A DNA stretch of 40,005 nucleotides, taken from the IMG/VR virus record IMGVR_UViG_3300005441_000013, positions 1 to 40,005 of that record; one strand, given 5' to 3'. The position numbers were made by a program, and so were the translations under genes. Positions 1 through 40,005 of the stretch are shown piece by piece. The stretch's first letter is position 1; every line of letters begins with the position of its first letter. The DNA is from a virus. The notes under the pieces are model-generated. The model was not told the DNA's origin. It searched no databases and saw nothing but the letters and a program-made list of their open reading frames with translations.

Positions 1-24
1 CCCGTACCCGTACCCGTACCCGTA
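1..24 (+). repeat. Four tandem CCCGTA hexamers encoding a Pro-Val linker
   Basis: Four perfect copies of CCCGTA begin at the window edge and may continue upstream. In the open frame they encode (Pro-Val)4 just before the C-terminal domain of the replication protein. In-frame hexamer repeats like this can change copy number by slippage, altering linker length without a frameshift. Confidence 0.8.
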
Positions 25-399
25 TCCCCAAAAGAAACACCTGTACCTATCTCTTCATCTAGATTGTCCGAAACCGAAAAAATGGAGGGGTTCGACGAAT
101 GGTGGTCTCAGTATCCGAGGAAGGAAAACAAGAAGAAAGCCGCCGACATCTGGAGAACGCTGAGCGCCGAAGACCGTGCCGCCGCCATTGACCGCCTGCC
201 GATCTTCCTACCGCGCTATCTCAGCGACGATCCGCAGTTCACCCCGCTGCCGACCACCTGGCTCAACGGCCGCCGATGGGAGGATCAACCACTACCACCG
301 AAGACGTTACGCGTGACAAACGGCCGGGTCGACTTCGCCGCCAAGGCCAAGGAACGCACCAGACAGGAGGAATCTGTGATTGAAGGGAGCTGGCGATGA
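1..399 (+). CDS. Replication initiator-like protein, C-terminal part (5' end outside window)
   Basis: The frame is open from base 1, so this is the C-terminal part of a longer gene; an internal TTG at 64 is probably not the start. The visible protein opens with a Pro-Val repeat (four copies of CCCGTA), a likely flexible linker. It then carries the FDEWWSQYPRK ... W and TPLPTTWLNGRRWED motifs. These are typical of the C-terminal domain of phage replication initiators of the lambda O or helix-turn-helix type, which bind the origin and recruit the helicase loader. The next gene, which looks like a helicase loader, overlaps the stop by 4 bp (ATGA) and supports the call. The DNA-binding domain itself is not visible. 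Confidence 0.7.
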   Translation, partial: PVPVPVPVSPKETPVPISSSRLSETEKMEGFDEWWSQYPRKENKKKAADIWRTLSAEDRAAAIDRLPIFLPRYLSDDPQFTPLPTTWLNGRRWEDQPLPPKTLRVTNGRVDFAAKAKERTRQEESVIEGSWR

Positions 400-1067
400 A
401 CCTCGTTGATACCGGCCACCTGCTCAACCGCATCCAGGACAGCTACCCGAATGTCCGTCTCAGCGAAACCGCCGTCGATACGTGGCATGAGATTCTTGGT
501 GGACACCCGACGCCGCTGGTCTACGCCGCCTTCCGCATTTGCGCCGACCGATCACCCGAGTTCGCGCCATCCGCCTACGCCATCCTGGGAGAGATCGAGC
601 GATCCATCGACGACGCCCCCAGCCCGGATGAGGTCTGGCTCGGCATCATGCGCGTCGTCAAGGAGGTCGCGAACCCCGATCACCGGACCAGAGGTATCCG
701 CATGATTGCCGAGATCGACGCCGATGCCGCCACGATCATCGACGAGGGCATCACATGGTTCGCCCTCTGCTCCACCGACACGGCCAAGCTGGACCACACC
801 TACCGACGATTCGCCGCCATGCTGACCGATGTCCGCGACAAGCGAAAGGTCAAGAACGCCATCGAACCGTTCAAGGAACCGAAGATGACAAGTGGCAGCA
901 CCGGGTTCCGAAAGCTCACTGCCCAATCATCCACGGAAGACCACCGCATTGCGATTTCTGATGCCCTTCCTGCCACGTTTGGGGAGGAACTCGGGTCATC
1001 AGTCATCGAACACAAAACGTTCGTCTCCGATGACGAGGACGATTACTACCCGGAGGTTGACGAATGA
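396..1067 (+). CDS. Helicase loader/inhibitor-like replication protein
   Basis: A 223-residue protein. The first 70 residues (LLNRIQDSYPN, W at about 29, then FAPSAYAILGEIERS) resemble phage loaders of the replicative helicase such as SPP1 G39P. These are small helical proteins that bind the helicase and pass it to the initiator at the origin. The C-terminal half is acidic and ends in a run of Asp/Glu, compatible with a flexible partner-binding tail. It overlaps the initiator-like gene by 4 bp and the next gene by 4 bp, so translation is probably coupled. The assignment rests on the N-terminal pattern plus context; no catalytic motif is expected in this family. Confidence 0.5.
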   Translation: MNLVDTGHLLNRIQDSYPNVRLSETAVDTWHEILGGHPTPLVYAAFRICADRSPEFAPSAYAILGEIERSIDDAPSPDEVWLGIMRVVKEVANPDHRTRGIRMIAEIDADAATIIDEGITWFALCSTDTAKLDHTYRRFAAMLTDVRDKRKVKNAIEPFKEPKMTSGSTGFRKLTAQSSTEDHRIAISDALPATFGEELGSSVIEHKTFVSDDEDDYYPEVDE

Positions 1068-1240
1068 CAGCGCACGAACCACCCCAAGGACCGCAGCTCT
1101 ATCCGGTCACGGCATGGAACGAGCACATCAGTCACGAGTGGGACGAGATTCTGGACCGGCTGGATCACATCGAGCACGTATTGCTCAGCAACGCCGAGCG
1201 GATTCGGGAGTTGATCGAGATTTTGAAGGAGCGGACATGA
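1064..1240 (+). CDS. Small coiled-coil protein, 58 aa
   Basis: A short gene starting at an ATGA overlap with the preceding stop and ending in an ATGA overlap with the next gene. The C-terminal half (WDEILDRLDHIEHVLL, then RIRELIEILKE) has regular hydrophobic heptads, so a short coiled coil is likely. No enzyme motif is seen. Its place directly after the helicase-loader-like gene makes a replication accessory role possible, but that is only context. Confidence 0.6.
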   Translation: MTAHEPPQGPQLYPVTAWNEHISHEWDEILDRLDHIEHVLLSNAERIRELIEILKERT

Positions 1241-1554
1241 GCGAGGATCAGGATGCCGTCGTCGTGACGAGTTATGGCGAGATCATTGAGTTGCCGGAGC
1301 CGGTCGCTGCCTGGTTCCGGGCCGCGAAGGAGGAGCAGGAGATTCACCGCATCCAGTATTGTGCGAAATATCACAAGGACCCCGAGACCTTTACCGGATG
1401 CCCGGGCTGCGGGAACACGGGGATCAACTATACGAGCGACCTGCCCTGCTACTGCAAGTACAGCATCCCGCACCTGAAGCGGATTCACGACGCGGAAGAA
1501 CGGGAGACGCATCGGTTGGCGCAGATTGCGCACCAGCCACGGAGGGAATCATGA
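1237..1554 (+). CDS. Zinc-binding hypothetical protein, 105 aa
   Basis: The start at 1237 is chosen because it overlaps the previous stop (ATGA), although the frame stays open further upstream. The protein has an acidic N terminus and a cluster of cysteines near residues 50-75 (CPGCGNTG and LPCYCKY), which looks like a treble-clef or rubredoxin-type zinc site. The C terminus is basic and helical. It may bind nucleic acid or a protein partner. I do not recognise the family. Confidence 0.6.
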   Translation: MSEDQDAVVVTSYGEIIELPEPVAAWFRAAKEEQEIHRIQYCAKYHKDPETFTGCPGCGNTGINYTSDLPCYCKYSIPHLKRIHDAEERETHRLAQIAHQPRRES

Positions 1555-1745
1555 GAGTGCTGGTGGCCTGTGTACCCGACCGAGCGGCAGTTGTCGCCTT
1601 TGTAGCCGAAACACTGGAGCTCTTCGCCTATGCGGACGCGCTGACCGAGGGCGATGACACGACACACGGCGAGTGCGCCGAGCATGTGGTCGGCGCACTC
1701 GAATCGGCCGGATGGCTGAAGACAACTCAGGAGGATGCAGTGTGA
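1551..1745 (+). CDS. Hypothetical protein, 64 aa
   Basis: It begins MRVLVACVPDRAAVVAFV with an ATGA overlap on the previous gene and a GGAGGGAA sequence just upstream. It is an acidic small protein with no recognised motif. It overlaps the next gene by 4 bp (GTGA). The support is its position in a tightly coupled chain of genes and its good ribosome binding site. Confidence 0.55.
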   Translation: MRVLVACVPDRAAVVAFVAETLELFAYADALTEGDDTTHGECAEHVVGALESAGWLKTTQEDAV

Positions 1746-1942
1746 AGGACTGGCCCCATTTCCCGGAAGACCAATTGCCGTTGTTCGAGATGCCCGATCC
1801 GATCAAGCAGGACAAGACCGACCAACCGACGGAAACCCGACGCAGTCCAACCGTCCAGATCGCGACGAACATCTGCCCTCGCTGCGGAAACGAACGGACG
1901 AAGGGACTGCCCTGCCCCCACTGTGCGGGAGACTGGCTGTGA
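1742..1942 (+). CDS. Zinc-ribbon protein, 66 aa, GTG start
   Basis: GTG at 1742 is chosen because AGGAGG lies 7 bases upstream and the start overlaps the previous stop as GTGA. The C-terminal third holds CPRCGNERTKGLPCPHC, a two-CxxC zinc ribbon near residues 47-63. The N-terminal part is acidic and proline-rich. Phage early regions often encode such ribbons, but the target here is unknown. Confidence 0.6.
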   Translation: MKDWPHFPEDQLPLFEMPDPIKQDKTDQPTETRRSPTVQIATNICPRCGNERTKGLPCPHCAGDWL

Positions 1943-2010
1943 CCATCATGATCTTCTTTGCCATCTGGACACTGGGCTGGTATCTGATCAAGCGAGGAGT
2001 GGAGAGATGA
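1939..2010 (+). CDS. Very small membrane peptide, 23 aa
   Basis: GTG at 1939 overlaps the previous stop, and TGA at 2008-2010 overlaps the next ATG. The peptide is almost entirely one hydrophobic helix (MIFFAIWTLGWYLI) followed by basic residues KRGVER, so a single-pass membrane peptide with cytoplasmic positive charges is expected. An ATG at 1948 is an alternative start. It fills the space between two coupled genes exactly, which is the main support. Confidence 0.4.
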   Translation: MTIMIFFAIWTLGWYLIKRGVER

Positions 2011-2405
2011 TCTGGGCATGGGAAGGAGCGAAACCACACATGGCAAGCAATACGACGAATGACCAGCCCCATCCGGCCGCGACCGAGGCGGCGGCATGGA
2101 GCGATGGTGAATTGATCGGGTCGCTTCTGAATGGGGCCGTTGACCTTTTTATCGCCCGAGGAAATCAGCACACCACAACCGCCATTGAGACACGAATGGC
2201 GGACCAGTACGCGGAGTTGCAACGCCGCCTCACCGCCGCCGCGACGCCGTCCGGGCAGGTGGTGGTGGATGCCGAACTGGTGCGGCAGGCGTCAACGGCA
2301 GCGCGGCTTGTTGCGAATTGGGGCGACGACAAACACCCACTGGATCGGTCGTACTGGAACGGACTAGCAGACCGTCTCTCCGCCCTCACAGGAGCCGACC
2401 GATGA
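2007..2405 (+). CDS. Hypothetical early protein, paralogue of the 2952-3284 product
   Basis: ATG at 2007 overlaps the previous stop and has AGGAG 7 bases upstream. ATG at 2040 is an alternative that matches the start of the paralogue better. The protein has a PAATEAA segment near its start, a SDGELIGSLL helix, then TPSGQVVVDAELVRQA. The product of 2952-3284 carries the same three blocks, and the DNA is locally almost identical, so the two genes arose by duplication. It has no recognised domain; the role is unknown. Confidence 0.6.
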   Translation: MIWAWEGAKPHMASNTTNDQPHPAATEAAAWSDGELIGSLLNGAVDLFIARGNQHTTTAIETRMADQYAELQRRLTAAATPSGQVVVDAELVRQASTAARLVANWGDDKHPLDRSYWNGLADRLSALTGADR

Positions 2406-2722
2406 CGGCGCCACCGCAGCCCACGCCCGCGCCGGTCGATCTGGACGCGCTTGCGGCCGAACTGGAACGGTCCGGGTGGAAACGAGAAGGCGGACCAGTC
2501 ATTGAGCTGATGCGCTGGCAGATTGACGACATGTGGTTCCGCGAGATTTCGTGGGGCGAACCGCCGTTACCGTCCGATCCCACCGACCCGTTTGCCTTGC
2601 AGATGTGCATTAGCGACGGCGAGCACGGATACACGCCGATCTCCCTCCAAGACCCCATTTGGCAGCACGCACTCGACCTGATACGCCGCCACACCCAGCC
2701 CACGGAAGGAGCAACTGAATGA
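2402..2722 (+). CDS. Hypothetical protein, 106 aa
   Basis: The start at 2402 overlaps the previous stop (ATGA). The protein opens with a proline-rich stretch (MTAPPQPTPAPVDLD), followed by a helix (LDALAAELERSGW) and a Trp-rich middle (MRWQIDDMWF). It ends with QHALDLIRRH. I do not recognise the family. It is followed by a 4-bp overlap with the next gene. Confidence 0.6.
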   Translation: MTAPPQPTPAPVDLDALAAELERSGWKREGGPVIELMRWQIDDMWFREISWGEPPLPSDPTDPFALQMCISDGEHGYTPISLQDPIWQHALDLIRRHTQPTEGATE

Positions 2723-2955
2723 TCACCGAGCGCGAACTGTTCAAGCGGGAATTGCAGGCCCAACTGCCGGACCTGCGCGTGATCACCGAGCCGACCGATA
2801 TGCAATGGATTCTCGACGAGGATGGGCGCTTGCTCGCTGTCCTCTCTGATGCTCGGGTGCTTCGTAATCCCGAACTCATGCAGGCACTCAGCCGGAGCCT
2901 CGACGGCACATTGACGTATTTCGCCCTCGTCGCCAGGGAGGATGAGCAGCGATGA
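2719..2955 (+). CDS. Hypothetical protein, 78 aa
   Basis: It starts with an ATGA overlap on the previous gene after a GGAAGGAG sequence, and ends with an ATGA overlap on the next. It begins MITERELFKRELQAQLPDLRV and is mixed alpha/beta in character with no cysteines or membrane segment. The function is unknown; support is coding context and coupling. Confidence 0.6.
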   Translation: MITERELFKRELQAQLPDLRVITEPTDMQWILDEDGRLLAVLSDARVLRNPELMQALSRSLDGTLTYFALVAREDEQR

Positions 2956-3284
2956 CGACCCAACCGACCGACCCCCGCCCGGCCGCGACCGAGGCGGCGA
3001 TGAGTGAAGGGGAATTGTTACTACTCGGTGCCTTACACGCCTACTTCCGGGGATGCGACCTGATGCGCTCCCGAGCGACCTTCGATGAGGTACGCGACGT
3101 GATTGAACGCTACGGAGACGGCTATCGCCTCACCGTCGCCGCGTCGCCGTCCGGGCAGGTGGTGATCCCGATTGAACTTGTGGAGAGAGCAAAGGCGTGT
3201 CCGGTCGGTACGGGATCGGATGTAGCGTGGGAGCGAGCACAGATCGTTCAACTTGTCGCCGCGCTCACTGACGAGAGCGACTGA
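2952..3284 (+). CDS. Hypothetical early protein, paralogue of the 2007-2405 product
   Basis: A 110-residue protein with the blocks PAATEAA near residue 12, SEGELLLLGAL near 18 and SPSGQVVIPIELVERA near 65. All three match the protein encoded at 2007-2405 in the same order. The intervening segments differ, so the copies have diverged around conserved ends. The gene couples to its upstream neighbour by ATGA and is followed by a 27-bp gap. The function is unknown. Confidence 0.6.
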   Translation: MTTQPTDPRPAATEAAMSEGELLLLGALHAYFRGCDLMRSRATFDEVRDVIERYGDGYRLTVAASPSGQVVIPIELVERAKACPVGTGSDVAWERAQIVQLVAALTDESD

Positions 3285-3311
3285 TGCCGAGATTTCAGGT
3301 CGAAAGGGGGA

Positions 3312-3596
3312 ATGAACCCGATGTATCAGTGGACGGATGAGCGCTACAACCCGGCGGTCGTGGCCCGTATTCAGGACCGCTTCCCGCTGCGGATCAAGGT
3401 CCGCCATATCCGCGATGAGCGCACCGGCGTGGTCACCAACTGGCGGCAGCACAGCCGCTGGAATCGCGCCGCCGGGCAGCGCGTCTGGCACGATCAGGTC
3501 AAAGTCGTCTGGGATATCCCCAGCGAGGACTACAAATGGGTCCCACGCGGGGCGCGTGAGAGCTGGGTCGATGTCGCCAATGTGGAGGTCATCTGA
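3312..3596 (+). CDS. Hypothetical basic protein, 94 aa
   Basis: ATG at 3312 follows AAAGGGGGA at a good distance; ATG at 3321 is also possible. The protein is rich in Trp and Arg (WRQHSRWNR, VWHDQVKVVWDI), suggesting a compact beta fold that could bind nucleic acid. No catalytic motif is seen. Its last base is the first of the next gene (TGATG). Confidence 0.6.
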   Translation: MNPMYQWTDERYNPAVVARIQDRFPLRIKVRHIRDERTGVVTNWRQHSRWNRAAGQRVWHDQVKVVWDIPSEDYKWVPRGARESWVDVANVEVI

Positions 3597-4036
3597 TGGC
3601 GAAAGGAAAGGCATACAGCCGCCAGCGGACCGTTGACGGCATCGTGCAGAAACAGTGCCCGGTCTGCGAGCAGTGGATGCCGCTCACGGACTGGCCGCGC
3701 TGGTCGAGTGGGGTGATGAAGGATTCGTGCAGCCCGGCCTGCACCCGCATCAAGCAGCGCCGGTACTATCGCGCCGATCCCAGCCGGCAGCGCGCCGCCA
3801 TGCAGCGCTACAACGCGTCCCACCGCCCCCAGTCCGCAGCCCTGAGCGAGGCCACGGCGCGGCATGACGGCGAGTACGTGGTGCTCACCGTCTGCACCAC
3901 CGAGGGCGAGATGCAGGTCCGGATCAAACCCAGTCAGGCAAATGCGCTGGCGTACGATTTGCGGACGGCATCGTATCGGGCGTCTGAGACACGCTGGGCG
4001 CTCATGCGGGAGGGCAATGGCTATGACGATGACTGA
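3596..4036 (+). CDS. Zinc-finger protein with N-terminal CxxC ribbon, 146 aa
   Basis: The start overlaps the previous stop by 1 base. Residues about 21-50 hold CPVCEQWMPLTDW followed by CSPAC, and then a basic helix rich in Arg/Tyr (KQRRYYRADPSRQRAA). This layout is common in phage zinc proteins, where it often precedes an HNH or endonuclease VII domain, but no such domain follows here. The C-terminal part (HDGEYVVLTVCTTEGEMQVRI) looks like a small beta sheet. Nucleic-acid binding is likely; the exact role is unknown. Confidence 0.6.
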   Translation: MAKGKAYSRQRTVDGIVQKQCPVCEQWMPLTDWPRWSSGVMKDSCSPACTRIKQRRYYRADPSRQRAAMQRYNASHRPQSAALSEATARHDGEYVVLTVCTTEGEMQVRIKPSQANALAYDLRTASYRASETRWALMREGNGYDDD

Positions 4037-4154
4037 CACGGCGCGGCGGGTAAAAAGTGGCGTACGAATGCGGTATAATTACGGGAACGGCGCGAGTGCT
4101 GGTAACACCCACGCCGCCCCTAACGCTAGCCCTGAGTCACCAGGAGCCAACGCT
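4037..4154 (+). promoter_or_regulatory. Intergenic leader of the HNH gene with possible promoter (TATAAT at 4074)
   Basis: This is the largest gap in the otherwise tightly packed early block. It contains a perfect TATAAT at 4074-4079. A matching -35 box is not clear, since the sequence 17 bases upstream is TAAAAA. An AGGAG at 4142-4146 serves the HNH start at 4155. A private promoter would fit a selfish endonuclease gene inserted between two older genes. The support is the -10 box alone. Confidence 0.35.
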
Positions 4155-4592
4155 ATGACGCATTCTAAATCCCCCTCGCTCGTTGCCCGATTCTGGCAGA
4201 AGGTCCACAAGACAGACGGCTGCTGGGAATGGACCGGATTCTGTGACAAGGCTGGATACGGTCGCATCCGAGAAGGAGGTCGATCAACTCCTGTCCTCTA
4301 CGCGCACCGCCTCAGCTATGAAATTCACGTTGGCGAGATCCCATCCGGCCTTCACTTGGATCATCTGTGCCGTAATACCCGCTGTGTAAACCCGAGCCAT
4401 CTAGAGGCGGTGACTCCCCGCGAGAATGTCATGCGAGGGGTCTCCCAAAATATTCAGATCGCACGATCCGACTGCTGTATGCGCGGCCATCCTCGGACGC
4501 CCGAACATGGGCGTTACTTTGAGGGCGCTACCTACTCCCGCCGATGGAACTGTATGACGTGCAGGCGTCTACGCCGCAAGGGGCTGGCCTGA
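4155..4592 (+). CDS. HNH endonuclease, probable homing type, 145 aa
   Basis: ATG at 4155 has AGGAG 8 bases upstream. The protein has an N-terminal FWQKVHKTDGCWEWTG motif and AHRLSYEIHVGEI, followed by the HNH core LHLDHLCRNTRCVNPSHLE at residues 67-84 (His70, Asn79, His82). This is the pattern of HNH_3-type endonucleases of phages. Cysteines near 107-108 and 133-136 form a probable second zinc site. The stop overlaps the next gene's ATG by one base. Its gap upstream and self-contained form suggest a mobile freestanding endonuclease gene that cuts genomes lacking it. Confidence 0.85.
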   Translation: MTHSKSPSLVARFWQKVHKTDGCWEWTGFCDKAGYGRIREGGRSTPVLYAHRLSYEIHVGEIPSGLHLDHLCRNTRCVNPSHLEAVTPRENVMRGVSQNIQIARSDCCMRGHPRTPEHGRYFEGATYSRRWNCMTCRRLRRKGLA

Positions 4593-4942
4593 TGTTGACT
4601 GAGGCGGATGTCCAGCGTGGAATTCGAGACTTGCTTGAGAGACTCGGCTTCGCCGTATTTCACACGCGCTTTGCCATCGGATCGGACACCGGCTTTCCCG
4701 ATGTGGTTGCGCTCTCGGCGGACGGGTTGATTATCGCTGTCGAGTGCAAAGGACCGAAGGGGCGGATTCGACCGGGGCAGCGGGAATGGATCGAGCGATT
4801 CGCGCGAGTGCCGAGCTGCCTGGTTGCGGCTATCGTCGGCCCCGAGTCGGGCAAGGACTGGATCGGCTATGACGAGGCGCTGGAATTGATCCGCTTTGAG
4901 GTTGAGGATGTTCGGACTGTTCACATCACGGAGGCAAGTTGA
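4592..4942 (+). CDS. VRR-NUC domain nuclease, 116 aa
   Basis: ATG at 4592 is chosen because it has AAGGGG 8 bases upstream and starts the family's usual TEADVQRGI helix. An upstream ATG at 4544 would lie inside the HNH gene. The protein carries the full catalytic pattern of the VRR-NUC branch of the PD-(D/E)XK fold: PD at 36-37, ECK at 51-53 and Gln63 in GQREWI. These single-domain enzymes act on branched or flapped DNA, and phages use them as Holliday-junction-resolvase-like nucleases in replication and recombination. It fits this early block well. Confidence 0.85.
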   Translation: MLTEADVQRGIRDLLERLGFAVFHTRFAIGSDTGFPDVVALSADGLIIAVECKGPKGRIRPGQREWIERFARVPSCLVAAIVGPESGKDWIGYDEALELIRFEVEDVRTVHITEAS

Positions 4943-4943
4943 C

Positions 4944-5237
4944 ATGGCAACTGAGACGACCTGGGAGATTGCGCACGCGGACGGCACGACCACGGTTCAC
5001 GCCGGGGACCAGTTTCAGCTCCCGGACGACCCGGAAGACATGACGTGGGAGGTGATCAGCTCTGAGCGTGAACCGGTTGAAAGCGAGTACGGCGATGGCT
5101 GGTGTCCGTCATTGCGCTGCCGGCAGATCGGCGGCGACATGACGCTCTACGCGGCTGATCGCAACGAGGACGGCACGATTGACCTGTGCGGGGACGCGGT
5201 GGCCGCTGCGATCTCTGCCAATGGGAGGACACGCTGA
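4944..5237 (+). CDS. Hypothetical acidic protein, 97 aa
   Basis: ATG at 4944 follows GGAGG by 9 bases and lies 1 base after the VRR-NUC stop. The protein is acidic and beta-rich (TTWEIAHADGTTTVHAGDQF), with two cysteines around residue 53 and one near 78. I do not recognise it. It overlaps the next gene by one base. Confidence 0.6.
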   Translation: MATETTWEIAHADGTTTVHAGDQFQLPDDPEDMTWEVISSEREPVESEYGDGWCPSLRCRQIGGDMTLYAADRNEDGTIDLCGDAVAAAISANGRTR

Positions 5238-5461
5238 TGAACGAGCAGGACTATCTCGACAAACTGCAAGCCACGCTATCCAACGCGGAGATTCCCGTCA
5301 GCGCAACCGAATTGATCGAAGGGCTGATCAGCGCGTTCGTGATCGTGCCGCGTGCTGTTGTGGCACGGGCGACGGGCGGAACACCGGCAGAGGAGCAACT
5401 GCTTGCCGACCTGCTGTTCCCGGACTTCCTGATGGATCGTATGACGGTGACGTTCAAGTGA
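5237..5461 (+). CDS. Hypothetical protein, 74 aa
   Basis: ATG at 5237 has GGGAGG 8 bases upstream and overlaps the previous stop. The protein is helical and hydrophobic in the middle (TELIEGLISAFVIVP), but not long enough there to be a clear membrane helix. No family is recognised. Confidence 0.6.
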   Translation: MNEQDYLDKLQATLSNAEIPVSATELIEGLISAFVIVPRAVVARATGGTPAEEQLLADLLFPDFLMDRMTVTFK

Positions 5462-5538
5462 GCGACCACACGGCGGACCAGCCGACCCCGGCGGGCAGCG
5501 CGACCCCGAAGATGGCGTTCATCAAGGAGAAACAATGA
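5458..5538 (+). CDS. Possible micro-ORF, 26 aa, GTG start
   Basis: GTG at 5458 overlaps the previous stop as GTGA, and the TGA overlaps the next gene's ATG. It encodes a polar peptide rich in Pro, Thr and Ala that ends in KMAFIKEKQ. No good ribosome binding site is present and there is no recognisable motif. It is listed because it fills the space between two coupled genes exactly. Confidence 0.3.
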   Translation: MSDHTADQPTPAGSATPKMAFIKEKQ

Positions 5539-5861
5539 GTCACTACACCACTATGGATGCCGGGATCATCTGGGGATACATTGAACGCTATCCCGACCTC
5601 ATGCACCAGATCGCCGTTGAGCTGGGCTATCACAACCCACCGCTGGGCGTTCCCTTGGAGGACGCCGACTCCGAGGAACAGTGGTTCGACAAGCTGCTCG
5701 GCCTCTACTGGTTGGCCGATCAACCAGCGACCAGCCGGAACGGAGCGCGGGCGGCAAAGATCTGGGTCAAGACGGCGGGACATTCCTGCCAGTCCACGGG
5801 CGATCTGGTCGACCTGATCCAGTTGCGGTTAAGCGAGCGCCGGGAGGCCGGGATCGTATGA
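5535..5861 (+). CDS. Hypothetical protein, 108 aa
   Basis: ATG at 5535 has AAGGAG about 5 bases upstream. The protein starts MSHYTTMDAGIIWGYIERYPDL and is helical with many aromatic residues. It has no cysteine pairs forming a ribbon and no membrane helix. The family is not recognised. It overlaps the next gene by 4 bp. Confidence 0.6.
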   Translation: MSHYTTMDAGIIWGYIERYPDLMHQIAVELGYHNPPLGVPLEDADSEEQWFDKLLGLYWLADQPATSRNGARAAKIWVKTAGHSCQSTGDLVDLIQLRLSERREAGIV

Positions 5862-6010
5862 AGCTGCTCTTGCCCATCACGCGGAACTGTCGTGTCTGCG
5901 GAACGCCCTTCACCCCGAACCGTATGGGTATGCCTCGCCGCTACTGCGGAAAACGATGCTACCGCAAGGCCGCATTGATCGCGGAGTGGAACAAGAAGGC
6001 GAAGCGATGA
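5858..6010 (+). CDS. Zinc-finger microprotein, 50 aa
   Basis: The start at 5858 is an ATGA overlap with the previous stop. The protein carries CRVCGTPFTPNRMGMPRRYC followed by GKRC, a four-cysteine zinc site of the kind seen in small phage and plasmid DNA-binding proteins. The tail is strongly basic (YRKAALIAEWNKKAKR). It probably binds nucleic acid. It is one of several zinc-ribbon products in this early block. Confidence 0.65.
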   Translation: MKLLLPITRNCRVCGTPFTPNRMGMPRRYCGKRCYRKAALIAEWNKKAKR

Positions 6011-6255
6011 TCACGAGTGAGGACGAAGAGCTGATTATGCGGTCGATCCATGTCGTTAAGATGGAGGGAGATAGCGCGCCATGGCACATCACGTTTCACC
6101 CGACCCATCGCCCGGACTGGATGGAGATCGAGGCGATCATGACCACCGAGGGGGACGCCTACTTCCATCCGGACTGGCTTTGCCCGAAGGAACAGATGAT
6201 CGTGCGGGGGAATATCGAGTGGGTGATCGACCAGCCGCCGCCGAGTATGAACTGA
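6007..6255 (+). CDS. Hypothetical protein, 82 aa
   Basis: ATG at 6007 overlaps the previous stop (ATGA). The protein is acidic with several His and Trp residues (APWHITFHPTHRPDW) and a single cysteine. No family is recognised. Its last base is the first base of the next gene. Confidence 0.6.
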   Translation: MITSEDEELIMRSIHVVKMEGDSAPWHITFHPTHRPDWMEIEAIMTTEGDAYFHPDWLCPKEQMIVRGNIEWVIDQPPPSMN

Positions 6256-6572
6256 TGCGAGAAAATGCGGACATCTGGGAGGAGATCAAGCGGCTCGGAT
6301 GGCAACTGACTATGAACAAGATCCCGTGGGAGGACCAGAACGGTCAGCTTGTGGATCGCATGTATTGGGCGGGAACACTCGACACGGATACGAACCGATA
6401 CATGGCGTCCGGCTCCACATGTTTCGTCGTGATGCAGGCGCTCTGCGCCATGGCTGCGGGATTCCCCGTCGACCTCGATGACCTTGAGTCCATCTACGGC
6501 GAGGGGCGATTATCGGCGGCGGGGATTGCGCCGCGCCGTCGCTCCGCGCAGGGGATCGGGCAATTCGATTAA
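6255..6572 (+). CDS. Hypothetical protein, 105 aa; last gene of the early block
   Basis: ATG at 6255 overlaps the previous stop (TGATG). The protein starts MRENADIWEEIKRLGWQL and has a hydrophobic helix VVMQALCAMAAGFPV near the middle. Its last 63 bases overlap the end of the convergent minus-strand gene at 6510-7097, so the final 20 residues (Arg-rich) are read from DNA that also encodes the other protein. The function is unknown. Confidence 0.55.
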   Translation: MRENADIWEEIKRLGWQLTMNKIPWEDQNGQLVDRMYWAGTLDTDTNRYMASGSTCFVVMQALCAMAAGFPVDLDDLESIYGEGRLSAAGIAPRRRSAQGIGQFD

Positions 6573-7097
6573 TCCCAATGCGTTTTTGACCACCACAATC
6601 GCATCCTGCCCCGTGGGATCGCCCGTGATCAGGTAGTCGTAGATGTCGACCACGTCGATCTGATCGGAGAGCTTCTGCTTCTGCATCAGGTCGCCCACCT
6701 GCTTGTCGTAGGACGTGAAGAGATGCCAGTGCTCGGTCTGGATGCGCAGGCCGAGCGGGCGTCCGGTCTGGGTCCGCCACACGATGAAGTCGACCACGGC
6801 CCCCCCAGGTTCCGCCCGTCCGCCGATGAATGGCTGCTGATAGGTCCAGTCCGGGGGCGCGCCGATGAACGGGGGACCACTCGTGCGGGGATCACCCTCG
6901 ACCGTGATGATATGCCACAAGGCCCAGTAGATGATCCACTCGGTATAGGACACGGTCGGCCCGCCATAGCCCGCCGGCATCGGCCCCGGACCGCCATGCA
7001 CATCGCTCTTCTCCAGCATCGAGTACTGGTAGAGACGAGGACCACGGGGCAACTGGGAGAAGGTCCGGATCGTAGCTGGACGCTTTAATTGCCTCAT
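6510..7097 (-). CDS. Nuclease-fold-like protein (degenerate PD-(D/E)XK?), 195 aa
   Basis: This is the last gene of the late operon. The layout recalls small Vsr/DUF559-type PD-(D/E)XK proteins: a helix with Glu53 (YTEWIIYWAL), a strand ending VVDFIVW with Asp103, a second strand LGLRIQTEHWH at 115-125, then a long helix with DKQVGDLM and a late strand (VDIYDYLIT). In active members the second strand bears an acidic residue where this protein has Arg118-Ile-Gln120, so it may be inactive or structural, as nuclease-fold proteins reused in virions can be. The call is inference from pattern, not a firm family hit. Confidence 0.4.
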   Translation of the reverse strand: MRQLKRPATIRTFSQLPRGPRLYQYSMLEKSDVHGGPGPMPAGYGGPTVSYTEWIIYWALWHIITVEGDPRTSGPPFIGAPPDWTYQQPFIGGRAEPGGAVVDFIVWRTQTGRPLGLRIQTEHWHLFTSYDKQVGDLMQKQKLSDQIDVVDIYDYLITGDPTGQDAIVVVKNALGLIELPDPLRGATARRNPRRR

Positions 7098-7098
7098 G

Positions 7099-9144
7099 TC
7101 AGAATTGGGCAGGTATTTCGACTATCGAGAGCGAGCGCATCCCCTGCTGGCTGTCCGATCCGAAACGAACCCCGCCGTTCTGCGCCGTGAAGACCCGGTA
7201 GGTGTAGGGGCCGAAGCGCATCAGGCCGAAGTGGTCGGCCGAGGTGAGGGCATCAATCCACTCGGTCAGCTCCTGGGGACTCAACTGCCCATCGGTGGAC
7301 CCGTTGGTGCAGTTCACGGTCAGGGTGAAGGAGTCGTTGCTGCTCACCGTCTTCAGGAAGCTCAACGCGAAGTTGGTGATCATGGCCGGTTCGTTGTTTG
7401 ACTGACCCGTGATCTCCCAACGTAGCTGGATCTTCTCGAAGGGCATCCCGGTATAGAGCGTCGTCTCCGGATGACCCGGTGCCGGAGTATCAATGGCAAT
7501 TCCGGTGCCGAACGGCGCGGTATAGCGCCCGTCTTCCATCCGTCCCTGCCAGAGCAAAGTCCAGGTACCCTGATCGGCCCGGTACAGCAGGCGGAACGTC
7601 TCGCCTGATGGTGTGCTGTAGGACTTGGCGTGCTCAATGGTGAACTGGCAGGCGTTCGCGATCTTGGTGTAGCCGTACATGTCGGCATCGAACCAGCCCG
7701 ACTCCCAGTAGTAGTAGTATCCGATGCCGAAGTCCGTGCCGCTCTCCGTCCCAGCTCGCGGGTTGGCCCAGTCAATCGGCAGGTCCATCCCCTGCGCGCC
7801 GCCCGTGTCCCGGTCCCAGTTCAGCGAGTAGTTCTGGGAAACCCCGGACGATCCGCTCGACCGCGAGGTAACCAGGCGCTTCACCGCGACCGGCGTCTCG
7901 CCAATCTTGCCGTGGTACTGGTCGCTGGTCGGAATCGTATTCGCGTTCTGGGACACATCCTGTGCCCAGATGCATGACCATCCCGATCCGCTGAACTCAT
8001 GCACGGAACTCTTCGCCCCGTAGGGATTCGACCCGCCGCTCTTGTCTTCTCCCCGGACAAGGGCATAGAGGCCGTTGTATCCCGCTGCCAGATCCGTGAT
8101 ATAGCCCCGGTACTCGACCGGAATGCCATCATCGCGATCCAGACCAACCGCCATCCAGGTACCGCCCGAGTAACGGAAGACGCCCATCCCAATCGCAATG
8201 AACAACTGGCCCTGCCAGACCGCCGCCGCCTGCACCCGCCGCCCATGGGACGGCCACTCGAAGTCAATCGGGAACAACTCCGGCCCATCGGGGTCGAACT
8301 GGAACATCTCCCGCTCGGTGAGGACAAACACCGCAGGCTCATCGCGGCGGTCGTAAAAGGTGAGGATGTCGCGGATGTAGTACTGGCGGGGCAACTGGAA
8401 GGTGATGTCGTAGGCGGTCCAGACAGGCGGTGCGGCATCTGCTGTCCAGTAAATGCGCCCGCCCGTGGTGACGCCAAGCAGCTTGTTGTCATAGACCGTA
8501 AAGGCCCGGAACTTGGGGGTCGCGACGTTATTGGCCGCAGCCGACGCCTCACTGATCCAGGCGTAGCCCGAGGTGCCCATCGGCACATAGAAGGCATCGG
8601 TAACACCTGCCCCGGAGAATCCCTGACCACGGGCCGTGGGCGCAATCGTCATTCCGGGAGCGGAAGCATTGACGAGGATCGAACCTGGCATTGGCGAGAT
8701 GGTGCCCGACTCGGACGAGCACTTGTAGAGCGTGGTTCCGACCGAAACGATCAGGGAAAAGCGATCCGGCGTGGCGCAGTACATGTCCCCGAGGACCTGA
8801 TGCACGCCCGCCGCTATGACGCTCGGTTCCTCGATGTAGTAGCCCCGGCTGAACTGGGCCGGATAGCGTGTGATCATCGTCGAGAAGCTGTAGCGCCCCT
8901 CGTCGGTGCCTTCTTTTAGGGTGTAGACGCCGTGACCACCCGAGAGATTGCTGATCTGCCACGAGGAGAGAAGGTCATTGTCATCCTTGCTGGGATCGCC
9001 AAAGAGCATCTTGGGTTGGAAGCGGGCGAGATCGCTGAACTGGATCGCCCCATCCGTACCCGCCAGCGGCACGCGTACCCAGCCCCGGTCGACATCGGCC
9101 CCGGACAGGAGCATGACTTCGCGGACGGCCGGTTGTCCATCCAT
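7099..9144 (-). CDS. Large propeller-like tail protein, 681 aa
   Basis: A virion-type protein with repeated beta-rich units of the form Y(D/N)NKLLGVTTGGRIYWT, EPAVFVLTEREMFQF and WQGQLFIAIGMGVFRYSGGTW. This suggests a beta-propeller in residues of roughly 100-400, followed by beta-sandwich regions. Some short-tailed phages use propeller domains in the tail nozzle, and others use them in receptor-binding proteins; either role is possible. The start overlaps the previous gene by one base (TAATG). It lies downstream of the lysis genes, which is unusual for a core tail component. Confidence 0.5.
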   Translation of the reverse strand: MDGQPAVREVMLLSGADVDRGWVRVPLAGTDGAIQFSDLARFQPKMLFGDPSKDDNDLLSSWQISNLSGGHGVYTLKEGTDEGRYSFSTMITRYPAQFSRGYYIEEPSVIAAGVHQVLGDMYCATPDRFSLIVSVGTTLYKCSSESGTISPMPGSILVNASAPGMTIAPTARGQGFSGAGVTDAFYVPMGTSGYAWISEASAAANNVATPKFRAFTVYDNKLLGVTTGGRIYWTADAAPPVWTAYDITFQLPRQYYIRDILTFYDRRDEPAVFVLTEREMFQFDPDGPELFPIDFEWPSHGRRVQAAAVWQGQLFIAIGMGVFRYSGGTWMAVGLDRDDGIPVEYRGYITDLAAGYNGLYALVRGEDKSGGSNPYGAKSSVHEFSGSGWSCIWAQDVSQNANTIPTSDQYHGKIGETPVAVKRLVTSRSSGSSGVSQNYSLNWDRDTGGAQGMDLPIDWANPRAGTESGTDFGIGYYYYWESGWFDADMYGYTKIANACQFTIEHAKSYSTPSGETFRLLYRADQGTWTLLWQGRMEDGRYTAPFGTGIAIDTPAPGHPETTLYTGMPFEKIQLRWEITGQSNNEPAMITNFALSFLKTVSSNDSFTLTVNCTNGSTDGQLSPQELTEWIDALTSADHFGLMRFGPYTYRVFTAQNGGVRFGSDSQQGMRSLSIVEIPAQF

Positions 9145-9482
9145 TACGTTCTCGCTTGCACAAGGAATGAATCGTGGAAGAAGGTGGCGTCACTGCCCTT
9201 GGCGACCGCGAAGTGGAGGTGATAGCGGCCGGGTGTCGCTCCCGCCGTGATCTGGGCATCCCACGTCAGGTCGGTCGAGTTGTAGGTCAGCGACCCGGTA
9301 TTCGCGGTTGATACCCCGTGGTTATCCATGATCGTGTACGTGATCGACGACGGCACCTGGGTCGTGCCATTGAGCAGGGTGCCGTCCTGCTTGAGGGACG
9401 GCACCCGCCAGCGAAAGCGCATCGAGGTATAGAGCGCATTCTGCCCAGGCTCGTAGTAGGGAGATCCGTAGGTGATCGCCAT
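9144..9482 (-). CDS. Small beta-sandwich virion-type protein, 112 aa
   Basis: The sequence is beta-rich (MRFRWRVPSLKQDG, SITYTIMDNHGVSTANTGSLTY, GRYHLHFAVAKG) and resembles an Ig-like or carbohydrate-binding beta sandwich. It has no catalytic motif. It is coupled to both neighbours by one-base overlaps (TAATG) and is likely produced with the propeller-like tail protein that follows. Confidence 0.5.
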   Translation of the reverse strand: MAITYGSPYYEPGQNALYTSMRFRWRVPSLKQDGTLLNGTTQVPSSITYTIMDNHGVSTANTGSLTYNSTDLTWDAQITAGATPGRYHLHFAVAKGSDATFFHDSFLVQART

Positions 9483-9748
9483 TACGGCTGTACCACCGGC
9501 GCAGGGCTGTTCGTGGCCCCCGCCTGCTCGGCATTGTCGACCAGCTTCTGCGTGCTCTTCGGACTGAAGACAAAGGTCCGGATAATCGGGCCAAGCAGGA
9601 AGATGACGCCCACAAGGGGAGCCACCGACGAGATGACCGCGTTCTTCTGCTCGTCGGTAATGTCCGCCCCGAACGCGATCAGCGTGCCGATCACGGCTAC
9701 CAGGAAGGCGGTCACGGTCGAGATGATAACGGCGGGTTCAGTCTTCAT
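9482..9748 (-). CDS. Holin-like protein with two membrane segments, 88 aa
   Basis: The protein has an N-terminal hydrophobic helix (VIISTVTAFLVAVIGTLIAF, residues about 7-26), a short polar loop (ADITDEQKNAV), and a second hydrophobic helix (VAPLVGVIFLLGPIIRTFV). It then has a charged tail starting VFSPKST. This two-helix form with a TDEQ-type loop is typical of small phage holins, which open the membrane to end the infection. It lies immediately after the endolysin and a small membrane peptide and overlaps the latter by 4 bp. Confidence 0.6.
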   Translation of the reverse strand: MKTEPAVIISTVTAFLVAVIGTLIAFGADITDEQKNAVISSVAPLVGVIFLLGPIIRTFVFSPKSTQKLVDNAEQAGATNSPAPVVQP

Positions 9749-9885
9749 GAACGGAGCACTCCCGGCAGGACAATGGTCAGCGTGTCGCTATCCACCAAGA
9801 GGTCCACGACCTTGACGATGGTGATACAGACCACGATGACGATGATCAGGTAGAGCAGGTACATCAGCAACCGTTCGACGCTCAT
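9745..9885 (-). CDS. Single-pass membrane peptide of the lysis cassette, 46 aa
   Basis: The ATG at 9885 overlaps the endolysin stop by one base. Residues 6-28 (LLMYLLYLIIVIVVCITIVKV) form one hydrophobic helix, followed by an acidic stretch and a short tail. It may assist or restrain the holin. No family is recognised. The gene lies between endolysin and holin-like gene. Confidence 0.55.
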   Translation of the reverse strand: MSVERLLMYLLYLIIVIVVCITIVKVVDLLVDSDTLTIVLPGVLRS

Positions 9886-10793
9886 CACTTCAGCTCCTTT
9901 GGTTTGGCGTTGCCCGTCTTCCACGGACACCAGCCTCCCTCGAATCGATAATAGGTTCTCTGATCAAAGGTCTTGATCTCTGCGAGGCGGGGCCACTCGC
10001 CGGTGACCTTGCCCCGTTCAACCCACATTTGACTAACCGGCCCATTCGGATCGAACTTGGGGCCGAACAACCATTCGGCCACGCCATCGTCCATGCCGTC
10101 AGGATAGGTAATTGCCACGGGTGGTTCCTCCGGTGGTGGGACCGGCTCGTACTGTCCGGTCTGATACTTCTTCAGGATCGCAATGGTGAGGTCGATGATG
10201 TGATCGGTGGCATCCATGACCACGATGCCGGGACAGATCTTGCCGGTTCCCTTGCAGAACTCCTGGTGCCAGCGCACGAAGCTGAATCCGTCTGTCGGCG
10301 AGATCGGGTATGTATCCCACGGGATCTCGTACTGATCGGCCCAGTAGGCGGACAATTCGGCCACGCTGTAAAAGGTGGACTCGCTGACCAGCGTATCGTA
10401 GGTCTTGCCACTGATCTCGATGCTGGCCTGATCACGGTTGACGGCGTTGATGCCGTACTTGTTGACGAATGCCAACCCGTCGCCATACGCGCCGTTTACC
10501 GGACCGGAGGCCCACCCGGACTGGATGCCGAGGGGATCGTTCCAGCGGATGATCAGGCCATCGTTGACTTCCCCGTCCTGATAGGAGGTGCCCACGCCGT
10601 AATCGGTGAGAGCATCGGTCGAGGGGAAGCGGAAGTAGGCGTCGGTTCCCCAGAGCGTGCCGATCATTCTATGAAGTACAATACCCTTAACGGTCCTTTG
10701 ACCGAGATTATTTTGACCATGCCCCTCTGCTTTCTGGATTGGTCTGTCCAGATAAGAAGGATGCGGAACATTCCCGAAGGTGATGCTAGTCAT
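9885..10793 (-). CDS. Endolysin: N-acetylmuramoyl-L-alanine amidase (Amidase_2), 302 aa
   Basis: The ATG at 10793 is chosen over upstream codons because AGGGGA lies about 9 bases before it and the protein then begins MTSITFGNVPHPSY. The amidase_2 zinc site is visible: His41 in GIVLHR, His176 in RWHQEF and Cys187 in KICPGIV. The enzyme cuts the bond between muramic acid and L-alanine in peptidoglycan. After a proline-rich linker (PVPPPEEPPVA), residues from about 235 form a C-terminal module with FDPNGPVSQMW and a Trp-rich end, probably for wall binding. The ribosome binding site lies within the oppositely oriented HNH gene. Confidence 0.85.
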   Translation of the reverse strand: MTSITFGNVPHPSYLDRPIQKAEGHGQNNLGQRTVKGIVLHRMIGTLWGTDAYFRFPSTDALTDYGVGTSYQDGEVNDGLIIRWNDPLGIQSGWASGPVNGAYGDGLAFVNKYGINAVNRDQASIEISGKTYDTLVSESTFYSVAELSAYWADQYEIPWDTYPISPTDGFSFVRWHQEFCKGTGKICPGIVVMDATDHIIDLTIAILKKYQTGQYEPVPPPEEPPVAITYPDGMDDGVAEWLFGPKFDPNGPVSQMWVERGKVTGEWPRLAEIKTFDQRTYYRFEGGWCPWKTGNAKPKELK

Positions 10794-11268
10794 GATTGAG
10801 GTTCCCCTGAGCAAAGGCAAGGTTGCCCTCGTAGACGATATCGACGCAGACCGCGTCATGCAATTCAAGTGGTCTACCACGTGGAGCGGTAGACGATGGT
10901 ACGCATATCGCACTACTGGAGGACGGTCGCATCAACAGAGAACATACCTGCACCGATTCATCTTGGATGTCACCGAAGACGAATGGGTCGACCACGTTGA
11001 CGGCAATGGACTCGATTGCCGAAGACACAACATACGGATCGCTACTCCGTCGCAGAACGCTGCCAACTGCGGACCTAGAGCGCGAAACCGAATCGGATAC
11101 CGAGGGGTCGGTTGGAGCACCAAGGAAGGGAAGTGGATCGCTCAGATCCAATGCAACGGGAAGAAGGAACGGATCGGATGCTTTACCGATCCCGTCGAAG
11201 CAGCAAAGGCCTACGACGCCAGAGCGCGGGATCTGTTTGGTGAGTTCGCTTTCCAGAACTTTCGCTGA
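10792..11268 (+). CDS. HNH-AP2 homing endonuclease, 158 aa, antisense inside the lysis cassette
   Basis: The start at 10792 gives the usual opening of this family (IPL/VPL-x-KGKVALVDD). The HNH core is at about 54-90 (LHRFILDV, DHVDGNGLDCRRHNIRI). The AP2 DNA-binding domain spans about 103-158 (YRGVGWSTKEGKW, then EAAKAYDARARDLFGE). Such proteins cut a specific site in phage genomes that lack the gene and thus spread it. It is the only plus-strand gene within the late operon. Its start codon and the endolysin start share the same CATG, and its 3' end stops 5 bp from the next minus-strand gene. ATG at 10783 is an alternative start. Confidence 0.85.
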   Translation: MIEVPLSKGKVALVDDIDADRVMQFKWSTTWSGRRWYAYRTTGGRSHQQRTYLHRFILDVTEDEWVDHVDGNGLDCRRHNIRIATPSQNAANCGPRARNRIGYRGVGWSTKEGKWIAQIQCNGKKERIGCFTDPVEAAKAYDARARDLFGEFAFQNFR

Positions 11269-11273
11269 GTTCA

Positions 11274-11750
11274 TCAGAGTTCTCCGTACTGGTGACGGTA
11301 CTGGCTGAGTTCTTCCTGCATCTTGCGCATGTCCTTGCGTCGTTCCCTGCCTGAGCGGCGCTCTGGCCCATTGTACGAAGTCGGCGGATCATAGTCATCA
11401 GAGGAGCGGTGCCCGGCCGCTGCCGCCTGGACCCGGCGATCCTCGGCGACGTGAATCTCAATCGCCTGCCAGATCGTCGCCGCGAGCAGGATGATCAGGG
11501 AGATCCGCGATTGCCAGACCGAGACGTGCAACCCAGGGTAGAGCGTGTAGACGAAGGCGAGGAAGAAGACGAGGCCGAAGGCGTAGTCGAAGAGGATGAT
11601 CGACCAGCCGAAGCGGTCGATGAAGCGCGCCCGCCGCTGCATCCGGCTGCCCCGGTAGATCTTGAAACAGGTCAGGGTGAACACGACGGCGAATTCCTCG
11701 ATGGCGTCGAACCCCTGCGGCCAGTGCGGAGAGAGGTCACTCCAGCTCAC
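11274..11750 (-). CDS. Membrane protein of the lysis region, 158 aa, GTG start
   Basis: GTG at 11750 has AGGA 8 bases upstream. Hydrophobic segments at about 22-34, 48-73 (FGWSIILFDYAFGLVFFLAF) and 83-100 (ISLIILLAATIWQAIEI) suggest two or three membrane passes. They are followed by a charged cytoplasmic tail with SYNGPERRSGRERRKD. It is near the endolysin, so it is a candidate holin or holin partner. It overlaps the upstream gene by 14 bp. Its function is inferred from place and topology only. Confidence 0.5.
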   Translation of the reverse strand: MSWSDLSPHWPQGFDAIEEFAVVFTLTCFKIYRGSRMQRRARFIDRFGWSIILFDYAFGLVFFLAFVYTLYPGLHVSVWQSRISLIILLAATIWQAIEIHVAEDRRVQAAAAGHRSSDDYDPPTSYNGPERRSGRERRKDMRKMQEELSQYRHQYGEL

Positions 11751-11961
11751 GATGCTTCCTCCGGTTTGGTCGCATCATGTCCTGCATCGGAATATTGCTT
11801 TCCTCCATCCTCCGATTCGCCTCTCGAATCGACGCGGCCACATCGCCCAGCCTGTCTCCAACCCGGTCCATAGCGGCACGCAACTGGCGCGTCTCGTCGA
11901 CCAGGGTGCTATCGTCACTCTTCTCGGTCTTCAGGCCAAAGTACTCCAGCAGGCGCACCAT
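11737..11961 (-). CDS. Soluble coiled-coil protein, 74 aa
   Basis: ATG at 11961 overlaps the previous stop as TAATG, although the frame stays open further upstream. Residues 22-55 (DETRQLRAAMDRVGDRLGDV, ASIREANRRMEE) have regular heptads and probably form a coiled coil. No membrane segment is seen. It lies between two membrane-protein genes and may bridge them. Its function is unknown. Confidence 0.5.
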   Translation of the reverse strand: MVRLLEYFGLKTEKSDDSTLVDETRQLRAAMDRVGDRLGDVAASIREANRRMEESNIPMQDMMRPNRRKHRELE

Positions 11962-12266
11962 TATGGTCCCCGCTGCCTGGCCCGGCGCTCCTGGCGCTTC
12001 AAGAGGGCCATCTTCAACTCCTCGACTTCGCGCTGCATCTGCTCGGCGTGCTCGTGGAGTTTGACCGCTTCGGCCTTGTCCTCGTCGTGCCGGAGCTGCA
12101 ATGCTGAACGGGCTTCGTCCCGCTCCTTCAATGCTGACTCGTAGATCCATCCCGGAACCATCCAGCGTCTGTGCAAGCCGAACAGCACGACGGCAAGTGT
12201 ACCCAGCAACACCCCGGATGCAGATATACCGTTCGTAGTGAGCAGCCATTTGAGCAGTGACTCCAT
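11961..12266 (-). CDS. N-terminally anchored coiled-coil membrane protein, 101 aa
   Basis: One hydrophobic helix (SGVLLGTLAVVLFGL, about 16-31) is followed by HRRWMVPGWIYESALKERDE and a long charged coiled coil up to a basic end (KRQERRARQRGP). The RRW-x-VPGW-x-Y pattern after a membrane helix is common in small phage proteins near lysis genes. It could act as a spanin-like or holin-associated protein. It is the first membrane gene of the lysis cassette in transcription order. Confidence 0.5.
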   Translation of the reverse strand: MESLLKWLLTTNGISASGVLLGTLAVVLFGLHRRWMVPGWIYESALKERDEARSALQLRHDEDKAEAVKLHEHAEQMQREVEELKMALLKRQERRARQRGP

Positions 12267-12275
12267 CCGGCATTG

Positions 12276-12992
12276 CTAACTGTCCAACCGGACCACGAGC
12301 AGCGCGGTCACGTTCGCCGTGGTCGGCGTCCATCCCGAGGTGATCAATTCACACCCAACTCGCTGACCAGCATTAAAGGAAACCCCATTTGCCCATGTTG
12401 TCAGGACTGAATGACGGGATGTATTGGTGGCGTCCAGTGTCGGGTTTCCCCCGGTGAAGCTGGTGCCCGTGCCGCTGATCGTCGGTCGCAACTGCGCGGT
12501 TCCCGCCGTACGCCCGGTATCACTCTGGATGAATCCGCCAACCACCCGCCCTGCGACCGGCATGTACCACGATCCCGTGGTGCCAATGGACACAGCAGTG
12601 GTGGTATCGAAAAACATCGAGAAGAGGTTGCTGGTGGCGGTTCCCGGCACGTCATTGAGGAAATACGGTCCCAGCGTCATCGTGATATTGCCGAGCAGGG
12701 ACACGTTGGCTTCGTAGTCGGGAGATTCGCTGACCACGAAATCGTCTCCCCCGAAGTCCATCACCGAGATGCGGTCTTCCAGCGTCACATCCGCCACCTG
12801 GATCGCGATCCCGTTCATAGCCCGGTAGGAGATCGTGCCGTCCTCGTTCTTGCCAACAAACATCACGGTGTCTTCGTCGCCCGCTCCGGTGGCCGGGTCG
12901 AGGCGAATCTGACCGCGCATGCTGTCGGTCACCGTGGGCAACGGGTTGCTGGTGTCGAGCTTCAGGTACGGCGTCGACCGGCGCGCAGTCAT
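12276..12992 (-). CDS. Beta-rich virion/tail protein, 238 aa
   Basis: It starts with a one-base overlap on the preceding gene (TAATG). The N-terminal third holds DSMRGQIRLDPATGAGDEDTV, a form seen in tail-fibre-associated proteins. The rest is beta-rich with Gly/Thr repeats (WYMPVAGRVVGGFIQSDTGR, GTAQLRPTISGTGTSF), resembling a jelly-roll or C1q-like trimer domain. It is probably an appendage or tip protein. No family is certain. Confidence 0.45.
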   Translation of the reverse strand: MTARRSTPYLKLDTSNPLPTVTDSMRGQIRLDPATGAGDEDTVMFVGKNEDGTISYRAMNGIAIQVADVTLEDRISVMDFGGDDFVVSESPDYEANVSLLGNITMTLGPYFLNDVPGTATSNLFSMFFDTTTAVSIGTTGSWYMPVAGRVVGGFIQSDTGRTAGTAQLRPTISGTGTSFTGGNPTLDATNTSRHSVLTTWANGVSFNAGQRVGCELITSGWTPTTANVTALLVVRLDS

Positions 12993-13840
12993 TACGAGAT
13001 CCGCGATGGCGCAGAGGATGGCTGGCGGCGGGTCCGGATCAGCGTCATCCGGTTCTCGGCTTCAGCCTGGAAGGTCAGAACCTGCTTGCTGCGCAGGCCG
13101 GTGATATCGCGATCAAGGCCCATCAGACAGAGGTGGTAGCAGGCCCGCGCCGTCAGCCACTCCGGGTTGATCTTGGTGGTATCGGAGTAGGTCGAGAGCT
13201 GTCCCGGCTTGCCCTCACCAAGGACCCGCACGCTCATACCGTCGATATTGGCGCGGAGATCGAGGTCGTTGACGATGATCTGGTTGGCGTACTGGTCCAC
13301 CTGCCAGCCCGGATAGGAGCGGTGCTCGGCGGTTTCAATCGGCCACCACTGCCCCACTTCGTCCTGCCACTCGACCGCGTAGACCTCGTTGATCGTGCTG
13401 GGAATGGTCAGCGTTCCGGTGGCGGAATTGAAGGTCGAGGTCGAGGCGGCGATCAGCTCGCGGTAGATCGGGTAGGCATCTTCAATCGCCATGTTGATCG
13501 CCCGCTTGTACTCGGGATAGGTGTATCCCATGCCCCGCTTGTTGATCACGACGGCCGTCACCGCTGCCGGGACATTGCCCGCCGTGGCCGGGTCGAAGGT
13601 GACCATGTGCTGCGCGTGCGAGCAGGCAACGATGCTCTTGACCTGACCCCGGTAGGTGCCTGAGGTGATCACCATCTGGCGGCGGGTGAGGTCTTCGTTG
13701 CCGACCGGGATATTGATCACGTCGATGAAGGTGACCGTGCTCCCGGCGTCGGTTGATTCGAGCAGGACCGCGTCCCCGAGCCGAAAGGCGACCCGGGTAA
13801 TCAGTTCCTCTAAGGTGGTGCTGCGGACGGCATCTGTCAT
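12992..13840 (-). CDS. Head-tail adaptor/connector-like virion protein, 282 aa
   Basis: The N-terminal part (TTLEELITRVAFRLGD) and the later YPEYKRAINMAIEDAYPIYREL helix resemble phage adaptor proteins that bind the portal after packaging. So do a beta region with IPSTINEVYAVEWQD and the helix INPEWLTARACYHLCLMG. In such proteins helices contact the portal and a beta domain forms the ring. The ATG at 13840 has no strong ribosome binding site. A role as connector is inferred from this pattern; it sits well downstream of the capsid gene among tail genes. Confidence 0.45.
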   Translation of the reverse strand: MTDAVRSTTLEELITRVAFRLGDAVLLESTDAGSTVTFIDVINIPVGNEDLTRRQMVITSGTYRGQVKSIVACSHAQHMVTFDPATAGNVPAAVTAVVINKRGMGYTYPEYKRAINMAIEDAYPIYRELIAASTSTFNSATGTLTIPSTINEVYAVEWQDEVGQWWPIETAEHRSYPGWQVDQYANQIIVNDLDLRANIDGMSVRVLGEGKPGQLSTYSDTTKINPEWLTARACYHLCLMGLDRDITGLRSKQVLTFQAEAENRMTLIRTRRQPSSAPSRIS

Positions 13841-13854
13841 GAATCCACTATACC

Positions 13855-14577
13855 CTAGGCAATCCGCACCGCGAACCGATACGCCCCACCGCCGTAAGCA
13901 ATCGTGGCGCTGTCCTTGTTCCAGGTCGATCCGAACTCATCGACGTAGTTGACCGGCACGCGGGTCATCGACTTAGCCGCTCCGGTATCGAGCTGGTAAG
14001 CAATCGGCGTGGTCACCGGGTTGGTCACGGCATACGTCGAGAAGGCGTCGTTGGCGACGACCGCGATCCAGTACAGGCCCTTACTCAGCGCCGTGCTGCT
14101 TATCGTGCCGATCTTGACGCCGGTCGAATCAATCGCAATCTCTCCCGAGGCGACAATCTTCGTGCCCGCCAGTCCCGTCGTGTCCGGGGAAAAGAGGGCC
14201 GCCTTCGCCTTCTTTCCGCTGGCCGCCGCCTGCGAGACCGGGATCGCGAAGGCGTCAATGGTCACGTCCTTGGAGAAGTAGACCGGAACCGCCCAGCTCT
14301 GATTGGCGAGGTAGCCGATGTTGGACGAGACGGTGCCGGGAACCACGCCAACCCACGGGTCCACATAGAAGCCCGACTCATAGATTGGCAGGGCGGCCGG
14401 ATTGATCGGGGCGGGGCTGACCTCGATCCAGGCCGACCCGTTGTACCGCTTCAGGACCATGGTGCTCGTGTTCAGCCAGTACATGCCGCTTGTGGGAGAT
14501 CCAGGGGCGGATGTCCCTTCCTGGAATGGGGTGTGCAGGTTTGTTCCGGTAAGCGAGCTGTGCGCGGTCGTGGTCAT
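13855..14577 (-). CDS. Tail fibre or receptor-binding-type protein, 240 aa
   Basis: ATG at 14577 has AGGAG 7 bases upstream. Residues about 22-52 hold GSPTSGMYWLNTSTMVLKRY and GSAWIEVSP, the short beta module frequently found at the start of phage tail-fibre proteins (a thing-is-displayed-with-text type repeat). The rest is a beta sandwich with KAKAALFSPDTTGLAGTKI and KGLYWIAVVAND. It is probably exposed on the particle. The target is unknown. Confidence 0.5.
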   Translation of the reverse strand: MTTTAHSSLTGTNLHTPFQEGTSAPGSPTSGMYWLNTSTMVLKRYNGSAWIEVSPAPINPAALPIYESGFYVDPWVGVVPGTVSSNIGYLANQSWAVPVYFSKDVTIDAFAIPVSQAAASGKKAKAALFSPDTTGLAGTKIVASGEIAIDSTGVKIGTISSTALSKGLYWIAVVANDAFSTYAVTNPVTTPIAYQLDTGAAKSMTRVPVNYVDEFGSTWNKDSATIAYGGGAYRFAVRIA

Positions 14578-14586
14578 GTCCTACTC

Positions 14587-15684
14587 CTAGGTGTACGAGA
14601 CGTAATTCCCTGATCCATCGACGACGAAGCTTCCCGACCCATCGACCACGATCTTCGGCGCGGGGGTCGTTGCCCAGAGATGCGAATCCTTGGTTCCGGC
14701 GTACCAGACGCCGTCCACATAGGCGATAGAACGGCTGTTGGTCGGCGCGGTTTCCTGGTTGGTTCCCGACACGTTCTTGATGTTCATGCTGGTGTCGAGG
14801 TAGTAAAGATTGCCGTCGGTCCCGACCGTGTGATCCCAAACCGACGCGCCCGAAACGATGGTGGTCTGACTCGTGCCGTTGTGCTTGGCAAGGATCGACG
14901 CTGCCAAACCGGGATCGCCCGCCCCATAGAACGCCTCCGATCCGATCACCATTGGTCGCTTCATGCGGCTGGGTCCGCTCCCGGTGCTGGTCCACGACCC
15001 AAGGTCTCCGGTCGTGGTCTTGAGGACCGCTGTGTTGAGCGTTCCCCCGCCAAAGCTCGCGTAGAGCGTGCTGCCAAGAACGAACAGTCCAAAGACGCGA
15101 TACGCGGCAGACGTTGAACGCTGCGTTCCGAGGTAACTATTCGGCTCGAATGTCGGATTACCGTTATCCCAGCGCATCCAGCCAATGCTTCCGCCATCAT
15201 CACGCCACACGGCGTGGGCATTTGGGTTGCCGCTGGTGACCGGGTCCAGCCATGCTCCCGAGACGTACCGCTTTCCGCCGAAGTACGTAGCGCCATAGAT
15301 GTGCCATGCCCGGATACCGCCATCAACCACCGTGATCGTACCGCTGGTATCCATGAACGCGACACAAGGGTAGGACCCAATCGCCGGATCGGTGTACGTG
15401 ATAGCCAGTTCTCCGTTGACAACCTGCATGTCGTGAAACGAGTTGGAGTTGAGTTGTCCGTAATTGACGACACTTCCCGTGGCAATGTCCCACGCCACGA
15501 GATAGGCTGGGTCGCTATCTGTCGGGACGTTACAGGAGTAGTCACCGTAGGACATGAACAGCTTGCCGTTGAACAGCGTCAGCGTGGCGATGGTGTGCGC
15601 CCAGTCTCCCTGGGAGTTGAACGAACAGGTAACCGTGCCGATGTCGCTGATCGGGGGAATCGCGCCGTAGTCATACCATGTCAT
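14587..15684 (-). CDS. Propeller-like receptor-binding protein candidate, 365 aa
   Basis: The protein shows repeated beta units (LFNGKLFMSYGDY, VVNGELAITYTD, YFGGKRYVSGAW, VLGSTLYASFGGG, VDGVWYAGTKDSHLW), consistent with a beta-propeller of five or more blades. It ends with two near repeats, VVDGSGSFVVDGSGNYV. It lies next to a lectin-like tail protein and another fibre-like protein, so a role in host recognition is likely. AAGG lies 7 bases before the start. Confidence 0.5.
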   Translation of the reverse strand: MTWYDYGAIPPISDIGTVTCSFNSQGDWAHTIATLTLFNGKLFMSYGDYSCNVPTDSDPAYLVAWDIATGSVVNYGQLNSNSFHDMQVVNGELAITYTDPAIGSYPCVAFMDTSGTITVVDGGIRAWHIYGATYFGGKRYVSGAWLDPVTSGNPNAHAVWRDDGGSIGWMRWDNGNPTFEPNSYLGTQRSTSAAYRVFGLFVLGSTLYASFGGGTLNTAVLKTTTGDLGSWTSTGSGPSRMKRPMVIGSEAFYGAGDPGLAASILAKHNGTSQTTIVSGASVWDHTVGTDGNLYYLDTSMNIKNVSGTNQETAPTNSRSIAYVDGVWYAGTKDSHLWATTPAPKIVVDGSGSFVVDGSGNYVSYT

Positions 15685-15699
15685 GTGCGTGCCTTGTCA

Positions 15700-17793
15700 C
15701 TAGTCGCCACCAGCTTGTCCCGCTCCCTTGACGCTAAACGTATCGAACGAGCTGCCATCATCCGCGCCAGAGTGATAGAGGCCAACCCCCGTTCCGGTCA
15801 GTTGCGACTGAACGATGTAGGAGAGAATCGGCTCGTTGTTGAGAAAGGTGTGGATCATGCTGCCCACGCATTGCACCTTCAGGGTATAGGCAGTGTTGTC
15901 CGCGTAGTAGACGCCGATCATCTGCCGGGTTGTAGCGAGTGCCGACCCAGACACGATTTCCCACAACTCAATCTCATGATTCATCGGCTGACCCGGATCG
16001 ATCAGGACCCGCACGTAGATGTGGTTATTCGCATCGACTACGCGCACGGCCACTCCGGCGAGGAGGCGATCTCCGGACGGCTTGGTGGTGACCGCCACGC
16101 TCACCTCATAGTCAGCCTCTCCCGCATCAATGGTGGCGAAAAACTCCACCTCCGCCCCGTTGGTGTTGGTGTTTCGCGCCCGGTTGGAATTGATCTCCCA
16201 GCCCGAACCCTGGACCGCCCAGGTCTTGCCTCCGGTCGTCGTGGTCCGTCCGGAGAGGGGGGTGCCGTTGGCGGCGGTGAAGTCGTCGGTGGCAATCGTG
16301 CTCCCCGTCGAGAAGATGCTCGGCGTCGATCCGCTCTGGAGATCGGTCGGGAGGGTGACGGTGTGCGGGCACGCATACACGTCGTCCCAGCGAGCGCCAA
16401 CAGGCGCAACGGCCCATGATCCGAATCCGATGCCGGTCCCAGTCAGGGATGCGGCCCGCGTGTCCTGCACCCAGTCGAGCAGGACATCGCCATTGATGAT
16501 CATCTGAATGCGATCACCCTTGGTCCGAATCCGCAGATCAACAATCTGTCCCGCCGACAGCGCAAATGGGTAGTTGCCTACCACTCCGCCTGTTCCGGCG
16601 TTGACCGAATAGACCCATGCCGACCCGCTCAGGAAATAGACCATGTCGTAATTGGTGGCATCGGTATAGCGGAAGATGCACTCAATCTGGTCACTTGCGG
16701 TGGTCCCAACAGTAATCAACCAGCGCCACTCGGCATCACCGCTGGCGGCTGCCCCAGCGCGGGTGAATTGCGCCCGGCCACCACTATTCGAGACGACATA
16801 CGCCTTGCCGCTGATGACGCCGCCGACCCCACCCGAGGCGCTCCATCCTGCTCCGACAGAGGTGTTGGAGTCTGCTCGCGTAAAGCGGTCGAGGAACGAA
16901 AGCAGACCGGCATCCGTGGCCCAGGGGGTGATGGACAGAATTCGCACATCATCGAAGGCGTGCAAATGGGCCGGGCCAATGCGATCAAGCGCGCCGATAT
17001 GGGGAAACATCGGGGTCGTCGTGGTCGTATCGTCGACCCAGAAGACGCGAGCATCCGGAAACTGGGGAATGCCGGGATAGTCGTTCGAATTGAGCACGCC
17101 GGTCTTGGTGTGCGCGGCATGGCTGCTGATCAGGTAGAACGCTCCCTGCGCCCGCAGGACAACGCAGACCAGATACTCCTCTGCCCGGACCGCGCCAAAC
17201 TTGCCCACGTCGGGGGATCCGTTCAACGTGATCAACTTGCTTGGGATCGAAACGCGGGGGTATCCCTCGCTGTTGATCCAGTGATGCCCATTGGTCGTAG
17301 GATCGGTGACGGAGGTCGCGCTGGCCCAGCCAAACCCGAGATCCGCTTCCTTGTCCTGGACTTTGATGACGCCCCAGAGGGCAAGCCCATCCGCCCGCGT
17401 AAACCCAGCGTCCGCATTGTCGGTTCCGACGAACTTGCTGCTCCCCCAGGTGGGCGAGCTTGTCTGCCCTCCGCCCCGCATCGACCCGTCGATGATCTTA
17501 TACAGGCTTCCGGTCAGCACGCGCTTGCCCGGCCCCGGGTTCGCGCTGCCGCTTGTGAGCGGGTCAACATTCGCGTCGCTGAACTGATCGCGGAAGAGGA
17601 AGTTAGCAGGCATCGTCACAGTGGGAGCGGTCGCGGACAGGGCCATGGCCGAGGCGGCAGGAACCGTCACCGTCTTGGGAATCGTGGGAACGCTCGCCGC
17701 CCAGGCAATCGTCGGGCTGGTCGGGCGGATCTTCCCGTCCGGTGGCGTCGCCTTTCCGCCACTGCCAATCGGGAGGCCGATGATGATCGGCAT
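15700..17793 (-). CDS. Tail protein with three lectin-like (LamG-type) domains, 697 aa
   Basis: ATG at 17793 overlaps the previous stop (TAATG); the open frame above it is not coding. After a Pro/Thr linker come three similar beta-sandwich units starting near residues 64 (FLFRDQFSDAN), 298 (LSFLDRFTRADSN) and 502 (TDDFTAANG). Each opens with a D-x-F motif, and the last two continue with a core of Ile/Val strands ending in TGTGIGFGS or TGTGVGLYH. This is the concanavalin-like or LamG jelly-roll fold used to bind sugars. It is the best candidate for the main host-surface binding protein. Confidence 0.65.
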   Translation of the reverse strand: MPIIIGLPIGSGGKATPPDGKIRPTSPTIAWAASVPTIPKTVTVPAASAMALSATAPTVTMPANFLFRDQFSDANVDPLTSGSANPGPGKRVLTGSLYKIIDGSMRGGGQTSSPTWGSSKFVGTDNADAGFTRADGLALWGVIKVQDKEADLGFGWASATSVTDPTTNGHHWINSEGYPRVSIPSKLITLNGSPDVGKFGAVRAEEYLVCVVLRAQGAFYLISSHAAHTKTGVLNSNDYPGIPQFPDARVFWVDDTTTTTPMFPHIGALDRIGPAHLHAFDDVRILSITPWATDAGLLSFLDRFTRADSNTSVGAGWSASGGVGGVISGKAYVVSNSGGRAQFTRAGAAASGDAEWRWLITVGTTASDQIECIFRYTDATNYDMVYFLSGSAWVYSVNAGTGGVVGNYPFALSAGQIVDLRIRTKGDRIQMIINGDVLLDWVQDTRAASLTGTGIGFGSWAVAPVGARWDDVYACPHTVTLPTDLQSGSTPSIFSTGSTIATDDFTAANGTPLSGRTTTTGGKTWAVQGSGWEINSNRARNTNTNGAEVEFFATIDAGEADYEVSVAVTTKPSGDRLLAGVAVRVVDANNHIYVRVLIDPGQPMNHEIELWEIVSGSALATTRQMIGVYYADNTAYTLKVQCVGSMIHTFLNNEPILSYIVQSQLTGTGVGLYHSGADDGSSFDTFSVKGAGQAGGD

Positions 17794-18233
17794 TACGGCA
17801 CCGTCTGGGTCAGGATACCCGCAGCGGGCCAGACGATATCGACTGTTTGCGCGGCCCACGAGGTGTTCACGCCGAGATCGATCCACAACAGGATCGGACT
17901 GGTGGCATCGACCGCCGTCTGGTAGTCGATCACCGCGAAGTAGCGCACGTTGGTCAGGGTCGTGGTCGCATTGCTGATATCGTCGGCGTCGAGCTTGGTC
18001 GTCTTGACACCGTCATCGGTGGTGGTCTTGTTGGCGAGGGCGATCCCATTCGCCGCCCATCCGGTGCCGGTCAGTTCGGCGGCCCGGATCGAGCTGAGGT
18101 AGATCGTGGTCGCCTGGGTGAAGGAGGCCGAGGAACTAAACGCCATCACGCGGATGTTGTCCGAGTCCCAGTCCACCTCCTTGTTGGCGATCTTGCTGCA
18201 CGCTTTGGTGGGGATGGTGACGGTAACGGCCAT
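17793..18233 (-). CDS. Small phage virion protein of the VDWDSD-x-I-x-V-x family, 146 aa
   Basis: The pattern KEVDWDSDNIRVMAFS, AAELTGTGWAANGIAL, KLDADDISNATTTLTNVRYFAVIDY and SPILLWIDLG is well known in short beta-rich phage structural proteins that often sit between the capsid and tail-fibre genes. Its precise position in the particle is not known to me. ATG at 18233 overlaps the previous stop and has GGGAG 7 bases upstream. Confidence 0.55.
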   Translation of the reverse strand: MAVTVTIPTKACSKIANKEVDWDSDNIRVMAFSSSASFTQATTIYLSSIRAAELTGTGWAANGIALANKTTTDDGVKTTKLDADDISNATTTLTNVRYFAVIDYQTAVDATSPILLWIDLGVNTSWAAQTVDIVWPAAGILTQTVP

Positions 18234-18490
18234 TACTTGACTCCCCAGATATCGGTGGCTGAGGTGCCCGTCACCTTGACCCGCTTGAATTGCAGGGCGT
18301 GGATCATCCCGGCCGACAGAACGCCCGAGGGGATCACCACCTCATCGCCGTTGAGCAGGGTCAACGCCAGCGCGCCCGCCCCGGCAAAGGCGATGCCGCG
18401 ATAGGGACCGATGAAGTTGGTGTTGTGCGGCGTGATCGCCTCAACGTCGTAGGCCGGACCGATATTGGTCGTGGCTCCGTAGGTTGGCAT
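18233..18490 (-). CDS. Spike-base-like (Rcc01079-type) small virion protein, 85 aa
   Basis: ATG at 18490 follows GGAGGAA by about 3-5 bases. The protein has AYDVEAITPHNTNFIGPYRG, AGAGALALTLLNGDEV, GVLSAGMIHALQFKRVKVTG and TSATDIWGV. This follows the pattern of the spike base protein family named after RCAP_Rcc01079 of the Rhodobacter gene transfer agent, small beta proteins at the base of head spikes. The family call is by pattern from memory. Upstream DNA can fold so as to cover the ribosome binding site. Confidence 0.55.
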   Translation of the reverse strand: MPTYGATTNIGPAYDVEAITPHNTNFIGPYRGIAFAGAGALALTLLNGDEVVIPSGVLSAGMIHALQFKRVKVTGTSATDIWGVK

Positions 18491-18495
18491 GGGTT

Positions 18496-18525
18496 CCTCC
18501 GCTGAGTGGAGGGGCGAGTCGCCCC
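18496..18525 (-). promoter_or_regulatory. Two overlapping hairpins before the spike-base-like gene; one covers its ribosome binding site
   Basis: On the minus strand CCTCC-ACTCAGC-GGAGG (18512 to 18496) pairs the Shine-Dalgarno GGAGG of the 18490 start. A second stem, GGGGCG-ACT-CGCCCC (18525 to 18511), shares two bases with it, so both cannot form fully at once. This could set translation level or act as a weak terminator, but there is no T run. Confidence 0.45.
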
Positions 18526-18538
18526 GCCCCATGCCATC

Positions 18539-19057
18539 CTAGAACGTGGTCTGCTCGACCGTGACGGACAACTGGAACGTTTCAGCCGAGGCCGGAGTGT
18601 AGGCCGCCGCCGCCGTGATCACGGCAGTGAGCGACTTCGACCCCGATGCCGCCTGGAACCAGATCGGCGCGGAGAGCGCGCTAAAGGTGTAGCCGCCACC
18701 GGTGCCGCGAGCCGTCATGATCGTGAGCGCCACCTCACCAATGTAGCGGTCCTGCTCCGCATAGAGCAGGTTGAAGGCGGCATTGTCGGCCACGGCGGTC
18801 GGCGCGGTGTTGAAGAAGAGGACCGTAAAGGTCGCGTTGGTGACGGTCGTCCCGGACTTGAAGAGACGAACCGCCAGAATCCGTCCGCCCCCGGCATTGT
18901 TTCGGGTTGCGTTCGAGAGCGTCAGATTGGAGGTGGATGCCGTACCCACCGCATCACCAGCGGCATATGCTGTGGTATCGGCCGGGCGGGTCAATGCCGC
19001 CGCAGTTCCGATCCGCACCACACGAGGCGAATACGGCAGGTTGGTGTTGTGGGCCAT
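18539..19057 (-). CDS. Beta-rich virion protein, 172 aa
   Basis: ATG at 19057 has AGGAG 8 bases upstream. The sequence is Ala/Thr-rich with alternating hydrophobic strands (GGRILAVRLFKSGTTVTNATF, then ALTIMTARGTGGGYTF) and no enzyme motif. Proteins of this look are common right after the capsid gene and before spike proteins. Decoration or head-fibre roles are possible. It is followed by the spike-base-like gene. Confidence 0.5.
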   Translation of the reverse strand: MAHNTNLPYSPRVVRIGTAAALTRPADTTAYAAGDAVGTASTSNLTLSNATRNNAGGGRILAVRLFKSGTTVTNATFTVLFFNTAPTAVADNAAFNLLYAEQDRYIGEVALTIMTARGTGGGYTFSALSAPIWFQAASGSKSLTAVITAAAAYTPASAETFQLSVTVEQTTF

Positions 19058-19063
19058 GTCGAA

Positions 19064-19654
19064 TTACTCCTTGAGTGATTGACGGGCCTGCATCGCGGCA
19101 ATCCGCGCCGCATCCCATCCCTCGCTGGTGTTCGGAATCTCCATCCCATTGACGGTGATTCGCTCGGTCGGGTGCTCCTCGCGCAGCAGGTCCCAGAAGG
19201 ACCCGCCCACCTGCATCCGGTAGCGGAGGAAGGCCGCGATCTCGTCGTCGTCGGTGGCGTAGTAGCAACTGGTCTGGCGACCGGGACCGCCCGGGATCAC
19301 CTGGAACTCTATCCAGCCGCTCGTCTTTTCCCAGAGCGAGTTGAGATCGAAACCCAGCTCGCCCAAAGGATCGTCGCCGTACTCACGCTTGACCACCCGC
19401 TCGAAGCTGCGGTCGTGCGCTTTCTGCATACGCTCATCGACGAAGTCATTGACGCGGGGGATCTTGACCCTCAGGCTGCGAACCCCCGCGCCGGGCAGGA
19501 ACCGGAACAGGTATTTGGTCGAGACGCCGAGTCGCGCCTGCGGTTGCAGCCGTGCCTCATCGGCGTTTTTCCACTGGGCCTCCTGATCGACGGATGTCAT
19601 CAGGCTGTCCAGCGTGCGCGGCATGTTCGGTTGCCGCCGAGTCGTGGTTGCCAT
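19064..19654 (-). CDS. Hypothetical head-region protein, 196 aa
   Basis: It lies 23 bp downstream of the major capsid gene. The protein has a basic, disordered start (MATTTRRQPNMPRTLDS), a beta segment (YLFRFLPGAGVRSLRVKIPR) and a helical C-terminal part with DDDEIAAFLRYRMQVGG and GWDAARIAAMQAR. No family is recognised. The ribosome binding site is weak (AAAGGA, 13 bases away). It may be a minor head protein made at a lower level than the capsid. Confidence 0.5.
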   Translation of the reverse strand: MATTTRRQPNMPRTLDSLMTSVDQEAQWKNADEARLQPQARLGVSTKYLFRFLPGAGVRSLRVKIPRVNDFVDERMQKAHDRSFERVVKREYGDDPLGELGFDLNSLWEKTSGWIEFQVIPGGPGRQTSCYYATDDDEIAAFLRYRMQVGGSFWDLLREEHPTERITVNGMEIPNTSEGWDAARIAAMQARQSLKE

Positions 19655-19677
19655 ACCGTATTCCGGGTCCTTTCAGG

Positions 19678-20877
19678 TTACGACGTGAAGTTCGGGTAGT
19701 CGCCAGCCGTGGTCGACATGTTCAGGATCACGACGCGCTTCTCCGGGTTCATGGCCCGCAGCGAGTAGTCGCCCCGGATCGCCCGGCGAGAGTACCAACC
19801 ACCTTCGTACACGGCCCAGACGCCCCACTTGCTTTCCCGGTCGTACGGGATCAGCTCGAAGTCGTCCGGATCGAAGATGAGCGCCCGGCCATCCGGCAGC
19901 GCCGGGTTGGTGATCGAGGTCATCCAGTGGTTGCTCATCCAGTTGAAGGTGCCGAAGTCCGTCTCGAAGGAATCGAAGACGTTGGTGATCGACTTCGTAT
20001 CGCCACCGACCATGCGGATGTTGTTGTTCCAGTTGGCGAAAACCCGCTTGTAGAAGGGGTGGGTCATCACCGTCTTGCCAACAAGGTTCTTGCCGACCTG
20101 GTTGTAGCCCTTCTGGACCGACTCCAGGAAGTCGTACTCGGTCAGGATTGCGCCCGCCATGTCGGTCGAGGAGGTGTTAAAGGAGGTCGTGAAGACGCCA
20201 CCCATTGCCGACGGGGACGTGGTCGAGCCGAGTGCCCGTGCGCCCCAGAGGAGCGTGTTCTCGATGTGCTGGGGCATGGTCGACTTCAGCTTCTTCTGGA
20301 CCTCGAAGGTGAGGCGGTCGTCGCTGACTTCGTAGGTCGGGGTGACCCGCGCCCGGTGCGAGAACTGCACGTATTCGTCGAAGATCTGGAAGTAGTTGTA
20401 ATCAATCTCGCCCTGGGTGATCGGGCCGAGCGGAGACTCCGCGTTTTCCTTCACGGCGATGCCGATGATACGAAGTCCGGTGCCGTTACTCTGGGCCGCT
20501 GCGGTGGTTCCCGCAAAGCCTCGAACAACAGTCAGGGTCGATGCGCCGACCGCCGTGACGAGGGCTTCCTCGCCGCTGGCGAACATCAGGACATGGCCGA
20601 CCATGTAGTAGCCGATGTTGGTCGGCGTGACCGTGGTCGTCGAGCCGTCGGCAATCGCGCCACCGAGGGTGTCGTTGACGGGGTCGAGGTAGGAGACGCC
20701 CCACTCGACCTTATTCATGCGCCGATCCAGCGGCTCCCCGGAATTGATCGTGGCCGTGAGCGGGAACTCATTGCGCTTGATCAGCTTCGGGAATTTGGAG
20801 ACGTCGCGGATAAAGAGATCGGAGGGGGTATCGCCGGAATACTGCGATACCGCCCGGTTATAGGTTGTCGCTGCCAT
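19678..20877 (-). CDS. Major capsid protein (HK97 fold, SU10/DUF5309-like), 399 aa
   Basis: ATG at 20877 has GGAG 7 bases upstream. The protein has no delta domain. It has an N-terminal segment with EFPLTATINSGEPLDRR and an extended loop region (ATTAAAQSNGTGLRI), then NYFQIFDEYVQFSHRARVTP and VQKKLKSTMPQHIENTLLWG, which resemble the capsid family of phages such as SU10. The C-terminal part holds a domain with YDRESKWGVWAVYEGGWYS and RAMNPEKRVVIL. Its place directly after an acidic coiled-coil scaffold gene is the classical order. The family assignment is from pattern. Confidence 0.75.
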   Translation of the reverse strand: MAATTYNRAVSQYSGDTPSDLFIRDVSKFPKLIKRNEFPLTATINSGEPLDRRMNKVEWGVSYLDPVNDTLGGAIADGSTTTVTPTNIGYYMVGHVLMFASGEEALVTAVGASTLTVVRGFAGTTAAAQSNGTGLRIIGIAVKENAESPLGPITQGEIDYNYFQIFDEYVQFSHRARVTPTYEVSDDRLTFEVQKKLKSTMPQHIENTLLWGARALGSTTSPSAMGGVFTTSFNTSSTDMAGAILTEYDFLESVQKGYNQVGKNLVGKTVMTHPFYKRVFANWNNNIRMVGGDTKSITNVFDSFETDFGTFNWMSNHWMTSITNPALPDGRALIFDPDDFELIPYDRESKWGVWAVYEGGWYSRRAIRGDYSLRAMNPEKRVVILNMSTTAGDYPNFTS

Positions 20878-20889
20878 GGTGTCGCTCCG

Positions 20890-21699
20890 TTAGAGTGGGC
20901 CGTTGCCCAGAAGATCATTCCAAGAGGTCGGATCGCCCGTGGACGCGCCGACCGGGACCGCCGACTCAGCGCGGTTCTTGCCGCTGGCCTGGGTCTTGGT
21001 CTTCTTCAGCTCCGCTTGCAGGTTTTTGACCTGTTCCAGGAGCTTCGACTCGCGCACATTGGCCGCCGCCCGCTCGCGCTGGCTGACGGTAAAGGCGCGC
21101 TCGATCTCATCCGAGGTGGACCCCAGCTCCCGGTACTCTTTCGCCACGGCCTTGATCGTTTCCTGCTGCGCTGCCGGAAGCGTCTGAATCGCCGCCACGA
21201 GGGCGGTCATCCCGTGATGAAGCGTATTGATCTGGGAGAGGTATGGCTCAGCGGCAGACTCGCGGATCTCATCAATGAAGTCGCCCATGAGGGGGCCTAA
21301 ATCCTCCTCGTCGACTTCAACAATGCGCTTGCCTGCCTCGATCAGCCGCTCACGCTCGGCTTTCGCCGCCTGTTCCGCCTGCACCTCCAGCGCCTTTTGC
21401 TTGAGGGTTTCCAGTTCCAACGCCGCTTTGCGGTACGGGTTGTCCTCGGAATCCCACAATGCATTGGGGTCGGGGGCAGGCGGTTCAGCCGGGGCCTCAG
21501 TCGCCGGGGCGTCCTCGACTTCTTCTGGCTGCTCGGGATCGACAGGGGGAGCGACCTCCTCATCGTCCGGGCTGGACTGGCCGTCATCTAGCTCGTCTCC
21601 AGAGGGTTGCAAATCCTCCGGGTCCGCAGCATCAGGCGGCGACTCCACCGAATCCGTCAAATACGCTTCCAACGTCTCAGGCTCGTACGTATCAGTCAT
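20890..21699 (-). CDS. Scaffolding protein, 269 aa
   Basis: ATG at 21699 is chosen because AAAGGA lies 6 bases upstream. The N-terminal third is strongly acidic and Pro/Glu-rich (DDEEVAPPVDPEQPEEVEDA). A long helical middle (ALELETLKQKALEVQAEQAA) and a second coiled coil (LLEQVKNLQAELKKTKT) follow, and the end is a short Asn/Gly tail. This composition and the position right before the capsid gene are typical of scaffolds that shape the procapsid and leave before packaging. Confidence 0.75.
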   Translation of the reverse strand: MTDTYEPETLEAYLTDSVESPPDAADPEDLQPSGDELDDGQSSPDDEEVAPPVDPEQPEEVEDAPATEAPAEPPAPDPNALWDSEDNPYRKAALELETLKQKALEVQAEQAAKAERERLIEAGKRIVEVDEEDLGPLMGDFIDEIRESAAEPYLSQINTLHHGMTALVAAIQTLPAAQQETIKAVAKEYRELGSTSDEIERAFTVSQRERAAANVRESKLLEQVKNLQAELKKTKTQASGKNRAESAVPVGASTGDPTSWNDLLGNGPL

Positions 21700-21823
21700 T
21701 GTCGTCCTTTCAGACACCCGCACCCTACATTCTTTTCAGGGCCGGTGCAATCTGCTATCCTCGTCGTGGCGGGTCATGGGATTCCTGCTTGAAACGGCGG
21801 CGGGTGACAGCGCCGCCGTTTCG
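21700..21823 (-). promoter_or_regulatory. 124-bp spacer before scaffold-capsid genes, with hairpin and no gene
   Basis: This is the largest gap in the structural operon. It holds the 12-bp hairpin listed separately and, on the minus strand, a poor promoter match TTGCAC-N17-TAGGGT closer to the scaffold start. The spacer could let scaffold and capsid be expressed at a different level from the genes before it. The promoter match is weak, so only the hairpin is well supported. Confidence 0.4.
21791..21822 (-). terminator. Perfect 12-bp hairpin right after the stop of the 2142-aa gene
   Basis: GAAACGGCGGCG (21791-21802) pairs fully with CGCCGCCGTTTC (21811-21822) around an 8-base loop. The stem begins one base after the TAG at 21826-21824. 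It is followed on the minus strand by AAGCAGG rather than a T run, so it may be a partial terminator, an RNA-stability element or a processing site rather than a full intrinsic terminator. Confidence 0.6.
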
Positions 21824-24800
21824 CTACCCGATATAGTCCTTCAACAAATAGGAGAGCGGGCTGCCGGTGCCGGATGTCGCGCCGGTTTTCTTCTCCTTGC
21901 GCCGCCACGGGAACTGGTCCTGGTTGTACTGGCGGGCGCGATCCCGGATGAACGATCCCACATCCTCGACCGGACCGCGTAACCGGGCATTGTCCGCCGC
22001 CTGGTTGGCCTTCTTTTCGGACGTATCGGCCGCCGTCCCGACATCTTCCTGCCACGGCGGCAGGTTGTTGATGTTGAAGAGGGGTGCGCCGGGATCGGCC
22101 CGGTCCTTCCACTGCCAGCCCTGCATCGCGGCGTAGGACTCCGGCGAGCGGAACCACTGTTCCATCTCGGCCTGCAACGCCGGACCTTTCACCCCCTGCG
22201 AGCGCAGGTAGTCCTCATGGCGGTGGTAGGCCCGGCTGAACTCGGTGTCACCCACGGCCAGCATCTTCGTGATCGTGGTCGGAACATCGACCTCGTCCTT
22301 GTAGCTCCACGAGCGGAAAGTGAGGTAGTCGTCGATCTCCGGATGCTCGGCCCGCACCTGTTCCCGCTTCCCGGCCAGAGAGGCGTTCGGGTTATCGCGC
22401 AGGTAATCGGGACCGGACGCTTTCGCGCCGACCGCGATCCCCGCCTCGGTCTGCTGCTCGGCCGCCCACTGATAAGCGAGATCCTGGCGCTCCTCGTCCG
22501 TCATATTCTTGATGTCGGACCCGGAGTAGGTTTTCCCACCGATGGTGGCCGTCCACCAGTCGGGGATCTCGTCGTAGCCCAGCGTGATCTGGTTCATGCC
22601 ATCCTGGATCTGCTGCTCGGAGAGCGATCCCGCCGCGTTGTAGTCATTCATGCCGCGCTGAAGGGACTGTCCCTCGGCCGACTGGATCGAGGCGATGTCT
22701 TGCGCCGCGACCTGTGCGGCCTGCTCCGGCGTGCGCTGGTCGTACGGCACGTCCTTGGCCTGCCGAACCTCCTCCTTACGCTGGTTGGTCGCGGCGTCCT
22801 GGACGTAGGCGTCGGAGGGAATCAACGCATTCCCGGCTGAGGAGGCCATGTTGAGGTTGGTGTACTCCTCAATCGCGGCATCGACATCGTCGTTCTGCTC
22901 GCCCATCAGGAGGGCGTTCTGGGCAGCGGCGAGTCGGTCGGCATCCCAGTCTTCCTGATCGGCATTGGTGACGAGGATGTCCATGATTGCCTGGCGGGAC
23001 CGGCTGTTGGAGTCGGCCGCCTTGAAATCGCTGATCGGCGCGTTGAGGTCGCGCAAGGCCGCATTGGCCGCGTCGACGATCCCGTTGACGATGTCCTGGG
23101 CTAGGTTCGGGGTGGGCAGCCCATTGTTGGCCTTGTCCCAGCCGTGCTCGCGACCGAAATCCGAGAACCTGATCTGGTCGATGGCATTGAGGACCATCTT
23201 CTCGATCTGGCCGGTGCCGAACGGGTTTCCCGCATTGGCCTCACCGATGATCGCCAGTGCCGTTTTCCACATCGGGTTCATGAAGAGACCGGTGCTGTTC
23301 AGGATCTCCTCGATCCGGGACTGCGAGTAGCCGCCGTCGCCGATGCCCTGAAAGGTTGCCAGCCGGGAAACGAACTGGAAGGGATTGGTATAGAGAACAT
23401 GGCCGTCGCCCAGGCCGAAGGCGACGAATCCCTTCATCCAGGTTGGCGTGCCGGGATAATCGTTGAGGCTGGCTTGGCTCGCTTTCCAGATCTCGTGCTC
23501 CATCGTGATCAGTTGCGGATGCTGGAGCATCAGCTTGACGTAGAGCGCCGACGAGCGGGTCATGTAGTAGTGGAAGAGGAAGACCTTGCTGATCGCGTCG
23601 TCGATCTTCGTCTTCTTGTAAGTGAACATCACCGTGCGCTGGGCCTTGTTGGCGCGGGCCGAAAGGTCGTCCACCTGCTTCGCCCAGGTCCGGGCGTAAG
23701 AGTCGTCCGTCACGTACTTCTTGGTGATCGTGCGAATCTCCTCAGGACTGAAGGAGCGACCGGCATTGAAGCGTTCGGTGATCAGGCGCGAGACTTCATC
23801 CTCCATCGCCTTCGGCGCTTTGCCCGCCCGCGTCTTGGATCGCACGAAGTCGAGGAACTTGCCCTGCTCGTAGGGCAGCTCTTCCCCAAACTTGTTGAGG
23901 TAAATGGCGTGGCGGAAGGCGTTGTCGTTCGAGTTGCGGATGCGCTTGATCCAGTAGGAGCTGAGCGGGTTGGGAATCTTTCCCCGCTTGGTGACGTTGC
24001 GGGCCACCTCCTCCCGACCGACGGTGTGTGAGATGTCGGTCGGGAGAAAACTGATGCCCGATTCCTTGACCCCGCTAAAGAGCGGGTGATTGATCATCTG
24101 CACTTCGTCCAGATCATCTTTCACGAAGGTCCACATCAGATCCGGCACGTAGCGGGCGGACCCCGCCTCCCCGGCAATCGTCGCCAGTTGCAGGTTGCCG
24201 ACCACGTCCTTGAAGACCGCCTTCGGCCCCGTCACCACATTGAACTGGAGGATGGAGCGGTTCGCACCGAGCACCTTCTTGATGTTGCGGGCAATCGCCG
24301 CGTCCCGGTGCCCCTTCGGCGTGAGGTCTTTGATCGTCTCCAGCAAGGCCGTCTCGTGCTCGGTATTGAGCATCGCCCGTAATTCGTCGACCCCTTCTTC
24401 CGTGGTCGGGAATCCCTCCTTCGCCAGCCGCGTTTCCCGCTTCTTGACGATGGGTTCGAGCCGTTCCTGGTAGCGGTTCCAGACATTCGTGGTCACCGTC
24501 TCGTCGACCCCGTTGACGGTGCGGGTGTAGAGCCGTGGCTCCAGCAAGACATCAACCTGGCGCTGGGGAATGCTGTGGGTGGTGATCATGTCGAGGAGAT
24601 CGTCAGGATTCTTGATCTTCTCCCGGGACAGGCCGTGGACGTAGATGGTCGCTTCCCTGGCCTCGTCGGCCGGAGAGAGCGGGTCCTTGATAATCTTGCG
24701 GATGCCCTGCCCGATCTTGGCGCGGGTCGCGTTGTAGAGCTGGGATGCGGCATCGGCCGGGTCGTTGATGATGCCCACCGTGCCCGGTCCTCGCTTGCCC

Positions 24801-27800
24801 GATTTCGGGTGGGGCGTTTCGTCCCTGAGGCGGCTGACCTCGTCATGCCACGCCTTCTTCTCGGCAGCGGTAAGATCGCTTGGCAACTGATAGTTGTGGG
24901 CGGTACGAGCGGCACGACGAGAGACATCAGGATCGGCGCTTTGAATGCGCTCCCGGAACATCTCCATGTCTTGCTGCACGGAATCGGGAAGATCGGCGAA
25001 CGAAACGGGTGCGTTAGGATCACGAAACGGAACCTGCTCGGCCGCCGCACTCAGGGATTCCCCGTGAGCCTCGCCAACCAGTTCCCGCCAGCGCCGCTCC
25101 AGCGCATTCGCCAGCGTCTCATTGCTGATGCGCAGGGCTGGGTCCGTGGCATCCGCCATGATCTGTCCAGTGCGGCCGCGAATCTTGGCGATGGCCGCCG
25201 CGTGGTCCGCCTCGTTGTCGCCGAGGAGGGCGTGCTCGATCCATGAGCGCGGATCGGTCGGACTCATCTTTCCGGAACGGGTATCGAAGCGGCGGGTATT
25301 GATTGGCGATCCCCGCTGGAACGTGTCTTGGACCAGCTTCTCGGCGCGCGCATCATAGCCTGCCCGCACCAGCGTCGACTCCGGAGTGTTGAGGCGGGTC
25401 GGGGTAACGCCGGTGCCCTCATCATGCAGCTTGCGCACGGTGGCGTTGCGGATCTCCTCCTCGCGCAGCATCTGCTCTTTGGCGAGCGGATCGTAGGAGG
25501 CGCGGAATCGTTCCAGCGCGGCAGGATCGCTCGCCCCGTAGGTTTCGTCGATGAAGCGCGCGAGATTGTCCGACTGCTTATTGGCATAGCTGGCATCGAG
25601 GTAGGAATGCGTGATCGGCTCATCGATCAGTTGGCCGCCCCGGGCGACGGTGCGGGTCGTGTCGACACTGATGCGCGGCCCCGTGGTCGGTGCGGGCGTG
25701 GCATCGATAACCCGCATCTGGATCGATCCATCACCCCGGATACGGGCCGCTCCAGTCCGGTTCGTGCCTTCGATCAGGTAATAGGTGTCGCCATCAAAGA
25801 CCGCAATCGGCACATCGGCGGTTTCGCTGATCAGATTCGGATTGTCGATGTAAGATTGCAACTTCTCCGGCACAAAATCGGCCTGGGTGGCGACGATCTT
25901 CGCATCGGTGGGAACATCGCGAATCGGGACATTTGCCTCAGTCAGATATTGACTACTGAGGGTATTGGCATTGTCATCAATCGCCTGCTGAACATTGGTC
26001 GGTAACTCCTCGTCCAGCCGGTAGGAGCCGTCAAAGATGGAATCAACGGTCGGCTGGGCCACAGCCTGATCAGCGGCGCGGGCGAGATCGGCGGCTACCT
26101 GCTCGGCATCGGTGCGGGTGGCAATGGTCGCGTTGATCTTCTTCAGGCGATTCGTCTGGGTCGTGGTCAGGGTGTCCGCCGCTTGCAGGGCATCCCGTTC
26201 CGCCATCAACTCCGTGGTGCTCATCGGATCAGTCGCGGGGCCACCCTTGCGCTTGGCGATCCGTTCCTCAGCCTTGGCCGCCCACGAGTCGTACTCGGCC
26301 TGACGCTGGGCCACGGAATCGAGCGTGCTGCCCGGTGGTGGCGGGGTTGGTTGGTTCCCGGCAGATCGCCTGCCCTTCATTTGGGCATCGCGGCGTTCGA
26401 TGGAGGCGGCGCGACGTTGTTCGGCAGCTCGGGCGGCGGCATCGGCCTGGTTCTGGGCGGCGGCGGCTTCGTTCTTGTAGCGGGCAAACTCTTCTTCCGA
26501 TCCCTGCCCGGCGCGAATGATGTCCGCCCCTTCCTGAACGCCTTCGGTGGTGGTCTGCTCGGTCGCAGCGCGGCCATATCCCGCACCCGGAAGCCGACGA
26601 GCGCCCCAGCCCAGCGACTTCCACAATTGCTCGAAGGGATAGGAGAGGGGATCGCCCGCTGCCTTCAGGACTTCTCCACCGACCGACATGGCCTTGGCCG
26701 CTCGTAATGCCGCCTGGCCTTCTTCCGCCGTCTTGACCCCGCTCGCGACCTCCTCGGCCGTGCGCATGCTGCGCGCCAGAGCAGCTCCCTTCAATCCTTT
26801 GCCCGCAACACCAAGCCCTAGTGCCCAGTTGAGGGGGTCCATGATCAGGGAGGAGCCGAAGGACCACCACGGTCCGACGGTCTCGGTGTACCAGGTAAAG
26901 AGGCCTTCCGATCCGCCCGCCTCATAGGCGCGCTTGGCCGCATCCCACTGCTCGGGGTGCTCCTGCAAGTAGGTGAGCATGGTCAGGGAGGCCATCGGGT
27001 TGTCGCTATGGGCCTGCTGGTAGATCAGCACCTGCTGATCGCGGGGCGTATTGATCCACTCATCGTAGGTCAGGCCCGATCCATCGGGCGGCATCGCCAA
27101 CTGGACATCGGTCAGGTCCGGCTGGGTGCCGAAGTAGCGGGCCACGTAGGTGCCGGGATCGCCGAAGTCCGAGGGCAGCTCGCCGTTGTGGGTCATCATG
27201 TAGTAGGTGGCATCGGCCATCTGCTTCTGGTTCTCGTGCTCTGCCCAGCCCGCGATCTTGACGGCGGTATTGACGCCCTTCTCGACCACCTGACCGGGCG
27301 GGGACTCGCGCGCCGCGTTGAACCCGGAGCGGAGATTGGTCCACCCTCGATTGAGCGCGGTATCGAATCCGCCCGATTCTCCGAGTGCCGGGTTGTAGTA
27401 CACCTGCCACGCCGCGTCTTTTTGCTCCGGCGTCATCTTGTCCCACTGTTCTTGCGGGATGGTAACGCCCGGCGGCGGACTGGCGGTCCGCTGGGTTGGG
27501 CTGGCCTGCGCCCCATTCGGATTGCCCGCCGCCTGCCACGCTGCCTGGCGCTGTTCAATCGTCATCTGCGCCCATTGCTGCGGGGTCAGATTGACGCCCG
27601 GTGGCGGGGAGGCGTAGGGATCGGCAGGCGGCGGTTGGGCCGGTTGCTGCTGCGCCTGCGGGGCGGTCTGCTGCGGAGCGGACGGAGCCTGCGTAGTGGT
27701 CAGCTCACGGTAGAGATTGGCGTAGGCCGAGGCGAACGACGCCGGGTCCATGGTCTGTGCGGCCGGGCTATTCAGGAACATGTCCATCGCCTGCTGGGGC

Positions 27801-28252
27801 GTGAACGTCCCTCCTGTCACCCCAGGACCGGGCTGGACCGCTGGCGGTTGCGCTTGCGGCATGGGCGCGGCGTACTGGCGGGTCTGCTGGGATGGATCGT
27901 CCAGACCTCGCACCCGAAGATCAGGGCGGCTGATGTACTGCGGAGGCACGGGCGCGGTCACGTTCTGGACCGGATTGGTTGGATCATCGGCCGCTTGGGC
28001 CAGCATCGCAGCCCGGCTCTGGTCCTGCATCATCTGCATGGCAGCGGCAGGATCGGCCCTCGGCGGCAGGGCCTGGGCGGTCTGGCGACGGGCCATCATC
28101 TGATTGAAGAGATCCTGGGCACGCGGCGTCGGCATCGCTTGGTTGGGCACCACCATCGCCCGCTGGCCCATCGGCTGTGTGGCCGCCTGCGTACGGGCGG
28201 CGAGATCCTGCAAGAAGCGTTCGGCCAGCCTGTTGAGATCGCGATCTGCCAT
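21824..28252 (-). CDS. Giant virion-type/polyvalent-like protein with ParB-like segment, 2142 aa
   Basis: ATG at 28252 overlaps the previous stop (TGATG). The first 300 residues are Pro/Gln-rich with two tandem copies, near 216 and 258, of a PPPGV...QW..MT.EQ..AAWQ unit. A hydrophobic segment (WWSFGSSLIMDPLNWALGLG) lies near 465. Residues about 770-850 look like a ParB/sulfiredoxin-type fold (VPIAVFDGDTYYLIEGTNRT). A conserved-looking block FTYKKTKIDDAISKVFLFHY is near 1540, and the C-terminal third is helical and polar. Large proteins of this kind are packed in the head and ejected with the DNA. The adjacent transglycosylase-NlpC gene supports that; a tape-measure role cannot be excluded. 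Confidence 0.55.
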   Translation of the reverse strand: MADRDLNRLAERFLQDLAARTQAATQPMGQRAMVVPNQAMPTPRAQDLFNQMMARRQTAQALPPRADPAAAMQMMQDQSRAAMLAQAADDPTNPVQNVTAPVPPQYISRPDLRVRGLDDPSQQTRQYAAPMPQAQPPAVQPGPGVTGGTFTPQQAMDMFLNSPAAQTMDPASFASAYANLYRELTTTQAPSAPQQTAPQAQQQPAQPPPADPYASPPPGVNLTPQQWAQMTIEQRQAAWQAAGNPNGAQASPTQRTASPPPGVTIPQEQWDKMTPEQKDAAWQVYYNPALGESGGFDTALNRGWTNLRSGFNAARESPPGQVVEKGVNTAVKIAGWAEHENQKQMADATYYMMTHNGELPSDFGDPGTYVARYFGTQPDLTDVQLAMPPDGSGLTYDEWINTPRDQQVLIYQQAHSDNPMASLTMLTYLQEHPEQWDAAKRAYEAGGSEGLFTWYTETVGPWWSFGSSLIMDPLNWALGLGVAGKGLKGAALARSMRTAEEVASGVKTAEEGQAALRAAKAMSVGGEVLKAAGDPLSYPFEQLWKSLGWGARRLPGAGYGRAATEQTTTEGVQEGADIIRAGQGSEEEFARYKNEAAAAQNQADAAARAAEQRRAASIERRDAQMKGRRSAGNQPTPPPPGSTLDSVAQRQAEYDSWAAKAEERIAKRKGGPATDPMSTTELMAERDALQAADTLTTTQTNRLKKINATIATRTDAEQVAADLARAADQAVAQPTVDSIFDGSYRLDEELPTNVQQAIDDNANTLSSQYLTEANVPIRDVPTDAKIVATQADFVPEKLQSYIDNPNLISETADVPIAVFDGDTYYLIEGTNRTGAARIRGDGSIQMRVIDATPAPTTGPRISVDTTRTVARGGQLIDEPITHSYLDASYANKQSDNLARFIDETYGASDPAALERFRASYDPLAKEQMLREEEIRNATVRKLHDEGTGVTPTRLNTPESTLVRAGYDARAEKLVQDTFQRGSPINTRRFDTRSGKMSPTDPRSWIEHALLGDNEADHAAAIAKIRGRTGQIMADATDPALRISNETLANALERRWRELVGEAHGESLSAAAEQVPFRDPNAPVSFADLPDSVQQDMEMFRERIQSADPDVSRRAARTAHNYQLPSDLTAAEKKAWHDEVSRLRDETPHPKSGKRGPGTVGIINDPADAASQLYNATRAKIGQGIRKIIKDPLSPADEAREATIYVHGLSREKIKNPDDLLDMITTHSIPQRQVDVLLEPRLYTRTVNGVDETVTTNVWNRYQERLEPIVKKRETRLAKEGFPTTEEGVDELRAMLNTEHETALLETIKDLTPKGHRDAAIARNIKKVLGANRSILQFNVVTGPKAVFKDVVGNLQLATIAGEAGSARYVPDLMWTFVKDDLDEVQMINHPLFSGVKESGISFLPTDISHTVGREEVARNVTKRGKIPNPLSSYWIKRIRNSNDNAFRHAIYLNKFGEELPYEQGKFLDFVRSKTRAGKAPKAMEDEVSRLITERFNAGRSFSPEEIRTITKKYVTDDSYARTWAKQVDDLSARANKAQRTVMFTYKKTKIDDAISKVFLFHYYMTRSSALYVKLMLQHPQLITMEHEIWKASQASLNDYPGTPTWMKGFVAFGLGDGHVLYTNPFQFVSRLATFQGIGDGGYSQSRIEEILNSTGLFMNPMWKTALAIIGEANAGNPFGTGQIEKMVLNAIDQIRFSDFGREHGWDKANNGLPTPNLAQDIVNGIVDAANAALRDLNAPISDFKAADSNSRSRQAIMDILVTNADQEDWDADRLAAAQNALLMGEQNDDVDAAIEEYTNLNMASSAGNALIPSDAYVQDAATNQRKEEVRQAKDVPYDQRTPEQAAQVAAQDIASIQSAEGQSLQRGMNDYNAAGSLSEQQIQDGMNQITLGYDEIPDWWTATIGGKTYSGSDIKNMTDEERQDLAYQWAAEQQTEAGIAVGAKASGPDYLRDNPNASLAGKREQVRAEHPEIDDYLTFRSWSYKDEVDVPTTITKMLAVGDTEFSRAYHRHEDYLRSQGVKGPALQAEMEQWFRSPESYAAMQGWQWKDRADPGAPLFNINNLPPWQEDVGTAADTSEKKANQAADNARLRGPVEDVGSFIRDRARQYNQDQFPWRRKEKKTGATSGTGSPLSYLLKDYIG

Positions 28253-29583
28253 CACGCGGCCATCAGGTATTGCAGCATGCGCTGCGAGAAGGGTTGCCGT
28301 CCCGAGCCGGTGCCGTAGCCCGCGCCGGGCGATCCCGCTCCCCCGGACCAGCTCATCCGCCGCCCGCCCAAAAAGGAGTACATGCCCATGTAGTCACTGA
28401 GGTTGCTGACGATGGTGCCCGCTCCCGGATTGGCTGCCTGCACGAACTGTCCATTGCCAATATACATCCCGACGTGCCCGGCCCGGTTCAGGTTGGCTCC
28501 GCCTCCGGCCGTGTTTCCTGTATCGAAAAAGACCAGGTCGCCGGCGCGGAGCTGGTTTGGGTCGCGGACGAGGAGTCCCTTGTTGAGGGTGTCCTGGTAC
28601 TGGTAATGAGAACCGGCAGGGAGTTCGTTAGATCCAAAAGAATCGTCGAGCCAATTAACAAACGCGGAACAGTCCCAGCCGGTCTGCCAGGGGTCCTGTC
28701 CCGGCGACGGAAGCGATCCCCAGACATACGGAACCCCCACGTACTGCAAGGCTTTCTCGACAATGCCACTGCCCATTCCTCCATCACCATAGGAGCGCAC
28801 ATCGTAGCCCCCGGAGTAGCCGCCCTGCTGATCGAACTGCTTCCAGAGGTTAACCACCTTCGAGCCGTAGGTGTTGGAATCCATGCCCAGCTCGTCGGTG
28901 AATCCCCCGGACAGCGCACCAGGACCGCCGAAATACACCTTCGCCGCGTTCTCGTAGCCGCCATACTGGGAGGCCAGTCCGTTCAGGATCTTCGCCATGC
29001 CCGCAATCTGGGCCTGCTTGTTGCCGATCATCTGATCGAAATCGAGTCCCCACGCCTCCGCCGTCTTGCGGAAGATGCCGACAAAGGGCAGAATCTGGTC
29101 ATTGCGGAATCCGCCATAGACGCGGTTGTCGCGGTCCCAGTTGCCGGATGATTCCTGGTTGATCATCGCCTTCAGGAGATTGGCGGGGACCCCGTACTGG
29201 GAGGCGGCGGCGTTGATCTCGGCGTTGTGGGCATCGAGGGCGGCATAGCCCGTCTGCCCGGCCGCCGCGCCCTGGAGTCCCATCTGCGATCCGGCCTGAC
29301 CCTGGTCCTGTTGCCCGTAGCCGCCGAAGTCAACGTACTTGTTGGCGATGCCGAGCGTGCCCCCCTGCCCGCCGACCCCACTGACGTAGCGGTTGGAGGC
29401 ATCGAGGGCGGCCTGACCCTGATCGGCGAGGAGGCCGGAGGGGTCGTAGGGGTTGGCGACATCGACCGCCTGAAAGCCCTGGCTGAAACGGTTGAGCTGC
29501 TTGCCGAAATCGGCGAGGCGTCCGGTTTGCTGGGTGCGGATCGGGTCAAATCCGGCCAGCGCGTTGAAGGCCGGGAGGACCAT
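28252..29583 (-). CDS. Virion peptidoglycan hydrolase: lytic transglycosylase plus NlpC/P60, 443 aa
   Basis: ATG at 29583 follows GGGG by 7 bases; GTG at 29586 is an alternative. Residues 122-225 form a soluble-lytic-transglycosylase (SLT) domain with catalytic Glu144 in MINQESSGNW. Residues about 272-400 form an NlpC/P60 cysteine peptidase with Cys305 (GWDCSAFVNW), His370 (RAGHVGMYIG) and a possible third residue Asn385. The first cleaves glycan strands and the second cuts stem peptides. The gene sits among virion genes, away from the lysis cassette, so it most likely opens the cell wall at DNA entry. Confidence 0.85.
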   Translation of the reverse strand: MVLPAFNALAGFDPIRTQQTGRLADFGKQLNRFSQGFQAVDVANPYDPSGLLADQGQAALDASNRYVSGVGGQGGTLGIANKYVDFGGYGQQDQGQAGSQMGLQGAAAGQTGYAALDAHNAEINAAASQYGVPANLLKAMINQESSGNWDRDNRVYGGFRNDQILPFVGIFRKTAEAWGLDFDQMIGNKQAQIAGMAKILNGLASQYGGYENAAKVYFGGPGALSGGFTDELGMDSNTYGSKVVNLWKQFDQQGGYSGGYDVRSYGDGGMGSGIVEKALQYVGVPYVWGSLPSPGQDPWQTGWDCSAFVNWLDDSFGSNELPAGSHYQYQDTLNKGLLVRDPNQLRAGDLVFFDTGNTAGGGANLNRAGHVGMYIGNGQFVQAANPGAGTIVSNLSDYMGMYSFLGGRRMSWSGGAGSPGAGYGTGSGRQPFSQRMLQYLMAA

Positions 29584-29586
29584 CAC

Positions 29587-30171
29587 CTAACCCCAGCGCA
29601 CGACGCTACTGCGCGAGGCCGGGTTGAGGCCACGGGCACCGGCCGAAAGTCCCTTCCAGCGACCCATGATGTCGCCCGCCCCGCCCTGGGCGAGGAAGTT
29701 GCGGAAGGTCAGCCCGGGATTGCGCAACTGGGCGGACTGGTACTGGCGCTGGGCATCGGCGTACTGGGAGAGTCCGTACTGCCCGGCCCGCGTCGAGGAG
29801 TTGCCGAGGCCCTGGCTATTCAGGGTGCGCTGATACTCGCCCTGCGGCAACAGCGGCGAGACATAGTCCCGCACGAAGGGGGAATTGTAGAGGTTCTTGC
29901 CATCCGGGTAATAGCCCGGTCGACCGTAGCTGGGATGGGCCACGTCCCCGAGCGGCGGCGGATTGCCAGGAACGGGAACGGCCACGCCCGGGGCCACGCG
30001 GGGCGCGCCCGGACCCGTGATCGGCATCAAGCCAATCGCCCCCGGCGTACGCTGGACCGGACCACTGACCGGCATCGTGCCGACCGTCGGACCGCCGTTG
30101 CCATACGTCGCCTGAATCTGGGCGAGCAGGGTCGGATCGGCCGAGAGGTAATCTGCCAACGTGAGTGCCAT
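29587..30171 (-). CDS. Gly/Pro-rich virion-associated protein, 194 aa
   Basis: ATG at 30171 overlaps the previous stop (TAATG). The first half is rich in Pro, Gly and Val (TPGAIGLMPITGPGAPRVAP). The second half is rich in Gln, Tyr and Ser (YADAQRQYQSAQLRNPG). This low-complexity make-up resembles small internal head proteins of short-tailed phages. There is no catalytic motif. It is placed between portal and transglycosylase genes. Confidence 0.45.
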   Translation of the reverse strand: MALTLADYLSADPTLLAQIQATYGNGGPTVGTMPVSGPVQRTPGAIGLMPITGPGAPRVAPGVAVPVPGNPPPLGDVAHPSYGRPGYYPDGKNLYNSPFVRDYVSPLLPQGEYQRTLNSQGLGNSSTRAGQYGLSQYADAQRQYQSAQLRNPGLTFRNFLAQGGAGDIMGRWKGLSAGARGLNPASRSSVVRWG

Positions 30172-31085
30172 TAGCCGAGTAACCCTCCTGGTCGCACGTA
30201 ATCCATGATAAATGGCGTCTTCTGGGCCGCCTTCGTACCCTTGGTCTGACTCGCCAGCCAGTCGGTCGTCTGATCCTCCATCTTGCTGAGGATCGCCTTC
30301 TGGAAGACGGGCGGCAGGCTCGCCACCGCGACCTTGACCAGGGTGTTGAACGCCTGGGCCTGATCCTCAGGATCGCCAGCGGTGAGGGATGCCCGCAAGG
30401 CCGACCCTTCCGGGGAGCTGAGCACGTTGTCGATCATGCCCCAGACATCGGGCGATCCCGCCCCCGGCGTCATCTGGTTCTTGAAATAGTCATTGGCGAA
30501 GTTGAGGTACTGCTCGCTGGTCATCTGGTTCTCGGGATTGGAGCCGAAACCCAGCATCGCCAGGTATTGCAGGAGGGGAGCCTGTTGCTCGGCCAGATCG
30601 AGCATGCCGGAATCGGGGTTGAAGCCCATCCCCTTCAGCGACTCGCGGGCCAGGATCTCGGGGTTGCTGTACAGGATCGGCAGGCCCGAGGCGGCGAAGT
30701 TCCCGGCAAACCCGGTCCACGGATCGAGGGGCAATGCCCCCGCCGCGCCGCTGGAACCAGACCCTGTTCCGTATGCTTGGGCAATACCGGGACTTTGGAC
30801 CTGATTGGGGGTGACCCCAAAGGTCGAGGCGAAGTTACTGACGCGGGAAATGTCCGAGGGCGTCTGGGTTCCCGGCAGCGCCGAGCCGACGCCGTATCCG
30901 ATTCCCGGCTGTCCGAGCGCGGCGGTGTTGGGCGCGAAGGGATTGCCGATGTGGCCGCCCGTGCCGAGTCCGGTATCCGCGCCCGCGAGGAGAGCATCGC
31001 GCAATTCCTTGCGCCGCTTCTCCCGCCGCTTGCGGGTAGCGGTCCCTGAGAGCGGGTTATTGCCGTATCCGGCGTAGTCGGCCAT
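30171..31085 (-). CDS. Gly/Ala-rich virion-associated protein, 304 aa
   Basis: ATG at 31085 has AGGAG about 11 bases upstream. A basic N-terminal patch (TRKRREKRRKELRDALLAG) is followed by a Gly/Pro/Ser-rich middle and a helical C-terminal half with DPEDQAQAFNTLVKVAVAS and FQKAILSKMEDQTTDWLA. It probably travels with the next two gene products as an internal head or ejection protein. I do not recognise the family. Confidence 0.45.
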   Translation of the reverse strand: MADYAGYGNNPLSGTATRKRREKRRKELRDALLAGADTGLGTGGHIGNPFAPNTAALGQPGIGYGVGSALPGTQTPSDISRVSNFASTFGVTPNQVQSPGIAQAYGTGSGSSGAAGALPLDPWTGFAGNFAASGLPILYSNPEILARESLKGMGFNPDSGMLDLAEQQAPLLQYLAMLGFGSNPENQMTSEQYLNFANDYFKNQMTPGAGSPDVWGMIDNVLSSPEGSALRASLTAGDPEDQAQAFNTLVKVAVASLPPVFQKAILSKMEDQTTDWLASQTKGTKAAQKTPFIMDYVRPGGLLG

Positions 31086-31088
31086 CGC

Positions 31089-33155
31089 TTACATCACTCC
31101 TGGGGGCGGACCAGGCGGGCGTCCGACGGGAGCACCCCCGCTGCCGGGACCCGCCTGGAATCCGGCAAAGTTCATGGTATTGCTTCCCGGTCCAGCGGGC
31201 AAGCCCGGTCCCTGCCCCGGTGGCAGCATCGGCGGCTGGCCGCCCCCGCTCGGCATCAGGGCCTGCTGCTGCTGGGCCTGCGCTTCCATGGCCCGCTGCT
31301 CCATGTAGAAGTCGAGGAAGGCCATGTACATCGCCTTCATGTCGGGATCGGTCGCACTGTCCGCCCACTGCTTGATCTGCATCGGGATGCGGACTTCCTT
31401 CATCAGCGTCTCGTCGGCCATCATCGCGTCGAAGTCGGCCTCTTCCTGCCACTCCTCGCGCATGCGGTCGTAATCGGTCTGGCCCATGTACTCGGCCGCC
31501 CGCCGCTTGCTCATGATGCCAAGCGGGATGGCGGTGGCGGCGATATTGGCCCACTGCATCGCCTCCTGGACCCGGATCCGGCTCATCGTGACCCGCACCC
31601 GGGGACCGAGATTGTCGATCAGCTCGGGCGTGAGGATCTGGGCCAGCTCCTCCGAGGTCTGCGGGCGGTCGGTGGGGATGAAGAAGTCGGTCTTCTCGCC
31701 ATTGGCGAAGCGGGTGAGATGACCCTCGTTGCGCCAGATGCGGAACATCTTTTCCATGACCCGGGTGCGGCCCGTCTCCAAGGCCCGAATCCAGGGCGTG
31801 ATGTGATCCATGCCAGATTCGGCGGCCACGCTCATCGAGTTGCCGGTGATATTGGACCCCGGTTGCGCGCCGTACATGCCGAGCGGGATCCCGCCCGTCT
31901 GGCGGTCCTGGTTGGCGGCGGCCATGATCGCCTGAAAATCCTGGGCGTTGATCATGGTCGGCACGGCCTGCACCTGCTCGCCCATGCCGATCTCGTTGAC
32001 CTTGCCCCGACGGCGGTCGATGCGGGGCAGGGGCGTGCCAAAGCTGAGGTTGTCGCGGGTCAGGACCAGGGCCGGGTTGGTGGCATCCATCACCGCCGTG
32101 GCGACCCGGGCCATGAAGGCTTCGAGCTGGTCGTGACGCTCGCGCTGGAGGTGAATCGAACTGGTCAGTTTGTGGCCCAGGCCCCAGTCATCGCCGGGAC
32201 CACTGCGCCACCAGTCGCCGCCGCCGCGCAGGGCATCGTCGGTATTGGCGCGGGCGGTATCAGTAAAGAGCGGCTCGCCCGCCGCCCCGCCCTGGATCAC
32301 GAAGGGCACCTCGTAGTAGTTGTGCTCGGCCGGGGCCATCAAGGTGACGCCGCCATGGGTGACCGCCGCCCGCCAGGTGCAATCGGCGTACTCGCAGATT
32401 GTGAGCAGGGTAAGATCATCCGACCCCGCCTGATTCTCCAGCTTGGATCGCTCGGCCCTGGTCGGTTCGCCCCATTCCTGGTAGGCATCGGCCGCCGTCA
32501 TCCGCAGCATGCGGTAGACCTTCTTCGGACCCCTGAGCGAGTTCCCGACCGGGTAGATCGAGGCGGGATCGACGGGACGGACATCGAAGGGGAAGTCGGG
32601 ATCATCGAGGTCGCACAAGATCCGCCAGGCGATGCGGCCGTAACTGGTGATGATCTTGCTCTCGGCCATCTCCAGCGGCATGTCGCCGGTATTGGCCCAG
32701 CGGTAGATCATCTCGGCCCGGAACAGCTTGGCGGCGTCCTCCATGGCCTGCGCCCCGGTCCGCAGCGACCGCTGGAGGGTGTCCTTGACGTAGCCCTCAT
32801 CCATCGAGGCGAGGATCGCGCAGAGCAGGTTCCAGTCATCGACCAGGTCGGAGCTGACCCACTGGTCCTGGTCGCCCAGCTCGCGGGCGACCAGATCGGA
32901 CGGGAAAACGCCGATCACATCGAAGCGAAGGCGGCGGATGGTATCCATCATCGTCGCCACCATCCCGGCGTGCATCTGCTCGGCCTGGGTGGCATTGGTC
33001 CAGATTTGTTGTGCGGTCGGCTTCTTTTCCTTTTTATAGCCGGGCGGAATCAGGGGTTTGAACTCGGGATCGTCGTCGAGGAGGGAGAGCATGAGGTCGA
33101 TGTTCAGCATCGGGGGCGGCGTCTGATCGGGCATGGCGGGGGCGAAGGGCAGCAT
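31089..33155 (-). CDS. Portal protein, 688 aa
   Basis: The gene lies one small gene downstream of the terminase large subunit, the usual place of the portal. It has the long alpha/beta pattern of portals: an N-terminal helical region with TDMM-type helices (MVATMMDTIRRLRFDVIG), a middle beta wing (YPVGNSLRGPKKVYRMLRM) and the stem helix region (SMSVAAESGMDHITPWIRAL). A C-terminal clip and Met/Gln-rich crown (RAMEAQAQQQQALMP) follow, and then a Gly/Pro-rich tail. At 688 residues it is in the size range of large podovirus-type portals. ATG at 33155 overlaps the previous stop by one base. Confidence 0.75.
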   Translation of the reverse strand: MLPFAPAMPDQTPPPMLNIDLMLSLLDDDPEFKPLIPPGYKKEKKPTAQQIWTNATQAEQMHAGMVATMMDTIRRLRFDVIGVFPSDLVARELGDQDQWVSSDLVDDWNLLCAILASMDEGYVKDTLQRSLRTGAQAMEDAAKLFRAEMIYRWANTGDMPLEMAESKIITSYGRIAWRILCDLDDPDFPFDVRPVDPASIYPVGNSLRGPKKVYRMLRMTAADAYQEWGEPTRAERSKLENQAGSDDLTLLTICEYADCTWRAAVTHGGVTLMAPAEHNYYEVPFVIQGGAAGEPLFTDTARANTDDALRGGGDWWRSGPGDDWGLGHKLTSSIHLQRERHDQLEAFMARVATAVMDATNPALVLTRDNLSFGTPLPRIDRRRGKVNEIGMGEQVQAVPTMINAQDFQAIMAAANQDRQTGGIPLGMYGAQPGSNITGNSMSVAAESGMDHITPWIRALETGRTRVMEKMFRIWRNEGHLTRFANGEKTDFFIPTDRPQTSEELAQILTPELIDNLGPRVRVTMSRIRVQEAMQWANIAATAIPLGIMSKRRAAEYMGQTDYDRMREEWQEEADFDAMMADETLMKEVRIPMQIKQWADSATDPDMKAMYMAFLDFYMEQRAMEAQAQQQQALMPSGGGQPPMLPPGQGPGLPAGPGSNTMNFAGFQAGPGSGGAPVGRPPGPPPGVM

Positions 33156-33352
33156 CAGTCCAGCAGCTCCACGATGGCGGAGGGATAGAAGTGGGCCACG
33201 CTCGTCATGGTAATCGCCACGCCATTGACTCGGATCAGGTCGTAGTCATCAAGCGTCGTGTCTGCCCGCGCCAACGTGTAGAAGGCATGGACATCCTCAA
33301 TCGTTTCAAGGCGAACGTCGTAGCGGTAGACCATGGCACGTCTGGCGGTCAT
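33155..33352 (-). CDS. Hypothetical protein between terminase and portal, 65 aa
   Basis: It starts in a one-base overlap with the terminase stop and ends in one with the portal start. It is an acidic beta-rich protein (MVYRYDVRLETIEDVHAFYTLA, then VNGVAITMTSVAHFYPS). No motif is recognised. The tight coupling suggests it is truly translated, perhaps as a packaging accessory. Confidence 0.55.
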   Translation of the reverse strand: MTARRAMVYRYDVRLETIEDVHAFYTLARADTTLDDYDLIRVNGVAITMTSVAHFYPSAIVELLD

Positions 33353-35148
33353 CAGGCAATCTCCCGCAGGTGGCGGCCGCGCCCGAAGCGGGGACCGGAG
33401 GCGATCTCGATCTCGGCGGCTTCCTTCATATGGGCCTCGCGGGCCAGGGCGTCCTGGGTCAGGTAATCCTTCATCTGGCGATTCACGGCCCAGTACTCCA
33501 GTGCGGAGGTGTAGTGCGTCGTCTTGTCTCGCAGCATACCATGTTCGGGAATCTTTCCTGAGCGGCTCGGCTCGGGCAGGCGGTTGTTCTGCAAGGCCAC
33601 CAATGCCTGGCGCGCCCCGATGCTGTCCCCGAAGCGGAGGCGGGGCATGATCCAGCGCATCGCCTTGCGGCGGCCGACGTGGGTCCGGGCCTGCATGCGG
33701 TAGGCCGCGACCTTGCCGTTGGGCAGGCGGTCGGCATTGACGCGGACGCCGTGATTGCGGCGCCAGACCGAGTACCAGGAATCGGCCGACGCGCCCTGGC
33801 GGTTATCGCCGTAGGTATCGCCGTAATAGATCGGCAGGGTCTTCGCCCCATCGGTGAGGTCGGCCATCCAACTGATGATCTCCTCGTCGTAGGGGGTGTA
33901 CTCCCAATCGCCCATGATCGGCTTGCCGGAGAGATCGACCAGCGATCCGGTGATGATCGGCCCGTAGAAGGCGGCCTCCTGCTTGTTGTTGGTGTAGCCA
34001 CCGAGCACGTCGTACCAGCCGTCGGCCACATTCTGCTGGATCACGACCATCGCGAAGGCGTCCTCGAAGCCGGGGTCGATGCCCACCTCCAACGGGTTGC
34101 CACGAAAGAAGAGGAGTTCGGGGACCGGCATCTTCTCCCGCGCCGTGGGGTAGACGTACTGCGAGGTGGTGAGCGGGTTGCGCATGATCTCGCGCTCCCA
34201 GCCATCGGGGTCGGCGGCGTAGCGGCGTTGCTGGCGGTCGTACCAGTCATCGTCGTGGAGGGGATTCTCCCACCAGTCCATCGTGAACAGGGCCGGGCGG
34301 AACTCCATGTCGATGCCGTGGCTGAGGTTGTAGAAATCGTCGCCCTGGTCCATCGACTCGGTCGAGACCAGAAAGCGGTGATCGGCCACATCGGTCAACC
34401 CGGTCCAGACATCGAGCAGGCCCGGGATCTGGGCGGCCTCGTCGGGGAATGCCACGGTAGCGCGGTCGCCGCGCCCGGACTTGCTGGTGGTCGACTCGCC
34501 CGAGATGGTGTTGCCATTCTCGGGGTTGTGGAAAAAGAGCTTCATGCGGTGGCGGGAGGCGGAAAATCCCCGGGGCCGGAGGAAGCTGGGCAAGTACTTG
34601 AGGACCTGGTCCATCTTCCAGAAGAGGGCGCGGGGCTTGCGGGAGTCGACGTACTCCTCCTTCCACGACATGCACAGCGCCTGGAAGTTGGGCGTGAAGA
34701 GCCAGTCCGCGAGGATGCAGTAGGCAATGGTCCACGACGCGCCCATGTCGCGAGACTTGCTGACCACGGCATCGGCGTTCTCATCCTGCTGGGTCTTGAC
34801 CCAGTCGTAAAAGCGGACGAGCTGGGCCTGGCGCTCGAAGGGGATCCAGGGAATGTAGCCGCCACGGCGGCCGTGGGCGCGGGGTTCGAAGAGGTAGCCG
34901 TAGACGGTCATCAGATAGAGCTTGTCCATCTGGCATTTGCGGCGCTCGATCTCCTCGAACTCGCGGTAATCGCGGACCCGCTGCAAGGTGTCGACGCGGT
35001 ACTGGAGAATACGCACGGACCACTCGTGCCACGCCTGGCGCTTGGCGACGCGGTCGGGATCGTCGGGTCCACTGGGGTCCGGGGGAATGGTCGCTAAGGC
35101 AGGCGGCAGGCCGAGGATGACGACGGGATCGCGGGTGTCACTGCTCAC
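33352..35148 (-). CDS. terL: Terminase large subunit, 598 aa
   Basis: The ATPase motifs are visible: a Walker-A variant KSRDMGAS at 131-138, of the type seen in phage terminases, Walker B TVAFPDEAA at 231-239 with Asp236-Glu237, and the coupling-type motif FLVSTES near 261. The C-terminal RNase-H-like nuclease is indicated by VGIDPGFEDAF near 350 and YYGDTYGDN near 437. The enzyme pumps DNA into the procapsid through the portal and cuts it. GTG at 35148 is chosen because it gives a short overlap (11 bp) with the preceding gene; GTG at 35190 is possible. The ribosome binding site is weak for both. Confidence 0.85.
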   Translation of the reverse strand: MSSDTRDPVVILGLPPALATIPPDPSGPDDPDRVAKRQAWHEWSVRILQYRVDTLQRVRDYREFEEIERRKCQMDKLYLMTVYGYLFEPRAHGRRGGYIPWIPFERQAQLVRFYDWVKTQQDENADAVVSKSRDMGASWTIAYCILADWLFTPNFQALCMSWKEEYVDSRKPRALFWKMDQVLKYLPSFLRPRGFSASRHRMKLFFHNPENGNTISGESTTSKSGRGDRATVAFPDEAAQIPGLLDVWTGLTDVADHRFLVSTESMDQGDDFYNLSHGIDMEFRPALFTMDWWENPLHDDDWYDRQQRRYAADPDGWEREIMRNPLTTSQYVYPTAREKMPVPELLFFRGNPLEVGIDPGFEDAFAMVVIQQNVADGWYDVLGGYTNNKQEAAFYGPIITGSLVDLSGKPIMGDWEYTPYDEEIISWMADLTDGAKTLPIYYGDTYGDNRQGASADSWYSVWRRNHGVRVNADRLPNGKVAAYRMQARTHVGRRKAMRWIMPRLRFGDSIGARQALVALQNNRLPEPSRSGKIPEHGMLRDKTTHYTSALEYWAVNRQMKDYLTQDALAREAHMKEAAEIEIASGPRFGRGRHLREIA

Positions 35149-35353
35149 GGAATTGTCGGATCGCCTCGCGGATGCGCTCCGCCTCCTCACCTTCGCCGGT
35201 TACGTTCCCGGCCTGGTCGATGGTATAGGAGGTACGGGCACGACCCACGGTAATCTCCTCCAGCCCGGCGACCACACGCAAGGTCGTGCCGCGCACGCCT
35301 CGACTATACAGGTATCTCTCCAGATGTTCCAAATCGAGGGGCTTGCGGTACAT
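35138..35353 (-). CDS. Hypothetical protein upstream of terminase, 71 aa
   Basis: ATG at 35353 gives MYRKPLDLEHLERYLYSRGV followed by an Ig-like beta segment (TTLRVVAGLEEITVGRARTSY) and a helix GEEAERIREAIRQFRE. It lies where a small terminase might be expected, but it is too short and has no helix-turn-helix I can see. It may be an unrecognised packaging accessory. Confidence 0.5.
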   Translation of the reverse strand: MYRKPLDLEHLERYLYSRGVRGTTLRVVAGLEEITVGRARTSYTIDQAGNVTGEGEEAERIREAIRQFREQ

Positions 35354-35459
35354 CGCGCCTCCAATGGGAAGCGGAGCCGGATTCAGCCAGCTCCGCCCCC
35401 AGGATTGGGTTGGGCTGCGCGGTCGGTGGTGCAACGAACCGCCGTGCAGTCGCATCGTA
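35354..35459 (-). other. 106-bp gene-free stretch with a 7-bp stem
   Basis: No convincing gene is seen. GCGGAGC (35371-35377) can pair with GCTCCGC (35390-35396) around a 12-base loop, just upstream of the 35353 start on the minus strand. No T run follows, so I call it neither a terminator nor a riboswitch. Confidence 0.4.
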
Positions 35460-35525
35460 TCAGAAGAGAATGACCAAGACCAGAATGATCAGGATCACGG
35501 CCGCCACGGTGCCAACAGGAATCAT
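35460..35525 (-). CDS. Micro membrane peptide, 21 aa
   Basis: ATG at 35525 has an excellent AGGAGG about 5 bases upstream. The peptide is a single hydrophobic helix (PVGTVAAVILIILVLVILF) with no charged residue. It sits directly behind another single-helix peptide gene. The strong ribosome binding site makes translation believable; its function is unknown (toxin-like, membrane modulator and exclusion peptide are all possible). Confidence 0.5.
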   Translation of the reverse strand: MIPVGTVAAVILIILVLVILF

Positions 35526-35533
35526 GTCTCCTC

Positions 35534-35617
35534 CTAGGTCACGAGCAGAATCACGAGAACGGCCACGATGGATCCGATGATCAGCGTGGCCCAGGCCAGC
35601 GAGTCGTCGCGGGGCAT
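35534..35617 (-). CDS. Micro membrane peptide, 27 aa
   Basis: ATG at 35617 lies 2 bases after the previous stop. The peptide begins MPRDDSLAWATLIIG and continues SIVAVLVILLVT, a polar start and one membrane helix. No strong ribosome binding site is seen, so translation is probably coupled to the gene before it. Together with the 21-residue peptide that follows it forms a pair of single-helix membrane peptides. Confidence 0.45.
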   Translation of the reverse strand: MPRDDSLAWATLIIGSIVAVLVILLVT

Positions 35618-35619
35618 GA

Positions 35620-36282
35620 TCAGACTTCGTAGCGGCGCACGACCGCGTTATGGGCCGTGTCGCGGAGGGCATCGAGATCGGTCAGGTGGACGCAGCGGAT
35701 CGTGATCGGCGGGTTGTCCTTGTACTCCCACTCGTAGAAGCCCTCGTAGACTGTGGTGGTCTGCTTCTTGGCCGATCCCGGCGTGGTCGATCCCTCGCGG
35801 GTGACCGTGACCGCCGCCGTGTCCTCAACCTCGGTACTGGTCAGCTTGGGACCGCGCACCGTGGCACCGCGATCCCGCAGCCACTGGGTAAGGTGTTTCA
35901 GATACTCCTTGATGCCCGTCTCGTCCATGGTGGTGAAATCGGGTTTGATGTCGAAGGCGAACGGCTGCTGGGCTTCCGTCTCCGAGGTGTCGGCCACCAT
36001 GTCAATCGTAAGGGCGTCGGGGTCTTCCGACTCGACCACGGCCTTGAGGTCGGCCTTGGCCTGGGCGATCTTCTTGTCGGATTTGGCCTGGGCCTTGGCC
36101 GCCTTCTGCGTCTCCGCAATCGCGGCCTCGTCGGCGGGCGGGGTGTCGGACATCAGGACCTTCGATGCCTCGTCCTCCTCGGCCTTGGCGATCTCCTCGT
36201 CGCTCATGGTCGTCGGTTCGCTCGGCGTACCGAGATCGTGGGTCGATATCGGATGGGCGGGTGTTTTCTTCTTGTCAGCCAT
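35620..36282 (-). CDS. Charged hypothetical protein, 220 aa
   Basis: The N-terminal half is highly charged and helical (EEIAKAEEDEASKVLMS, KAAKAQAKSDKKIAQAKADL), probably coiled coil or disordered. The C-terminal half has beta character (TVYEGFYEWEYKDNPPITIR) with ADTSETEAQQPFAFDI between them. The gene sits just upstream of the packaging genes, where a small terminase could lie, but no helix-turn-helix is visible. No family is recognised. Confidence 0.5.
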   Translation of the reverse strand: MADKKKTPAHPISTHDLGTPSEPTTMSDEEIAKAEEDEASKVLMSDTPPADEAAIAETQKAAKAQAKSDKKIAQAKADLKAVVESEDPDALTIDMVADTSETEAQQPFAFDIKPDFTTMDETGIKEYLKHLTQWLRDRGATVRGPKLTSTEVEDTAAVTVTREGSTTPGSAKKQTTTVYEGFYEWEYKDNPPITIRCVHLTDLDALRDTAHNAVVRRYEV

Positions 36283-36459
36283 CTATGAAACCTTGTCACT
36301 TGTTCCGGCTGTTCGGCGGTGCCGGACCTTCCGCTTTCGTTTGTGGGCCTTCGGTTTCTCGTCTTCGGGAGTGGACCCGTACTCCTTGGACCAGCGGCGG
36401 GCGATCTCCGGGTGTTTGCTCCACAGAAACCGGCGCTGCTTCTCACTCTTGAACGGCAT
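36283..36459 (-). CDS. Small basic phage protein (MPFKSEKQRRFLW type), 58 aa
   Basis: The start MPFKSEKQRRFLWSKHPEIA is a well-known signature of short basic phage proteins found near packaging and head genes in many genomes. A following WSKEYG and a very basic C-terminal half (KAHKRKRKVRHRRT) support nucleic-acid binding. The stop at 36285-36283 abuts the next gene's ATG at 36282. The exact role is not established to my knowledge. Confidence 0.65.
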   Translation of the reverse strand: MPFKSEKQRRFLWSKHPEIARRWSKEYGSTPEDEKPKAHKRKRKVRHRRTAGTSDKVS

Positions 36460-36468
36460 GGCGCGTCC

Positions 36469-36861
36469 TCAACAGAGGATACGGTACGCGGATACCCACG
36501 TCCCGTAGACGCTACTCCAGCCCCATGTTCGCTGTTGACAGTAGGCCAGGTTGGCGACCCCCGACGCCACGATCTTGTTCGCCCCGACCCCGGACCAGGT
36601 CACGCAGGCATAGACCGTGCCCGCCGTGTTCTGGAGGCAGGATTGCAGCGTGACCGAGCCGCAGCCTTGGGCGCTCATGAACCCCCGGTAGCCGCCGTTG
36701 TTCCAGGCCGGTGCGCCGATGGCGATGGTGCAGGCGGCACTGGCCTGCTCGACCCCGATGGGTTGCGGGAACGTCAGGGAAGTGGTGCCGACCTGAGTGC
36801 CAAGCGCGCCGATGCCAACCACCGAAAGGACGATGGCAATGGCAAGCAGGAATCGTTTCAT
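36469..36861 (-). CDS. Secreted cysteine-containing protein A, 130 aa
   Basis: The N terminus is a classical signal peptide: MKRFLLAIAIVLSVVGIGAL, then a Ser/Ala-rich stretch with a probable cleavage after ASA near residue 42. The mature part has six cysteines (AAC, GCG, SCL, ACV, YCQ and a final LC) suited to disulphides, and is Gly/Trp/Ser-rich. It is the third of three neighbouring genes with MKR starts and signal peptides, and it lies within the late operon. It is probably exported to the cell surface, but its role is unknown. Confidence 0.6.
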   Translation of the reverse strand: MKRFLLAIAIVLSVVGIGALGTQVGTTSLTFPQPIGVEQASAACTIAIGAPAWNNGGYRGFMSAQGCGSVTLQSCLQNTAGTVYACVTWSGVGANKIVASGVANLAYCQQRTWGWSSVYGTWVSAYRILC

Positions 36862-36870
36862 CGCATCCTC

Positions 36871-37311
36871 CTAGTCGATGCCGTAATTACAGTTGGCGAC
36901 CCAGTTCTGGTAGCCGTAGCCCGAGTATTCGGACCCGTCCTCTCCTTTAAAGTAGTACCAGCCGTAGGCCGAGTAGACGGTTCCGAGATTGATGCCGTGG
37001 CACTCGGCCGTGGTGGTCCCGGTGGTGGCCGCGCTATAGACGTCGGTGTCGCAATCCCACCAGGTGCCGTTGATGACGATACAGGCCTGGAGGACGCGCG
37101 AGCCGGGATCACCCGCCGCACAGGAAAAGCCGCCGCTGCCGTAGACGGTGGACTGGCCGCCCGGCCGCCACGCGCCGTTGGACCACGAGGTACAGCCCGC
37201 TTCGGCCATGGCCTGCTGCACCGTCAGCAGGCCGGGTTTCGGTCCCGGCACCACGGAGAGGACCGGGACGAGGGAGAGGACAATCAGGACCGCGATCAGG
37301 ATGCGTTTCAT
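36871..37311 (-). CDS. Secreted cysteine-containing protein B, 146 aa
   Basis: A signal peptide (MKRILIAVLIVLSLVPVLSV) is followed by a probable cleavage near AMAEAG at about 35-39. The mature protein starts with C at 40 and holds about six cysteines in the pattern C...C...C...C...C...C, with many Tyr/Trp/Gly residues (YSAYGWYYFKGEDGSEYSGY). It is the middle gene of a tandem trio. The start at 37311 lies 1 base after the previous stop. Confidence 0.6.
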   Translation of the reverse strand: MKRILIAVLIVLSLVPVLSVVPGPKPGLLTVQQAMAEAGCTSWSNGAWRPGGQSTVYGSGGFSCAAGDPGSRVLQACIVINGTWWDCDTDVYSAATTGTTTAECHGINLGTVYSAYGWYYFKGEDGSEYSGYGYQNWVANCNYGID

Positions 37312-37312
37312 C

Positions 37313-37723
37313 TCAACACCTCGGCAGGTACTTGGTTGGTCCGTACCAGTTCCAGACGAATCCAGATGAACTGGTCAGTTGGACGCGGATATAGGACGGG
37401 TAGGGACCGGCGTACTGGATCTGGCAACTGGGGCTTGACCAGAGGACCTTGTTCGTGCCGGTCGTCGTCCCGGATGCCCGCGATACCCCATCCTGAATGA
37501 TGTAGACCCGCAGGGTGCGGTAGAGGACGGTGCCGCACTCGATCACGCCCTGCCCGATGATGTAGTTCCCGGACGTGCCGAGACTGGTCGAGGTCAGCCA
37601 GCACGAGTCCGCCGCCGCCGACTGGGGTCCCAGCGAGCGCAACGCGGTGGGGCCACCGGTCAGGGCGAATCCGGGCAGGATCACGGCGCATGCAATGGCA
37701 AGCGCAATCAGGATACGTTTCAT
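37313..37723 (-). CDS. Secreted cysteine-containing protein C, 136 aa
   Basis: ATG at 37723 has GGAGG 6 bases upstream; the frame above it is not coding. The signal peptide is MKRILIALAIACAVILPGF, with a probable cleavage near SAAADS (about 37-39). The mature part has Cys at the start, IECG, PSCQ and a C-terminal PRC. It is beta-rich with LYRTLRVYIIQDG, like small exported beta-sandwich proteins. Its signal peptide closely matches that of protein B, which supports duplication. Confidence 0.6.
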   Translation of the reverse strand: MKRILIALAIACAVILPGFALTGGPTALRSLGPQSAAADSCWLTSTSLGTSGNYIIGQGVIECGTVLYRTLRVYIIQDGVSRASGTTTGTNKVLWSSPSCQIQYAGPYPSYIRVQLTSSSGFVWNWYGPTKYLPRC

Positions 37724-37727
37724 GGGA

Positions 37728-37985
37728 TTACCTCCGGTTGGCGCAGCGGTCGAGCCACGCCCCAAATTCGGCCACGGACCACCCGCGCGGGCGGCCCTTC
37801 TCCGCGATCTCGCGACAGATCTCCTCCTCACACTGGTTGCGTTTTGCCGTCTGTTCGGCCATAACGGAGACGAGCAGCACGATGCCGATAATGGCGAGGA
37901 CCCAGAGCGGATTGATCCCGCTCCACATCCCCGGATCGCCCGTGTTCGTCGGATCCGGGGGGTTCGCCTCGTAGCCTGAGATCAT
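37728..37985 (-). CDS. Single-pass membrane protein, 85 aa
   Basis: ATG at 37985 has GGGAGAA about 5 bases upstream. After a polar Pro/Asn-rich start comes one membrane helix (PLWVLAIIGIVLLVSVMA, about 31-48) and a soluble C-terminal part with two or three cysteines (NQCEEEICREIAEKG) and WSVAEFGAWLDRC. It may work with the secreted proteins encoded just after it. Out-of-frame coding overlap with 37828-38076 means one of the two may not be real over that stretch; this gene is the better supported. Confidence 0.5.
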   Translation of the reverse strand: MISGYEANPPDPTNTGDPGMWSGINPLWVLAIIGIVLLVSVMAEQTAKRNQCEEEICREIAEKGRPRGWSVAEFGAWLDRCANRR

Positions 37986-38076
37986 CGTAGTTCTCCCATC
38001 GTGTCCCGTCCCATCGCCACGTTCTGCCGTCATCGCCTTCGCAGTAGAGGGCATCGCCCCAGACGGCGCAATTCAT
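37828..38076 (-). CDS. Doubtful overlapping ORF, 82 aa
   Basis: ATG at 38076 overlaps the previous stop (ATGA) and the first 30 residues (MNCAVWGDALYCEGDDGRTW, then WDGTRWENYDD) look like a real small protein with a WDG-x-RW motif. The later part is Arg/Gly/His-rich and runs over 158 bp of the membrane-protein gene in another frame. Either the real end is misjudged, or the stretches truly overlap. Confidence 0.35.
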   Translation of the reverse strand: MNCAVWGDALYCEGDDGRTWRWDGTRWENYDDLRLRGEPPGSDEHGRSGDVERDQSALGPRHYRHRAARLRYGRTDGKTQPV

Positions 38077-38207
38077 ATCCGGAATCCCGACCAGCGTTTC
38101 TCGCATCGGGTGCATTTCAGACTGAAGAGACACGCAAGACCAGGACATCCCACGATCCGTTCGAACGGCCAGTCGTGGCGACCGATCAGGCAGCGAAGAT
38201 CCTTCAT
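38073..38207 (-). CDS. Small cysteine-rich protein, 44 aa
   Basis: ATG at 38207 overlaps the previous stop by 4 bp (ATGA), and its stop overlaps the next ATG. The protein reads MKDLRCLIGRHDWPFERIVG and then has CPGLAC and CTRC before a basic end, a probable zinc-binding site of the two-knuckle type. It is short but fits the coupled chain exactly. The function is unknown. Confidence 0.5.
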   Translation of the reverse strand: MKDLRCLIGRHDWPFERIVGCPGLACLFSLKCTRCEKRWSGFRI

Positions 38208-38407
38208 GTCGGTTTCTCCACCCTGCGGACCAGTAATCGGTTGCCGCCGAGGGCCTTGACGAAGCGGTAGACGATGTTGTTGCCGACCTGGATCTCATGC
38301 CCTTGCAGGTTCTTGGTCCAGTACTCGGGGTGCTGAACCTCGATAATGGTGAGTCCTTCGCCCCGGTCGACTCGTCGTCCCCGGTTTCCGCTCTCGTCAT
38401 TCCTCAT
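38204..38407 (-). CDS. Hypothetical protein, 67 aa
   Basis: The start at 38407 overlaps the previous stop (ATGA). The N terminus is charged (MRNDESGNRGRRVDRGEG) and the rest is a small beta domain (IEVQHPEYW, VGNNIVYRFVKALGGNRLLV). It has no recognised motif. Confidence 0.5.
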   Translation of the reverse strand: MRNDESGNRGRRVDRGEGLTIIEVQHPEYWTKNLQGHEIQVGNNIVYRFVKALGGNRLLVRRVEKPT

Positions 38408-38634
38408 CGGGTGAGGACCGTGGCCCGTCCGATGGGCGTCTCGACCTCGCGCTGGCCCTCCCAGCCCATCATCTTCCGGGTTTTGGCCCGTAATCGCATG
38501 ACAAAGGGCTCGCCGTGGGGGTTGAGTGAGGCTCCATGGGTCCGCAGGTACTCCAGAAAGCGGTCGGGATCGAGATACTCGGTGCTGAAACTGATCGTAC
38601 CTTCCGGTAATTCGACGGTGTCATACCATTTCAT
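38404..38634 (-). CDS. Hypothetical protein, 76 aa
   Basis: ATG at 38634 gives MKWYDTVELPEGTISFSTEY. It overlaps the upstream gene by 14 bp. The protein has a beta start and a basic C-terminal part with KTRKMMGWEGQREVETPIG. No family is recognised. Confidence 0.5.
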   Translation of the reverse strand: MKWYDTVELPEGTISFSTEYLDPDRFLEYLRTHGASLNPHGEPFVMRLRAKTRKMMGWEGQREVETPIGRATVLTR

Positions 38635-38836
38635 CCGTTTTCTCCTCCAGGAGCGCCAGGGCATCGGTCATCACCTCCAGTTCAGCCACGCGATCCCCCT
38701 CGGGACCCTCGCCGGTCAGCTTGGCCCGGGCCACGGTCGAATCGAGGAGGTCTTCATAGCGGAGGCGGAGGGTGCGAATCCGGCTCATCCGGGCCTGGAG
38801 CGCGCTCTGGCGCTCGGTGTCAGTCGGGGTCGTCAT
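38621..38836 (-). CDS. Small helical protein, 71 aa
   Basis: It begins with a polar stretch and has two long helices (SRIRTLRLRYEDLLDS, AELEVMTDALALLEEKTDE) that probably form a coiled coil. The start at 38836 overlaps the previous gene by 17 bp. Its function is unknown. Confidence 0.5.
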   Translation of the reverse strand: MTTPTDTERQSALQARMSRIRTLRLRYEDLLDSTVARAKLTGEGPEGDRVAELEVMTDALALLEEKTDEMV

Positions 38837-39026
38837 TGATCGCCTCCGAAAGGGTCAGAATGCGGTCCATCTGGCGCTGTTTCTGGTCCAACTGGGCCTT
38901 GAGGCGGGCGACATCGGCCTCGGCGTCGTCGAGGGCGTCCTTGTCCCGGGTCCACGCGGCTTTCAGATCGGCCAACAGGTCGGCATTGGCCTCCAGCACT
39001 TTCTGTTTCTTCGGGTTTGGTGGCAT
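38820..39026 (-). CDS. First gene of the late operon: coiled-coil protein, 68 aa
   Basis: ATG at 39026 has AAGGAGGA 5-6 bases upstream. It starts MPPNPKKQKVLEANADLLAD and is helical throughout, with a heptad run DALDDAEADVARLKAQLDQK. It is the first gene after the promoter at 39045-39073 and the predicted transcript start would be only about a dozen bases before its ATG. The function is unknown. Confidence 0.55.
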   Translation of the reverse strand: MPPNPKKQKVLEANADLLADLKAAWTRDKDALDDAEADVARLKAQLDQKQRQMDRILTLSEAINDDPD

Positions 39027-39044
39027 GGGATCCTCCTTGGCGGC

Positions 39045-39073
39045 ACTATACGAGTCGTATATCGGAGTGTCAA
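39045..39073 (-). promoter_or_regulatory. Near-consensus leftward promoter TTGACA-N17-TATAGT
   Basis: On the minus strand TTGACA (39073-39068) is separated by exactly 17 bases from TATAGT (39050-39045). This is a strong primary-sigma-factor promoter. Transcription would start near 39038 and read the whole minus-strand operon, beginning at the gene of 39026. A 15-bp palindrome covers most of the -10 box and the adjacent spacer, so repressor control is likely. Confidence 0.8.
39047..39061. promoter_or_regulatory. 15-bp perfect palindrome overlapping the -10 box (operator candidate)
   Basis: TATACGA-G-TCGTATA is a perfect inverted repeat with 7-bp arms and one central base. It covers four of the six -10 bases of the leftward promoter and the spacer next to it, where a bound protein would block RNA polymerase. 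The half-site core TACGA recurs at 39074-39078 beside the second palindrome. Confidence 0.65.
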
Positions 39074-39075
39074 TA

Positions 39076-39083
39076 CGATATCG
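39076..39083. promoter_or_regulatory. 8-bp palindrome CGATATCG between two facing TTGACA boxes
   Basis: CGATATCG lies midway between the leftward -35 (39068-39073) and a rightward TTGACA (39087-39092). The two boxes are themselves an inverted pair centred within half a base of this palindrome, which gives the region dyad symmetry around position 39080. Confidence 0.5.
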
Positions 39084-39086
39084 CAT

Positions 39087-39115
39087 TTGACAGCCATGCG
39101 ATGATATGGGTAACC
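39087..39115 (+). promoter_or_regulatory. Possible rightward promoter with TTGACA and weak -10
   Basis: TTGACA at 39087-39092 is perfect. At 17 bases the next hexamer is GTAACC (39110-39115), which is a poor -10, preceded by TG at 39107-39108 (extended -10 position). If used, it would start a transcript near 39122 carrying the 13-bp hairpin and reading the 39198 gene. Confidence 0.35.
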
Positions 39116-39137
39116 ATTTCTCTCCTCCTGCGAGGTG

Positions 39138-39169
39138 GTTCCGGGGACTGTACCTCCAGTCCCCGGAAC
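39138..39169. promoter_or_regulatory. Perfect 13-bp inverted repeat with 6-base loop
   Basis: GTTCCGGGGACTG (39138-39150) pairs exactly with CAGTCCCCGGAAC (39157-39169) across TACCTC. It lies in the presumed leader of the rightward transcript, 29 bases before the 39198 start, with no T run after it. It may be an attenuator, a protein-binding RNA hairpin or a DNA-level dyad site. Confidence 0.6.
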
Positions 39170-39197
39170 GCAGGGAGACAATGGTGGAGGACAGAGA

Positions 39198-39392
39198 ATG
39201 GTTGACCCCTCTCCCAACGGAACCGAATCGAACCAAACCGACCGGGTCTGGCTGCACCGCGATGGCATGTCGTTGTACGTGACGGTCGACGGAGTTGTGG
39301 TTGATACCTGCGTCGGATGGCGAGACGATGTGACCCGGACGATGTTCATGAACCACGTCAGGGCGCTGAACGCCTGGTTGGACGGCGAGTGA
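39198..39392 (+). CDS. Hypothetical protein, 64 aa
   Basis: ATG at 39198 has GGAGG 7 bases upstream, which decides this start. The protein begins MVDPSPNGTESNQTDRVWLH and has a small beta domain (GMSLYVTVDGVVVDTCVGWR) and a helix NHVRALNAWLDGE. It overlaps the next gene by one base. It is the first rightward gene after the divergent control region, a place where phages often encode regulators, but no helix-turn-helix is visible. Confidence 0.55.
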   Translation: MVDPSPNGTESNQTDRVWLHRDGMSLYVTVDGVVVDTCVGWRDDVTRTMFMNHVRALNAWLDGE

Positions 39393-39601
39393 TGGCAAAA
39401 GGGTCCTATCTTCCGCGCCGATACCGCCGCAAGAAGGGGCATACCAATTACGACCTTGCCCAGAAGCGTGAAGCGCAGCGGCGACTCGAAGGAATCCCGG
39501 TGACGGCGGTTCCGGCGAGTGGTCCGACATTAAAAGACGACGATGCCCCGAACCGGATTGACTGGTGTGAGCCACTTGATCCGGTTTTTCGCGTTCGCTG
39601 A
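39392..39601 (+). CDS. Basic hypothetical protein, 69 aa
   Basis: ATG at 39392 overlaps the previous stop (TGATG). The first part is very basic (LPRRYRRKKGHTNYDLAQKR) and the last part is Pro/Asp-rich. Nucleic-acid binding is plausible. No family is recognised. Confidence 0.5.
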   Translation: MAKGSYLPRRYRRKKGHTNYDLAQKREAQRRLEGIPVTAVPASGPTLKDDDAPNRIDWCEPLDPVFRVR

Positions 39602-40005
39602 GAACGCTGGACAACTGATACTTACCTCGCTCCGTTGATGTCTGGAGTCCGTAACAGGATGAGCGCCCCAGTCGAGCTGTTGGTGTGCCCATCATCGGCC
39701 CATGTGCCTCGTCACACCAAGGGATGACCCTCAGCCGTCATCCCGTCCGTCATCTCGTGGGGAACCATCTAAAGGAGGGGTACAATCCACCATCTATCAA
39801 AGATAGATTCCTTACTGCCGTAGGCCGCGAAGCGTTGTATCATTCCCCCGGAGCGGTACCCGGTATCTGCGGTGTGGTTTCCCAAGAGTGACAACTCCCA
39901 CAGCCGCTCCCCTTCCCACAGGCCGGTAGCCAGACGGCACGTCAGTTATCCCGAGGAGCGCGACCAGCCATCGGGATGATTGGCGTTTCCATTACGGGAA
40001 CACAG
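39602..40005. other. 404-bp gene-free, hairpin-rich stretch at the right edge
   Basis: I see no convincing gene or tRNA here. There are four inverted repeats: TTGGTGTG/CACACCAA (39680-39687 and 39713-39720), GGGATGAC/GTCATCCC (39721-39728 and 39737-39744), ATCTATC-AAA-GATAGAT (39792-39808), and ATCCCGA/TCGGGAT (39948-39954 and 39971-39977). A lone TACAAT is at 39781-39786. Origin, control region or genome-end functions are possible. Confidence 0.5.
39792..39808. repeat. Palindrome ATCTATC-AAA-GATAGAT
   Basis: A perfect 7-bp inverted repeat with a 3-base centre, AT-rich in a GC-rich setting and 6 bases past a TACAAT hexamer at 39781-39786. It resembles a repressor-binding site or a small hairpin. 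The context does not decide which. Confidence 0.5.

Follow-up and report, generated by a model that had tools for sequence, protein, structure and literature searches.

Gene content and organization of the locus

The window, that is, the whole stretch of 40,005 bases analysed here, is an IMG/VR virus record and a metagenome contig, presumably from soil. On the minus strand lies a long operon that includes genes for a terminase, a lysin-containing tail protein, the capsid and other structural components. The largest open reading frame of the window (2143 aa, 21824-28255) lies on this strand, and the structural operon also encodes a 728-aa protein (15700-17886) with a borderline match to PF06439 (3-keto-disaccharide hydrolase). 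Outside the operon, we noted a VRR-NUC nuclease resembling Holliday junction resolvases (4544-4942, plus strand) and a helicase-loader-like protein (396-1067), the latter identified by a weaker match (PHROG E 3e-4).

In the order of transcription, the genes 5' of the terminase encode a membrane protein of 85 aa, three proteins that we call A, B and C, a 58-aa MPFKSEKQRRFLW protein and a 220-aa protein (Table 1). A first-pass annotation had placed three tandem genes here, preceded by a membrane-protein gene in the same operon. All four genes were recovered; A, B and C lie on the minus strand, and each starts with ATG behind a purine-rich ribosome site. The gaps between A, B and C are 1 and 9 bases. 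Throughout the array the spacing is 1 to 9 bases on one strand, with ribosome sites that in some cases lie within the preceding gene, and the shared operon is supported. The array opens the packaging and structural operon, which looks late, and its genes would be expressed late in infection. On its coding strand we found no promoter-like or terminator-like site in a scan for sigma-70-type promoters and terminators, the counts of which were at chance level. The GC content and third-position GC of the array genes match those of the rest of the phage and thus give no hint that the genes were imported recently.

Table 1. Features of the array and its surroundings (coordinates refer to the window, except for gene X of the sister contig L002)
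Feature	Position	Strand	Description
Gene A	37313-37723	minus	136 aa; Sec-type signal with cleavage at about residue 38; mature part of 98 aa, 4 Cys
Gene B	36871-37311	minus	146 aa; Sec-type signal (AMA-E); mature part of ~110 aa, 6 Cys
Gene C	36469-36861	minus	130 aa; Sec-type signal (ASA-A); mature part of 88 aa, 6 Cys
85-aa protein	37728-37985	minus	one membrane helix; directly upstream of A, inside the divergent island
58-aa MPFKSEKQRRFLW family protein	36283-36459	minus	downstream border of the array; family widespread in phages
Promoter-like site	39045-39073	minus	11/12 match to the sigma-70 consensus, upstream of the operon; such a match alone is no evidence of function
Junction between membrane gene and A	37720-37727	minus	site of X in L002, from comparison with L002
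Divergent recombining island	36290-38080	minus	~7.7% mismatches plus gene gain and loss relative to L002; ~0.8% in the flanks
Gene X	L002:1920-2219		99 aa; Tat-type twin-arginine motif SRRDILR; short, very Cys-rich mature part

Export signals

Each of the three proteins has a lysine/arginine-containing n-region, a hydrophobic core and an A-x-A motif ahead of its first cysteine. The signals were judged by sequence inspection and with a home-made scan that looked for a basic start followed by a hydrophobic core and A-x-A, together with an ATG and a ribosome site. The earlier description of signal peptides with Ala-x-Ala cleavage regions followed by cysteine-containing mature parts thus holds for all three, and from these features we infer that the proteins are exported and form disulfides. 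In the first version of the scan, A, B and C were the only signal-peptide matches of the window with a ribosome site. A looser version added two unrelated open reading frames, apparently spurious, one of which is partly antisense to C. With that looser version, triplet-shuffled windows contained a mean of 1.1 signal-peptide open reading frames, and a tandem pair arose in none of 20 shuffles. The home-made scan found no other tandem signal-peptide genes in the 40-kb contig. By eye, none of the three proteins has a lipobox, as the first cysteine lies at least ~20 residues past the hydrophobic core and is preceded by ADS, EAG or SAA.

Relationships among the proteins

Sequence comparison shows B and C to be homologous (BLASTP E 1e-6, hhalign E 2.7e-7), from the signal through the first half of the mature part. 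Their mature domains also resemble each other in a global comparison (shuffle p 0.003). The membership of A in this family is less certain. A joins B and C chiefly through its signal part, its mature part adds weak support (p 0.02-0.05), and no clear sequence homology links the mature parts of A and C. The duplication put forward in the first-pass annotation is thus upheld for B and C. Its statement that the signal peptides of B and C are almost the same went too far, since these share about 10 of their first 17 residues; A and B are identical over the first seven. A cysteine framework common to A, B and C is suggestive only (Monte Carlo p 0.03-0.12). No homology was detectable between A, B or C and X, the additional protein of the sister phage described below.

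Structure prediction, one of the checks that had been proposed, gave low-confidence AlphaFold2 models (mean pLDDT ~59) in which the mature domain of C is all-beta and that of A almost wholly so. Foldseek searches with both models returned no match below E 0.001. The lowest E value was 0.009, and immunoglobulin (Ig)-like folds were among the best matches, including sandwiches with TM scores up to 0.58 for A, non-significant, and many nanobodies for C at E ~1 and above. On these models, A and C are perhaps Ig-like.

Gene turnover in a sister phage

A single sister of the locus was found, the 5.6-kb IMG/VR contig L002, which also stems from a metagenome assembly. There the membrane gene is followed by X, A and C in that order. 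The contig lacks B, and X, which carries a Tat-type instead of a Sec-type signal, precedes A as an extra gene. Looking for the trio in other phages, as had been proposed, thus had a negative outcome in the only close relative. As L002 does not keep the trio, the latter represents one state of a variable array rather than a fixed three-part machine. With only one sister contig, this turnover rests on a single comparison of metagenome assemblies.

The two phages are ~99% identical in the flanks and ~92% identical in an island around the array, whose divergence is roughly nine times the flank value. The island takes in the membrane gene and the MPFKSEK gene. The flanks themselves (38200-39100 and 33850-35200) display alternating blocks of zero and ~3-6% divergence relative to L002, as in recombining phage populations.

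The genes retained in both phages are under constraint. A and its counterpart are 96% identical with a dN/dS of 0.23, and C and its counterpart are 95% identical with a dN/dS of 0.08. The differences lie mainly at silent sites, which indicates purifying selection and hence that A and C are real, selected genes. In C, silent divergence is 0.45 in the signal part and 0.17 in the mature part, values that rest on few sites and would fit an exchange close to the starts of genes. The sequence ATGAAACG opens A, B and C of the window as well as C of L002, and in L002 A is joined directly to C at the start of the latter, so the seam may be this short common start. All the joins of L002 fall at gene starts, and every reading frame is intact. 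Altogether, we read the locus as a cassette array of putatively exported orphan proteins whose genes recombine.

Searches for relatives and probable host

A, B, C and X have no match in Pfam, PADLOC or 50,697 phage records. Searches with A, B and C in PHROGs, NCBIfam and PDB sequences were likewise negative, and C has no match among plasmids and none in a scan of GTDB genomes, as far as these were covered. To the extent that IMG/VR was searched, queries with A, B, X, the capsid and the membrane gene turned up L002 or nothing. Within the phylum of G001 we also searched 297 genomes; G001 is a Nitriliruptoraceae metagenome-assembled genome and hence by its name a member of the Actinomycetota. Matches there were at chance level: seven for C (E up to 0.02), none for A or B, two for the membrane gene and four weak ones for X, three of them with stop codons.

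We further compared 251 loci (84 plus 167), most of which had been retrieved via distant terminase and MPF-type relatives. Arrays of this kind occur among them only in the window itself and in L002, and no similar arrays accompany the distant terminase relatives (~30% identity). The other tandem matches (L030, L090, L122, L149, L152 and L240) look different. The one in L090 (10093-11185), from a bacterial genome bin, is a tandem pair of secreted two-Cys proteins near a terminase-like gene. The two are apparent paralogs, and we saw nothing in their sequences that resembles A, B or C.

Both the tail lysin and the amidase of the phage are similar to Streptomyces phage proteins, and for the tail lysin the similarity extends to Bacillus and Listeria phages. 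These similarities make a Gram-positive-type bacterium the probable host. A Chloroflexota host was also considered, on the basis of signal types.

Proposed role of the array

Several observations support the reading of the locus as a variable array of exported phage proteins with a role at the cell surface: the tandem export signals, the gene turnover in L002, the divergence of the island, the purifying selection on A and C, the all-beta models of these two and the rarity of such arrays among the 251 loci compared. The precedents discussed below support it as well. We give this reading as a whole a probability of roughly 0.5. The swapping of genes points to fast-changing proteins aimed at the outer surface of the host. 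An Ig-like fold, late timing and surface binding are inferred parts of this reading.

A mechanism can be proposed along the following lines. Small proteins would be made late in infection and sent across the host membrane by the Sec machinery for A, B and C or by the Tat machinery for X in the sister phage. The 85-aa membrane protein is a possible membrane partner in this. Outside the cell, the Sec proteins would probably fold as small, disulfide-stapled beta-sandwich (Ig-like) domains, which would be soluble and stay at or near the cell surface. There they would most likely attach to components of the surface or the wall and cover them, thereby stopping sibling or rival phages from adsorbing to the infected cell or to its debris. 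Recombination at gene boundaries would add or remove genes, so that the set could be matched to changing hosts and rivals. Taken on its own, a role of the array in superinfection exclusion or receptor masking is a tentative proposal, held at less than even odds. Exclusion proteins are often made early, and an operon that looks late argues against this role, as does a position next to the terminase instead of the receptor-binding or lysogeny genes.

It is likewise less probable than not, though conceivable, that the array works as a rack of cassettes, in which the common ATGAAACG... export-signal starts and the gene borders serve as seams for exchanging whole secreted binding domains, of Sec or Tat type, between near-identical phages. 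If so, the set of surface-acting proteins would differ from one phage to the next. A rack of soluble exported domains that lie in tandem and recombine would suggest that some phages can change the surface-acting proteins they carry. It offers small orphan families that are open to testing and likely to act outside the cell, and the stretch from the membrane gene to the MPFKSEK gene is a place to seek further cassettes.

Comparison with known exported phage proteins

Known exported phage exclusion and conversion proteins are mostly single genes, and most known exclusion proteins have a lipobox. As A, B and C do not, they fall outside the class of exclusion lipoproteins, and they have no sequence match to known exclusion families in Pfam, PHROG, NCBIfam, PADLOC or the phage records. 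The missing lipobox does not speak against a lipoprotein-like mode of working. Small exported phage proteins that act in exclusion have established precedents. Among them, Llp of T5 and Cor of T1-like phages block the receptor for further phages (PMC9586334). Llp and Cor are nevertheless lipoproteins encoded by single genes, whereas A, B and C belong to a variable multi-gene array and have no sequence match with them. Moreover, the llp gene of T5 lies beside that of the receptor-binding protein, whereas the array lies beside the terminase. As for Gram-positive hosts, Ltp of the Streptococcus thermophilus phage TP-J34 is located on the outer side of the cell membrane and stops superinfection (PMC3952083). 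Unlike the array proteins, which lack a lipobox and belong to a late operon, Ltp is a lipoprotein of the lysogeny module expressed from the prophage. Glo of Vibrio cholerae, as cited in PMC3952083, is a soluble periplasmic exclusion protein. It resembles the array proteins in being soluble, exported and free of a lipid anchor, but is encoded by a single gene and acts in another type of host.

Phage Ig-like domains of the BACON type and similar ones (PMC6949934, PMC9853417) are beta-sandwiches thought to bind carbohydrates. They are parts of virion proteins, whereas those of the array would be free exported domains, with a fold that is a low-confidence prediction.

Alternative explanations

The proteins might instead act on other bacteria or on the surroundings, as small secreted cysteine-containing effectors that inhibit competitors, proteases or lysins near the infected cell. 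Their features would suit such effectors, as they are soluble, free of a lipobox, possibly stapled by cysteines, orphan and turning over, and X is a very Cys-rich small protein. Nevertheless, no toxin, bacteriocin or inhibitor family of the family libraries was matched, and a cell about to lyse gains little from inhibiting its neighbours unless the phage is temperate; no integrase was detected among the part of the window genes that was scanned. We therefore regard effectors of this type as unlikely.

The array could also consist of morons for lysogenic conversion or surface remodelling, which would alter the envelope of the carrier cell and not block phages. Whole-gene gain and loss between near-identical phages is typical of morons, and this is the pattern observed, as L002 lacks B and carries X. 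However, the genes are packed 1-9 bases apart in a late operon, the scan showed no convincing promoter or terminator that would be theirs alone, and their GC composition matches that of the phage. These traits leave the moron explanation with a low probability.

Although exported phage proteins can regulate lysis, as does the T4 antiholin RI (PMC8385771), the exported lysis helpers suggested in the first-pass annotation, or regulators of lysis timing, are very improbable here, since the amidase and an adjacent small membrane protein that could be a holin are encoded 26 kb away (9482-10913) and the gene set varies between sister phages, which would be unusual for a core lysis function. It is also very unlikely that the difference between the arrays is an assembly artefact of a strain-rich metagenome, even though the window and L002 are both metagenome contigs, because the joins in L002 coincide with the starts of genes, no reading frame is broken, and most differences in the retained genes are synonymous, as in real strain variants.
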